This document shows, piece after piece, positions 1 to 45,313 of a stretch of 45,313 bases of DNA. The notes beneath the pieces were generated by a model. It searched no databases, was not told the DNA's origin, and saw only the letters and a program-made list of their open reading frames with translations. The DNA comes from a virus. Both the position numbers and the translations under genes were made by a program. The stretch is taken from positions 1 to 45,313 of IMG/VR virus record IMGVR_UViG_3300042406_000036. The stretch is one strand, 5' to 3'. Every line of letters starts with the position of its first letter. The first letter of the stretch is position 1.

Positions 1-131
1 AAGCAGGCGTGCAAGTCGTAGGTGAACAATATTTAATATCACAAAACAAACCTGCTATAAGATGTAATTTATATAATGTAATTAAAGGTAATAAGATGTG
101 TAGAGTTTATAGACAATATAGGAGAGGATAA
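1..131 (+). CDS. C-terminal end of an unknown gene, cut by the window edge
   Basis: Reading from base 3, 42 codons stay open until a TAA at 129-131, and that stop overlaps the ATG of the next gene (TAATG). This end-to-start coupling is the same layout used throughout the plus-strand operon, so it is very probably the end of a real gene. The visible end is basic (ending RVYRQYRRG) and has no motif I recognise. The start and most of the protein lie left of the window. Confidence 0.6.
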   Translation, partial: AGVQVVGEQYLISQNKPAIRCNLYNVIKGNKMCRVYRQYRRG

Positions 132-337
132 TGAATAGTAAATATGAAGGTACAGGATTTGCAGTAGTAGGATTTATTATCGGCTGTTGTTTAACATGGG
201 CAGTCATGCAATCTATTCACGTGCAAAAGAAATATAGTATGAACTTAAAGTGCATACAAGGTGAACTCTATGAAGAAGTCAAGCCAAACTTTTATGTAAA
301 GTCACACCTTCAATGTTTTGAACAAAGGAGTTTTTAA
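131..337 (+). CDS. small membrane protein, unknown function
   Basis: A 68-residue protein with one clear hydrophobic segment at about residues 9-28 (FAVVGFIIGCCLTWAVM), followed by a polar tail with two further cysteines. It is predicted to sit in the inner membrane with a short N-terminal end. A good ribosome site (AGGAG) lies just upstream, and the start overlaps the stop of the preceding gene by one base. Small membrane proteins in phage early regions often interfere with the host envelope or with superinfection, but nothing here shows which; function is unknown. Confidence 0.6.
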   Translation: MNSKYEGTGFAVVGFIIGCCLTWAVMQSIHVQKKYSMNLKCIQGELYEEVKPNFYVKSHLQCFEQRSF

Positions 338-520
338 ATGGCAACGCAACAGATACACAAAAGTAAACGACATGCAAACCCCATGCTTACTCATAATGGT
401 AGACCGAGATACAAAGCATATACTATTAAACAATTAGAAGAAGCATTAGCTAAAGCCGAAGAAGGTAAAAAGAAAGCTAAGATTATGCAAGAAATAAAAA
501 GAAAAAATGGTTCCATTTAG
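338..520 (+). CDS. small basic protein, unknown
   Basis: A 60-residue, lysine-rich protein. The start ATG follows the stop of the previous gene directly, and AAGGAG precedes it at good spacing. Residues about 28-55 (QLEEALAKAEEGKKKAKIM) look like one amphipathic helix or short coiled coil. No family was recognised. Its basic charge would allow nucleic-acid contact, but that is only an inference. The next gene overlaps its end by 14 bases in another frame. Confidence 0.55.
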   Translation: MATQQIHKSKRHANPMLTHNGRPRYKAYTIKQLEEALAKAEEGKKKAKIMQEIKRKNGSI

Positions 521-689
521 CTATGCAATTATAGATGACGAGGGAGAGGTTATACGTAAACATCGCTGGTCTGTCAAGGAAGCTAAGTGGTTTACAGAAA
601 ACAATCCTGATGTTAAAGTAGTTAAACTAGATAAACCAAAAGAAGTTAAAGAAGACTTGTTTGAATTAGTAGGGGAGTGTTTGTTTTAA
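507..689 (+). CDS. small hypothetical protein
   Basis: A 60-residue mixed-charge protein starting MVPFSYAIIDDEGEVIRKH. The pattern of two short strands and a helix (AIIDDEGEVIRK, then SVKEAKWFTENNP) suggests a small alpha-beta domain; I do not recognise the family. It overlaps the preceding gene by 14 bases and ends directly before the next ATG. No strong ribosome site is visible, so translation probably depends on coupling to the gene in front. Confidence 0.5.
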   Translation: MVPFSYAIIDDEGEVIRKHRWSVKEAKWFTENNPDVKVVKLDKPKEVKEDLFELVGECLF

Positions 690-929
690 ATGTCGCAAGA
701 TTACAGAAGAAAAACCGATGAAGAACTTATTGCAATCGTTAATCAATATATGGAAGACCACCCAAATGCAGGGAGAAACCATATTATATTACACGCACAT
801 GGTAATCACCAAAGAATTAGAGAACTAGATAAGCAAGGATTAATTAGTTTACCGAAAGCACAACCTAAGGGTGGAGTGTGGCGTAAGTATTTTTATATTC
901 AATCAAGAGACAAAGAATTTGTAAGATGA
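690..929 (+). CDS. small hypothetical protein, possible winged-helix type
   Basis: A 79-residue protein. Residues about 8-55 (DEELIAIVNQYMEDHP, then a helix and RIRELDKQGLISLP) give a helix-helix-helix pattern followed by a turn and a strand-rich tail, the layout of a small winged-helix DNA-binding fold. This is a pattern match only. GGGGAG lies about a dozen bases upstream of the ATG, and the next gene overlaps by ATGA. It may be an early regulator; function is not established. Confidence 0.5.
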   Translation: MSQDYRRKTDEELIAIVNQYMEDHPNAGRNHIILHAHGNHQRIRELDKQGLISLPKAQPKGGVWRKYFYIQSRDKEFVR

Positions 930-1120
930 GTGATGATGCCGACGTAGCCAATGATTTAATGCAACACATGATTGACATGGGAGTAAAAAATGCGCACGAT
1001 AAAATCAAAAAACCTTCTAATCAAACAGGGAAGTGTATATGGTGTGAAACCCCAGTCAAAGATGACCGCCGTTGGTGTTCGATTGAGTGCCGTAATGAAT
1101 TTGAAAAATACGCAAAATAA
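926..1120 (+). CDS. small zinc-finger protein
   Basis: A 64-residue protein whose second half carries four cysteines as CIWCETPV followed by CSIEC, that is CxxC-x10-CxxxC. This spacing fits a small zinc ribbon of the type seen in short phage and host proteins that touch nucleic acid or RNA polymerase. The N-terminal half is a plain acidic helix. The start overlaps the stop of the previous gene (ATGA). The exact target cannot be told from the sequence. Confidence 0.6.
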   Translation: MSDDADVANDLMQHMIDMGVKNAHDKIKKPSNQTGKCIWCETPVKDDRRWCSIECRNEFEKYAK

Positions 1121-1133
1121 GAGGAGAAAGATT

Positions 1134-1406
1134 GTGCAAAACGCAAAATTAAATAACTTTAATCCTGAAGCGAGAGTAGCAATAAGAGAATTTGAAGACT
1201 GGCAACGTAGAGTATTTGCTAAAAACGCAAAGAAAGGTTGGAGATTCTTTCAGCCTGACACCCTTGATAAGCCTACACCACGTAGTGCAAGAGAGGCGTG
1301 GGGTGCGCCATATGTACGAGATGAATTTGAAAAGAAAGAAGACCGAAATAGCAAAATAATGTTTGCCATAGTGATAGCTATTCTGTTACTATTATCAACC
1401 TTATAA
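1134..1406 (+). CDS. small protein with C-terminal membrane anchor, GTG start
   Basis: The frame is open from 990, but the likely start is GTG at 1134: GAGGAG at 1121-1126 sits at correct spacing, and this start removes a 131-base overlap with the zinc-finger gene. The 90-residue product has a basic, tryptophan-containing helical region (residues 13-40) and ends in a single hydrophobic segment (about residues 73-90, IMFAIVIAILLLLSTL). It would be a tail-anchored inner-membrane protein with its body in the cytoplasm. No family recognised. Confidence 0.55.
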   Translation: MQNAKLNNFNPEARVAIREFEDWQRRVFAKNAKKGWRFFQPDTLDKPTPRSAREAWGAPYVRDEFEKKEDRNSKIMFAIVIAILLLLSTL

Positions 1407-1496
1407 AAGAATATGGGCGAAAGCACTTTATTTATATGTGTAAATTCGTGATGGTATTTTTGCAATTATATAAACCGTGAGTAGCCCACCAAATAC
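1407..1496 (+). other. 90-base gap before the polymerase gene
   Basis: No gene is visible here. An AT-rich stretch (TATATAAA near 1469-1476) could serve as a promoter -10 region, but no matching -35 box lies at the right distance. A TAG at 1482-1484 in the polymerase frame rules out an earlier polymerase start. No strong ribosome site precedes the ATG at 1497. Confidence 0.4.
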
Positions 1497-3365
1497 ATGA
1501 ACTTAATCACACTTGACTTTGAAACCTTTTATGAACAAGGTTTTAGTCTATCAAACCTAACCACAGAGGAATACATACGCGATGAAAAATTTCAAGTTAT
1601 TGGAGTGGGTGTTAAGATTGACGACCGAGAAACTGAATTTATTACAGGCACGCATAACCATATTAAAACTAAACTTATGGAGATTGATTGGAACGAAGCC
1701 ATCTTACTTTGTCATAATACACAATTCGATGGTGCTATTCTCTCGTTTATTTTTAACATTGTTCCATTTATTTATCTTGATACTCTTGGCATGGCTCGTG
1801 CTAAGCATGGTGTGGATGTGGGTGGCTCTCTCGCGGCTCTTGTTGAACGGTATCAGTTAGGTAGAAAAGGTACGGAAGTTGTTGATGCTAAAGGTAAACG
1901 AGTAGAAGATTTTACCGCAGAAGATTTAAAACAATATGGTGAGTATTGTAAGAACGATGTGAACCTCACCTATAAACTCTACAATGTATTAGCTCAAGAC
2001 TTTCCAGCGAACGAACTAAAGCTAATTGATATTACTATCCGTATGTATACTCAACCAAGATTGTGTTTAGACGACGCACTTTTGTCAAGTAGATTAGAAG
2101 ATATACAAAAAGAAAAAGATGAATTATTAAGTGCATTAATGGAAAGATTAAATTGTGATACGGCTGAATGTGTTCGTAAAAGATTAGCTTCTAATAAAAA
2201 ATTTGCAGAATTACTAAAGGAGTTTGGTGTAGAACCTCCATTAAAAATATCTGTTACAACAGGCAAAGAAACATTTGCGTTAGCTAAAAACGATGAGGGT
2301 TTTATAGCATTAACAGAACATGAAGACTCATTTATTCAAGAACTATGCGCTGTTCGTCTAGGTACCAAATCAACTATAGAAGAATCACGTATAGAAAGAT
2401 TTTTAAATATTGCTTCTCGTAATAAGGGCAAGCTTCCTATACCACTAAAGTATTACGGTGCTCATACAGGGCGATGGGCAGGGTCAGAAAAAGTAAACTT
2501 CCAAAACTTACCTTCAAGGGACAAGAAAAAGAAAGCATTAAAGAACGCAGTAGAAGCACCGCTAGGTAACGTAGTCATTAACTGCGACTCATCTCAAATT
2601 GAAGCTCGGATACTTGTATGGTTAGCAGGGCAGACCGATGTTGTTGAATGGTATAGAGAAGGGCGAGATGTTTATTGTGAGTTTGCATCAACCGTATATG
2701 ATAGACCTATTACTAAAGCCGACGCTACAGAACGATTTGTAGGAAAAACTTGCACACTAGGCTTAGGCTACGGGACTGGGTGGAGTAAGCTACAACATAC
2801 ATTAAAGACTCAACCTCCTGGTGCTGTCTTAGATGACCAAGAATGTCAAAGACTTGTTAAAGTTTATAGAAAGGTTAATGATAAAGTAATTAAGTTATGG
2901 GAAGCGTGTGACAAAGCTTTAAAAGATATAGCTTGTTGGAATGATAAATCAAAACCTTATTATTTAGGCGAGCATAAATGTTTACTTGTAACCCAAGAAG
3001 GCATTCAATTACCTAACGGATTATATATTAAATACCCAGAGCTTAAAATGGAAAAAGAAGATGGTCAAACTAAGTATGTATATAAATCTCGTAAAGGTTA
3101 TATATCTATATGGGGTGGTTCAGTTGTAGAAAATGTAGTGCAAGCATTAGCAAGAATTATCATAGGTGAGCAAATGATAGTAATTAATGACAAGTATAAA
3201 CCTGTGTTAACTGTGCATGATGCTATTGTATGCATTGCCGAAGAAGCAGATAAAGATAATGCCTTAAAATATATTACCGACATAATGTCTACACCACCGT
3301 CATGGGGAAAAGACTTACCTATTACATGTGAAGCTAAATATGGTAAAAGTTATGGAGACTGTTAA
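1497..3365 (+). CDS. polA: DNA polymerase, family A, with 3'-5' exonuclease domain
   Basis: Replicative DNA polymerase of the phage. Residues 1-165 form a DnaQ-like proofreading exonuclease: DFET at 7-10, HN..FD at 73-78 and Y150xxxD154. The polymerase domain follows: motif A with D364 (CDSSQIEAR), motif B with R413, K417, L421 and Y425, and motif C with H574-D575 (VHDAIV). Length (622 residues) fits compact phage Pol A enzymes without a 5'-3' exonuclease. The position matching E. coli Phe762 is leucine (L421), a state known from many environmental phage polymerases. The stop overlaps the next ATG by one base, and replication genes follow. Confidence 0.95.
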   Translation: MNLITLDFETFYEQGFSLSNLTTEEYIRDEKFQVIGVGVKIDDRETEFITGTHNHIKTKLMEIDWNEAILLCHNTQFDGAILSFIFNIVPFIYLDTLGMARAKHGVDVGGSLAALVERYQLGRKGTEVVDAKGKRVEDFTAEDLKQYGEYCKNDVNLTYKLYNVLAQDFPANELKLIDITIRMYTQPRLCLDDALLSSRLEDIQKEKDELLSALMERLNCDTAECVRKRLASNKKFAELLKEFGVEPPLKISVTTGKETFALAKNDEGFIALTEHEDSFIQELCAVRLGTKSTIEESRIERFLNIASRNKGKLPIPLKYYGAHTGRWAGSEKVNFQNLPSRDKKKKALKNAVEAPLGNVVINCDSSQIEARILVWLAGQTDVVEWYREGRDVYCEFASTVYDRPITKADATERFVGKTCTLGLGYGTGWSKLQHTLKTQPPGAVLDDQECQRLVKVYRKVNDKVIKLWEACDKALKDIACWNDKSKPYYLGEHKCLLVTQEGIQLPNGLYIKYPELKMEKEDGQTKYVYKSRKGYISIWGGSVVENVVQALARIIIGEQMIVINDKYKPVLTVHDAIVCIAEEADKDNALKYITDIMSTPPSWGKDLPITCEAKYGKSYGDC

Positions 3366-3859
3366 TGAAACCATATTATGAGATAAATAAAAAGTCTACA
3401 ATATATAAACAGTTACAAGACTTTGCATTTTCTTCTAGTGAGTGGGTAGATTATTTTAATTTTAAAGCTAAACTTGTCCCTCCTGAAATTTTATTTAAAG
3501 ATGACTTTTTTAAATGGCTAGTTAAAAGGTATGACTTTATTGCAGGTATTCTTAGATTAGACCCATATACTTGCTATGATTGGCATACAGACACAAGACG
3601 TGGGGTTGGTATTAATATGCTATTGACCCCTAACGCAAGAAGTTTTTGTGTATTTAGTCCTGACAGAGACGAAGAAGTATTTAAGATAGAAGAACTTCCT
3701 TATAAACTTAATACCTATTATATTTTTAATACACAAGTAGATCATACAGTGTATAATTTTGAAACTACAAGATATTTATTAAGTATTGAGTTTGCAAAAG
3801 AAAAACACGAGTTAAAATTTGAAGATGTATTAGTTAATATAAGGAATAATTATGAGTGA
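3365..3859 (+). CDS. 2-oxoglutarate/Fe(II)-dependent oxygenase-like protein
   Basis: A 164-residue protein with the metal and co-substrate signature of the 2OG-Fe(II) oxygenase fold: H74-T-D76 (WHTD), a distal H127 (VDHTVYN) and R136 nine residues later (TTRYLLSIEF). Beta strands between these residues fit a double-stranded beta helix. Such enzymes hydroxylate or demethylate proteins, nucleic acids or small molecules; the substrate cannot be read here. It is coupled to the polymerase gene by a one-base overlap and lies before a nuclease, which suggests but does not prove a role at DNA. GGAG is well placed before the ATG. Confidence 0.65.
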   Translation: MKPYYEINKKSTIYKQLQDFAFSSSEWVDYFNFKAKLVPPEILFKDDFFKWLVKRYDFIAGILRLDPYTCYDWHTDTRRGVGINMLLTPNARSFCVFSPDRDEEVFKIEELPYKLNTYYIFNTQVDHTVYNFETTRYLLSIEFAKEKHELKFEDVLVNIRNNYE

Positions 3860-4067
3860 TAAAACAGCAAGAAATGATGTGACTGGAGATTTTATTAGGT
3901 CAAAACCTGCAAGTGATATGTTTGAAGAAAACTTTGATAAGATATTTAGAAAGAAAGAACCCATACCTCACGAAGAAATGGTAGAAAAAATGCTAGAGAA
4001 TCCTGAAGTACTAGCAGAGTATGAACTTAATAAATCAACAGGCGAAGTCCAAAAGAAAGAATACTAA
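3852..4067 (+). CDS. small acidic protein, unknown
   Basis: A 71-residue, charged, probably helical protein. It overlaps the oxygenase gene by 8 bases and ends in TAATG with the nuclease gene. AAGGA precedes the ATG. The central stretch (HEEMVEKMLENPEVLAEYEL) is a likely amphipathic helix. I do not recognise a family. Its tight placement between the oxygenase and the nuclease suggests a partner or regulator of one of them, which is inference only. Confidence 0.55.
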   Translation: MSDKTARNDVTGDFIRSKPASDMFEENFDKIFRKKEPIPHEEMVEKMLENPEVLAEYELNKSTGEVQKKEY

Positions 4068-4723
4068 TGGCTAATTATACGTGGTCGTTCTCATCACTCA
4101 AGCAATATCAAAACTGCCCTAAACAATACTACGAATTAACTGTTGCTAAAAACTATACTCAAATACCGTCGCAGGCTATGATTTATGGTAATCAAGTGCA
4201 TAGTGCATTAGAACACTATGTTAAAGATGGTAAAGAGCTTCCTAAAAACTATCAACGATTTAAACCTTTAGTAGATGATGTAATAGCTATTCCAGGAGAC
4301 AAACTTCCAGAACATAGAATGGCACTTACTAAAGAAAAATCACCATGCACATTTGGCGCAGAAGAAAGATGGGTAAGAGGCATTGCCGACATGGTTATTG
4401 TTGACGATGACTATGCCTTCATTATAGATTATAAAACTGGAAGCGATAAATACCCTGACCTAAAACAATTAAGACTGATGTCGCTTATGACGTTTGCTCA
4501 CTTCCCTCACGTAAAAAAGGTTAAAGCAGGGCTTCTATTTTTAATGCACAATAACTTTATGCCTGAGGAATATCATAGGGATGATATGGATAAATCTTGG
4601 GATGCTTTTAAAGTGCCTTTAACTCGGCTAGAGAATTCTTATGACACTAATACATGGCTTCCAAACCCTACGCCACTATGCAAATTCTGTCCAGTAAAGA
4701 CTTGCGAGTTTAACAAGACCTAA
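4067..4723 (+). CDS. Cas4/RecB-like PD-(D/E)XK nuclease with probable iron-sulfur site
   Basis: A 218-residue single-strand nuclease of the RecB/Cas4 type. It begins with the family's usual opening (SFSSLKQYQNCPKQYY) and carries H45, D108 (GIAD), D121-x-K123 (IIDYKTG) and Q134 (QLRLMSL), the metal-binding core. Cysteines C17, C205, C208 and C213 match the one-plus-three layout that holds a 4Fe-4S cluster in Cas4 and AddB. In phages such proteins act in recombination, end resection or genome processing. There is no CRISPR locus nearby, so a role in spacer acquisition is not implied. Confidence 0.85.
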   Translation: MANYTWSFSSLKQYQNCPKQYYELTVAKNYTQIPSQAMIYGNQVHSALEHYVKDGKELPKNYQRFKPLVDDVIAIPGDKLPEHRMALTKEKSPCTFGAEERWVRGIADMVIVDDDYAFIIDYKTGSDKYPDLKQLRLMSLMTFAHFPHVKKVKAGLLFLMHNNFMPEEYHRDDMDKSWDAFKVPLTRLENSYDTNTWLPNPTPLCKFCPVKTCEFNKT

Positions 4724-4737
4724 GATATAATAACGCC

Positions 4738-5052
4738 ATGCCTTACGTAAATAAACCCAGACCTTATAAGAAAGAATACGACCAACAAAAAGCTCGTGGT
4801 GAACACGAACGTCGTATGGAACGTCAGCGTGGTCGTCGTTCTATTGATAAAAATGGTAAGGATTTAAATGGTAATGGCAAGGCTGATATGCGAGAAGGCA
4901 AAGACGTAGCTCATGTTAAAGCTCTCGATAAAGGCGGTTCAAACAAGAACGGATTACGCATTCAAAGTGCATCTAAAAACCGTTCATTCAAAAGAGACTC
5001 TCAAGGTAATTTAATTTCCGAAGTAAGTAAAAAAGAACGTAAGAAAAAATAG
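4738..5052 (+). CDS. HNH-like nuclease-type small protein
   Basis: A 104-residue, very basic protein. Residues 55-83 resemble an HNH (beta-beta-alpha metal) fold: D56-VA-H59, a KGG turn at 65-67, N71 and N81 (SKNRSF). The N-terminal 35 residues are a charged helix (YDQQKARGEHERRMERQ). The usual second acidic residue before the first histidine is alanine and the last motif position is asparagine, so activity is uncertain. I recall related small proteins in replication regions of other phages. It is separated by 14 bases from the nuclease gene and is the last gene before a promoter. Confidence 0.55.
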   Translation: MPYVNKPRPYKKEYDQQKARGEHERRMERQRGRRSIDKNGKDLNGNGKADMREGKDVAHVKALDKGGSNKNGLRIQSASKNRSFKRDSQGNLISEVSKKERKKK

Positions 5053-5080
5053 TTGACATATATACTCAGCAGAGTAAAAT
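5053..5080 (+). promoter_or_regulatory. sigma70-like promoter in front of the helicase gene
   Basis: A perfect -35 box TTGACA (5053-5058) and a -10 box TAAAAT (5075-5080, five of six consensus bases) are separated by 16 bases. The site lies in an 86-base gap, one of only a few clear gaps in the plus-strand operon, and points toward the helicase, ssDNA-binding and primase genes. It would allow host RNA polymerase to start a separate replication transcript. No start site is proven. Confidence 0.6.
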
Positions 5081-5100
5081 AGTTAGATAGAAGTATTGTA

Positions 5101-5116
5101 AAGCCTGTATAGGCTT
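5101..5116 (+). promoter_or_regulatory. small hairpin in the helicase leader
   Basis: AAGCCT-GTAT-AGGCTT forms a perfect six-base stem with a four-base loop, about 21 bases after the -10 box and 22 before the helicase ATG. It is not followed by a run of T, so a terminator is unlikely. It may protect the 5' end of the transcript or be a protein-binding site; this is inference. Confidence 0.35.
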
Positions 5117-5138
5117 AGTTAATTTAGTTAAGGATATA

Positions 5139-6704
5139 ATGGAAATCTTAGATAACCAAGCAGTAAAACTTACAGTTCCTGAACACATCGTTTCTCACAT
5201 CACAGATAACATACAAAAGAGTGAGGTGCTAGAAAGAAAAGGTAATCTTGCTGACGTTCTAGTCTATTGGGGTTTAGATGAAATGACTAGACTTAACCAA
5301 TTAATATCCTTCCGAAACTATTTACCTTCACCTATGGTTAGGGACTATAAATGGCCAGGTCTCTACGAACCATTTAATCACCAAAAAACTACTGCAGAAT
5401 TTCTATCTATCAATCGTAAAGCTTTTTGTTTTAATGAGGCAGGCACAGGCAAGACTTCTTCTGTGTTATGGGCAGCTGATTACTTAATGAATCAAAAAGA
5501 AATTAAACGAGTGCTTATCATATGTCCTTTGTCAATCATGTATTCAGCATGGCAGGGCGACGTCTTTAATACATGTATGCATAGAACCTCAGCAGTAGCT
5601 CATGGAACAGCAGATAAAAGAACAAAAATTATTAATGGTGAGTATGAGTTTGTAATTATTAATTACGACGGTGTAGCAGTTGTTAGAGATGCCATAGAAA
5701 AAGCAGGGTTTGATTTAGTGGTAATTGATGAAGCTAATGCGTATAAAACTATTTCAACAACACGATGGAAGACATTAACTAAGATATTAAAACCATCAAC
5801 AAGATTATGGATGTTAACAGGAACACCAGCAGCTCAATCACCACTAGATGCATATGGGCTAGCTAGACTTGTATGTCCTAATCGAGTACCTAAAGTAACA
5901 GCAGGTTGGCGTGACAAAGTTATGTACCAAGTATCTAGATTTAAATGGGTACCTAAACGTAATGCTAAAGATGAAATATATAAAGCCCTACAACCTTCTA
6001 TTCGATACGCAAAAGCAGACTGTTTAGATTTACCTGATGTCATGTATCAAACAAGAGACATACCACTTACACCACAAGTAGATAAATATTATAAGCTATT
6101 AAAAAATGAAATGTTAATAGAGGCAGCTGGAGAACAAGTTACTGCAGTAAACGCCGCAGCTAATGTTAATAAACTTTTACAAATATCAGGCGGTGCAGTG
6201 TATACAGATAAGAAAGAAGTTGTTGAGTTTGATATATCTCCACGCTTAGCGGCTTTACAAGAGGTGCTAGACGAAACAGAACATAAGACAATTATCTTTA
6301 TACCATACAGACATACAATTGAAGTAGTGTCAAGGTATCTTAACAAGAACGGTATCACTAATGAAATAATTAATGGATCAGTATCTGCTACCGAACGAGC
6401 TGCAATTATAGGTAGATTTCAAACAAGCGAGAGTCCTAAAACTTTAGTCATTCAACCTCAAGCTGCATCACATGGTGTTACGCTAACTGCAGCAAATACA
6501 GTTGTGTTTTGGAGTCCTGTACTTTCTGTAGAAACTTATTTACAATGTGTAGCCCGTATGGATAGAGTAGGTCAAAAGAATAAGATGACGGTGGTTCATT
6601 TACAAGGTTCAGATATTGAAAGAAAGATGTACAACATGTTACAAGGTAAAGTAGATATGCACAGTAAACTAGTTGATTTATATAAAGAGGAGTTAGAAAC
6701 ATGA
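5139..6704 (+). CDS. SNF2-type superfamily 2 DNA helicase
   Basis: A 521-residue ATP-dependent helicase or translocase. An N-terminal helix region leads into the first RecA domain: NHQKTTAEF (Q-like motif, 80-88), Walker A in E100-AGTGKT, DEAN at 197-200 (motif II) and TGTP at 227-230 (motif III). The second domain has IIFIPYR near 385-391 and motif VI QCVARMDRVGQ at 469-479. The short spacing and the RVGQ end are typical of the SNF2/RapA branch used by phages. AAGGA lies before the ATG and a promoter 60-86 bases upstream. It overlaps the next gene by four bases. It probably acts in replication, repair or recombination. Confidence 0.9.
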   Translation: MEILDNQAVKLTVPEHIVSHITDNIQKSEVLERKGNLADVLVYWGLDEMTRLNQLISFRNYLPSPMVRDYKWPGLYEPFNHQKTTAEFLSINRKAFCFNEAGTGKTSSVLWAADYLMNQKEIKRVLIICPLSIMYSAWQGDVFNTCMHRTSAVAHGTADKRTKIINGEYEFVIINYDGVAVVRDAIEKAGFDLVVIDEANAYKTISTTRWKTLTKILKPSTRLWMLTGTPAAQSPLDAYGLARLVCPNRVPKVTAGWRDKVMYQVSRFKWVPKRNAKDEIYKALQPSIRYAKADCLDLPDVMYQTRDIPLTPQVDKYYKLLKNEMLIEAAGEQVTAVNAAANVNKLLQISGGAVYTDKKEVVEFDISPRLAALQEVLDETEHKTIIFIPYRHTIEVVSRYLNKNGITNEIINGSVSATERAAIIGRFQTSESPKTLVIQPQAASHGVTLTAANTVVFWSPVLSVETYLQCVARMDRVGQKNKMTVVHLQGSDIERKMYNMLQGKVDMHSKLVDLYKEELET

Positions 6705-7114
6705 GTGAAGATATGAAGTTAGATGATTTAGTTACAACGTACTTGACAATTAGAACAGAGAGGAATACACTGAAGAACCAGTGGGAAATTAGGGATGCTG
6801 AATTAAAGGCTGACCTAGAACAGCTGGAACAGGCAATGTTAGTAGCCTGCAATGCAATAAATGCTGATAGCATACGTACAGGGAGTGGGACTATCATTAA
6901 GTCTTTGAAAGAAACATATACTTGTGGCGACTGGGATAACTTTAAGCAATACGTTGTGGAAAACAACGCACTCGATCTCTTGCAACAACGTATTAGTCAG
7001 ACCAATTTCAAAGAGTTTATGAGTACCCGTCAAGATGAGGGCCTACCCCCTGGTATCAGCACGTTGAGAGAAGTCTCAATAACTGTACGCAAACCAACAA
7101 GCAAGTCAAATTAG
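6701..7114 (+). CDS. coiled-coil replication-module protein, unknown function
   Basis: A 137-residue protein. Residues about 8-48 form a charged helix (TIRTERNTLKNQWEIRDAEL) likely to be a coiled coil. Then comes a conserved-looking part with S-IRTGSGT, DWDNFKQYV and a proline-glycine turn (LPPGI) before a final strand. I recall similar small proteins placed beside helicase and ssDNA-binding genes in many phages without a known function. GAGGAG precedes its ATG, and it overlaps the helicase stop (ATGA). A helper of the helicase or of the next gene product is plausible. Confidence 0.55.
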   Translation: MSEDMKLDDLVTTYLTIRTERNTLKNQWEIRDAELKADLEQLEQAMLVACNAINADSIRTGSGTIIKSLKETYTCGDWDNFKQYVVENNALDLLQQRISQTNFKEFMSTRQDEGLPPGISTLREVSITVRKPTSKSN

Positions 7115-7125
7115 TGGAGAATATA

Positions 7126-8007
7126 ATGAGTAATGAATTATCAGTAATATTACAGAATAGTGGCGCATTAATCCAAACAGGGCTAGATGAAGATACCTTA
7201 GCCGTTGCTGGTGGTGCCATTAATCAAGGTAGCAAACGTATTTCAATTCGTGGTAAAGCATTTAGAAAAGTAGTTGGTGGTAAAGAAGTAAGTGTTTCAG
7301 AAAATAATTACATGGACGTCGTAATTGTTAAGATGGCACATACCGCATCAAGAACTTTTTATGCACAATCATACAAGGAAGGTGAGAAGATTAGTCCTAC
7401 ATGCTGGTCTAGTGATTCTCGTGTACCTGATATTGATGTAAAAACACCGCAATCTAAAACATGTGATACATGCCAATTTAGCGCTAAAAATTCAGGGGCT
7501 AATGGTACAGGCACCGCATGTCGTCTATCATGGAGAATGGCTGTTGTATTACCTAATGACCCTGCTGGTGATGTTATGCAATTAGTTTTACCTGCTACAT
7601 CATGTTTCGGTAAGGAAGAAGGCGGTAAGTATCCATTCAGACCTTATGTTCAACTTTTAGCTAACAATAATGTTAGTGCTGGTCGTGTAGTAACTCGTAT
7701 GCAGTTTGATGCTAAAGCTTCTACACCTAAAGTTTTATTTAGCCCAGCAGCTGCTGTTAATGCAAACGACTTAGAAGTACTACAAAGACAAGGTAAGTCT
7801 TCTGCAGCGGAAAGTGCTGTTAAGTTAACTGTATATCAAACAGATGAAACATCTAGCGAAGTACAAGTAACTGCAGCTCCAACACCAGTAGATATAAAAT
7901 CTGATGTAGATGTATCTGAACCTGTACTAAGACCATCAAGCCAACCTGCACCTCAGCCAGTAAACAATGCTAGCGAAGTGATGAAGAAATGGTCGGTTAA
8001 ATCATAA
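7126..8007 (+). CDS. probable single-stranded DNA-binding protein
   Basis: The open frame allows GTG at 7114, but TGGAGA at 7115-7120 sits at ideal distance from ATG 7126, which gives 293 residues. The N-terminal two-thirds are strand-rich with cysteines C93, C113, C116 and C132 (CDTC pair) that could hold zinc. The last 80 residues are proline- and acid-rich and disordered, with a short conserved-looking end (EVMKKWSVKS). A beta-barrel body plus a flexible acidic tail is the build of phage ssDNA-binding proteins. Position between helicase and primase genes supports this; the family call is from layout, not a firm motif. Confidence 0.5.
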   Translation: MSNELSVILQNSGALIQTGLDEDTLAVAGGAINQGSKRISIRGKAFRKVVGGKEVSVSENNYMDVVIVKMAHTASRTFYAQSYKEGEKISPTCWSSDSRVPDIDVKTPQSKTCDTCQFSAKNSGANGTGTACRLSWRMAVVLPNDPAGDVMQLVLPATSCFGKEEGGKYPFRPYVQLLANNNVSAGRVVTRMQFDAKASTPKVLFSPAAAVNANDLEVLQRQGKSSAAESAVKLTVYQTDETSSEVQVTAAPTPVDIKSDVDVSEPVLRPSSQPAPQPVNNASEVMKKWSVKS

Positions 8008-8309
8008 TGGCTAGACCCTATAGTCCAGATTTTTTAGCTACATTAAGTACTTTGAACCCTGATAACCTTGGGGTTCAGTTAGCCAAACTATGTGTCAAAG
8101 CAAAGCTGCCTACGCTATATATTGCACGTAAGCTAGGTGTATCACGCTATACGATACATAGTTGGTTTAGGGGTCAATACATTAGAAAAATAAATAAAGT
8201 AAAAGTTGAATCATTTATGCAAGAACTTGACAAGGGGTTTAATGAAAATAAATTACCTGTCTCTGGCCTGAGCTATGCAAAACAATATTTGGATTCAATA
8301 GAGATTTAG
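8007..8309 (+). CDS. Cro/CI-like helix-turn-helix regulator
   Basis: A 100-residue protein with a helix-turn-helix at about residues 36-56 (TLYIARKLGVSRYTIHSWF): the turn residues GVS and the recognition helix fit the lambda-repressor class. It begins inside the stop of the preceding gene (TAATGG). Directly after it lie a -10-like box and a palindrome in front of the primase gene, so it may control its own operon. There is no integrase or divergent repressor, so this is not evidence for lysogeny. It may be a timing regulator. Confidence 0.65.
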   Translation: MARPYSPDFLATLSTLNPDNLGVQLAKLCVKAKLPTLYIARKLGVSRYTIHSWFRGQYIRKINKVKVESFMQELDKGFNENKLPVSGLSYAKQYLDSIEI

Positions 8310-8318
8310 TAGTAAAAT
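8289..8318 (+). promoter_or_regulatory. weak promoter-like site before the primase gene
   Basis: TAAAAT at 8313-8318 has the same AGTAAAATAG surroundings as the -10 box at 5075, with TTGGAT (three of six consensus bases) 18 bases upstream. The match is poor on the -35 side, and the site overlaps the end of the regulator gene. It is listed because the -10 context is shared with the better promoter. Confidence 0.3.
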
Positions 8319-8346
8319 AGAATTTCGCGGTAGTTAATTTTAAAAA

Positions 8347-8361
8347 CACATATTATATGTG
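8347..8361 (+). promoter_or_regulatory. palindrome, possible operator, before the primase start
   Basis: CACATA-TTA-TATGTG is a perfect two-fold repeat with a three-base centre, 9 bases upstream of the GTG start at 8370. It lies just after the helix-turn-helix gene. A dimeric regulator could bind the DNA, or the RNA could fold over the ribosome site. No second copy was noticed elsewhere in the window. Confidence 0.4.
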
Positions 8362-8369
8362 GTGGGGCA

Positions 8370-11300
8370 GTGTTGTCTCTAAAAATAGAAAGCATTCGTA
8401 TGATAAGCATAACAGAATTTTATAATAAGGTGCTTCCCTCAAAAGGTGTATATTGCATTATTACCATTGAGCCTAAAGAAGGTACAACGAAACATTACTA
8501 TGTAGAAACTATAGCTGAGTTAGAGCCTCAGATTGAAATACACAAACAATCACGAGTTAGTATTTATGTATCTCATAGTACATACAAAGGTTGGAAACGC
8601 GGTAAACAAGAAGCCGTATATTCTAGATCACTATTTATTGATTTGGATGTAGACCCAAGTGATACTGAGGGTAAAAAATATACATCTAAAGAAGAAGCTG
8701 AAAACGCACTAAATAGTTTCCTTGCAAAAACAGGATTACCTGAACCTATTAGATTTGATTCTGGCCGCGGCATGTGGGCATGGTGGGCTTTTGATAGAGA
8801 CATTGAGATAGAACAATGGAAGCTATACTCAGAAACATTTAAAAAGTTTTGTTTAGATAACGAATTAAAGATAGATGTTAATGTAACTGCTGATGCAGCT
8901 CGCGCCACTCGTACGCCTAATTGCATGAACTGGAAAGCTGATCCCCCTGCTATGTCTCAAGTTCTAAGCAAAGAATTACCTACATATGTATTTGATGAAT
9001 TTAAAGAATTTTTAGATGGTATAAGTCCCGTTGACCTATCAATAGAAGCTATATTAAAAGAAGCTAAAAAAGGTCTGTCACAAGAGGAACGAGAAGCACA
9101 AGGTGGTAGCCCATATGAAAATAGTTTTGAACAACTATTAGACGAAAGTATTAGAGGCATAGGATGTCAGCAAATTAAGTATGCCTATGAAAATCAAAAC
9201 AAAGTAGATTATGATTTATGGACTGCTTGCCTGACGGTAGCTAGCCGTTGTGTTGATTCTGAAACAGCTATTCATACTATATCTGAAAAAGCTCCTAACT
9301 ATAATCGTGAAGCTACTGTATTAAAAGCAGCTTCGTTTGGTGGTGTACACCCATGTACGTCGTTTGAAAATGCTAATCCTGATGGGTGTGAAGGATGTAT
9401 TAAACGAGGTCAAATATCTAATCCTTTATATTTTGGTAGAAGACTACGTACTATTCCTATTGTCCCTGCTGTAGTAAGTGTTGAAGTAGAAGACGGGCAA
9501 GAGGTAGAAGAAAAATTAGTAGTTGAAGTAGGGTCTACTGAGGTTATGATAGATGATGACAATAATTATACTTACCCCCCACAAATGCTACCATTCTTCA
9601 ATGTACCAGGTAAAGGTATCTTTATGGAAGTAGCAGGTAAGTTTGATGCAAAAACAGGAGAAGTTATTAAGTCTCCTCCTATCGTAATCTGTGAAGTAGA
9701 ATTCAAAGCTATTAAAAAGATAAAATGTATAGGTGATGACGGACCAGGTGACTCAATGGTAATAAGAGCTAAGTTTCCTCACGATGAACCTATAGAATTT
9801 ACGTTTCCTTTAGCTCATATGTACTCCGCTGATAAACTTATGGATGCTTTTGCTAGAAAATCAATAACTGTTGAAAGAAAGAATGTGGTGCACTTTATGG
9901 AATGTATAATTAAATGGGGTGGGTATTTAAGAAATAGGGGTCGATCTGATATTATGCGTACGCATTTTGGTTGGACAGATGATGAGAGAACTTCTTTTGT
10001 AATAGGTAGTAGAGAATATATGAGAGACGGGTCAATTAACCCAATAGCCTACTCTCCACAAACAAAAGATTATGGTCTTTTTATGACACCTAAAGGTAGT
10101 TTTGATATGTGGAAAAAAGCTGTTAAAAACTTTAATACACCAGGCATGGAAGTGCACGCATTTGCTATGCTAGTTGGCTTTGCTTCTCCTTTAGTTGCTT
10201 ACACAGATTTAAATGGTGTTGTTATATGTTTATCAGGTGAAGCTGGTGCGGGTAAGACAGGCGTTATGTTTGCAGCTAATTCTCCTTGGGGTGATCCTGA
10301 AAAAATGTATGTCAAAGGTAATTCTAAATCCACTGCGGGAGGCGGAGCTACAGTTAATGCACTACAAATTATTATGTCAGCATTAGGTAACTTGCCTTTT
10401 ACTATAGACGAAGTAACTAACCTACCTATAGATCAAGTGTCTCCTATGGTTCACATGGTGTCTAGTGGTAAAACAAAATATAAAGCTCAGGGATCTACTA
10501 ATGCTATAAGAACTATAGAATCTTCATCTAAACTTATGGCTTTATGGACATCAAATAGTTCTATATATCAAAAACTAAAAGATACAAACTCAGACCCAAA
10601 CGGTGAATTTGCTCGAATAGTAGAGTTTGATATTGGACAACCTGCACCATTACAAGAAAACGATTTGTTTGGTAAAAGAACTTTTAGTGTTATGTTAAAT
10701 CACCATGGCCATGCAGGGTCTAAATATATTCAAGCTATCTATGATTTAGAAGTCAAAGGAGAGGTGTTTAAAGACCCAAATGATGAGGATCAAAAATTAG
10801 GTCCTAGATTTCAAAAATGGATTGATAGATACGTTAAAGATGTGGGTTGGGACCCAGCAGAACGGTTTCATCACATGGCTATTGGTCTATGTTTTGGTGC
10901 CGGAGAAATATGTAATGAGTATGGCATAACAGATGAACTACCTTTAGAAAGAATTTATACAGTTATAGTTGAAAAAATGTTAGCTAACAAAAATGAGAAC
11001 GCTAAGATTAATAGTATAGATTGTGAAAGTATTATAGGTACATTTATTCTTAAGAATGTTCAAAACATATTAACTATTAAAAATGAAAAAGTATATGAAG
11101 AACCTAGAGGCAGTTTAGTTATTAGGGTTGATAATGATAAAAATATGATATGCATTCCTACAGGCATACTTGAAACATATCTTAAAACAGAAGCTAAGGT
11201 ATCCAACATAAATGCATTTAAAAAACAATTAAAAACTAATAATATAGATTATGAAATTAAAAAGACTCGTATGACAACTTACTGGGATAAAATGGCAGCG

Positions 11301-11378
11301 ACTCCTGAATGGAATATGTATTGTTACTGTTTTAAAAATTTAAAAATATCGGAATTAACAAAAACTACAGATGAGTGA
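8370..11378 (+). CDS. primase-polymerase fused to a DUF927-like helicase
   Basis: A 1002-residue replication protein. The N-terminal archaeo-eukaryotic-type primase domain has the catalytic pair D91-x-D93 (FIDLDVD), SGRGMW at 131-136 and R178/R181 before PNCMNWK. A cysteine patch (HPC at 327-329, GCEGC at 339-343) is the zinc site common in phage primase-helicases. The helicase part carries Walker A GEAGAGKTG (623-631) and Walker B FTIDE (677-681) and resembles the DUF927/D5-type group. It would both prime and unwind the replication fork. The start is GTG 8370 or ATG 8400; neither has an ideal ribosome site. It overlaps the next gene by 8 bases. Confidence 0.85.
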   Translation: MLSLKIESIRMISITEFYNKVLPSKGVYCIITIEPKEGTTKHYYVETIAELEPQIEIHKQSRVSIYVSHSTYKGWKRGKQEAVYSRSLFIDLDVDPSDTEGKKYTSKEEAENALNSFLAKTGLPEPIRFDSGRGMWAWWAFDRDIEIEQWKLYSETFKKFCLDNELKIDVNVTADAARATRTPNCMNWKADPPAMSQVLSKELPTYVFDEFKEFLDGISPVDLSIEAILKEAKKGLSQEEREAQGGSPYENSFEQLLDESIRGIGCQQIKYAYENQNKVDYDLWTACLTVASRCVDSETAIHTISEKAPNYNREATVLKAASFGGVHPCTSFENANPDGCEGCIKRGQISNPLYFGRRLRTIPIVPAVVSVEVEDGQEVEEKLVVEVGSTEVMIDDDNNYTYPPQMLPFFNVPGKGIFMEVAGKFDAKTGEVIKSPPIVICEVEFKAIKKIKCIGDDGPGDSMVIRAKFPHDEPIEFTFPLAHMYSADKLMDAFARKSITVERKNVVHFMECIIKWGGYLRNRGRSDIMRTHFGWTDDERTSFVIGSREYMRDGSINPIAYSPQTKDYGLFMTPKGSFDMWKKAVKNFNTPGMEVHAFAMLVGFASPLVAYTDLNGVVICLSGEAGAGKTGVMFAANSPWGDPEKMYVKGNSKSTAGGGATVNALQIIMSALGNLPFTIDEVTNLPIDQVSPMVHMVSSGKTKYKAQGSTNAIRTIESSSKLMALWTSNSSIYQKLKDTNSDPNGEFARIVEFDIGQPAPLQENDLFGKRTFSVMLNHHGHAGSKYIQAIYDLEVKGEVFKDPNDEDQKLGPRFQKWIDRYVKDVGWDPAERFHHMAIGLCFGAGEICNEYGITDELPLERIYTVIVEKMLANKNENAKINSIDCESIIGTFILKNVQNILTIKNEKVYEEPRGSLVIRVDNDKNMICIPTGILETYLKTEAKVSNINAFKKQLKTNNIDYEIKKTRMTTYWDKMAATPEWNMYCYCFKNLKISELTKTTDE

Positions 11379-11571
11379 GCTACAAGAACCTGAATGGATA
11401 TTTCCATTTGAATATATGAGTATAGGAGAAAGTTTTTTTGTGCCTACTATGGAAACAGCCCAAATGGTATATGCTATAGAGGCAGGTGCTAAGAAAGCTA
11501 AGATAGGTATTAGAGTATATATAACGCAAAAAGAAAATCACTTAGGCGTTAGAGCTTGGCGAGTTAGTTAG
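11371..11571 (+). CDS. small conserved phage protein, unknown
   Basis: A 66-residue protein beginning MSELQEPEWIFPFEYMSIGESFFVPT. The pattern F-x-MxxGESFFVP followed by a helix (AGAKKAKIGIRVYI) and a strand is one I recall from short phage proteins placed after replication genes; their role is unknown. It overlaps the primase-helicase gene by 8 bases. Its stop (11569-11571) overlaps the 3' end of the opposite-strand giant gene, so it is the last gene of the plus-strand operon. Confidence 0.6.
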   Translation: MSELQEPEWIFPFEYMSIGESFFVPTMETAQMVYAIEAGAKKAKIGIRVYITQKENHLGVRAWRVS

Positions 11572-14500
11572 ATTCTATTTCATCTATCATGTTTACGTTA
11601 TATGTAATCTGACGTTTAATGATGTTTTGTTCTTCTTTAATAGGTTCAAGTAAAGACTTTCTATCTTTAGGGCTAAGACCTGGCATTCTTCTTATTTTAT
11701 TAGCTCTTTCTCTTAGATCATTCAATCTTCCATTTACTTGCTGATTATACATTTTTACAAGAGATGCATCAAACGGGTGTTCTGAAAAGTAGTCTGCGTA
11801 TTTTTCAGGGTTAGTTTTAAACATTTTTAACAAGCGTTCTTTCTCTCTAACACTATCTTCCATCTTAGAAAATTCTCTTTGGTCTACGTTAGATTTAGTA
11901 CTAATAAAACTTTCTAGAATAAATAAATCACGTTTAGCATCAAAATCTTTTTGACCTGCAAGAGTTAAGCCTAGACCATATCCGTTATGCATAATTCTAG
12001 TTAGGCCATCCATATAATTGTTAGCAAAGAAATATAATGAATTAGGACTTGCATCTACACCCCAATTATCTGCCATGAATCTAGCTGCATCTTTGTATGC
12101 ATCGGGAATATTATCTCCACCTGTATACGCATTACCAAATCTTGATTGTCTGTTGTTATAAATTTCTTGGCCGAATGCGTTCATATTCATAGCATATTCA
12201 AAGAAAGGTCTAGCTATCGATGGTGTTACAGAATCCAATACAAATGCTGAAGGGTTATCAACCATATTAATTCTAGATACAGGTAACGGTACAAAAGAAT
12301 CTAAACCAATATTAATAACATTACTAAATATATCTGCTAAGTCATTTGTTTTAGAAGACATAGCCCCTGCTATTTGAGCCCCTGCAGCCATAAAACCACC
12401 AAGACCAAAGCCCCACGGTATCTGTACTACTTTATCTTCACCAATATCAAATCGTGCAAATCGAGTCCAACGAGATAAGTCATCATTAATAATCTTATTA
12501 CGACCTTCATCGTCATCATCAGCTAAACCCGCGGACATTAAGTATATAGTAGCACCAGCGCCTAATAAGGATAGTACAACCGTTGCAGCCGTTCTACTTT
12601 GTCTTCTCCAATTAACTTCATATTCAGCTAATGCTTTAGGATCTTTAGTAATAGTATCTGGTAATGATTTCTTTACTGACTCCCAACTTCTTAACATAGG
12701 ACCAATAGATTCAAAAGCACGAACAGCGCCTGTAGCAGACGGACGGAAGAATACAAATAGTGCACCTAATGTTTTACCCCACTCACCAACCTCTTCAAAG
12801 TTAGCTAATTGTTTTGCAAATACAGCCCCTGCTTCTTTAGCCGCATCACCCTTAATACCCCTTGCTTCAGCATCTGATTTAGCTATTCTATATGCTGCTG
12901 ATCTTGCGGCTAATTCAAATGTAGACACCCAACCATCAAAGAATGGGTCTATTTGCTCTTTAACCTTTAAAATCTTACTTTGATTTAATTCTTTATATAA
13001 TTGACCTAATTGACTCTTAACAGATAAACCTTGCACAATAGATACAAGACCGCCTTGCTCAATATAGTCAATCATATCCGCTGAGTATGGGTCTTTTTTA
13101 GCTAACTGTCTTAAACCTTGTATATCGCCTTTAGCATATAGCCTTGCCACTTTATTAGCTTTAAATAAACCGCCATTAGCGACTTGAGCACTCACAGCGC
13201 CTATATATTTAAATGCCTCTACAGGACCAATATCAATAGCCATCACAAACGCATTAGTTAATGTATCACGTACAAAGTTAAGTACGGGGAACGCAGGGTT
13301 ATAACGGGTATGAGACTGACCTATTAGACTAGTAAATCTATTAACCATATCTAGCATAGGATGTGAATCTTTATATGTACGGCGTATAGATTCTAATAGT
13401 GCTGGATCTTTAATACGAATTACGTCCATAGAACCATCTTCATTATGGTGCACAATAGAGCTACGTTGATTAATTAAATTTTTAGCTTTGTCATCTAACC
13501 CTTTGTATATTTCTCCTGCAGTATAACTAGCTACAATATCACCATCAATTATTTTTTGATTCACTGCATTTTTAATAGATTGAGTTAAACCTTTTCTACC
13601 AGCCCTTGCAGCAGCCAACGCGCCTTCAACCATTGTTTGTATAATAGGATCTTCAGCCTCAGTTAATCTACCCTCAAATGCATAAGGTGAATCTTTTAAC
13701 TCAGCACTTAAACGTTTATCATCTAATTCTAAGTCTGCTACGTTATTAGGCATCTTACTTGCTGGTCTTCCTTTTAATGGTATATAGTGCTGCCAATTGT
13801 AGAACCGTTTAATATTATCTGTAGAGTTAGACCAATAGTTACCTTGTTTATTTAGTTCTATGGTTGCATCTTGTATAGGTTTAAGTGCCGCAATAACTTC
13901 GTCTAATAATTTTTTATTAGGGCTTTTATTATATATAGCTAATATTTGTTGGACATCTTGTGAATTTAACTCAGCAGTTACGTTGTAATCGGCACTTTGT
14001 TCATCAATAGATTTATATGCACCTTCACCAGCTGGGTCTTTATACTTAGCCACAAGGTCTTCTAGTTTATTACGCAATGCTTGTATTTGATTATCAGACA
14101 AACTGTTAGTAGTAGCTATAGCTCTTAATATCTTTTCTCTTTCATCAGCTGCGCTAGTAGGATTACCATTTCTATCAACTAAATTTTTGTTAACGCTTAA
14201 CGGTACTGTCTTTAAAAACTTAACATGTCTACGTTCAGGTTCATGTAAGGCTTCAGCATATTCATGTAACTCAGCAAGTGCAGCGCCAACAGATTTATTT
14301 ACAGCTTTTGCATATTGATTAATTAAGTTCTGTAATTTTTGAACAGGAGCCATCAAGTATTCTTTATTTCTAAAGTCAGCTTCACCAAATGCTAAAGAAA
14401 TTTGATCATAGATATTAGTAAAATTAGGTCCACCTACAGTAATCTTCTTTGCCTTAGTTAAATCTTGTTGCCACTTCTTAATTGCATATCTACTATTTTG

Positions 14501-17437
14501 GAAACGAGTAATAAGTTGATCCCTAGCTTTTTCACCTATAAGAGTTTTATTAATAGTTTCTACTGTAGTAGGTCTATGGTATTCAGATACAGTTAATCTT
14601 TCTAATCGTTTTTCTCTATCATACATCTTAGGCGCACCTGCTTGTTTTGGCGCAAATGAAATGCCTTTACCTGTAACACCTTTTTGAATGTCAGGCAGTT
14701 GATAGTTTTGGTCTGTAATAATACTTTCAATAAGGTCTAATGTCTCTTCCAATACAACAGGTTTAAGTCCTTTAAGACCTAATGAATCTAGTATAGCTTG
14801 AGCAATACGACGTGCTAACCCCTTAGCTTTTTGATATATTTTACCTGGTGGAGGCTCAAGGCTAGCTAGGGCTTGTTGGAAGTCTCTGTTTGTAAATGCT
14901 TCTGCAACAAATTCTTTTAGGTTAGGTATGGTAAATGTTTTACCGAATTTATTTACTGTTTCTTTACGTAGGTTTTCTAATCTATTTAATGCAGCTTTTT
15001 GTTCATTACTTAAGAATCCAGGCACATTACGATTATCAATAATGTGGTCCATCATGTAGTGCATTAACTCATGGGTAACTATCTGTCCTTCATGTCTATC
15101 ACCAAAATTATTTCTATCAATAGTTATAGTATTAGTAGATGGGTCAAACATACCAGGTTTATTACCGGGCACCTTACCATAAATAATATTTACATTACCC
15201 TTTAACTGTTTAACTCTATCTGCTAAGAACTTACCTAGGTTTTGGTAACTAAACTCATTAATAAACTCACCCGCTGTTTCTACTTCTTCAGGAGTAATCT
15301 CTGTACCTTGTGGACCTTTTTGACCGCGCTCTTTAATAAGTGCTTTTTTAGCAAGGAGTTGTTCGTTAGCTAGGTTGTCTTGTATTTTTTGTTGAACTGA
15401 TGCTTGTTGTTCAGGAGTTAAATTATTTATAAAATCTTGACGGACTTGAGCTTCTTTAATTTGAGCAGGAGTAGGAGCTTTTTTGTTATCATATTTTTCT
15501 TGCAAAGATAAAAACTCACCTTCAGTTAAAAAGTCGTAAGGTCTATCTTTAGTGAAGTTATATTGTTTAGATTTATAATTACCTACGCGTCTTTCAGCTT
15601 GTCGTTGGTTAAGTCTTTCAGTTTTCATTAACTTATCAATTGTAGCTTTACGAGCCGTTTGAGCTTCTTGAGTTTTTTCTTGAGCCATACGAGTAAGCTC
15701 TGCTTCAAATCCTTCTACATCTCTTAAGTCTTTCTTAATGAATGCTTCTTCTGCAGCTACAGAATCTATACCACGCTCTAATGTAAGAGGTGCTTCTTTA
15801 CCATAACTAGATTTAGTTTTTAAGTAAGGATGTAATGCATCATATTGTTCTTGACTAAGCTCTTGTTCATTTTTAGCAATAGCTTGCTTATTAGCTTCTT
15901 CAAGTTTTAATAGGCGTGACTTAACCTCTTCTGCTTCTTCCACAGATTTTTGTGCTTTAAGTTTTTCTTTTAAGGATTTATTACGCTGATCGAATAAGTC
16001 TTTAACAAGTGTAGGAGTTTCTAGTTCTAACTGAGCAAGTGTAGATTTATTTACTTTTGATTTTAAATAGTTTCTGACTTGAGTAGTATTTTTAAACTGC
16101 AAACCTTCTGCATCCATATCTCCTAATATAGACTCTTTTGTTAGTGCAGGTTGCTGTGTTCCCGCTCCAACATCAGCTGGTTTAGTATCAACTCTATCGC
16201 GAACCACTCCAGATCCGTCAGCTCCTTCAACGACTCCGGCAACTCCGCCTTCGGGTCCTCCAGATACTTGAACGCCTTTTCTAGGTTTTGTGGACTTAAG
16301 TTGTTCATCTATTTTTTCCTCTGTAGATAGTATATCATCTATATCTAAGTCTTCTAGTTTTTGTTTTGCAGGTTCTTGTTTATTAACATCGCCAGTTAGT
16401 GTTTCATCTTCTGTTGTAGGCGGGGGATTGGGATCATTTTGATTTGCTATTTTGGCATTATCTTTAGCTTGAGACAAAGCACTTGCGGTACCACCCATAA
16501 CTGCTCCAGCTAACATACCACTTGCACCTGCTTCTGCTACTCCTTCAAGAGGCGGTCTTCCCAAGTTAATGTTTTGCATAATCTGTTCTTGCATAGATTG
16601 TGGTAGTTCTTCAAAGGTAGACTCAACTAATGCTCCTTGCACTGCGGCTTTTAAAATACTTTTCTTTTCAGCGCCACTTATTCCACCAGCAAGTATAGTA
16701 TCAATATCAGCTACACCTAATTTTTGTGCAACCTTACCACCAAATATACCAAGGCCACCAGTAAGTGCACCACCTAAGGTAGCTACGCCGGCTTGTTCTG
16801 GAGTAATTAAACCTGATTCAGATTGTTGTCTTGTTGATTCTGCTATAGATCCAGCTGTAACCGCACCTTCACCAACGGCACCGGCAATTAATGGAGCAGC
16901 TTTTTTACCAGCTAATTTTGCTATTGATCCTACGGCGCCACGTGCAATACCTGCACCACCTAGCATAGTAGGAATAGATTCGGTTATCATACCAGCTAGC
17001 GCACCTGGTCTTTCTATGTATGCTTTAGCAGTAGGTAAGAACCCTTTAGTTTCTGCAATTTCTTTTTCTTCTTGTTGAGCTTCTGCAGATTTTAATTCTT
17101 GAAGTTTTTCACGGCCCTCTTGAGAAGTACCACCAAATAAAGCTTTTTCAGCTGCGGCTATACCTTTACCAGCCATACCCATAGTAGGAATATCAGCGAT
17201 ACCAGTTATAGCTTCTTTAGCACCTAATACACCTTGTAATGCACTGACACCTATGTCTTTTATGCTTTCACCAAACGTTGCATCTGGTGCTTCTTTAGGA
17301 GTGGTAACTAAAGGTTCTTCTAATGATGTGCCTAGTTTAGTGCCGAGTATATTTACTAAATCTTCTTTTGATGCGCCTGAAGGACCAGATAATAAATATT
17401 GTTTACCGTTAGGACCTGTTAATTTATATCGTGCCAT
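11564..17437 (-). CDS. giant polyvalent virion protein with metallopeptidase motif
   Basis: A 1957-residue protein at the end of the late operon. A short N-terminal module (YKLTGPNGKQYLL) is followed by a glycine/alanine-rich membrane-active region (about 60-320), low-complexity and lysine/glutamate coiled coil (330-720), a zinc peptidase motif H789-E-L-M-H793 with E842/E846 downstream, and long helical parts. From about 1378 (RYNPAFPVLNFVRD) it resembles the large polyvalent protein-associated domain 38. One hydrophobic segment is near 1610-1635. Such proteins are packed in the head and ejected with the DNA to open the envelope and cut or bind host targets. Start ATG 17437 overlaps the upstream stop by one base. 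Confidence 0.75.
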   Translation of the reverse strand: MARYKLTGPNGKQYLLSGPSGASKEDLVNILGTKLGTSLEEPLVTTPKEAPDATFGESIKDIGVSALQGVLGAKEAITGIADIPTMGMAGKGIAAAEKALFGGTSQEGREKLQELKSAEAQQEEKEIAETKGFLPTAKAYIERPGALAGMITESIPTMLGGAGIARGAVGSIAKLAGKKAAPLIAGAVGEGAVTAGSIAESTRQQSESGLITPEQAGVATLGGALTGGLGIFGGKVAQKLGVADIDTILAGGISGAEKKSILKAAVQGALVESTFEELPQSMQEQIMQNINLGRPPLEGVAEAGASGMLAGAVMGGTASALSQAKDNAKIANQNDPNPPPTTEDETLTGDVNKQEPAKQKLEDLDIDDILSTEEKIDEQLKSTKPRKGVQVSGGPEGGVAGVVEGADGSGVVRDRVDTKPADVGAGTQQPALTKESILGDMDAEGLQFKNTTQVRNYLKSKVNKSTLAQLELETPTLVKDLFDQRNKSLKEKLKAQKSVEEAEEVKSRLLKLEEANKQAIAKNEQELSQEQYDALHPYLKTKSSYGKEAPLTLERGIDSVAAEEAFIKKDLRDVEGFEAELTRMAQEKTQEAQTARKATIDKLMKTERLNQRQAERRVGNYKSKQYNFTKDRPYDFLTEGEFLSLQEKYDNKKAPTPAQIKEAQVRQDFINNLTPEQQASVQQKIQDNLANEQLLAKKALIKERGQKGPQGTEITPEEVETAGEFINEFSYQNLGKFLADRVKQLKGNVNIIYGKVPGNKPGMFDPSTNTITIDRNNFGDRHEGQIVTHELMHYMMDHIIDNRNVPGFLSNEQKAALNRLENLRKETVNKFGKTFTIPNLKEFVAEAFTNRDFQQALASLEPPPGKIYQKAKGLARRIAQAILDSLGLKGLKPVVLEETLDLIESIITDQNYQLPDIQKGVTGKGISFAPKQAGAPKMYDREKRLERLTVSEYHRPTTVETINKTLIGEKARDQLITRFQNSRYAIKKWQQDLTKAKKITVGGPNFTNIYDQISLAFGEADFRNKEYLMAPVQKLQNLINQYAKAVNKSVGAALAELHEYAEALHEPERRHVKFLKTVPLSVNKNLVDRNGNPTSAADEREKILRAIATTNSLSDNQIQALRNKLEDLVAKYKDPAGEGAYKSIDEQSADYNVTAELNSQDVQQILAIYNKSPNKKLLDEVIAALKPIQDATIELNKQGNYWSNSTDNIKRFYNWQHYIPLKGRPASKMPNNVADLELDDKRLSAELKDSPYAFEGRLTEAEDPIIQTMVEGALAAARAGRKGLTQSIKNAVNQKIIDGDIVASYTAGEIYKGLDDKAKNLINQRSSIVHHNEDGSMDVIRIKDPALLESIRRTYKDSHPMLDMVNRFTSLIGQSHTRYNPAFPVLNFVRDTLTNAFVMAIDIGPVEAFKYIGAVSAQVANGGLFKANKVARLYAKGDIQGLRQLAKKDPYSADMIDYIEQGGLVSIVQGLSVKSQLGQLYKELNQSKILKVKEQIDPFFDGWVSTFELAARSAAYRIAKSDAEARGIKGDAAKEAGAVFAKQLANFEEVGEWGKTLGALFVFFRPSATGAVRAFESIGPMLRSWESVKKSLPDTITKDPKALAEYEVNWRRQSRTAATVVLSLLGAGATIYLMSAGLADDDDEGRNKIINDDLSRWTRFARFDIGEDKVVQIPWGFGLGGFMAAGAQIAGAMSSKTNDLADIFSNVINIGLDSFVPLPVSRINMVDNPSAFVLDSVTPSIARPFFEYAMNMNAFGQEIYNNRQSRFGNAYTGGDNIPDAYKDAARFMADNWGVDASPNSLYFFANNYMDGLTRIMHNGYGLGLTLAGQKDFDAKRDLFILESFISTKSNVDQREFSKMEDSVREKERLLKMFKTNPEKYADYFSEHPFDASLVKMYNQQVNGRLNDLRERANKIRRMPGLSPKDRKSLLEPIKEEQNIIKRQITYNVNMIDEIESN

Positions 17438-18990
17438 TATGGTCCTGGTAATTCCTCTAGAGTAAAGTCTTCAGGATTTAGTGATGAAGTTGTATTAGCT
17501 AATCCTTGCTTATTATAAAAAGATTTAACTTTAGCTTCATTAGCAGCTATGTCTGCTTGTAATTTTTTAATTACAGCTTTTTGTTGTTCGTTAGGATTTT
17601 TAATTTTATTAAATATAGCTAGGTCTGCATATAGATCTTTATTCATTTTTAGTATTTGATCAACCATAGCTTTTGTATTGCCTACAGTGCCTCTACCTTG
17701 CATAGCAGCAATTTTACCTAAACCAATTTGTTTAGTTATATCATTTGCTTCTTTTTTAAGATCTAATTCTGCTAAACCTAATCTTTCTCTTTGTTGTAGA
17801 GCAGCTTGATGTTGATAGCTATTTTCACCAAATGTAATTGCAGCTTGTCTTTCAGCTCTATCTGCTTTAGCAGCTTCATTCATAAGTGCATAACGTTTTT
17901 CTTCTAGGTTAGCCATTCTATCTTGAGCAGCACCATATGATTGTAAACCAGCTTGAGCACCCGCACCAAGATTAGCTAATGCAAACGGAGATGTACCTTG
18001 CATAGTTTTAAACCCAGCTTCTGTAAGAGCCATCCACGGCGCCATTTCTTCTTGACGTGCAGCACGAGCTTCCATAGCTTCTATTTTTTTATTTAGTTTA
18101 TCTCTATCTTCGTTAGAACCCATAAACTCTTTATAGATACCCATACGTTTACGCAAAGCATCTTCATATGATTCAGTAGCTTGTTGTGGTGCTTGTGTTT
18201 GAGCTACTTGTGTTTGAGTAGGTTGAGTTTTAACAGAGTCTTTAGTGACATTTTGTTTTTCTTTTTGTTTTTCTTTTTGTCTTTGTTTTTCTTGCTCTAT
18301 ATAAGATGTCATGTTAGGATCAATAGCATCTTTTTTATCATATACAGCGCCCCCTGGTTCAGGAGCAAAGAATGGAGATTGCTCTCTTAAAGCTTCTAAC
18401 TCTTTTCTTTTTTGATCGTATAATCTTTGATCAGCTTTTGTTTCCCTATCAAAAAAACCTCTTTTACCGCCAATAAGTGTAGGAATAGTTTCTTGAATTT
18501 TTTCATCTATTTTCTTACGCTCTTCACGTCTCTTACCAAAATCAGATTTTTTAACTCGTCCACTTATATCTAAATAGTTTATAAATCTTTCCATAGGAGA
18601 AGTAACTTCTTCTTCATCCCCTGCATAATAATTAGGATATACAGGGCCTCCCGGCGCAAATGCAACAATACCGCCGCCAGCAAAGTTTTCTTCATCATAC
18701 ATATCGCCTGTATCTAAACCCGCTACACCCTGATCTTCCATTTGCATTTGTGGTTGCCCAGCTAGCATCGCTAAACCGCCTTGGTCAGGCATTGTTTCTT
18801 GTCCTAAGTCTTCTGCTACACTTGTTTCGGGGGCTTGTTCGGCTTGGTATTTAGCGCGTGTATCTTTACGACGTTGTAACTCACTTAGGGCTAGGTAGCT
18901 AGGTACTTCACCTTGTGGATTTTGAACATAACCAATAAGTGCCTCATCAGCCACACCACGTAACATATTCTGTAGTTTAATAATGTTCAT
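17437..18990 (-). CDS. internal virion protein, glutamine-rich
   Basis: A 517-residue structural protein. Its N-terminus (VPSYLALSELQRRKDTRA, about residues 29-46) and a glycine motif at 103-115 (FAGGGIVAFAPGG) are hallmarks I recall from internal virion proteins of marine short-tailed phages. Residues about 230-270 are lysine/glutamine-rich low complexity, and 290-460 are alanine-rich helices likely to form coiled coils. It lies between two other virion genes with no gap to the gene in front. It probably forms part of the ejected core or the tunnel for DNA passage. Confidence 0.6.
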   Translation of the reverse strand: MNIIKLQNMLRGVADEALIGYVQNPQGEVPSYLALSELQRRKDTRAKYQAEQAPETSVAEDLGQETMPDQGGLAMLAGQPQMQMEDQGVAGLDTGDMYDEENFAGGGIVAFAPGGPVYPNYYAGDEEEVTSPMERFINYLDISGRVKKSDFGKRREERKKIDEKIQETIPTLIGGKRGFFDRETKADQRLYDQKRKELEALREQSPFFAPEPGGAVYDKKDAIDPNMTSYIEQEKQRQKEKQKEKQNVTKDSVKTQPTQTQVAQTQAPQQATESYEDALRKRMGIYKEFMGSNEDRDKLNKKIEAMEARAARQEEMAPWMALTEAGFKTMQGTSPFALANLGAGAQAGLQSYGAAQDRMANLEEKRYALMNEAAKADRAERQAAITFGENSYQHQAALQQRERLGLAELDLKKEANDITKQIGLGKIAAMQGRGTVGNTKAMVDQILKMNKDLYADLAIFNKIKNPNEQQKAVIKKLQADIAANEAKVKSFYNKQGLANTTSSLNPEDFTLEELPGP

Positions 18991-20100
18991 CTATTTCTTT
19001 CCTAAGATATTATAAAGTCCTAACCCGGCTAAACCTACGCCACCTAATTGTGAAGCTAGGCTTGGAGCTGGCGCATATTGTACTTGAGTTGTACCCAACG
19101 CCGCTGCATTACCTCTAAGGATTTGAGATAAATAATCAAGCTGTGCTTTTTGATAGTTTTGTTGTTCTTGGAACTGTTGATATTTAAGGTTATCAATCTC
19201 TTGTTGTAACGCTTGTTTTTCACCGGCACTTGCGGCTTGTGCTTTAAGTCTTTCAAGATCAGCTGTTTGTTGTGTCGCTGCTAGCGCACCTGTTTTAGAA
19301 GCACCTTCAAGACCTGTTTGTAGACCTGCAACACCAAGCTCTTTACCAAGACCTGCAGCAAATTGTTGTCCTTGTTGACCTAGTTCAGCCGCTTTCATAC
19401 GACGAGCTTGATCTGCTTCAAACATTTTTTGTGCATTCTCATATCCAGCCTGTGCACCTTTAGCTCTAATATCCCCTATGTTTTGTGCTAGATTTCTATC
19501 TTGTTCAGCTTGTATTAAACCTTGACGCGCACCACCAAATGTACCGCGTTGAATAGCGCCTAATGCGCCACGAGATCTTTCTATATCACCTTGACGACGA
19601 GCTTCACGCACTGCAATATCTGTTACACCTGTTTGATAAGGACTAGCATAGTATGCCGCTGCGGAAGGATCAAACGTACCGCCAGAAATAGCTGTAGGAG
19701 CATAGCCAAATGCTTGACTTAATCCTAAGCCAGCCGTACCAAAACCCATGGAAGTACCTGTACCTAACCCTTTAGACGCTGCACCGAAATCACCTGGTGA
19801 AGTCATACCCGCTACTTCTTTTTGTACTCTTTCTTGTTCTGGTGTAAACCCTGCTACACGTTCACCTGTATAAGGTACATAAGGTTTAACACCTGTAACA
19901 TTACCTGAGGCATCAGTAGAATATACTTGTTTACCACCTTGTTTTAAAAGCTCTTCATAGTATGGCTTTGCATATTCAGGTAAATTTGTAGAGACTGAAG
20001 TTTGAGTTGTAGGTTGAGGACTACCGCCGCCGCCTCCGCCACCAAGATTAAAAGTGAAGTAGCCTACAAGCTTATCTACCCAGTTAAATAAATTCATCAT
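18991..20100 (-). CDS. internal virion/core protein, glycine- and alanine-rich
   Basis: A 369-residue protein. A hydrophobic N-terminus with a run of seven glycines (20-26) leads to a conserved-looking motif (LPEYAKPYYEELLKQ, about 39-53) and PYTGERVAGFTPEQE. The rest is alanine/glutamine-rich helix (RGTFGGARQGL, then a glutamine-rich coiled coil at about 270-330). GGAG eight bases before the first of two ATG codons supports the start. It overlaps the GNAT-like gene (ATGA). In related phages such proteins belong to the ejected internal set; this is inferred from neighbours and composition. Confidence 0.6.
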   Translation of the reverse strand: MMNLFNWVDKLVGYFTFNLGGGGGGGSPQPTTQTSVSTNLPEYAKPYYEELLKQGGKQVYSTDASGNVTGVKPYVPYTGERVAGFTPEQERVQKEVAGMTSPGDFGAASKGLGTGTSMGFGTAGLGLSQAFGYAPTAISGGTFDPSAAAYYASPYQTGVTDIAVREARRQGDIERSRGALGAIQRGTFGGARQGLIQAEQDRNLAQNIGDIRAKGAQAGYENAQKMFEADQARRMKAAELGQQGQQFAAGLGKELGVAGLQTGLEGASKTGALAATQQTADLERLKAQAASAGEKQALQQEIDNLKYQQFQEQQNYQKAQLDYLSQILRGNAAALGTTQVQYAPAPSLASQLGGVGLAGLGLYNILGKK

Positions 20101-20510
20101 AAAGTTTTCTCCACTACGTGTGTTACCGCGTTAAGTCCTAATTTCATTTTAAAAAGCCTAGCTTGCGCATCTTGTGCATAAGCTCTAATCTTTGTAACTC
20201 CTTGAAGTTTTGCCCAATCTTCATATTGCTTTACAGTATCTTTATCAAACACCCCTTTACCGCCCATAGACGTTGTATGTGCTACTCGATGATTAGGATA
20301 ATTAATAACTTCTACAGTAAAGGCCCCTATAATTTTTTCATCTTCTACAACTACAAACAAATACTGATACTGCTCAATAATTAATACTTTAATGTGTTCT
20401 ACATCATAATCAGCATTATTAAAATTAATGAACGCCGTTTTTAACATGGGCTCTACAACATCCCATATAGTATAAATATATTCAGGTGCTACAATTTGTA
20501 CCGATTTCAT
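20097..20510 (-). CDS. GNAT-fold acetyltransferase-like protein in the virion module
   Basis: A 137-residue protein with the strand-helix order of GNAT enzymes: a helix-rich start, paired strands (YLFVVVEDEKIIGAFTVEVI, about 50-69), a loop with SMGGKG (80-85) at the place of the acetyl-CoA pyrophosphate loop, a helix (TVKQYEDWAKLQ) and a final strand pair (KIRAYAQ, then the LFKMKLG helix). It is coupled on both sides to structural genes. I recall similar proteins in this position in other marine phages. Target unknown; it may be carried in the particle or may have become structural. Confidence 0.55.
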   Translation of the reverse strand: MKSVQIVAPEYIYTIWDVVEPMLKTAFINFNNADYDVEHIKVLIIEQYQYLFVVVEDEKIIGAFTVEVINYPNHRVAHTTSMGGKGVFDKDTVKQYEDWAKLQGVTKIRAYAQDAQARLFKMKLGLNAVTHVVEKTL

Positions 20511-22219
20511 GCAGGCATGTATTTAGCAGGATTAATTTCTTTACCTTGCTTTTTATTTCCTGTTCGAGCGTGTCTTACTTTATCTAACATTGCATATAAT
20601 CTTTTTGAACCTGCTTTAGAAGAGCCATTACCTAAATGACTTACTACATCTGCAGGCACTACGAATTCACCGTCAGCTAAACGAGCGGGTTGTTTGCCTT
20701 CTATTGTAGCAGGTATTGAGTCTGACATGCCATCACCTTGACCATCTAAGTAGCCGCCTTTAGCCATTCCAAAATTACCTTTTTTACGTAGTTCTGACAA
20801 ATAATCTAATGCTTCGGGTTTTAAATTTCCTATAGTATTAAACAAGGTTAATTCATTCTGAGTGTTAGGAGTTATATTCCCAGTATAGCTATCAAAATTA
20901 ACAGGGGTAGGATTATCTTTTGTCATAGTTTCTAAAAAAACATTTCTTTGATTTAAAAGGGGCGTATTTGGTGTCATATAATTAGAAACACTACCACCAT
21001 CAGCATAACCTAAGGTTTGAGCTTGAGTCATAGATTGTTCGCCTGCAAGGCTATTAAGACGTCCTATACCATATCCATCTCTTGATATAGGTGTAGATCT
21101 TTGACCTTCGGGTCTGTTATATAAATCGGAAATGCCACCGCCTTCTGGTGGATTAACATCAACAGCGCCACCTAAAGCATAACCATCAATGTACCCACCC
21201 TTTGCAACTAGACGAAGGCCTGTATCAAAACGATCACTTAAATTAAGTTGACCTTGTGGACCTCTATATTTACCTGTGTCTGGGTCTTTATAAAGAGGGG
21301 CATCAGTATAACCTAAATCAGAAGGTTCTAGTCCGGACATTAATGGACCCCCTGCTAACATAGCTGAATTACCATAACCATAATCTGCCATAACATCTAG
21401 TGGGTTTTTCATTAAAGTACTAAAATTTTCTCCAGCAGTTTGTAAAGAACCGCCTAATTCCCCTGCGTAACCACCGCCTCCAGCTGTTGCTTGACCTAGT
21501 CCAGATGGTATTTCTTTTATTCCTAAAGTTGTTGTATTTAAACCAGGAGTTTGACTTACAAAAGGACTTGTAGGAGAAGTATTTAAATATGCCGCAGAGT
21601 TAGGAGCAACTGCACCTGATAATTCATCTAGGGCCAAAGTAGGATTATATCCAAGAGAGCCCGGTACAGCAGTGCCAGCAGCAGAACTTGTTAAAGCAGG
21701 AGAAACCGCTTGAGTACCTGCAACACCCGATGGCGTAAAGGGACTTATATTTTGAATATTAGCAAAATTTGCTTCAGCAGTAGTACGTGCACCTGCGCCT
21801 ACACCTGCTTCTGCACCTTTAAGGGCTCCTACTTTACCAGCAGATCCAGCAAGCCCTGCGCCACCATAACCACCTAGTCCTCCTGTAAGAGCACCCATTA
21901 AAATATTGTCCCCTGATAATGCTGCAATCCCTGCTCCTGTTAATGCCCCTGCAGTAATTCCACTTTTTAACGCTCCTCCAAACATTGCAGGTCCAAAATT
22001 AGGGAACATAAACCCTGCGGCTATTGGGAGTGCTGCTTTAAATACATTTTTAAGTTTGAATGCTTCAGGAAGACCTGTATCTGGGTTAATAGTTAAAGAG
22101 CCGCCTTGAGCCATAGCTAAACCTTGAAGTCCTTGAACTTCTTCTGGGCTCATATGGACGAGCATTGAATCGCCGTTACGACCTAATGAGGCTAAACCTT
22201 GGGGGGATGAGTAGTTCAT
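20507..22219 (-). CDS. virion structural protein with conserved C-terminal domain
   Basis: A 570-residue protein. It begins with a conserved-looking cap (MLVHMSPEEVQGLQGLA), followed by a glycine/alanine-rich membrane-active stretch at about 55-145, then a low-complexity middle part. The last 79 residues form a compact domain with GMSDSIPATI, PARLADGEFVVPADVV and a basic end (KQGKEINPAKYMPA), a block I recall from many marine podovirus-like phages. The gene is coupled to the GNAT-like gene. It is likely an internal or tail-core protein; no enzymatic motif is seen. Confidence 0.6.
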   Translation of the reverse strand: MNYSSPQGLASLGRNGDSMLVHMSPEEVQGLQGLAMAQGGSLTINPDTGLPEAFKLKNVFKAALPIAAGFMFPNFGPAMFGGALKSGITAGALTGAGIAALSGDNILMGALTGGLGGYGGAGLAGSAGKVGALKGAEAGVGAGARTTAEANFANIQNISPFTPSGVAGTQAVSPALTSSAAGTAVPGSLGYNPTLALDELSGAVAPNSAAYLNTSPTSPFVSQTPGLNTTTLGIKEIPSGLGQATAGGGGYAGELGGSLQTAGENFSTLMKNPLDVMADYGYGNSAMLAGGPLMSGLEPSDLGYTDAPLYKDPDTGKYRGPQGQLNLSDRFDTGLRLVAKGGYIDGYALGGAVDVNPPEGGGISDLYNRPEGQRSTPISRDGYGIGRLNSLAGEQSMTQAQTLGYADGGSVSNYMTPNTPLLNQRNVFLETMTKDNPTPVNFDSYTGNITPNTQNELTLFNTIGNLKPEALDYLSELRKKGNFGMAKGGYLDGQGDGMSDSIPATIEGKQPARLADGEFVVPADVVSHLGNGSSKAGSKRLYAMLDKVRHARTGNKKQGKEINPAKYMPA

Positions 22220-22256
22220 ATAAATAATTCCTTAATTTTGTCTAATAATATCATAT

Positions 22257-22925
22257 CTAAGTTCTAGAAACAAAGGTAATTGCGCCAATTGCTGAGGGAA
22301 TTGATGGGTGAGGATATGGTACAGTTTGTGCTGGTGCATATTCCATGTAAACACCATCTACAGGTCCTACAGGATTATAAGCTAAGTCCGTAGCCCACCA
22401 TAGTGCTATCTCATCCCCTGCGTTAACTGCAAAAGGTATAGTTGAATACATTAATACATAGCTAGGAACGCCTGCACTTTTACGAGAAGTTATAGTTATT
22501 TTACTAGCAGATCCAGCCACATCTATGTTATTAACTCTCATCCATACTACTACGTCATGTGGTGCATTTGCGGTATTAGCAAACTGAAGGCTGTAATCTA
22601 TTTTGTAAAACCCAGTATAGTCAGCCGTTGCATAAAATCCTGGATCTAAAGTAAAACCTAAACTAGAATCTAATGTATTCCATTTAACAATCGTAGGTGT
22701 ATTACTAGCCGTAGCATATTGGTCGGTTGTATCGTATGCCGCAATGTGAGGAAAGCTTAAAGCAGACCCACCAGCAATAGTACTTAAATTAGTAGTAAAC
22801 GCATCAAGCGTATTAAAATATAAACGTAGTGCATTACTAAAAGATTCTTGAACTGTTTGACTATACGCAATTGTAGGTATAGGTAAGTTGGGGGCCTTAG
22901 TAGCTCTTACAACGGAAGTAGTCAT
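22257..22925 (-). CDS. virion protein with C1q/TNF-like beta fold
   Basis: A 222-residue protein. The second half (about 95-215) has the strand pattern of a trimeric C1q/TNF-like jelly roll: GFYKIDYSLQFANT, then VVVWMRVNN, SYVLMYSTIPF, and AGDEIALWW. Such domains form trimeric knobs on phage fibres or decorate virions and can bind host surface sugars. It starts where the next upstream gene ends (one-base overlap) and lies beside the nozzle-like protein gene, so an outward-facing tail or neck position is likely. Confidence 0.55.
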   Translation of the reverse strand: MTTSVVRATKAPNLPIPTIAYSQTVQESFSNALRLYFNTLDAFTTNLSTIAGGSALSFPHIAAYDTTDQYATASNTPTIVKWNTLDSSLGFTLDPGFYATADYTGFYKIDYSLQFANTANAPHDVVVWMRVNNIDVAGSASKITITSRKSAGVPSYVLMYSTIPFAVNAGDEIALWWATDLAYNPVGPVDGVYMEYAPAQTVPYPHPSIPSAIGAITFVSRT

Positions 22926-24898
22926 TAGTTTCTTGTTCCGTCTGGACGTGCATCAACTCTTGGCATACCTAGTTGCCACTGTGTACCTACAGTATCTGAT
23001 GCAATTCTAAAATTCATTTGACGGCCACGGGCTCTAATAAATACTTGGTTTGTATATTGATCAACGGTAGCTGTCGCAGTTACAATCGTAGCACCTGTAG
23101 AAACACCTTCTGCATTTGTAGTAGATGATGCAGCACCAGGGAAGTTACGTACGCCTACAGTAATATCAGCTTCAGGAATAATTGCGGCACCTGTTACTTC
23201 ATTATTAGTATCAGAACCTCTAAAGTTAATATCAGGAATAACACGACGTATCAACATATATTTATCACCGTCATCAATGTCAACGTCAGCAGATTGAATA
23301 AACGAAGTAATAGGAAGTGGAGCAGCTCCTAAAGGTTGTCCATCGTTTGTACCATTTTCATGTTGATATACCCAACCATTAGATAGTCCTACAGGGTTAT
23401 TAAATACACCAGAGTCGATCCATGCTGTTCTTGATAATTGTCCATAGTACCAAATGTTTTCAAGGTAATTAAAGACTACATAGCGATCAATCTCAGATGA
23501 GTTAGCAGAACAATAAAACCAAATAATCTCTGTAAATTTATTATTAACACCTGCAAAAATAAGCGCACTTTGAGTAAAGTTAATATCAGTAAATATATAT
23601 TGTCTGATTGTACAAGGTAATGTATCTACACGACCAGAGTATGTATAGAATCTATCTCGACCCATCCAGTAAGTAATATTGTTAGAACCTACAAGTGCAT
23701 TAGCCCCAATGATAGAAATGTTATGAGATAACTCTTGTAAACCAAATACTTCAGCCGTGCCTAAAAATTGAAGTGAGCTAAGAGATGTATTAGTGAATAC
23801 TAAAGTTTCTTGTCGGGTATTAATTGCAGTCACAATTCTTGAACCTGATTGAAGTCGTAAGAACCCTGCAGTGTTAGTAGTTGTAGGCTGCCAATTTTCG
23901 GGTTCAGGACCAATATCCGGATCAACATTAGACCAACGAATAAGTAGTGGATCATAAGTTCCTAAATAATCAGGTGCCGCCGCTGTTGCATCATAGTTAG
24001 TACAACCTAATGCAAGTAAGAAACCTTGTGGTGTAAATAATATCTTAGTAACTTTTTGTGGTACAGCAATCGCACCTGCTAATGATTTTAATAAAACTGC
24101 ATCATTACTAAACGCTGTGTTATATATCCAATAATAAATTTCACCACCTGTACCTGACACAGTATCGTATTGTGTATTAAACACTAGATCATTATTAAAC
24201 TTATCCATAAAGATAAGACGTGCAGGTTGGAATATAGGTGACGTAGAACCAGAACCCCAAGTTGATCTGCCCCAAGTAGAAGTACCCCAGCCATAACCTG
24301 CAGTAGCTATAGGGAATCCGGCAGGCATATAAACAATTGCTATAATTGCTGTACCACCTTGACCTGTTGTAGTTGAAGTAGCAGTAGTCGTTGCTTGGAA
24401 TGTAAATGTATTAGAGTCTAGCACTGTCACTTGAACAGTTGTATTCATTTCAGTTACAGGTATACCACCAATCGTAGGACCAGCAATACCACTAAATGAT
24501 ACATAAGTTCCTGTAGTAGCGCCATGACCTGTTATAGTAACTGTAACTGTTTTAGAACCATTTGTCGTACCTATACAATTACTAGAAGAAGGTGTAGTAG
24601 CATTAGTGTAGGTAGCATAGACAGGTGTGATGTCATGTAATGTTGTACCTGCACCTACATAAACTCTTGAGTTAGTGCCAATACCTAATAGATTAGACCC
24701 GTCAGTGGTTGACCATGAGAATATAGCACGTGCAGAATCTGTGTATTGATTTAAGTTTGATACAGTCCAACCACCAAACTTTTCAGGAAAGCCTGATCTA
24801 AAGCGGACGAGCTGAGTCTCATACCAACCGCCTTCTGAAGCATAGTTAGTTTGATCTCGGTTAACACCGGGTTTAAATAATAATTTACTTAGTGACAT
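22925..24898 (-). CDS. tail nozzle / packaged-DNA stabilisation-like protein
   Basis: A 657-residue beta-rich protein. The N-terminus (FKPGVNRDQTNYASEGGWYE, about 8-27, then VRFRSGFPEKFGGW) is the typical opening of the phage stabilisation/nozzle family related in position to P22 gp10 and T7 gp12. Repeated motifs such as MGRDRFYTYSG and WFYCSANSSEIDRYVVFNY look like propeller blades. Residues about 105-185 form an inserted Ig-like small beta domain (HGATTGTYVSFSG, then VLDSNTFTFQ). It would close the tail tip and hold packaged DNA. One-base overlaps link it to both neighbours. Confidence 0.7.
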   Translation of the reverse strand: MSLSKLLFKPGVNRDQTNYASEGGWYETQLVRFRSGFPEKFGGWTVSNLNQYTDSARAIFSWSTTDGSNLLGIGTNSRVYVGAGTTLHDITPVYATYTNATTPSSSNCIGTTNGSKTVTVTITGHGATTGTYVSFSGIAGPTIGGIPVTEMNTTVQVTVLDSNTFTFQATTTATSTTTGQGGTAIIAIVYMPAGFPIATAGYGWGTSTWGRSTWGSGSTSPIFQPARLIFMDKFNNDLVFNTQYDTVSGTGGEIYYWIYNTAFSNDAVLLKSLAGAIAVPQKVTKILFTPQGFLLALGCTNYDATAAAPDYLGTYDPLLIRWSNVDPDIGPEPENWQPTTTNTAGFLRLQSGSRIVTAINTRQETLVFTNTSLSSLQFLGTAEVFGLQELSHNISIIGANALVGSNNITYWMGRDRFYTYSGRVDTLPCTIRQYIFTDINFTQSALIFAGVNNKFTEIIWFYCSANSSEIDRYVVFNYLENIWYYGQLSRTAWIDSGVFNNPVGLSNGWVYQHENGTNDGQPLGAAPLPITSFIQSADVDIDDGDKYMLIRRVIPDINFRGSDTNNEVTGAAIIPEADITVGVRNFPGAASSTTNAEGVSTGATIVTATATVDQYTNQVFIRARGRQMNFRIASDTVGTQWQLGMPRVDARPDGTRN

Positions 24899-25347
24899 TA
24901 TCTACCCTCAAAGAGTGCTTTCTCATCTAATCTACGGATTTGTAGACCTCGTAGTATTTTACCACCTGCACGACAATATTTCACTAACGATTCCATAGCC
25001 GCCTTTTTATCGCCGCGTAGAAGCGCTTGACGGAGTGTTGATCTTTGAAAGCATCCAAGGCCCAAATTGAAGCAAAAACTAATAATAGCGTCAAATTCAT
25101 GTTGTCGAAGAGACACGTTAGGTAGCATCTTATGTACTCCCAACTCGAAGCGACGTAGGTCGGATTTAAGAATTCCATCTATTTCAGCTTCCGTAAAAGT
25201 TCTATTCCAAGATTCAGGCAACGATTTACCATCACCAATAAGATGACCCACGCCCACAGTGAACAGGCCAGCAGGACAACGGTAGGGCCGATTACGCACG
25301 CCTTCATGATGTTTAATAAGTTTGATAGCACGTTCTGATACTTTCAC
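24898..25347 (-). CDS. endolysin, T4-type lysozyme (GH24)
   Basis: A 149-residue muramidase that cuts peptidoglycan at lysis. The catalytic triad of the family is visible as E15, C24 and T30 (KHHEG, then PYRCPAG and LFTVGVGH), with the usual spacing of 9 and 6 residues. Cysteine replaces the aspartate of T4 lysozyme, as in many phage enzymes. Residues 82-98 (QHEFDAIISFCFNLGLG) are the second family block. No signal peptide is present, so release needs a holin; the next gene upstream in the operon is a holin candidate. Confidence 0.9.
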   Translation of the reverse strand: MKVSERAIKLIKHHEGVRNRPYRCPAGLFTVGVGHLIGDGKSLPESWNRTFTEAEIDGILKSDLRRFELGVHKMLPNVSLRQHEFDAIISFCFNLGLGCFQRSTLRQALLRGDKKAAMESLVKYCRAGGKILRGLQIRRLDEKALFEGR

Positions 25348-25833
25348 TTATTTCTTTTCCCAAGTTCTTGAACCAAAGTAGAAACCTATAATAGATGCTA
25401 CGATAGCCATTTCATCAGTAGAGAATACTTCTTGTGAAGCTACAATAAAGTCAACACCTGAATACATAGCCCAAGCTAATGACACAAAATTAATAAGCAC
25501 TAACTCACCCACAAAGATAAATGCTACTACAGGTCTAACCATAGCATTCCAGTTCTTAACTGTTTGAGAACCACCTTCTACTAATTTCTTATCGTGATCA
25601 TATAAAGCTGAACGTTCTTGAGCGTACGTTTCTGCGTACGTGCCTTCTAATTCAATAGCGGCTATTTTTTCTTGAGCTACAAAACCTTTTTCTGCCATAA
25701 GTAATGCTTGGGCATTTTGTAATTGAGCCATTTCACGTTCGTGTTTTTGATCTCCCTTTTGTTGGAAGAAGCCTAGTATGTTTGGGAGCCCCGCAGTGGC
25801 GAAGCCGAGAATCGAGGAGAGGATGGATAGCAT
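25348..25833 (-). CDS. holin-like membrane protein (GTA-holin 3TM type)
   Basis: A 161-residue protein with a hydrophobic N-terminal segment (1-22, LSILSSILGFATAGLPNIL), a charged helix (28-90) and two further segments (about 98-120 PVVAFIFVGELVLINFVSL, and 138-155 MAIVASIIGFYFGSR). The end motif GFYFGSRTWEKK and NWNAMVRP before the second segment match the gene-transfer-agent three-segment holin group. It would form the inner-membrane lesion that lets the lysozyme out. It ends directly before the lysozyme gene starts. Confidence 0.65.
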   Translation of the reverse strand: MLSILSSILGFATAGLPNILGFFQQKGDQKHEREMAQLQNAQALLMAEKGFVAQEKIAAIELEGTYAETYAQERSALYDHDKKLVEGGSQTVKNWNAMVRPVVAFIFVGELVLINFVSLAWAMYSGVDFIVASQEVFSTDEMAIVASIIGFYFGSRTWEKK

Positions 25834-25834
25834 A

Positions 25835-26230
25835 TTAATTATTCAATGGGTTTACCATTGCCTTTCGTAGTTGTTTCATTTCATCTTTTACATTGGTTAC
25901 TGTATCTGTAATTTTGTCTTGCGTAGCTTTAGCCACACTATTAGCTTCAATAGCACGACCATAAGCTTCGTTTGCTTTTTCTAATGCGCGATTATTAGAC
26001 ATCATCACATCAACTAGTTGCCGCTCAGTAGAACGTGATCTATCTTCTAAAACTATAATGCGAGTCTCAACAGAGCTCATCTTTTTTACTTCCTCAATCG
26101 TCGAGGTCAAATCGTTGAAGAGGGTTATCCCGTAATATACTGCGCCACCTATTGGCACTAGCACGGATAAGATAATCCCCAGTATCATTTGCGCCGATAA
26201 ATTCAATGAATATGTTTTGTTGTCGCTCAT
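25835..26230 (-). CDS. membrane-anchored coiled-coil protein of the lysis block
   Basis: A 131-residue protein with one membrane segment (about 13-35, MILGIILSVLVPIGGAVYY) and then a long coiled coil (38-125). This is the build of an inner-membrane spanin subunit or holin partner, and it sits just before the holin-like gene. AGGA eight bases upstream supports the ATG at 26230. The first 137 bases overlap the end of the preceding gene in another frame, which is unusual in length. No outer-membrane lipoprotein partner was recognised, so the spanin idea is tentative. Confidence 0.55.
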   Translation of the reverse strand: MSDNKTYSLNLSAQMILGIILSVLVPIGGAVYYGITLFNDLTSTIEEVKKMSSVETRIIVLEDRSRSTERQLVDVMMSNNRALEKANEAYGRAIEANSVAKATQDKITDTVTNVKDEMKQLRKAMVNPLNN

Positions 26231-27179
26231 AATCTTGTTCCTGTATAAGTTTTATATTCTCTTGTATTTGCGCTTGCTGCATATTGTAGCCTGCGTTTAA
26301 AATCTGCATTGATAATACAATGCCAAAACCTGGTACTATTTCTTTACCCTTCGGTGCCTCTGGAGCTTTCACGGTAGCCTGCGTCGTCGTAGTACTTGGT
26401 GTTACTGAGCTTCCTGTAGAGCTGCTCGTTGTCGTTGAGGCTGTCGTTGAAGTGCTTTGCACTGTGGCTACCGAAGTAGCTGGTGTTTCTGTCACTGTCG
26501 TTGTCAATGCAGTCATGTCCTGTACAATTACAGGTTCTGGTTGAATGATTGGTGCAGTGATGACTTGGTTGATCACACTGTTCGGATTCAACGGGCTTAT
26601 CGGACTCACTGGACTTGCTACATTGTTTACGTTCGTTGCTGTCATCTTGCAAGTATTGAGTAATTCCGACCAAGCAGTCCAAGTTGGCGAACCATATGGA
26701 TCGGAACATATCGAAGTTCTTTGCTCTTGTAATAAACCTTCGAATCCAGCTTGACATGTTAGTGTCCTCGTTTCAGTAGATTCAATGCACGTTGGAGGAT
26801 CTGGCGTACAGTTATTAGAAGTTGTTGTCCAACCTGTCCAATTTTGTGTAGAACATTCATAAGACCTAGTTTCATTAATAGCACCGCTCTGGTTAACTGG
26901 GCAAGACAAAGTTCTATATTCAACTTGAGGGCTACAAGTTGGAACTTGATATACTGAACAATAAGGGTCAGCCGGATTGTACCAGCCACAATAATGTTGT
27001 TGCAAAGCGATGTCAGTTGCAATACCTTGGCACGACATTGATCCATCCAAGTACCAACCTTCTGGCGTAGTTGAGAAAGAACAGGACCAAGCATATGCGT
27101 TATTCCTTAGTATTAGAAGCAGTAGGAAGAGTGTAATTCGGACCATATAATTTTCTAAACTTCTCAGGATCTTTTTCAT
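26094..27179 (-). CDS. secreted cysteine-rich protein with two thrombospondin-like repeats
   Basis: A 361-residue protein with a signal peptide (basic start, hydrophobic core at 16-24, cleavage after AYA at 30). Two tandem repeats carry four cysteines each, at 82-93-109-124 and 131-142-158-177, with a WxxW pair before the last cysteine (WTGW, WTAW), like thrombospondin type 1 domains. A threonine/serine linker (about 222-268) leads to a helical C-terminus. GAAGG supports the first ATG; residue 12 is another possible start. It overlaps both neighbours (80 bases and 137 bases). It is probably exported to the periplasm or carried on the virion. Confidence 0.6.
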   Translation of the reverse strand: MKKILRSLENYMVRITLFLLLLILRNNAYAWSCSFSTTPEGWYLDGSMSCQGIATDIALQQHYCGWYNPADPYCSVYQVPTCSPQVEYRTLSCPVNQSGAINETRSYECSTQNWTGWTTTSNNCTPDPPTCIESTETRTLTCQAGFEGLLQEQRTSICSDPYGSPTWTAWSELLNTCKMTATNVNNVASPVSPISPLNPNSVINQVITAPIIQPEPVIVQDMTALTTTVTETPATSVATVQSTSTTASTTTSSSTGSSVTPSTTTTQATVKAPEAPKGKEIVPGFGIVLSMQILNAGYNMQQAQIQENIKLIQEQDYERQQNIFIEFIGANDTGDYLIRASANRWRSILRDNPLQRFDLDD

Positions 27180-27567
27180 ACCATGCCTTCTTAGCTGTAA
27201 AGCCTACAGCACCACCCATAGGACAAGGTGAACCACTCATCTCCATAGCGTCCCATACTTTAGGATCTTGGCATAGCACCGATACGGCAGCCACTTTAAG
27301 TCCTAAGTCATTTAATGTTTTTGCTAACTTAATTTTTACACAGTTCTCATCAAGTAATACTGTACCACCTGACAAAGATATAAAGCCTAAATTACCTGCT
27401 GCACTAATAGGCACTGCACAAACATCTTGTGAAAACGCAGACATACTAGGTGCCATAGCAGAAGGAACTGGCATCCCCTTGTTGTTAATCGTGGTTGTAT
27501 CTGCATGCGCTTGATGTATGCAAACAAGTAAACAAAGTGTAATTAAAACGCCAATTAAAATTTTCAT
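27100..27567 (-). CDS. small secreted protein, conserved phage type
   Basis: A 155-residue protein starting at ATG 27567, which overlaps the stop of the thioredoxin-like gene by ATGA; a TTG at 27582 is less likely. The signal peptide is clear (MKILIGVLITLCLLVCIHQAHA, 22 residues, cut before D). The mature part has four cysteines, two of them in VLCQDPKVWDAM and SPCPMGG. I recall similar short exported proteins with this CQDP motif in other phages of aquatic bacteria; no function is known to me. It is translationally coupled to genes on both sides. Confidence 0.55.
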   Translation of the reverse strand: MKILIGVLITLCLLVCIHQAHADTTTINNKGMPVPSAMAPSMSAFSQDVCAVPISAAGNLGFISLSGGTVLLDENCVKIKLAKTLNDLGLKVAAVSVLCQDPKVWDAMEMSGSPCPMGGAVGFTAKKAWYEKDPEKFRKLYGPNYTLPTASNTKE

Positions 27568-27866
27568 TCTGATTTTTCCCAATCCTTAATTTTATCTAAC
27601 CACTCATAAAACATTCTAGAATCAAAAACATCTACTCTTGTATAACATTTATTATTTTCAGAAAACAAATACGTTTGTGGATATCCAAGAGGCTTATAAA
27701 TTAAATCATCTGAATCTGCGTTTAATGCAACAAACGGTATAGTAGACTCATTGAATATATTAACAATAGGTTCACAAGCTTTGCAACTTAAAGTAGTCAT
27801 GATAACGCCTCTTACTTTATTCTTATGAGCATCAATAAACTCGACTGATTCTTTATAATTTACCAT
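27564..27866 (-). CDS. thioredoxin-like protein with CxxC site
   Basis: A 100-residue protein with a thioredoxin-like core: strand RGVIMTT, active site C28-K-A-C31, helix EPIVNIFNES, strand PFVALNAD and the cis-proline region GYPQTYLF with P63. No signal peptide is present, so it should be cytoplasmic unless it is carried in the particle. It could act as a disulfide reductase or as a chaperone subunit, as thioredoxin does for T7 polymerase. The very next genes encode two exported cysteine-rich proteins. It overlaps the adhesin gene by 7 bases. Confidence 0.65.
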   Translation of the reverse strand: MVNYKESVEFIDAHKNKVRGVIMTTLSCKACEPIVNIFNESTIPFVALNADSDDLIYKPLGYPQTYLFSENNKCYTRVDVFDSRMFYEWLDKIKDWEKSE

Positions 27867-29224
27867 GAGATAGTTACATATCCAGCTGAACCATCAGTTC
27901 CGTATCCACCAGAGAATGTTGCACCTTGTCCAGCACCACCTGTTACCCCTGTTGCACCTTGATTACCAGTACCTGAATTACCGCCTGTACCACCTGTTCC
28001 GCTACCACCACCATAATTTATACCACCATTACCGCCACCGCCACCGCCCGCAGTTACTGTTCCACCTGAGTATACATATCCGCTTGATCCACCGCCACCA
28101 CCAGACCAGCCACCAGTAGAATTAAATGAGTTAGGGCATCCAGAGCCACTTCCAGCACCTCCACTAACATACCCGCTACCACCTTGTCCTCTTGTTTGTG
28201 CGGGATCATTATTAATGTTAATCCAATTTATACCATTACTGCCGCAATTAGATATACCTGACCTGCCGCCTTGGCCCCCTTGACCTACAGATATAGTAAG
28301 TGTTTCACCGGGAGTAACAGTAATTGTTCTACTATCTTTACTAGATGTACTACCTGTCTGTCCAGCTCCAGTACCTCCGCCACCTCCACCACCAGAACCA
28401 CCAACCGCAGTCATAGTAAGAGATGTTATGCCTATTGGTACTGTGAAAGTTCCATTAGTAGAGTATGTAGTAACGTTAGGATTTATTGGTGTAATAGATA
28501 CAAAACCCGTGCCGCCATTACCTGCGTAAGAGCCAAAACTACTACCTTTGTTATAATCAACATTGGCACCTGTAGCACCTGCACCTACTGTAATATTAAT
28601 GGTTTGACCGGGTGTTACTGCAAAAACTGCAATCCCTGTACCACCACCTGAGCCACCATAGTTTTGAGGTCCATCATTTTGGAATCCAGCACCGCCCCCT
28701 GCTCCAGAATTTGGTGTAGCAGGTTTTGAAAAACTTCCACCTTGTGCGGAACCTGAACCATAATATGAACTACCGCCAGTACCACCTGACTTACTTCCAC
28801 CTGTTTGATTAAGTGTAGTAGATGAGGCACCTGATATAGATACAGTACCACCTGTTCCGCCAGATGAACCACCTCCACCGCCATTAGAAGTTATTGTCCA
28901 AGTGCCGTTAGTTACTGTAGAACTACTGCCTGCAGCGCCATTAGATTGAGTCCATGACCCTGCATTAAAAAATGATACTTGCCCTGCACCGCCGCCACCT
29001 GTGGCAGCCACACTAATAGAAGTGACTGTAGCAGGTACTGTGTAAGTATAAGACCCTGCAGTACTATAAGTTGTTGGACCTACTGAATTTGGATAAAATT
29101 GTTTGCCTATACCACTTTGCGTAACAAGTCCTACTTGAAGGTTTTTCCAAGCTCCTCCATCTTTAACGTAGATGCGTTGGACTGTTTTCCAAACACCGGA
29201 TTGTTTTACATAAACTAATGGCAT
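27860..29224 (-). CDS. glycine-rich tail adhesin with two-fold repeat
   Basis: A 454-residue protein. The N-terminus contains a small doubled motif (YVKQSGVWKTVQRI, then YVKDGGAWKNLQV). Two copies of a beta domain follow (YSTAGSYTYTVPATVTSISV near 57-76 and YSTNGTFTVPIGITSLTM near 256-273), each leading into glycine-rich sequence dense in GG and GxG. The end is GYVTISW. Glycine-rich blocks of this kind form packed polyglycine II helices in the S16 gp38 phage adhesin, where the loops bind the receptor. It belongs to the same fibre region as the array at 31002-36915 but has a different end. Confidence 0.6.
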   Translation of the reverse strand: MPLVYVKQSGVWKTVQRIYVKDGGAWKNLQVGLVTQSGIGKQFYPNSVGPTTYSTAGSYTYTVPATVTSISVAATGGGGAGQVSFFNAGSWTQSNGAAGSSSTVTNGTWTITSNGGGGGSSGGTGGTVSISGASSTTLNQTGGSKSGGTGGSSYYGSGSAQGGSFSKPATPNSGAGGGAGFQNDGPQNYGGSGGGTGIAVFAVTPGQTINITVGAGATGANVDYNKGSSFGSYAGNGGTGFVSITPINPNVTTYSTNGTFTVPIGITSLTMTAVGGSGGGGGGGTGAGQTGSTSSKDSRTITVTPGETLTISVGQGGQGGRSGISNCGSNGINWININNDPAQTRGQGGSGYVSGGAGSGSGCPNSFNSTGGWSGGGGGSSGYVYSGGTVTAGGGGGGNGGINYGGGSGTGGTGGNSGTGNQGATGVTGGAGQGATFSGGYGTDGSAGYVTISW

Positions 29225-29230
29225 TTTATA

Positions 29231-30058
29231 TTAAGTTACTTGGTACCAAATATCTCCATCTGAACCGCCGGTTGGAGTGCTTGTTGAAATTGTTTTAGTT
29301 CCTGATGCATTTGATCCTACTGTTACAGTGTTAACTGTAGTGCCCGTAATAGTGCCTCCTGTAATTGCAACAGCACTAGCATTTTGTGTAGACATTGTTC
29401 CTAAAGAACCTGTGGCTGCAGTGACCGCGGCTCCTACAAACGCAGTGGTTGCAACTTGAGTAGTGTTAGTACCAGGGGCCGCTGTAGGTGCTAGAGGCGT
29501 ACCTGTTAGAGTAGGGGAAGCTGAGAATACTAAGTTAGAACTCGTAGTACCCGTAGCACCGGACGCTGTATAGCCTGTAATATTATTGAACGATGTAAGA
29601 GATGCAGTAGAAGCGCCTGTACCACCGTTTGCAACGGGGATCACTGTGCCTGTAGCTAGAGCTGTTACTGTTTCAACCACGTTTGATCCTGTATTAAACA
29701 CAATCATGGATTTGCCTGCAGGCACAGCCACACCTGTACCGGTTGAGTTCTTAACTGTGATGTCATAACCTAAAGTATTATTAACAATGTATTGCTTTTC
29801 AATACTAGGTACAATTAGGTTTTGGGCAGCGCCTACTGTACCTACTAAGTTTAGACGTAGGTTACGAGCAGTTTGGGTTGTATTAGTATTAGTAAGGGTT
29901 AAAGTAACGTCAGCACTTGAGAATGTAACATCGGCCGTTCCTGTGATAGCCTCTTCAATTGCTGTGCCTAAATTAGTGTTTGTAGTGACCCCCCAGGTAC
30001 CCGATTGGTCGCCTGTTCCAATAAGCTCTATTTTAAGTGGTGAATAGGTACTTGCCAT
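29231..30058 (-). CDS. tail fibre protein
   Basis: A 275-residue beta-rich protein. The N-terminus (YSPLKIELIGTGDQSGTWGVTT, about 5-26, with a TNTNLGTAIEEAI helix) is an attachment block I recall from many phage tail fibres. The middle has a fibre-type motif PVANGGTGAST, and the last part is serine/threonine/glycine-rich with PTLTGTPLAPT. It probably forms a trimeric stalk. It lies in the fibre gene cluster, separated by short gaps that contain AAGGA-type ribosome sites. Confidence 0.65.
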   Translation of the reverse strand: MASTYSPLKIELIGTGDQSGTWGVTTNTNLGTAIEEAITGTADVTFSSADVTLTLTNTNTTQTARNLRLNLVGTVGAAQNLIVPSIEKQYIVNNTLGYDITVKNSTGTGVAVPAGKSMIVFNTGSNVVETVTALATGTVIPVANGGTGASTASLTSFNNITGYTASGATGTTSSNLVFSASPTLTGTPLAPTAAPGTNTTQVATTAFVGAAVTAATGSLGTMSTQNASAVAITGGTITGTTVNTVTVGSNASGTKTISTSTPTGGSDGDIWYQVT

Positions 30059-30093
30059 AATAATTCCTTTATTTTAGTTATCCGTATTATATC

Positions 30094-31002
30094 TTATTTA
30101 CAAGGCTGTGATGTATCAATTGCGCCCCAACTTGGTGTTTGAGCATCGTTCACATCTACCCAGACCCCAGCAGGTGCAGGTCCAATAGCAGCCCAAGCTG
30201 CAGTTTGTGAATCATCAATCTTAAACCAGCCGTTATAGCATAAATCATCAAGTAGCGTAATAGCCTCTGTAATAGAAGTAGCAAAATTAGCCACCACAAC
30301 ATAAGAGTCTGCAGGGCTGACGTTTTCTGCGATACTTTGTACAAAGTTAGCTGATGTGATGTTGGCATCAGCCACGTTAACGTTCTCTGTAATATCAAAC
30401 GTAAATATAGAGATAATTGTTTTTAAATCATCTAGCGTAATGTCTTCTGCCCTTGTGACACTAAAGTTAGCAGTGATATTATTTAAGTCAGCTAGGTTTA
30501 TATTCTCAGTTCTAGATACTGCGAATTGAGCAGTCACGGTAGCATCATCGGCTACGTTTATATTTTCTGTATCTGAAGCTACAAAGTTTGCAGCTATGGT
30601 TTCAACGTCGTTTAGATCTGCATTTTCTGTAATGCTTTGTAACGCTGCAAAGTAAGGTATAGCTTCTTCTTGGACTCCGATATTTTCTGTGTCTGATGCA
30701 CTAAACTGAGCGCTTATATTTTCTACATTGTTAACAGCAACATCTTCTGTGATACTTTGTAAGAACGTTGATAATTGTGTACTTGCGTCTGCTAATCCTA
30801 TGTTCTCATTTAGTGTACCTATGAAAATACCTGCGGGAGAATTTAAATCTCCAACCTCAATATTCTCTGCAACATTTTGTGTAAAGCTCCAGACTTGGCT
30901 ATTTGCATCGGCTACCCCAATATTCTCAACTAAAGAAAATACAATCGCATTACCCGCTAAGGAAGCAAAGGTAGGTTGAGCAAAGGCAGCGTATCCAAAC
31001 AT
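30094..31002 (-). CDS. virion protein made of eleven 20-residue repeats
   Basis: A 302-residue protein. Residues 26-245 are eleven consecutive repeats of exactly 20 residues with no insertion or loss. The pattern is E-[ND]-[IV]-x-[VL]-x-D at the start and F-x-x-S-I-T near the end of each unit (examples ENIGVADANSQVWSFTQNVA and ENINLADLNNITANFSVTRA). A partial twelfth repeat leads into a C-terminal pair of W-x-x-I/V-x-D motifs (WFKIDDSQTAAW and WVDVNDAQTPSW). Such regular units fit a beta-solenoid or stacked beta shaft. It begins inside the stop of the adhesin gene in front (TAATG). Confidence 0.65.
   Translation of the reverse strand: MFGYAAFAQPTFASLAGNAIVFSLVENIGVADANSQVWSFTQNVAENIEVGDLNSPAGIFIGTLNENIGLADASTQLSTFLQSITEDVAVNNVENISAQFSASDTENIGVQEEAIPYFAALQSITENADLNDVETIAANFVASDTENINVADDATVTAQFAVSRTENINLADLNNITANFSVTRAEDITLDDLKTIISIFTFDITENVNVADANITSANFVQSIAENVSPADSYVVVANFATSITEAITLLDDLCYNGWFKIDDSQTAAWAAIGPAPAGVWVDVNDAQTPSWGAIDTSQPCK
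30268..30927 (-). repeat. eleven tandem 60-base repeats inside a virion gene
   Basis: Eleven in-frame units of 60 bases code for the 20-residue repeats. The bases are much less conserved than the protein pattern, so the repeats are old and kept by selection on structure and not by recent copying. Confidence 0.7.
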
Positions 31003-31988
31003 TATGCTGTATATGTACCTGATGTTGTGAATGTATGATATGTGTATCCACCGCTTGAAGTGACTGTACCACCTGTACCTCTTTGAGCACCGGGGTAGCG
31101 AATAACAACAATACCTGATCCTCCAGCACCTCCAGTACCACCACTGCCCCCTGCTGAACCACCGCCACCACCGCCACCGCCACCTGTGTTTGCAGTTCCT
31201 GCAGTTCCTGTACCTGTACCAGCTGCACCGCCTCCACCGCCACCACCCGAACCGCCACTACCAGCAGCCGATGAACCTGAATAATTACTAGCTCCACCAC
31301 CACCACCGCCAGAATAAAGAGTTGCTCCAGCGGTTGCAAAATAACGAGTTGTAGTTCCCTGTCCTACTCCGCTATCATAAGCACTATATGCTCCATTGCT
31401 TCCATCAGTACCACCATTAGCAGCAGCGCCATAAGCAGCATAACTACCACCACCACCGCCAGAACCACCAGCTGTCCCTGCGTAGTTACCAGCACCTAGA
31501 TTTCCTCCTACACCTCCAGCAGCTGAATAAGTTGTCCCACTAGATACAAGAGAAGAAACTTGCCCTGAAGTGTAAGCTGCTCCACCAGCACCTACCGTAA
31601 CAGTTGAAGAAACTCCTGTTGAAATAAATAAGCTTGAAGTTGTTGTATATCCACCTCCACCTCCACCACCTGATGCATAAACACCAAACCCACCACCAGC
31701 TCCGCCACCAACAATAAAATATTCTACGGTATATCCAGCTCCAGAAGTACCTGCGTTCTTCCATGTATTAGAATCTGTATTATAAACTTCGATTTGACCT
31801 GTTGTAGTATTATATCCAACGGTTCCCATACTTGGGCTTCCAGGGCGTGTAGCTGTAGTCCACACAGGAAAATTTAATTGGCCTGTAACAGTAGGCGAAG
31901 TAATCGTAGGCGATGTACCTAGTACAACAGTTGATCCTGTTCCTGTAGTGGAAGTTAAAAGCGCTGGTGGGACTTGTGTTAATGGCAT
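31002..31988 (-). CDS. glycine-rich tail adhesin, array member
   Basis: A 328-residue protein. The N-terminal part has the shared anchor module (VWTTATRPGSPSMGTVGYN near 41-59, then QIEVYNTDSNTW), followed by a strand (YTVEYFIVGGG) and a long glycine-rich region with runs such as SGGSGGGGGGG. The end (VVIRYPGAQRGTG...TTSGTYTA) keeps the family's final TA but otherwise differs from the other members. The start has AAGGAT in front of it, inside the stop region of the next gene upstream. A receptor-binding role at the fibre tip is likely. Confidence 0.6.
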   Translation of the reverse strand: MPLTQVPPALLTSTTGTGSTVVLGTSPTITSPTVTGQLNFPVWTTATRPGSPSMGTVGYNTTTGQIEVYNTDSNTWKNAGTSGAGYTVEYFIVGGGAGGGFGVYASGGGGGGGYTTTSSLFISTGVSSTVTVGAGGAAYTSGQVSSLVSSGTTYSAAGGVGGNLGAGNYAGTAGGSGGGGGSYAAYGAAANGGTDGSNGAYSAYDSGVGQGTTTRYFATAGATLYSGGGGGGASNYSGSSAAGSGGSGGGGGGGAAGTGTGTAGTANTGGGGGGGGGSAGGSGGTGGAGGSGIVVIRYPGAQRGTGGTVTSSGGYTYHTFTTSGTYTA

Positions 31989-31997
31989 GATTTATCC

Positions 31998-32130
31998 TTA
32001 TGCTGTATATGTGCCTGAAGCTGTAAATGTCATAATTGTATTAGAACCTGAAGTTGTTATAGTAGGGCTTCCTGTAGTTGTTCCTGTATATTTTGATGTA
32101 GGGATTGAAATAATAACTACTCCTGAACCA
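31998..32130 (-). repeat. shared adhesin end module, copy 4
   Basis: Codes IPTSKYTGTTTGSP to SGTYTA. It sits behind a body with a different N-terminal anchor, which shows that the end module moves independently of the anchor. Confidence 0.55.
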
Positions 32131-32876
32131 CCAGATCCACCACCAGATCCACCACCACCTCCACCACCGCCACCAGTATTCGCACCGCCACCGCCTCCAT
32201 AATTAGCGCCACCACCTGCGCCACCTGTGCCTGTTGTAAAAGGAGAAGTACCTAATCTGCCTCCACCACCACCAGCATAAAATACTGAAGAGCCTGTGAT
32301 AGAAGATGCTAATCCACTACCTCCATTAGGAGTACCACCAACTGCGCCAGCGCCACCACCTCCGCCACCACCATCACTGTTACCTACACCGCCATTATTA
32401 CCTTGTCCAGCTGTACCTGATCCAGCAGAGCCATTATTAGTTGATGCACCACCTGAACCACCACTTATACCAGTATTATTACTTCGTCCCGCTCCCCCAC
32501 CACCACCTGTAGATGTGACTGTAGTTATTCCTGTTCCACTTAATACTGAATCTGATCCTGATCCACCACGATTAGTACCACCAGCACCACCACCACCAGC
32601 ACCTACAGTAATGGTATAAACTGTGGTACTAGATAATGTTAAAGATCCAGTTAAAAACCCCCCTGCTCCACCACCACCAGATTGTGTTCCATTAATGTTA
32701 TCCCCACCACCGCCACCACCACCCGCAACTACTAAATAGTCAGCAGTAATAACTTGTAATGGCCAGGTGCCGTTTAAAAGAGCTTCTTGTATTTCAGATA
32801 AAGAAAATCTACCTTTTGCACTAGAGGTTGAAGTGGTATTAAATTTACCCACTATTCCGCCATTATGACGTTTCAT
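31998..32876 (-). CDS. glycine-rich tail adhesin, array member with different N-terminus
   Basis: A 292-residue protein. It begins with a different attachment block (KRHNGGIVGKFNTTSTSSAK, about 2-21, and RFSLSEIQEALLNGTWP), then YLVVAGGGGGGG and glycine-rich blocks with GSLTLSSTTVYTITVGAGG and ITGSSVFYAGGGG. The last 45 residues are the shared end module (GVVIISIP, YTGTTTGSPTITTSGSN, SGTYTA). Start and stop overlap neighbours or share the AAGGAT junction. It is likely a tail-tip adhesin whose body is exchangeable between anchors. Confidence 0.6.
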   Translation of the reverse strand: MKRHNGGIVGKFNTTSTSSAKGRFSLSEIQEALLNGTWPLQVITADYLVVAGGGGGGGDNINGTQSGGGGAGGFLTGSLTLSSTTVYTITVGAGGGGAGGTNRGGSGSDSVLSGTGITTVTSTGGGGGAGRSNNTGISGGSGGASTNNGSAGSGTAGQGNNGGVGNSDGGGGGGGAGAVGGTPNGGSGLASSITGSSVFYAGGGGGRLGTSPFTTGTGGAGGGANYGGGGGANTGGGGGGGGGSGGGSGGSGVVIISIPTSKYTGTTTGSPTITTSGSNTIMTFTASGTYTA

Positions 32877-33235
32877 TAATTTATTTCCTCATAAGACACA
32901 ACAATCTCTAAGTCTCCATTAGCAGAGGCTAAAGCTGTAATTTTGTCACCTTCTTCAAGATAAATATGTTTGCTTATTAAGTCTAATGTTGCATCGGCAG
33001 GGACTGTAATCGTATGAGCTAATTTATATGATGTTGTATTATCAGCATTAAAAAAAGATACTGTAGCGTCAGCGTTACTTGTACCATCAACGTTAGCTAC
33101 ATAAATAGCATTTATTTTAAATACTTTACCACTAGCTGCTGAATTAGTGACAATATCTGCACTACTTGTAGTAAGAGCTGCTCCTGTGGTTTTTCCTGTA
33201 ATTGTTGTTACATTGACTATATTAGGTGCTGCCAT
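32876..33235 (-). CDS. small beta-rich virion protein
   Basis: A 119-residue protein. The start is ATG 33235, with GGAGG at good spacing; a TTG five codons earlier would overlap that ribosome site. The strand-rich sequence (VFKINAIYVANVDGTSNADA, then TVSFFN, HTITVPADATLDL, KHIYLEEGDKITALA) has the look of a jelly-roll minor tail or fibre-base protein of a type common in marine phages. It overlaps the following adhesin gene by one base. It may be a fibre connector. Confidence 0.55.
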   Translation of the reverse strand: MAAPNIVNVTTITGKTTGAALTTSSADIVTNSAASGKVFKINAIYVANVDGTSNADATVSFFNADNTTSYKLAHTITVPADATLDLISKHIYLEEGDKITALASANGDLEIVVSYEEIN

Positions 33236-33236
33236 A

Positions 33237-33452
33237 TTAACTTCCTCCAAATACTATTGACATAGCAATAGACTTTCCTGTTGTAGTTATAGATTGCCAA
33301 GAACTTCCGTTATAATATTCTGGTGAGCTTGTAGTTGTGTTATATCCAATCTGCCCTGTTAAAGGTAAAGATGGACGAGTTCCTGTAGTCCATGTAGATA
33401 TGGACGTTCCTCCGCTAGAACCTAGTGTTGCTACATTGACTGCGTATGTCAT
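33237..33452 (-). CDS. short protein holding only the adhesin anchor module
   Basis: A 71-residue protein with the module seen in the glycine-rich adhesins (STWTTGTRPSLPLTGQIGYN, then TTSSPEYYNGSSW) but without any glycine-rich body or end module; it finishes with SIAMSIVFGGS. It could be a separate short fibre component, a spare anchor or a remnant of a longer adhesin. The reading frame is intact and spacing to both neighbours is tight, which favours a working gene. Confidence 0.5.
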   Translation of the reverse strand: MTYAVNVATLGSSGGTSISTWTTGTRPSLPLTGQIGYNTTTSSPEYYNGSSWQSITTTGKSIAMSIVFGGS

Positions 33453-33456
33453 TTAG

Positions 33457-33771
33457 TTATCCTTGTGGATCTTGTGGTAATTCTGGTGCTTGAGCTTCTG
33501 TATCTTCCCATAACCATGTTGTTTCGTTTAACACTGCTGTGTCTGATGGTTTAGGGGCATAGAATACATCGTTTACTGCATCGTATGTAAACCCGATTCC
33601 TGCGTAGTTACCTCTTAAAGGTCTACCTTCTGGGTGTTGATTGCCATACGTATTATAACTTGTTTGTAGCCAAGTACCTGGACTTGAATCTACGAATGTA
33701 TCAAAAAATTCTGGTTCAGCCACGATGACCTGTGTTACTTTACCGTCTACTACTTTTGCAAAATGTGACAT
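33457..33771 (-). CDS. conserved marine-phage virion-region protein
   Basis: A 104-residue protein beginning MSHFAKVVDGKVTQVIVAEP, with FFDTFVDSSPGTWLQTSYN and NYAGIGFTYDAVNDVFYAPKP. I recall this family from many marine phages, including T4-like cyanophages, where it lies in tail-fibre regions; no biochemical role is known to me. Here it is placed inside the adhesin array. A ribosome site (AAAGGAGAAA) lies before the ATG. Confidence 0.7.
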   Translation of the reverse strand: MSHFAKVVDGKVTQVIVAEPEFFDTFVDSSPGTWLQTSYNTYGNQHPEGRPLRGNYAGIGFTYDAVNDVFYAPKPSDTAVLNETTWLWEDTEAQAPELPQDPQG

Positions 33772-33790
33772 TGTTTTTCTCCTTTAAAAA

Positions 33791-33930
33791 TTAAGCTGTA
33801 TAACTGCCAGATGAGTTAAATTTAATAATAGTATTTGAACCTGATGTTGTAATTGTTGGTGAGCCTGTGGTTGTACCAGTATAGTTGGCTGTGGGTACGG
33901 ATAAAATAACTACTCCAGAACCACCATTTT
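33791..33930 (-). repeat. shared adhesin end module, copy 3
   Basis: Codes VPTANYTGTTTGSP to SSGSYTA. It is closest to copy 1 at the base level, with a run of about 30 identical bases near the stop codon, which points to recent exchange or duplication between these two genes. Confidence 0.6.
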
Positions 33931-34864
33931 TACCCGCTTGAGAACCCCCACTTGGACCTTGAGAACCTCCACCGCCCCCACCAGTATTAGCAGTTCCAGC
34001 AGTTGAGTTGGCAAATAAGCCACCATTTCCGCCACCACCATTTCCGCCAGTTACAGTTGAACCTGTAGTACCTGAACCTCCACCAGCATAAAATACTGAA
34101 GAGCCTGTGATAGAGTTTGAGAGTCCAACACCACCTTGTGTTCCAGAACCTGCGGCACCAGCTCCGCCCCCACCTGCAGATGTTCCTTGGCCTCCTGAGT
34201 TATTACCACCAGCATTACCTTGACCTGCAGTGCCTGTTCCGCCTGTTGTGTCTGCAGCACCTACAGGGTCTCCACCGCCTCCACCAGAACCTCCATTTTT
34301 TGAAGCTGCACCTGTAGGTATGCCACATCCACCACCAATTGCTGTAAGACTAAATCCTGTAGAATTAGAACCTATGCTTGGTGTTGTGCCCCCTGCACCA
34401 ACAACAAACGAATATGTTGTTCCTATAGTTAATGTTGATGTGCCAGTTAATAATCCCCCCGCACCGCCCCCTGCTGAAGCATAGGTTGATGATCCTAACT
34501 GATTACCACCTGAACCACCACCAGCAACAATTAAATAAGATGCTGAATATGTAACCCCAGAAGTCCCGGCATTAGCCCATACTGCAGTTGTAGAATTATA
34601 AGCTTCTATTTGACCTGTCGTTGTATTGTATCCTATTGTTCCTGTAGGAGGCGTTGTAGGTCTTGTTGCAGTCGTCCAAACACCATTAATAATTTCCCAT
34701 CCTGTACCGTTATAAACTTCTAGAGTTGTAAAAGTTAAGCTGTACCCAATCTGTCCAGTCACCGGGCTTGTGGGGCGTGTAGCAGTTGTCCAAGTAGCAA
34801 TAGCTAACCCTGTAGAACTATCTAGTGTAGATGAACCTGCTGCGCCTGTAAGTAAGAGTGGCAT
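33791..34864 (-). CDS. glycine-rich tail adhesin with doubled anchor module
   Basis: A 357-residue array member with two anchor modules in tandem (ATWTTATRPTSPVTGQIGY and VWTTATRPTTPPTGTIGYN), the first ending in NGTGWEI and the second in NSTTAVW. Then come YLIVAGGG, LLTGTSTLTIGTTYSFVVGAGG-like strands, ITGSSVFYAGGGSG and glycine-rich blocks. It finishes with the shared end module (GVVILSVPTANYTGTTTGS, then SSGSYTA). The doubled anchor suggests that an internal duplication occurred. Same AAGGAT start junction as the other members. Confidence 0.6.
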   Translation of the reverse strand: MPLLLTGAAGSSTLDSSTGLAIATWTTATRPTSPVTGQIGYSLTFTTLEVYNGTGWEIINGVWTTATRPTTPPTGTIGYNTTTGQIEAYNSTTAVWANAGTSGVTYSASYLIVAGGGSGGNQLGSSTYASAGGGAGGLLTGTSTLTIGTTYSFVVGAGGTTPSIGSNSTGFSLTAIGGGCGIPTGAASKNGGSGGGGGDPVGAADTTGGTGTAGQGNAGGNNSGGQGTSAGGGGAGAAGSGTQGGVGLSNSITGSSVFYAGGGSGTTGSTVTGGNGGGGNGGLFANSTAGTANTGGGGGGSQGPSGGSQAGKNGGSGVVILSVPTANYTGTTTGSPTITTSGSNTIIKFNSSGSYTA

Positions 34865-34873
34865 TATTTATCC

Positions 34874-35010
34874 TTATGCTGTGTAGCTTCCTGATGCTGT
34901 GAATGTAATAATTGTGTTTGAGCCTGAGGTTGTAATTGTTGGTGAGCCTGTAGTTGTACCTGTGTATCTAATAGTAGGAACAGATAATATTACCACGCCT
35001 GAACCACCAG
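34874..35010 (-). repeat. shared adhesin end module, copy 2
   Basis: Same end module as at 35851, coding VPTIRYTGTTTGS to SGSYTA. Sequence is somewhat more different at the base level than between copies 1 and 3. The stop codon, AAGGAT ribosome site and next start form a junction (TTA-TCC on the plus strand) that is repeated between adhesin genes. Confidence 0.55.
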
Positions 35011-35842
35011 CATTTCCAGGAGTTCCAGGATTTCCACCTTTACCACCATATCCATTATTAGTGCCACCGCCAGTTCCAGAAGGAGTCCCATCTCCACCAC
35101 TAGAGTACATAATAGAGCTTCCAGTAATTGAACTTGTTGTACCATTGTTTGCAATTACAGTAGAGTCAGAACCTTGAGCAGATGAACCACCGCCTGGAGC
35201 ACCTTGTCCTCCAGCACTATAATTACCCCCTCTAAATCCTTGACCAGCCGTTCCCGCTGCACCAGAGTTGGAGTTAAAACTTCCACCACCGCCTGAACCA
35301 CCTGAAGATGAAGCAGTGTTAGCAGCTCCATATCCACCACCAATAGCAGTTAATGATAGTCCAGTAGAATTGGAACCGTTTGTGCCTACACTACCAGTAG
35401 AATTATTATAGGTTCCTCCTCCACCAACAACAAAAGAATATGTTGTTCCTAAAGTTAATGTGGTTGTTCCAGTTAATAATCCTCCACCGCCACCGCCACC
35501 GCCAAAATAACTACCTGACTGACCTGAACCTCCTCCACCGCCACCAGCTGCTATTAAATAAGATGCTGAATAAGTAGGCGTAGCATAAGTTCCAGCCCAA
35601 GCTGATCCATTCCAATATTCTATTTGACCAATACTAGTATTATATCTTGTCATGCCATTTACAGGACTAGAAGGTCTTTCCGCAGTTGTTCCTGCGGGTA
35701 TATAAGCACCACCTGTAGATGAATCAGAAGTTACGAATGACCCACTTGTTGTAGGCAGGGTGAGCGTAGTTGTACCTGATACTGCTGGGGCAGCTAAGGT
35801 TACGGTTCCTGATGTATCTCCTGCGACTACTATGCTTGCCAT
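34874..35842 (-). CDS. glycine-rich tail adhesin, array member
   Basis: A 322-residue protein. A different lead (VAGDTSGTVTLAAPAVSGT, a fibre-type motif) precedes one anchor module (TTAERPSSPVNGMTRYN, QIEYWNGSAW), then YLIAAGGGGGGSG, GLLTGTTTLTLGTTYSFVVG, glycine-rich blocks, ITGSSIMYSSGG and the shared end module (VVILSVPTIRYTGTTTGS ... SGSYTA). The glycine-rich body differs from those of its neighbours while the ends agree, which fits exchange of the receptor-binding part. Confidence 0.6.
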   Translation of the reverse strand: MASIVVAGDTSGTVTLAAPAVSGTTTLTLPTTSGSFVTSDSSTGGAYIPAGTTAERPSSPVNGMTRYNTSIGQIEYWNGSAWAGTYATPTYSASYLIAAGGGGGGSGQSGSYFGGGGGGGGLLTGTTTLTLGTTYSFVVGGGGTYNNSTGSVGTNGSNSTGLSLTAIGGGYGAANTASSSGGSGGGGSFNSNSGAAGTAGQGFRGGNYSAGGQGAPGGGSSAQGSDSTVIANNGTTSSITGSSIMYSSGGDGTPSGTGGGTNNGYGGKGGNPGTPGNAGGSGVVILSVPTIRYTGTTTGSPTITTSGSNTIITFTASGSYTA

Positions 35843-35850
35843 GTTTTATC

Positions 35851-36000
35851 CTATGCTGTATATGTGCCAGATGAGTTAAATTTAATAATAGTATTAGAAC
35901 CTGATGTTGTAACTGTAGGTGAACCAGTTGTTGTACCTGTGTAGTTTGCCGTGGGGACTGAAAGAATAACTACACCTGAACCGCCAGTTCCACCTGCTCC
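35851..36000 (-). repeat. shared adhesin end module, copy 1
   Basis: The last 130-150 bases of this adhesin gene code for the shared end (SVPTANYTGTTTGSP to SSGTYTA). Closely similar copies end the genes at 33791, 34874 and 31998. The stretch at about 35867-35896 is the same as one at about 33808-33837. Long near-identical ends separated by different glycine-rich bodies are good sites for recombination. Confidence 0.6.
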
Positions 36001-36915
36001 ACTACTGTAGCCTCCACCGCCACCTCCACCGCCTGTATTAGCTGTTCCAGATCCGCCAGTTCCACTTGCTCCGTTGCTTCCATTAGCACCACCGCCAGAT
36101 CCACCGCTACCTACTGAATTATTGTACGCACCAGCACCGCCACCTCCAGCATATGTTACAGATGATCCCGTGATAGAGTTTGCTGTTCCTGCTCCGCCTG
36201 AACCCGATGCACCATTTGATGTACCATTAGCTCCTACCGCAGAAGATCCGCCGCCACCTCCAGATGGAAAGTTTGTAGATATAGATGCAACGCCATTACC
36301 GCCAGCAAATCCTTGACCAGATGTTCCAGCAGCTCCGCTACCACCATCTACACCACCTCCGCCACCGGAGCCCCCTGCTTTACCATTTGTTCCATAATTA
36401 CCGCCACCTCCACCACCAGATGAAGTGATTGATGAGAATACAGAATTGCTTCCTGTTGTTGTTGCTCCGCCACCAGCACCTACAGTAGCTGTATATGTTG
36501 TTCCGACTGATAAATTAGTAGTACCAGTTAAATATCCTCCAGCACCGCCACCACCACCAATATTTGTTCCACCACCCCCTCCACCAGCTACTACTAAATA
36601 TGTAGCAGAATAAGTAACTCCAGAAGATCCTGCATTAACCCATGAGCTATATGTAGCATTATAAACTTCTATCTGAGATGTAGTTGTATTATAACCTGTC
36701 GTTCCTGTTGATGGGCTTGATGGTCTTGTAGCTGTTGTCCATGTAGGTAAATTTAATCGTCCAGTAGCAGATAAAGTGCCAGTAACAGCCATTCCAGTTG
36801 CAGTTATATTAGCAATTGTAGTACCAGCTGCTTGAAGTTGTAATTCTCCGCTAGAATCTCCAGTAGAGACTATGCCACCGAAACCAGAATTACTTGCATT
36901 TATTTGTGAAGGCAA
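35851..36915 (-). CDS. glycine-rich tail adhesin, TTG start
   Basis: A 354-residue protein starting with TTG at 36915; AAGGAT lies seven bases in front and no ATG occurs until residue 42, so the rare start is preferred. The lead (GIVSTGDSSGELQLQAAGTT) is a common fibre motif. The anchor module (TWTTATRPSSPSTGTTGYN), YLVVAGGGGGGT, GGYLTGTTNLSVGTTYTATVG, ITGSSVTYAGGGG and the shared end module follow in order. The final 30 bases or so before the stop region closely match those of the gene at 33791. Confidence 0.6.
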   Translation of the reverse strand: MPSQINASNSGFGGIVSTGDSSGELQLQAAGTTIANITATGMAVTGTLSATGRLNLPTWTTATRPSSPSTGTTGYNTTTSQIEVYNATYSSWVNAGSSGVTYSATYLVVAGGGGGGTNIGGGGGAGGYLTGTTNLSVGTTYTATVGAGGGATTTGSNSVFSSITSSGGGGGGNYGTNGKAGGSGGGGGVDGGSGAAGTSGQGFAGGNGVASISTNFPSGGGGGSSAVGANGTSNGASGSGGAGTANSITGSSVTYAGGGGAGAYNNSVGSGGSGGGANGSNGASGTGGSGTANTGGGGGGGGYSSGAGGTGGSGVVILSVPTANYTGTTTGSPTVTTSGSNTIIKFNSSGTYTA

Positions 36916-36926
36916 TTTTTTTATCC

Positions 36927-38891
36927 TTAAATTACAATATATCTACTGCCTGCTGAGACAGTAACGGTTACACCACTTGCCGCTGTTACAGGACCCGTAC
37001 TCATGGCATTACTGCCTACAGGTATTGTATAAGAAGCCGAGATAGTTTGATTATTAATAATTATACCATTAGTTGCATTAATTACAGCCCCTGTTCCTGT
37101 CGTAGTGGTAGGTAGAGCTAGGTAACGGCATGAGATATTGTCAGTACCTGCTGGGGGTGCTGTTGAAAATGTTAAGGTAGTTCCTGATACTGTATATGTG
37201 CTTGGGTCTTGAACTACACCTGATATAGCTATAATGACTGATGCTGAATTAGCTGGCGTTACAGACATTGTATATACTGTTTGAGAGCCTGTACCGTTAA
37301 AGTCTTCTGCTGTAATTACGGCTGCCGTGTTTACTGAACCAAACGCTACGACTTCAATTACATCTCCTGCATTAGCGGGGTTAGTTAAAACAATCGTAGT
37401 ACCATTTGATGCTGTATAGTCAGCAATTGCTAATTTAACACCGTTTCTATAAACCTCTATTAGGCCTACTGTATAACTAACTGTAAAGGTTGTTTGGCTA
37501 GCAGATGCAGTAATATTTGTTACTACAAACGAAACACCAGATGCTGTATTAGGTATCCATCCTGGAGCCGTACCGTTTGAAGCAAGAATATATCCGTTTG
37601 CACCGACTGTCAGTCTATCTAAAGAAGTTGTGGTATTTGCAAATAACAGGTCACCCACCGCATAACTAGAAATACCTGTACCGCCTGATGTAGCACCTAA
37701 TGTGCCTGCTAAAGTTACAGCACCAGTCGTAGCTGTACTTGGTGTTAATCCGCTTAATGATGTTTGGAATGAACTTACTAGTGAACTAGAAATAGTTCCC
37801 CATGTTGGAGCAGATCCTGTATTTCCTACTAAGACTTGTCCTGTAGTTCCCGCCGCTGTAACACCTAATGCAGATGTACCATTACCATAAACAATGCCAT
37901 TCGCTGTAAATGAAGTAACATTTGTACCACCCGCTGCAACAGGTAATGTACCTGCTGTTAATGCACTTGATGATGTTGAATATAGAGCGTAGTTAGCTGC
38001 AGAGAAAGAAGTTAACCCTGTGCCACCGTAAGCTGTACCAATCGTTCCACCATTCCAAGTACCACCTGTAATAACTGCAGATCCGAGATTAAACGCATTG
38101 GTGCCGAAGGTCACGCCTTCTGGAAGGTAGCTATGTAAGTCCCATGTACCGCCAACTGTAGCGTTGTTGGTTAAAAATACAGCACCTGCTCCACCCGCTG
38201 GAATTGTTCCAATCGTAGCAGTAGCATAATCTTGAATTGTTAAAGTGCCTGTAGCAAGGTTATTGAATATGAACGCTACGCCAGTAGTTAGAGTAGTTGC
38301 ATCAGGTAATGTATATGTTTGTCCGCCAGTACCTACAAGAGAATGTATGTAACTTGATGCTGTGGTCAGTGCTGTGGTACCTCCAGCTGCTGTAGTACTT
38401 GTGTTAGCTTGATTAACTCTATTAACGTTTATATTCTGATTAGCGTCTCTTAAAACTACTGAGTTAGCGCCAGATGATGTTGTAACACCTGTACCGCCAT
38501 ATGCTACACCGATAGTAGAACCATTCCATGTACCAGAACTAACAGTACCTAATGGACTTACATTACCTGATGCATTTAGATTGACTGATTTTTCTGCAGG
38601 ATAAGTGACAAATACGGAAACGGTATTGCCAGCTAAACTAATAGGTGAAGTAGTACCAGATGAGTTTGATAGTACCGTATCTCTAGATAAAGTAGTACCT
38701 GAAGAAGTATAAGTACCAATACCTACTTCCCATACCTGAGCTACGTTATCATAGATAGTATAGAAAGTAGTATTGCCATTACCAATAACAGCAAAGGATT
38801 GAAACCCAGGCACTGCCCCTGAGAGCGTGAGTGTGCCGGTACCACTAGTCGTGGAGTTTTCCTGTACCCGATCCTTGACTACAAGAGCCAT
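36927..38891 (-). CDS. large tail fibre protein
   Basis: A 654-residue fibre. The N-terminal 110 residues (VVKDRVQENSTTSGTGTLTL, then FAVIGNGNTTFYTI and VGIGTYTSSGTTLSRDTVL) are a well-known phage fibre attachment domain. The shaft has several YGGTG-type repeats (GTWNGSTIGVAYGGTG, GTWNGGTIGTAYGGTG, TSGGTGISSY), and the C-terminal part contains FVVTNITASASQTTFTVSY and YRNGVKLA beta units. It is the largest fibre of the window and probably the main shaft on which the smaller adhesins act. Confidence 0.75.
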   Translation of the reverse strand: MALVVKDRVQENSTTSGTGTLTLSGAVPGFQSFAVIGNGNTTFYTIYDNVAQVWEVGIGTYTSSGTTLSRDTVLSNSSGTTSPISLAGNTVSVFVTYPAEKSVNLNASGNVSPLGTVSSGTWNGSTIGVAYGGTGVTTSSGANSVVLRDANQNINVNRVNQANTSTTAAGGTTALTTASSYIHSLVGTGGQTYTLPDATTLTTGVAFIFNNLATGTLTIQDYATATIGTIPAGGAGAVFLTNNATVGGTWDLHSYLPEGVTFGTNAFNLGSAVITGGTWNGGTIGTAYGGTGLTSFSAANYALYSTSSSALTAGTLPVAAGGTNVTSFTANGIVYGNGTSALGVTAAGTTGQVLVGNTGSAPTWGTISSSLVSSFQTSLSGLTPSTATTGAVTLAGTLGATSGGTGISSYAVGDLLFANTTTSLDRLTVGANGYILASNGTAPGWIPNTASGVSFVVTNITASASQTTFTVSYTVGLIEVYRNGVKLAIADYTASNGTTIVLTNPANAGDVIEVVAFGSVNTAAVITAEDFNGTGSQTVYTMSVTPANSASVIIAISGVVQDPSTYTVSGTTLTFSTAPPAGTDNISCRYLALPTTTTGTGAVINATNGIIINNQTISASYTIPVGSNAMSTGPVTAASGVTVTVSAGSRYIVI

Positions 38892-38901
38892 TTAAGCTCC
38901 T

Positions 38902-39507
38902 TTAGCTTGTAGCAGTTGCTGAATATGTAACGCTTACTGTATCACCTGCTGTTGTAATTTTAGCAGTTGCAAAGTTACCTACGCTGTACAATGTACCGCC
39001 TGTATTACCTTGAGCACTTGATGCGCCAGTACCTGTAACTAAGAAACATCCATAAACTGTACCACCTGCACCTGTAATTGTATATGTAATCGCAGTGGCT
39101 GTTGATGTAGTTACGTTTGTTGGTGTTGTACCTGTAGACGTCGCTGAAGCAAATACTGCTGTACCACGTACTGCTGAACCACCTACTGTGTAATTAATAA
39201 ATTCAGAAGATGGGACAATAGTAGCCATAGTATCTGTAGCTGCCGGTGTTAAAGATGCACTTGTAAGACCTAAAAACGGGCCAACTACTGAGTAACTAAC
39301 GCCTTTTAATAAAGTGTCTAATAAGAGTTGTTTACCAACTGCAACTACTAGATTAGGAAATGATTCTTCCCATTTTAAATTACCATCTTTATCACGGCAT
39401 TCAACTTTGTAAATACCTTCAATACCTACAGTTTCATTAGCTTGTGCACCAGCATTTAAAACGATGCTAGCGTGATCGCCAAATCCGCCTTGTTCTCTTT
39501 GATTCAT
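38902..39507 (-). CDS. virion protein, probable tail/fibre base
   Basis: A 201-residue protein. Its N-terminal half has a block I recall from phage structural proteins (IEGIYKVECRDKDGNLKWEE, then FPNLVVAVGKQLLLDTLL); the rest is threonine/alanine/glycine-rich beta sequence with a central IVPSSEFINYTVGGSAVRG. No enzymatic motif. It lies directly in front of the large fibre gene and may join the fibre to the tail. Confidence rests on context and composition. Confidence 0.55.
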   Translation of the reverse strand: MNQREQGGFGDHASIVLNAGAQANETVGIEGIYKVECRDKDGNLKWEESFPNLVVAVGKQLLLDTLLKGVSYSVVGPFLGLTSASLTPAATDTMATIVPSSEFINYTVGGSAVRGTAVFASATSTGTTPTNVTTSTATAITYTITGAGGTVYGCFLVTGTGASSAQGNTGGTLYSVGNFATAKITTAGDTVSVTYSATATS

Positions 39508-39517
39508 AATTGACTCC

Positions 39518-39943
39518 TTAATTAATTCGTAATACAGCAGTGGTTGAGGTAGCTGCTGGAAATTCTATTGTAAATGTTGTAGTGGCTGTTTTTACCCCAC
39601 CAAAGCTTAATACTGCGACTGATGCGTTTGTAGTGCTATTATATATCAAGGCGCCTGCTGCAGCAAAATTTGCAGGACTCCAAGTTACATTGGCAAATGT
39701 TACATAAGCCGTGTTATTACTAGTATCACTACCAACCGTAGGAGTTAATGTTAATCCCCCTGCAGTATAGCCCGTACCTGTAATTTCGTTAGTTGTTGTA
39801 TATGCCGTTGTTTCGCTATTAATAGTAGCCGTTGCATCATACAAAGCAATTTTATATGTATAAGGTGAACCTGTAAAAAAATTCTCTAAACCTTTTAATA
39901 GATTTAGTTTAAACGTCGTGGTCTGTGCTTGTCCTAAAATCAT
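39518..39943 (-). CDS. small beta-rich virion protein
   Basis: A 141-residue protein starting MILGQAQTTTFKLNLLKGLE. The order of strands (YTYKIALYDATA, then EITGTGYTAGGLTL, AYVTFANVTWSP and AAGALIYNSTTNASVAV) is that of a minor tail or baseplate-type beta sandwich seen in many phages. It overlaps the adaptor gene by four bases and precedes the fibre genes. Function within the tail is not shown by motif. Confidence 0.6.
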   Translation of the reverse strand: MILGQAQTTTFKLNLLKGLENFFTGSPYTYKIALYDATATINSETTAYTTTNEITGTGYTAGGLTLTPTVGSDTSNNTAYVTFANVTWSPANFAAAGALIYNSTTNASVAVLSFGGVKTATTTFTIEFPAATSTTAVLRIN

Positions 39944-40581
39944 TGAACTGGATACCTTACTTGACCTGATCTATATGCATCTTGTCTATCTTTGCCGTCT
40001 GCAAGTTGTTTCAATAGAAGCATTGCTTCGTCATATCTAACTCTATAATTATCAAGTACGTCTTTTTCGCCCTTCATATAAGTGTAAGCTTCTAGTAAAG
40101 AACCATATAAAAGAACTGAACTAAAGTTATCACCTAACCAAGTTGTACCACCTGCCACAGTTGTAATTGATTCAGGATAGTAAAAATAATGTAACTCTAC
40201 TGCATAACTGGCATCAGGTGTTGGCCCCATAATAAATGTGTTTTGGTCAAACACTGCGTAATACTCAGGCACACCATAAAAATCTGAATCTGTATCAGGA
40301 AATGATTGTCTAATAAAGTTCACGTCCTTATTTAAAAGATACAAGTATTCATTATTTGCATTAATTACAGCTAAGCTAAATGTAGATAACCAACCCGTAG
40401 GTATAGCTAAATACTTATTTCCAGACGTAGTTGTACCTGTTACATTTTTACGTAACGCTGGTAATTGGACTGTATTATAGATCCTCTGTTCAGCTTGAGT
40501 AATAAACGTATTTATTACCGTAGTAGTAAACTGATTTTCCGTGTAATCCTGTATCTGTGCTACGAGCTGACTGTAATTCAT
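39940..40581 (-). CDS. tail adaptor-like protein
   Basis: A 213-residue protein. It opens with a helix typical of head-tail adaptors (YSQLVAQIQDYTENQFTTTV, then TFITQAEQRIYNTVQLPALR), has a central strand region (YLAIPTGWLSTFSL, FIMGPTPDASYAVELHYFYY) and a C-terminal helical part (SLLEAYTYMKGEKDV to MLLLKQLADGKDRQDAYR). This two-helix plus beta layout fits the adaptor that joins portal and tail nozzle in short-tailed phages. It ends with a four-base overlap to the next gene. Confidence 0.6.
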   Translation of the reverse strand: MNYSQLVAQIQDYTENQFTTTVINTFITQAEQRIYNTVQLPALRKNVTGTTTSGNKYLAIPTGWLSTFSLAVINANNEYLYLLNKDVNFIRQSFPDTDSDFYGVPEYYAVFDQNTFIMGPTPDASYAVELHYFYYPESITTVAGGTTWLGDNFSSVLLYGSLLEAYTYMKGEKDVLDNYRVRYDEAMLLLKQLADGKDRQDAYRSGQVRYPVQ

Positions 40582-40584
40582 TTA

Positions 40585-40806
40585 TTACGCCATTGGGCCT
40601 CTAGCTTTAGTACCCTTAGTTGCTGCTCCGCAACCACGAATTTGTGTTTCACCGTGTCTATTCATTTTGTTAGAACCTGGGTCCCCTGCACTTACACGTT
40701 GTCTAGCTGTACCTTGATTTAAGTCTTGAGCTTTTAACTTGTTAGGGTCTTGGCTAAAACTAATATCTGCATTAGGTACAACGATTGGTTGTTTATATTC
40801 TGCCAT
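40585..40806 (-). CDS. small basic protein with GPMA end
   Basis: A 73-residue protein with a polar N-terminal half and a basic glycine-rich tail (QIRGCGAATKGTKARGPMA). The tail is similar in style to those of the other small basic proteins of this module (GKTKG type) and contains one cysteine. I recall such tails in marine phages but know no function. It lies between the adaptor gene and another basic protein gene. DNA or RNA contact, or a role in head assembly, is only a guess. Confidence 0.5.
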   Translation of the reverse strand: MAEYKQPIVVPNADISFSQDPNKLKAQDLNQGTARQRVSAGDPGSNKMNRHGETQIRGCGAATKGTKARGPMA

Positions 40807-40811
40807 GATAA

Positions 40812-41006
40812 TTATCCTTTTTTCTGTGCTGCAACTTTAGCCATACCGCGACCCATAGTTTTCATGTCAATGTTCTTTTTACCGCCTTTAGAACCTGCAT
40901 GTTTAGGGCCTTTTTCGATACCTACTTTAGCGCCGTCATTGCCTAAATTTTTACCTTTAGTTTTACCTTGTTTAGTAATACCATCAGCTCCTGATTTATA
41001 TGCCAT
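40812..41006 (-). CDS. small lysine/glycine-rich protein with GADG...GKTKG motif
   Basis: A 64-residue, strongly basic protein: about one residue in four is lysine. It starts with SGADGITKQGKTKGKNLG, which is the same motif that forms the C-terminal tail of the genes at 42712 and 42984, but here it is at the N-terminus. The rest is GSKGGKKNIDMKTMGRGMAK. No fold can be predicted. It may bind packaged DNA or mark proteins for assembly; both are inference. Confidence 0.5.
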   Translation of the reverse strand: MAYKSGADGITKQGKTKGKNLGNDGAKVGIEKGPKHAGSKGGKKNIDMKTMGRGMAKVAAQKKG

Positions 41007-41017
41007 GTTACTTCTCC

Positions 41018-41449
41018 TTAAGTTGTTGTTACTGTTACTGTGCCTACGTTACCTATACCTACTAGATCATTTGGCGTTAATCCAGCATCGTTTAGTCTTG
41101 ACCCACCTACAGGGTTCCAACCCCATTGTATAATTCTACTACCTAGTGTAGGTACACCTGTTTCAGTTTGTAATGGTCCTGTCACTTCTACTGTTTGTAA
41201 TCCATTTAAACCTGCCTGATAATAACTAGGACTGTCGGGTCTTGGATTTCGCACTGCTTGCGGATCATTAACTGGGTATAGGCCTAAGCTTAACTGTGGT
41301 TGATCCGGTTCCCAACATTCTGGGCATACGAGTATATTAACATTTTTTGTCTTTATAACTAAGCGTTTTAATTGCGTTAGTTTAAATCTAAATCCACATC
41401 GATCACATTGGGATATGGAATTCTTGGCACTAGCGTATTTAATTGGCAT
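41018..41449 (-). CDS. zinc-ribbon virion-region protein
   Basis: A 143-residue protein with two CxxC pairs in the N-terminal 45 residues (CDRCGFRFKL and VCPECWEPD), forming a clear zinc ribbon, followed by HPQ-like sequence (QPQLSLGLYPVNDPQAVRNP) and a less ordered tail. I recall this family (ribbon plus DPQAVRxPRPD) from many phages near head-tail joining genes; its role there is unknown to me. AAGGAG-type ribosome sites border the gene. Confidence 0.65.
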   Translation of the reverse strand: MPIKYASAKNSISQCDRCGFRFKLTQLKRLVIKTKNVNILVCPECWEPDQPQLSLGLYPVNDPQAVRNPRPDSPSYYQAGLNGLQTVEVTGPLQTETGVPTLGSRIIQWGWNPVGGSRLNDAGLTPNDLVGIGNVGTVTVTTT

Positions 41450-41453
41450 TTAA

Positions 41454-42380
41454 TTACCCGTGGTAAAACATTTCACGAGGTACAAACCTCACACTTGCTT
41501 TTTCTCTATCCTCATCTGCTGCTAGTTGAAACGCTGATTCGTAGTCTGCTCTTAGCATGGCAATTCTATCAGGCATAACATTAGGTAATTTCATACTTAA
41601 ATAAGCAGCTAACCCTGCAACCATGCAAGGAATAAATCTAAATGGAATGTCTTCTACAGTGACACCGTTACCTGCATCTTGTATACGTCTTAATCTGTAA
41701 TAAACAAACTGATAGAAATTACTTTGATCTGGTGCTGGCCATACATTGACTGTTGGAAGATTTTGCACATAGACTTTAGATGCTGTTAAGTGAGTTGCAG
41801 CGGTAGTATTGTATACACCACGTATACATCCAGTCAAATCATTGCCACTAATACCACCATACTGAATAGTCTCGTTGTCTACTTTAATAAAACCAAATTG
41901 TGCTAAACCTACAGTTGTTGTTAAAGTAATCGTTGTTTCTGTCGCATCTAATGCTTCAGCTGTAAGTATTGTAGTAGGGTTCTCTTGGCCACTTTGTCTA
42001 TTGATCCATACTTGGATAGGACGACCTGTTGCATTTTTATTTGGTATCGTAATGTAGGTTGATTCACTAATACGGTTAATATTAATGTCTTGTTGGTTTG
42101 ATCCTGTTCCAGTACGCGTCACCATATCAAGTAGGTCAATCGTGTCTACAGGCAACGGATACATAATACGACCTTGTTCTAAACTAATCTGACCAGGCTC
42201 TACAGTCCATAAGTTAATACCACGGTTAGCCCACTCAATCGTCATCAAGTTTAAAGAACGGCGTGCAGTGCGTAGGTCATATCCAGTACGCAACTCTTGT
42301 CCACATCGTTCAAATGCATCTTCAACTAGATTATTTAAATCTAAATTAAAACTTGTCTGTCCTGTGGTTCTATCTACCAT
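41454..42380 (-). CDS. tail tubular/adaptor-type structural protein
   Basis: A 308-residue protein. It begins with FNLDLNNLVEDAFERCGQEL, then a helix with RTARRSLNLMTIEWANRGINLW, an opening common to tail tubular or adaptor proteins of short-tailed phages, then a beta region with LTAEALDATETTITLTT and NETIQYGG, and an end rich in helices (FIPCMVAGLAAYLSMKLP, YESAFQLAADEDREKAS). It probably belongs to the ring below the portal. It overlaps the basic protein gene in front by one base. Confidence 0.65.
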   Translation of the reverse strand: MVDRTTGQTSFNLDLNNLVEDAFERCGQELRTGYDLRTARRSLNLMTIEWANRGINLWTVEPGQISLEQGRIMYPLPVDTIDLLDMVTRTGTGSNQQDININRISESTYITIPNKNATGRPIQVWINRQSGQENPTTILTAEALDATETTITLTTTVGLAQFGFIKVDNETIQYGGISGNDLTGCIRGVYNTTAATHLTASKVYVQNLPTVNVWPAPDQSNFYQFVYYRLRRIQDAGNGVTVEDIPFRFIPCMVAGLAAYLSMKLPNVMPDRIAMLRADYESAFQLAADEDREKASVRFVPREMFYHG

Positions 42381-42712
42381 TATTTTTTCCCTTTAGGAAA
42401 TCCTGCTTTCATATTTGCATAAGCTTTAGATGATATTGTAGACTTCGATTTTGGTCTTGAAGTACCTGCTTTTTTACGAGCATTTATATTTGCATAAAGT
42501 CCTACAGGTCCACCTTCTTTTTTACCAATACGAGTCGAGTCTAATTTTTGTTTATCTAACTTATCTATTGATTTAATCATGCCACCTTTTTTATACTGAG
42601 TAAAGTCCGTGTTGTCACGACGTTTTTTAACGACGCCTTTAGGCATAGTATTCTCAGTAGCACTAGGAATCTTAGTTTTCTTTATAGCACCCATACCACG
42701 TGAAGGTCTCAT
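42380..42712 (-). CDS. small basic protein with GLYANINARKK block
   Basis: A 110-residue, very basic protein (SRGMGAIKKTKIP, PKGVVKKRRDNTDF, YKKGGMIKSIDKLD). Its C-terminal part, GGPVGLYANINARKKAGTSR, matches in style a block that I recall as GLWANIHAKRKR in many podovirus-like phages, where it has no known function. One-base overlaps connect it to genes on both sides. It is one of five or six basic small proteins in this block. Confidence 0.5.
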   Translation of the reverse strand: MRPSRGMGAIKKTKIPSATENTMPKGVVKKRRDNTDFTQYKKGGMIKSIDKLDKQKLDSTRIGKKEGGPVGLYANINARKKAGTSRPKSKSTISSKAYANMKAGFPKGKK

Positions 42713-42981
42713 TAGCAGATTTTTCCTTTTGTTTTACCTTTTGTAGCAATACCATCAGCACGTTTAGAAGCTGAAGATTTAACCATACCACCTTTTTTGT
42801 AGTTCTCATCAAACTTTTTAACTTCTGTACTTACATCATACATAGCTTTATTTTTACGATAAGCTTCTGGATCTTTCATTTCTTCCATTTTCATTTGCTT
42901 TTCTTCAATTTTAGCTTTTTGTTCTTTTGATGGAGGCGTAATGTCTCTAACAAACTTTTTCATTTTTTCAACTATAGCCAT
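42712..42981 (-). CDS. small coiled-coil protein with RADG...GKTKGKIC tail
   Basis: An 89-residue protein. The start is ATG 42981; a TTG nine bases earlier would lie on top of the ribosome site (AGGA). The body is a charged helix (KIEEKQMKMEEMKDPEAYRK). The tail SASKRADGIATKGKTKGKIC ends in cysteine and is nearly the same as the tail of the gene directly upstream, including 21 identical bases (42758-42778 against 43030-43050). This shows duplication of the tail module onto two different bodies. Confidence 0.55.
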   Translation of the reverse strand: MAIVEKMKKFVRDITPPSKEQKAKIEEKQMKMEEMKDPEAYRKNKAMYDVSTEVKKFDENYKKGGMVKSSASKRADGIATKGKTKGKIC

Positions 42982-42983
42982 GA

Positions 42984-43286
42984 TTAGCAAATCCTTCCTT
43001 TAGTTTTACCGCGCATTGCACAGCCATCTGCACGTTTAGAAGCTGAAGATGCTTTTACTTTGCCACCTTTTTTCATACCCTTACCTTCAAATTTATCATC
43101 GACTAAATCAATAGCAACTTTAGTTCCAGGAGTACTACCCATTCCAGAACCAAATCCGCCTTGAGCTTTTATTTGTCCAATAGCGTCTCTCATTACTCCG
43201 CTTAAAAAACTTCCCTTCCCCTCTGCAGGGACGCTTCCGTCTGGTGATGCTGTTGCTGTTGCTGATCTTTTACTAAATAATCCCAT
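42984..43286 (-). CDS. small basic protein with RADG...GKTKGRIC tail
   Basis: A 100-residue protein. The N-terminal part is glycine/serine-rich with a helix (FLSGVMRDAIGQIKAQGGFG); a beta-like middle part (TPGTKVAIDLVDDKFEGKG) leads to MKKGGKVKASSASKRADGC and the end AMRGKTKGRIC. The tail is shared with the neighbouring gene. The conserved cysteines (CAM, final C) could form disulfides or hold metal. Nothing indicates an enzyme. Confidence 0.55.
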   Translation of the reverse strand: MGLFSKRSATATASPDGSVPAEGKGSFLSGVMRDAIGQIKAQGGFGSGMGSTPGTKVAIDLVDDKFEGKGMKKGGKVKASSASKRADGCAMRGKTKGRIC

Positions 43287-43288
43287 GA

Positions 43289-43627
43289 TTAAATCATCCT
43301 TCCTTTTGTTTTACCTTTTTTCTCGATACCGCCGCCTTTAGCATAACCGCAACCTTTAGCCATACCACCTTTTTTAAGCTTAGTTAGATTTGTTTTCTTG
43401 CCGCCGTGCAATTGATCGTCATGCATCTTAACTGCTTTTTTAACTACTTTTTTATCTTGTGCTAAATCTTTCTTGTCCATCATACCGCCTCCTTTAAATT
43501 TACGACCTTTGTCCGCTTGAAGAAATTCTTCGCCGACTGATTTTTTAATACCGACCTTCTTAGCAAACGCAGGGTTTTTAGCTACAGCTGCCATTAAATT
43601 ATGTTGCTTCTTAGATTGACTAGGCAT
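43289..43627 (-). CDS. small basic protein, DUF3008-like start, GKTKG tail
   Basis: A 112-residue protein with three parts: a start like DUF3008-type proteins (MPSQSKKQHNLMAAVAKNPA, then FAKKVGIKKSVGEEFLQADK), a middle block (KKDLAQDKKVVKKAVKMHDD, then QLHGGKKTNLTKLKKGG) that I recall from unrelated phages as its own module, and a tail GCGYAKGGGIEKKGKTKGRM. It therefore looks like a mosaic of small basic modules. It overlaps the gene in front by 8 bases. Confidence 0.5.
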   Translation of the reverse strand: MPSQSKKQHNLMAAVAKNPAFAKKVGIKKSVGEEFLQADKGRKFKGGGMMDKKDLAQDKKVVKKAVKMHDDQLHGGKKTNLTKLKKGGMAKGCGYAKGGGIEKKGKTKGRMI

Positions 43628-43841
43628 TTTGTTTCCATCTTAAACATTTAAAACAATTACAATCTGGGAAGTGATTAGGTTTTTTAGGCTTAACTACTTC
43701 TTCTTTTTTTACTTCTTTAATGATAGCTTCGACAATAGCTTCTGTAGCTTGGTCTTTAACTTCTTTATGAGTGATTTCATCTAATAATTCCTTTTGCTTT
43801 TGTTGCTTTGATTTAAATACTCTGTCTATAAAAGATTTCAT
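43620..43841 (-). CDS. small helical protein with CNCFKC end
   Basis: A 73-residue protein with a long charged helix (residues 10-50, KSKQQKQKELLDEITHKEVK onward) and a C-terminal cysteine cluster (HFPDCNCFKCLRW), which with the histidine could bind one zinc ion. It sits among the small basic proteins of the head-near region. It may be a linker between a helix bundle and a metal-held end; no family recognised. Confidence 0.5.
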   Translation of the reverse strand: MKSFIDRVFKSKQQKQKELLDEITHKEVKDQATEAIVEAIIKEVKKEEVVKPKKPNHFPDCNCFKCLRWKQNA

Positions 43842-43842
43842 A

Positions 43843-44031
43843 TTACTTACCTTTTTTTAACCAGCCTTGCACAGTTTTAGTTTCATAAATACGAATAGCA
43901 GTCCATATAATAGTAAAGAGTGCTGCAACTGCTGGTAACCAGCTCATTAATGTACCCATAACTGTTGCCACCGAAACCCCATCTATTAAATGTTTAGTAT
44001 GTTCATCTATGTTTTCAAAATATTTTGTCAT
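43843..44031 (-). CDS. small membrane protein, possible second holin
   Basis: A 62-residue protein. ATG 44031 has AAGGTGG about eight bases upstream and overlaps the stop of the gene in front (TAATG); GTG at 44043 is less likely. It has one or two short membrane segments at about 21-50 (SVATVMGTLMSWLPAVAALF, then TIIWTAIRIY) and a basic end (WLKKGK). The end motif IWTAIRIYETKTVQ is one I recall from small phage proteins often labelled holins. It is far from the lysozyme gene, so its role in lysis is open. Confidence 0.55.
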   Translation of the reverse strand: MTKYFENIDEHTKHLIDGVSVATVMGTLMSWLPAVAALFTIIWTAIRIYETKTVQGWLKKGK

Positions 44032-44291
44032 TAACATTTCCACCTTTTTAAAGAAGCAGCCTTGCGAGTAGGTCTACCTTTTTCATCTTTCATAGGACCG
44101 GGCATACCTGACATCCTTGCACAAAATGACTTCTTACGAGCACCACCTTGTGGCTGAGGAGCTTTTAAGTTTGAGCCTGTAGCTGCATTATATTTAGCGC
44201 GGCCTTTAGCGGTAAGCCCTGCACCTTTCGATACAGGAAGCTTCTCACCACGTCCGATTGCTAAGCTAGGACCTTTTTTCTTACTAGCCAT
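44031..44291 (-). CDS. conserved small basic phage protein
   Basis: An 86-residue basic protein with SLAIGRGEKLPVSKGAGLTA, then KGRAKYNAATGSNLKAPQP and an end with ARKKSFCARMSGM and LKRWKC. I recall this as one of the most conserved small phage proteins of marine podoviruses, perhaps catalogued as DUF6321, which I cannot check here. The LTAKGRAKYN block and two cysteines are its marks. It overlaps the structural gene in front by 8 bases. Function unknown. Confidence 0.65.
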   Translation of the reverse strand: MASKKKGPSLAIGRGEKLPVSKGAGLTAKGRAKYNAATGSNLKAPQPQGGARKKSFCARMSGMPGPMKDEKGRPTRKAASLKRWKC

Positions 44292-44781
44292 AGAATATTT
44301 CTACGTTAGGGATACTAGCTAACTGTGCGTAAACGCCATTCTCAGCTAACATGCCTTCACCAGGAACAATAATATTATATGGAACAGTATCTGCATTATC
44401 CACTGAGAACAACCAACGAGTATTTTCGTTAGCAGCTGCACCAGCAGTGATAGCGCCTGTATTAATATCTTGAACTGTATATGTGTTAGTAGCAGCTGTA
44501 AGAATTACATAGTTGCCATTAGTAGCTGTACCGCCTGTACCCGCAGCAAATGTTAAACCGATTTTTTGCCCAGCTACAAAGCCGTGAGCATTGTGTGTAA
44601 TTGTAATAACGCCGGCAGCGCTTCTAGCATAGGTAACTGCCGTTGGTGCTTGAGTTGCATCCCATAGATTTAAAGTACCTGCTGCACCGCCTAAAACAAT
44701 GCCTTTAACTCTAGTGCGTCCTACGACCATCTTAGCGCTGACATTTGTGTGTGCACTTTGTACATCATATTGCATTGCCAT
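44284..44781 (-). CDS. beta-rich virion protein, probable head decoration type
   Basis: A 165-residue protein. The N-terminal part (YDVQSAHTNVSAKMVVGRTR, then VKGIVLGG) and the end (YNIIVPGEGMLAENGVYAQL) look like a small jelly-roll virion protein. The middle (ITHNAHGFVAGQKIGLTFA, then NTYTVQD) is an Ig-like insertion similar in style to the one in the nozzle-like protein (22925-24898). AAGGAG lies before the ATG. It is separated from the gene in front by a hairpin. Its place near the expected capsid genes suggests a head decoration or neck role. Confidence 0.55.
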   Translation of the reverse strand: MAMQYDVQSAHTNVSAKMVVGRTRVKGIVLGGAAGTLNLWDATQAPTAVTYARSAAGVITITHNAHGFVAGQKIGLTFAAGTGGTATNGNYVILTAATNTYTVQDINTGAITAGAAANENTRWLFSVDNADTVPYNIIVPGEGMLAENGVYAQLASIPNVEIFYG

Positions 44782-44805
44782 AATTAATCTCCTTTATTTT
44801 AGTAA

Positions 44806-44822
44806 GGGGGCTAAGTGCCCCC
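44806..44822 (-). terminator. GC-rich intergenic hairpin, possible partial terminator or RNA structure
   Basis: GGGGGC-N5-GCCCCC forms a perfect six-base GC stem in the 51-base gap between two late genes. On the minus strand it is followed by TTACTAAAAT and not by a clean T run, so termination would be weak at most. A second inverted repeat, TAATTAATC (44781-44789) and GATTAATTA (44827-44835), encloses it; the inner arm lies between the ribosome site and the ATG of the following gene. It could lower expression of everything downstream or control that start. Confidence 0.5.
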
Positions 44823-44832
44823 AAGTGATTAA

Positions 44833-45309
44833 TTAACTTACAGCTGCGCTGAATGGTGTAGCTGGAGTACCAGAACCTACTAGAGCTGCAGATACTAAAT
44901 ATTCACCTGATGCAATATCAGTAATTTGAACATAAGAACCAACTAAACCGCCTGTTGTTGTACCGTTCATAGTGATTGTGTCAGAAGCTGGTAATGTACC
45001 AAATACAGAAGCTGTAGTTCCACCTACTGAAGCTAAACCATTCATAGTATCTGTTGCATTAGCAACTTGAATAACATAGTTATTAGATGTAACTGCTGTT
45101 GTAATTACAAATGTGTAAACAGCGTTTGAACCTGTAGCTGCTGGTAGAGTTACTGCAATACCTGCTGCACGTGATAAATTGATTGTTTGACCATTATAGT
45201 CTGCTGCTGTTACTGCTAATGTTGATGCTGTAACTGTTGAAACACCATCTGTACCTGTAATAAAACCGGCGAGTGATCGGACTGGGCCGCTAAATGTAGT
45301 TATTGCCAT
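44833..45309 (-). CDS. beta-rich virion protein, probable decoration or capsid-fibre type
   Basis: A 158-residue protein, complete within the window (ATG at 45309). It begins with FSGPVRSLAGFITGTDGVST and continues with repeating strand motifs (NLSRAAGIAVTLPAATGSNA, then YTFVITTAVTSNNYVIQVAN). This TLPAATG-type beta sequence is common in phage head decoration and fibre proteins of marine phages. A strong hairpin follows its stop, which suggests that it is made in larger amount than the genes after it. The major capsid gene is expected just right of the window. Confidence 0.55.
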   Translation of the reverse strand: MAITTFSGPVRSLAGFITGTDGVSTVTASTLAVTAADYNGQTINLSRAAGIAVTLPAATGSNAVYTFVITTAVTSNNYVIQVANATDTMNGLASVGGTTASVFGTLPASDTITMNGTTTGGLVGSYVQITDIASGEYLVSAALVGSGTPATPFSAAVS

Positions 45310-45313
45310 AATA

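Follow-up and report, generated by a model that had tools for sequence, protein, structure and literature searches.

We analysed a window of 45,313 nucleotides, the whole viral sequence presented here, and focused on a single very large gene. The preliminary description had reported one gene at 11564-17437, and one open reading frame (ORF) of 1957 aa does fill this interval. It runs on the minus strand (17437 to 11564); the plus strand across 11564-17437 is full of stops. Among the proteins that this uncultured short-tailed phage probably injects with its DNA, the encoded protein, P0001, is the largest. The features of the locus are as follows.

18991..20100, minus strand: ejection protein 1, a 369-aa DNA ejection protein (phrog_4287, E = 7.5e-10)
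17437..18990, minus strand: upstream gene, 517 aa, putative ejection protein 2 (gene order)
17440..17481, minus strand: C-terminal tail of the upstream protein, candidate partner of the tag (tail comparison)
11564..17437, minus strand: P0001, giant ejection-type polyvalent protein, 1957 aa, last of three consecutive genes (ORF, translation, family)
17330..17437, minus strand: class A exchangeable N-terminal tag of the GPxGK type, residues 1-36 (homologue comparison)
16433..17299, minus strand: Gly/Ala-rich N-terminal region, residues 47-335 (phrog_30335, E = 4.4e-47; common to F116-type Pseudomonas podophages)
14723..15235, minus strand: zincin-like metallopeptidase (MPTase) domain, about residues 735-905 (PHROG, alignment, profile search, model)
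15059..15073, minus strand: HELMH motif, residues 789-793 (sequence and conservation)
14912..14914, minus strand: E842, predicted third zinc ligand (invariant in 75/75)
11567..14566, minus strand: conserved C-terminal module, residues 958-1957, mostly helical (alignment; model pLDDT 80; BFVD matches)
11975..12460, minus strand: Pfam LPD38 match, residues 1660-1821 (Pfam)

The P0001 gene lies among late genes, directly behind the DNA ejection protein gene and structural genes, a position expected of phage-type polyvalent proteins. The stop of the 517-aa gene overlaps the P0001 start by 1 nt. Scans of PHROG and Pfam found no family for the 517-aa protein, and the 369-aa protein has a tblastn match in 54 of the 80 related loci (L002-L081). 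A separate ORF, lysozyme-like by its sequence, is present at 24898-25347 of the window. A genome scan retrieved no close relatives in bacterial genomes, NCBIfam returned no families, and searching the PDB directly with P0001 gave only a chance match. Family assignment, sequence conservation and gene order all favour the earlier reading of P0001 as a polyvalent-type, probably ejected protein with a zincin-like peptidase site; its ejection is suggested by what is known of its relatives.

We assessed the regions of P0001 separately. Residues 60-321 share 38% identity with F116-type phages. The preliminary description had called the Gly/Ala-rich part membrane-active, which we could not substantiate: residues 51-335 contain no 19-residue stretch with a mean hydropathy >1.3, and the sole strongly hydrophobic stretch of P0001 is at residues 1620-1638 (mean hydropathy 1.81). 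The linker that connects this region to the peptidase domain is highly variable. The proposed likeness of the C-terminal region to LPD38 was borne out by the Pfam match at 1660-1821 (E = 1.1e-15), whose 58.7 bits exceed the cut-off of 27. The profile of the C-terminal module had no matches in the PDB, and VIA on its model returned only helical look-alikes (best Z 6.8).

The HELMH site is present at residues 789-793, as had been noted, and an HExxH motif is expected only about 0.01 times from the composition of P0001. Its absence from homologues would have spoken against the earlier reading, but the motif occurs at 78 of 80 related loci: in the main ORF at 77, and at L015 in the neighbouring ORF of a broken gene. 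At the remaining two (L021 and L028) the sequence ends before the HExxH position. We aligned the peptidase domains of 75 distinct relatives, leaving out L002 (identical to the window) and the duplicates L048 and L080. H789, E790, H793, E842 and F843 are invariant in all 75, whereas the mean column identity of the domain is otherwise 17%. Either E842 or E846 had been put forward as third ligand. We rejected E846, as position 846 varies (E in 28 and Y in 39 of the 75 relatives). Because position 842 never varies and 846 does, the third zinc ligand is most likely E842.

The peptidase profile matches two proteins of solved structure, the internal virion protein 9sfn_G (E = 9e-19) and the PhiM1 ejection protein (8vb2_A, E = 3e-9). 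The virion RNA polymerase family phrog_2206 was matched by 55 of the 75 members, with the match confined to its MPTase part. In the predicted model, both the HExxH helix (105-123) and the E842 helix (162-171, model numbering) have high confidence. VIA comparisons of the model gave Z 7.5 with N4 gp50 (rmsd 5.1, 163 aligned), Z 7.0 with PhiM1 (rmsd 5.8, 111 aligned) and Z 7.0 with anthrax lethal factor (rmsd 4.4, 140 aligned), all below the Z 8 guide, and the best Foldseek hit with the peptidase model had an E value of 0.27. For polyvalent proteins, Iyer et al. 2017 (PMC5512222) had earlier described an MPTase domain that combines HEXXH with a Glu from a helix further on. Judged by its sequence, the domain of P0001 is thus of a kind already known from these proteins, from the N4 virion RNA polymerase and, by profile, from two solved internal virion proteins.

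The most unusual part of P0001 is the N-terminal tag, which the preliminary description had missed. Near-identical homologues swap their first ~36 residues in a single cassette of ~165 bp, which also carries the final ~14 codons of the ejection gene upstream. For example, the giant proteins of L018 and L025 share 98.3% identity across 2163 aa, yet their first 36-39 aa are unrelated. At the DNA level, homology between these two loci ends 42-47 nt before the start codon and returns 126/117 nt after it. Pfam had no matches for five tags including that of the window, and searching the PDB with tags A and B gave nothing meaningful. In the freely accessible literature searched, we found neither the idea of a docking domain for phage ejection proteins nor anything related to DPLGIR, KYPQY or DPLGLR.

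To compare tags with tails, we took the best 80 of 187 tag relatives for class A, the best 80 of 390 for class B, the best 80 of 203 for class C and all 26 for class D. The resulting 266 loci included 260 with a tail, of which 213 were distinct. Among these matches listed, the tail predicts the tag class at 210 of the 213 distinct loci, also where the bodies of the proteins are not homologous, and misclassified tails number 3 of 213; with shuffled labels the prediction reached ≤40%. The clearest pattern is that of class B: tags of the KYPQY type pair with tails ending in DPLG[IL]R at 59 of 61 loci among the matches listed. DPLG[IL] is found in 59 of 61 class B tails, in none of the 152 tails of other classes (again among the matches listed) and in 1 of 1809 background C-termini, and its codons vary freely at synonymous positions. 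We examined 8 of 11 phage records with tag A and 8 of 21 with tag B, and all 8 named phages of the latter set have a class B tail. For class A the pattern is a loose one, which 356 of 1809 background C-termini also match, and the class C pattern fitted 30 of 70 tails in its first version and 69 of 70 once refitted, among the matches listed. The window itself combines a clear class A tag (score 97) with a tail that fails to align with those of class A (its best score there is 16, compared with 21 in class D), and this tail type is found elsewhere only in L005, L006 and L008. At L356 the tag is present without an upstream tail. Proteins of the P22 gp20/gp16 type bear tag-tail pairs too, and P22 and Sf6 have different ones.

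The co-variation was also assessed among pairs of giant proteins. A set of 57 tag-tail rows leaves out L015, L033, L062, L073, L048 and L080, as well as loci that are truncated at the 5′ end or whose upstream ORF could not be read. Single-linkage clustering that took in the linker chained 48 of the 57 tags together, and we replaced it by profile-based classes. Giant proteins with ≥60% identity to each other and a tail read for each formed 34 pairs, in which similar tags went with similar tails in 15 of 18 pairs and dissimilar tags in 0 of 16; P values for this comparison ignore relatedness. The partial Mantel correlation of tag with tail was 0.41 (0 of 2000 permutations).

The sequences suggest, and we consider it likely, that short-tailed phages use a modular docking code in which exchangeable tail-tag pairs couple consecutive ejection proteins head to tail. 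By its gene order and domains, P0001 would be the last-encoded and largest of three ejection proteins and would take the place of T7 gp16, P22 gp16 or N4 gp50. Its N-terminal tag would dock onto the C-terminal end of the ejection protein encoded just before it, and therefore the two proteins would be coupled in the virion or while they pass the phage tail and the envelope. The two elements would be delivered as matched, exchangeable pairs, and unrelated giant cargo proteins could be attached to the ejection machine by a ~165-bp cassette swap. Behind the tag follow the Gly/Ala-rich region, the variable linker, the zincin-like domain, with a putative zinc site of H789, H793 and E842 and E790 as base, and the 1000-residue LPD38 module. 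This whole explanation, a docked tag-tail pair on an ejected giant protein with a zincin-like peptidase and LPD38, seems to us reasonably probable. What the sequences show directly is the conservation, the co-variation of tag with tail and the exchange of the cassette, from which we infer docking, ejection and catalysis.

The main rival is that the adjoining tag and tail are merely co-carried by recombination at a conserved junction and have separate jobs, with no contact. This would fit the facts that every pair found is adjacent (usually at -4 to +15 nt, with no non-adjacent pair among those found), that a single cassette carries both elements, and that only 1 in 1809 background C-termini has an off-site motif match. 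However, linkage would not account for the constraint on the tail at the protein level, where synonymous codons are free. Nor does it explain that classes B and C lack any mismatched pair among the matches listed at 213 distinct loci, or that class B pairs, also among the matches listed, span 15 upstream and 10 downstream BLAST families. Genetic results point the same way, as gp20 and gp16 of P22 and Sf6 must match: P22 carrying Sf6 gp16 alone or Sf6 gp20 alone fails, P22 carrying both works, and gp20 without its last 33 aa is inactive (PMC10883804). We note that only residues 1-239 of the P22 and Sf6 gp20 proteins align and that they differ widely beyond the tail; because of these differences, the incompatibility need not sit in the tail. 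On balance we regard linkage alone as improbable.

If docking is real, it bears on how phages load and order large injected proteins. With a tag-tail code, cooperating ejection proteins could be recognised by their sequences alone, the failure to mix gp20 and gp16 of P22 and Sf6 would be explained, and the attachment of cargo could be studied by a simple binding experiment.

For the peptidase domain, an enzyme that acts once ejected, its substrate being a partner or a protein of the envelope or host, appears more likely than self-processing. The preliminary description had suggested that the peptidase could process P0001 itself, other ejected proteins or a host target at the moment of entry. 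Autoproteolysis was proposed for such domains by Iyer et al. 2017, who cite P1 DdrB as a protein that is processed, but N4 gp50 is packaged unprocessed (PMC5512222). The HExxH domain is shared by N4 gp50, which as a recombinant protein gave “no evidence of degradation” (PMC12633501), and this speaks mildly against self-cleavage. The high variability of the linker also argues against processing, which we hold to be doubtful. Just as doubtful is a structural role in the ejectosome, possibly with bound metal and without proteolysis. The domain is ordered inside PhiM1 virions (8vb2) and is part of N4 gp50 C1, and the portions of these sources covered here report no activity; yet all 75 relatives keep the full HExxH and Glu set unchanged, against the 17% mean column identity elsewhere in the domain. 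Very unlikely is that the domain opens peptidoglycan at entry like the T7 gp16 transglycosylase: it resides in a gp16-type protein and the PhiM1 paper labels TEP 268-528 endolysin/exotransglycosidase-like, but the profile match to this stretch is a zincin with HExxH rather than a glycosidase, P0001 has no transglycosylase family in Pfam and PHROG scans, and the window has its own lysozyme-like ORF. The TEP domain of the published PhiM1 ejectosome structure may itself be a zincin and not a wall-cutting enzyme.

We compared P0001 with known systems. The polyvalent proteins of Iyer et al. 2017 (PMC5512222) are likewise large, multidomain, encoded among late genes and furnished with HEXXH plus Glu and LPD38, whereas P0001 has few of the catalogued enzymatic domains besides MPTase, and the part of that paper considered here does not mention an exchangeable N-terminal tag. 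N4 gp50 also has an HExxH C1 domain followed by a helical C2 of ~1100 residues, and a contact of its N-terminal domain with the gp51 C terminus was proposed (PMC12633501). Unlike gp50, P0001 has no RNA polymerase domain that we could find (Pfam gave LPD38 only), and its LPD38 module has no detected match to C2. P0001 differs from T7 gp16 in having no N-terminal transglycosylase in Pfam and PHROG scans, and P22-type gp16 lacks one as well (PMC8954989). The gp20-gp16 system of P22 and Sf6 shares adjacent genes, a tag-tail pair and a genetic need for matching partners (PMC10883804); in the part of that work considered no peptidase is shown, and the Sf6/L and P22 pairs are of other tag types than that of the window. 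The tetrameric ejection protein gp48 of PhiM1 (8vb2) and 9sfn_G are zincin-like by profile, as is P0001, with the stretch in gp48 annotated otherwise in the PhiM1 paper. Both are shorter than P0001 (1263 and 1337 aa).

In modular polyketide and peptide synthases, short C- and N-terminal docking elements pair consecutive proteins and are exchanged. The tags share no sequence family with these docking domains (no Pfam matches for five tags), and their setting is phage DNA ejection. By analogy, the tag of P0001 may nevertheless work like such a docking domain, without being classed as one.

P0001, a 1957-residue giant ejection-type polyvalent protein, is encoded by the last in a row of three genes, after genes for proteins of 369 and 517 residues:

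whole record: source of the window, an IMG/VR virus record
17437 to 11564, minus strand: P0001 gene, 1957 aa by ORF translation
first of the three genes, minus strand: 369-aa gene, DNA ejection protein, phrog_4287

The 517-aa protein had no family match in PHROG and Pfam scans, and the stop of its gene overlaps the P0001 start by 1 base. Replication genes (DNA polymerase, helicase, primase/helicase) found in the PHROG scan are convergent to the P0001 gene. A small acetyltransferase gene (phrog_1249, window 20097-20510) lies among the ejection genes; Stenotrophomonas BUCT555 and Ochrobactrum OH also have such genes close to theirs. At window 31002-36915, several adjoining Gly-rich proteins with the common C-terminal pattern SGSNTI..F.ASG.YTA look like repeated tail-fibre-type paralogues.

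Two viral-contig scans (for the second, the best 80 of 199) yielded 80 loci related to P0001 (L002-L081), among them the identical window sequence as L002. No P0001 relative was found in bacterial genome contigs scanned with the same alignment, and matches in the phage collection were distant only. Residues 60-321 are 38% identical to F116-type Pseudomonas podophages, and parts of 1177-1949 are 21-25% identical to Vibrio, Stx-converting and Burkholderia phages, some annotated as DarB-like. At one locus (L015, 4091-11005), four overlapping ORFs in different frames take the place of a single giant gene, the result of either faulty assembly or breakage of the gene.

Comparison of near-identical giant proteins revealed that the first 30-50 residues, the tag, are swapped wholesale. 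Two of them, from L018 and L025, share 98.3% identity over 2163 aa and start with a GPDGK-type tag in one and an AGDxEAA-type tag in the other. Their DNA homology breaks off 42-47 nt ahead of the start codon and returns 126/117 nt beyond it, and the exchanged cassette therefore also takes in the final ~14 codons of the preceding gene. As the tag switches, so does the C-terminal tail of the protein encoded upstream. The nearest non-identical relative of P0001, L003, differs from the window in both tag (KYPQY-type versus GPNGK-type in P0001) and tail (DPLGLLSQ versus DFTLEELPGP). LPD38 loci such as L031, L039, L068 and L074 have a further tag type, made of two copies of a short motif (NFWENDPEV..NFWENDPVV; LPPGFTLV..VPPGFRLV) and paired with a distinct tail type.

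Across 57 loci, tag and tail similarity were correlated with a Pearson coefficient of 0.48 (0/2000 permutations; this P ignores relatedness) and a Spearman coefficient of only 0.13. After removal of three body similarities the partial r was 0.41 (0/2000 permutations, with P again ignoring relatedness). Both tails were available for 34 of the 36 giant-protein pairs with at least 60% identity. Tails were similar in 15 of the 18 pairs with similar tags and in none of the 16 with dissimilar tags, 8 of which had intermediate scores.

We fetched 266 further loci using four tag classes, retaining the best 80 of 187 for A, of 390 for B and of 203 for C, and all 26 for D. In these 266 loci the tag begins with M at the ORF start (A 78/80, B 76/80, C 79/80, D 26/26), and the end of an upstream ORF falls between -120 and +60 nt (A 78/80, B 77/80, C 80/80, D 25/26). 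Among 213 distinct loci, the class B tail motif DP[LFWI][GNDL][ILV] occurred in 59/61, against 0/152 for the other classes and 1/1809 in the background. The class C motif matched 30/70 in its first form and, once refitted, 69/70 (other classes 0/143). The class D motif matched 20/22 versus 35/1809 in the background, and the class A motif, a loose pattern, 57/60 versus 356/1809. The tail alone, by nearest neighbour, predicted the tag class correctly for 210 of 213 loci, even with all loci of BLAST-detectable upstream or downstream homology left out; label shuffling gave at most 40%. All synonymous forms of the DPLG codons are used while the residues are fixed, and the constraint therefore acts on the protein. 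The upstream proteins of L288 and L282 have class B tails with two copies of the DPL motif (DPLGLSGNAGADPLGIR; EEDPLSDDPLGIR), suggestive of two docking sites.

Named phages were also read. Tag A was read in eight of the 11 phage records found with it. The proteins that carry it there are 435 to 2039+ aa long; past the tag none of them matches P0001 at E 1e-3, and among themselves only two pairs match, weakly. All eight upstream proteins have an aromatic-x-[VI] strand-like end. DPLG[IL]R precedes tag B in 8/8 phages read, of 21 found: Vibrio (4), Thalassomonas BA3, Shewanella X14, Ruegeria 45A6 and Pelagibacter HTVC106P. In seven genome-contig tag-B loci the tail was DP[LI]G[IL] in five, DPLEL in one and absent in L356. 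In the Ruegeria phage 45A6 locus (L368), an open frame at 4519-4989 ends NDPLGLR just before the giant gene and extends past position 4855, where the upstream CDS is annotated to end; the record likely contains a frameshift or an annotation error.

From these sequence patterns, the tag-tail pairs are probably docking pairs between consecutive ejection proteins. Against this, every pair found is adjacent in the DNA, and the window tail, a type common only to L005, L006 and L008, does not align with class A although the P0001 tag is class A.

This docking reading is the new part of the analysis; the predicted peptidase domain is of a known kind, because Iyer et al. 2017 (PMC5512222) already describe this MPTase domain with HEXXH and a helix glutamate, place it in N4 gp50 and discuss possible roles. 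The preliminary description proposed a zinc site of H789 and H793 with E842 or E846 as third ligand, which is partly supported. Homologues keep the motif, with HExxH once per main ORF in 77 of the 80 loci (best 80 of 199 in the second scan); in L015 a neighbouring ORF of the broken gene carries it, and L021 and L028 start downstream of its position. H789, E790, H793, E842 and F843 are invariant in 75 distinct domains, favouring E842, whereas position 846 varies (Y in 39, E in 28). An AlphaFold2 model of residues 679-958 (mean pLDDT 78) reaches ~90 or more round the HExxH and E842 helices. Foldseek of this model against the PDB gave no significant match, and the top VIA ranks (N4 gp50, Z 7.5; PhiM1 ejectosome protein, 7.0; anthrax lethal factor, 7.0) are below fold-proving level. 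Sequence-profile matches are stronger: 9sfn_G, an internal virion protein (E 9e-19), and PhiM1 gp48 (E 3e-9) both matched with HExxH inside the alignment. Domain members also matched phrog_2206 (virion RNA polymerase, 55/75) and phrog_87 (metallo-protease, 4/75). A passage of the PhiM1 paper (PMC11440229) calls TEP 268-528 endolysin/exotransglycosidase-like; the peptidase-family profile matches 8vb2_A (PhiM1 gp48) at 379-527, a stretch that takes in HEAAH and an EF downstream of it, a basis for suggesting that this region may be a zincin.

The best conserved part of P0001 is 958-1957 (alignment A3, 78 sequences). Its model (pLDDT 80) gave 85 Foldseek matches with E of at most 0.001 among predicted viral proteins, several of which are named LPD38; its profile had no match among solved structures.

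Tags also occur on known ejection proteins. The 654-aa tag-B protein of L276 is a P22 gp16-type DNA transfer protein (phrog_770), 29% identical to P22 gp16 over residues 227-647. P22 gp16 itself begins with a tag of class D (profile E 1e-6), and the gp20 tail before it ends KFTVE. A class C pair is present in Vibrio 1.061.O, and a third type, NFSSLWGD with MAKAWKDV, is common to Sf6 and phage L. According to sections of PMC10883804, P22 with Sf6 gp16 or gp20 alone gives <1e4 PFU/ml and with both 5e10 PFU/ml, gp20 without its last 33 residues is inactive, and the authors conclude that a gp16-gp20 interaction is required and that the P22 and Sf6 versions cannot cross-interact. The two gp20 proteins are alignable over residues 1-239 only, and the incompatibility is therefore not mapped to the tail, which also counts against the docking reading. 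Statements in reviews and preprints put the corresponding ends together in other phages: in T7, gp16-N stabilises the C terminus of gp15 (PMC8954989); in DEV, the gp72 C terminus is maybe stabilised by gp71 (PMC10925440); and in N4, the gp51 C terminus is proposed as the contact of the gp50 NTD (PMC12633501).
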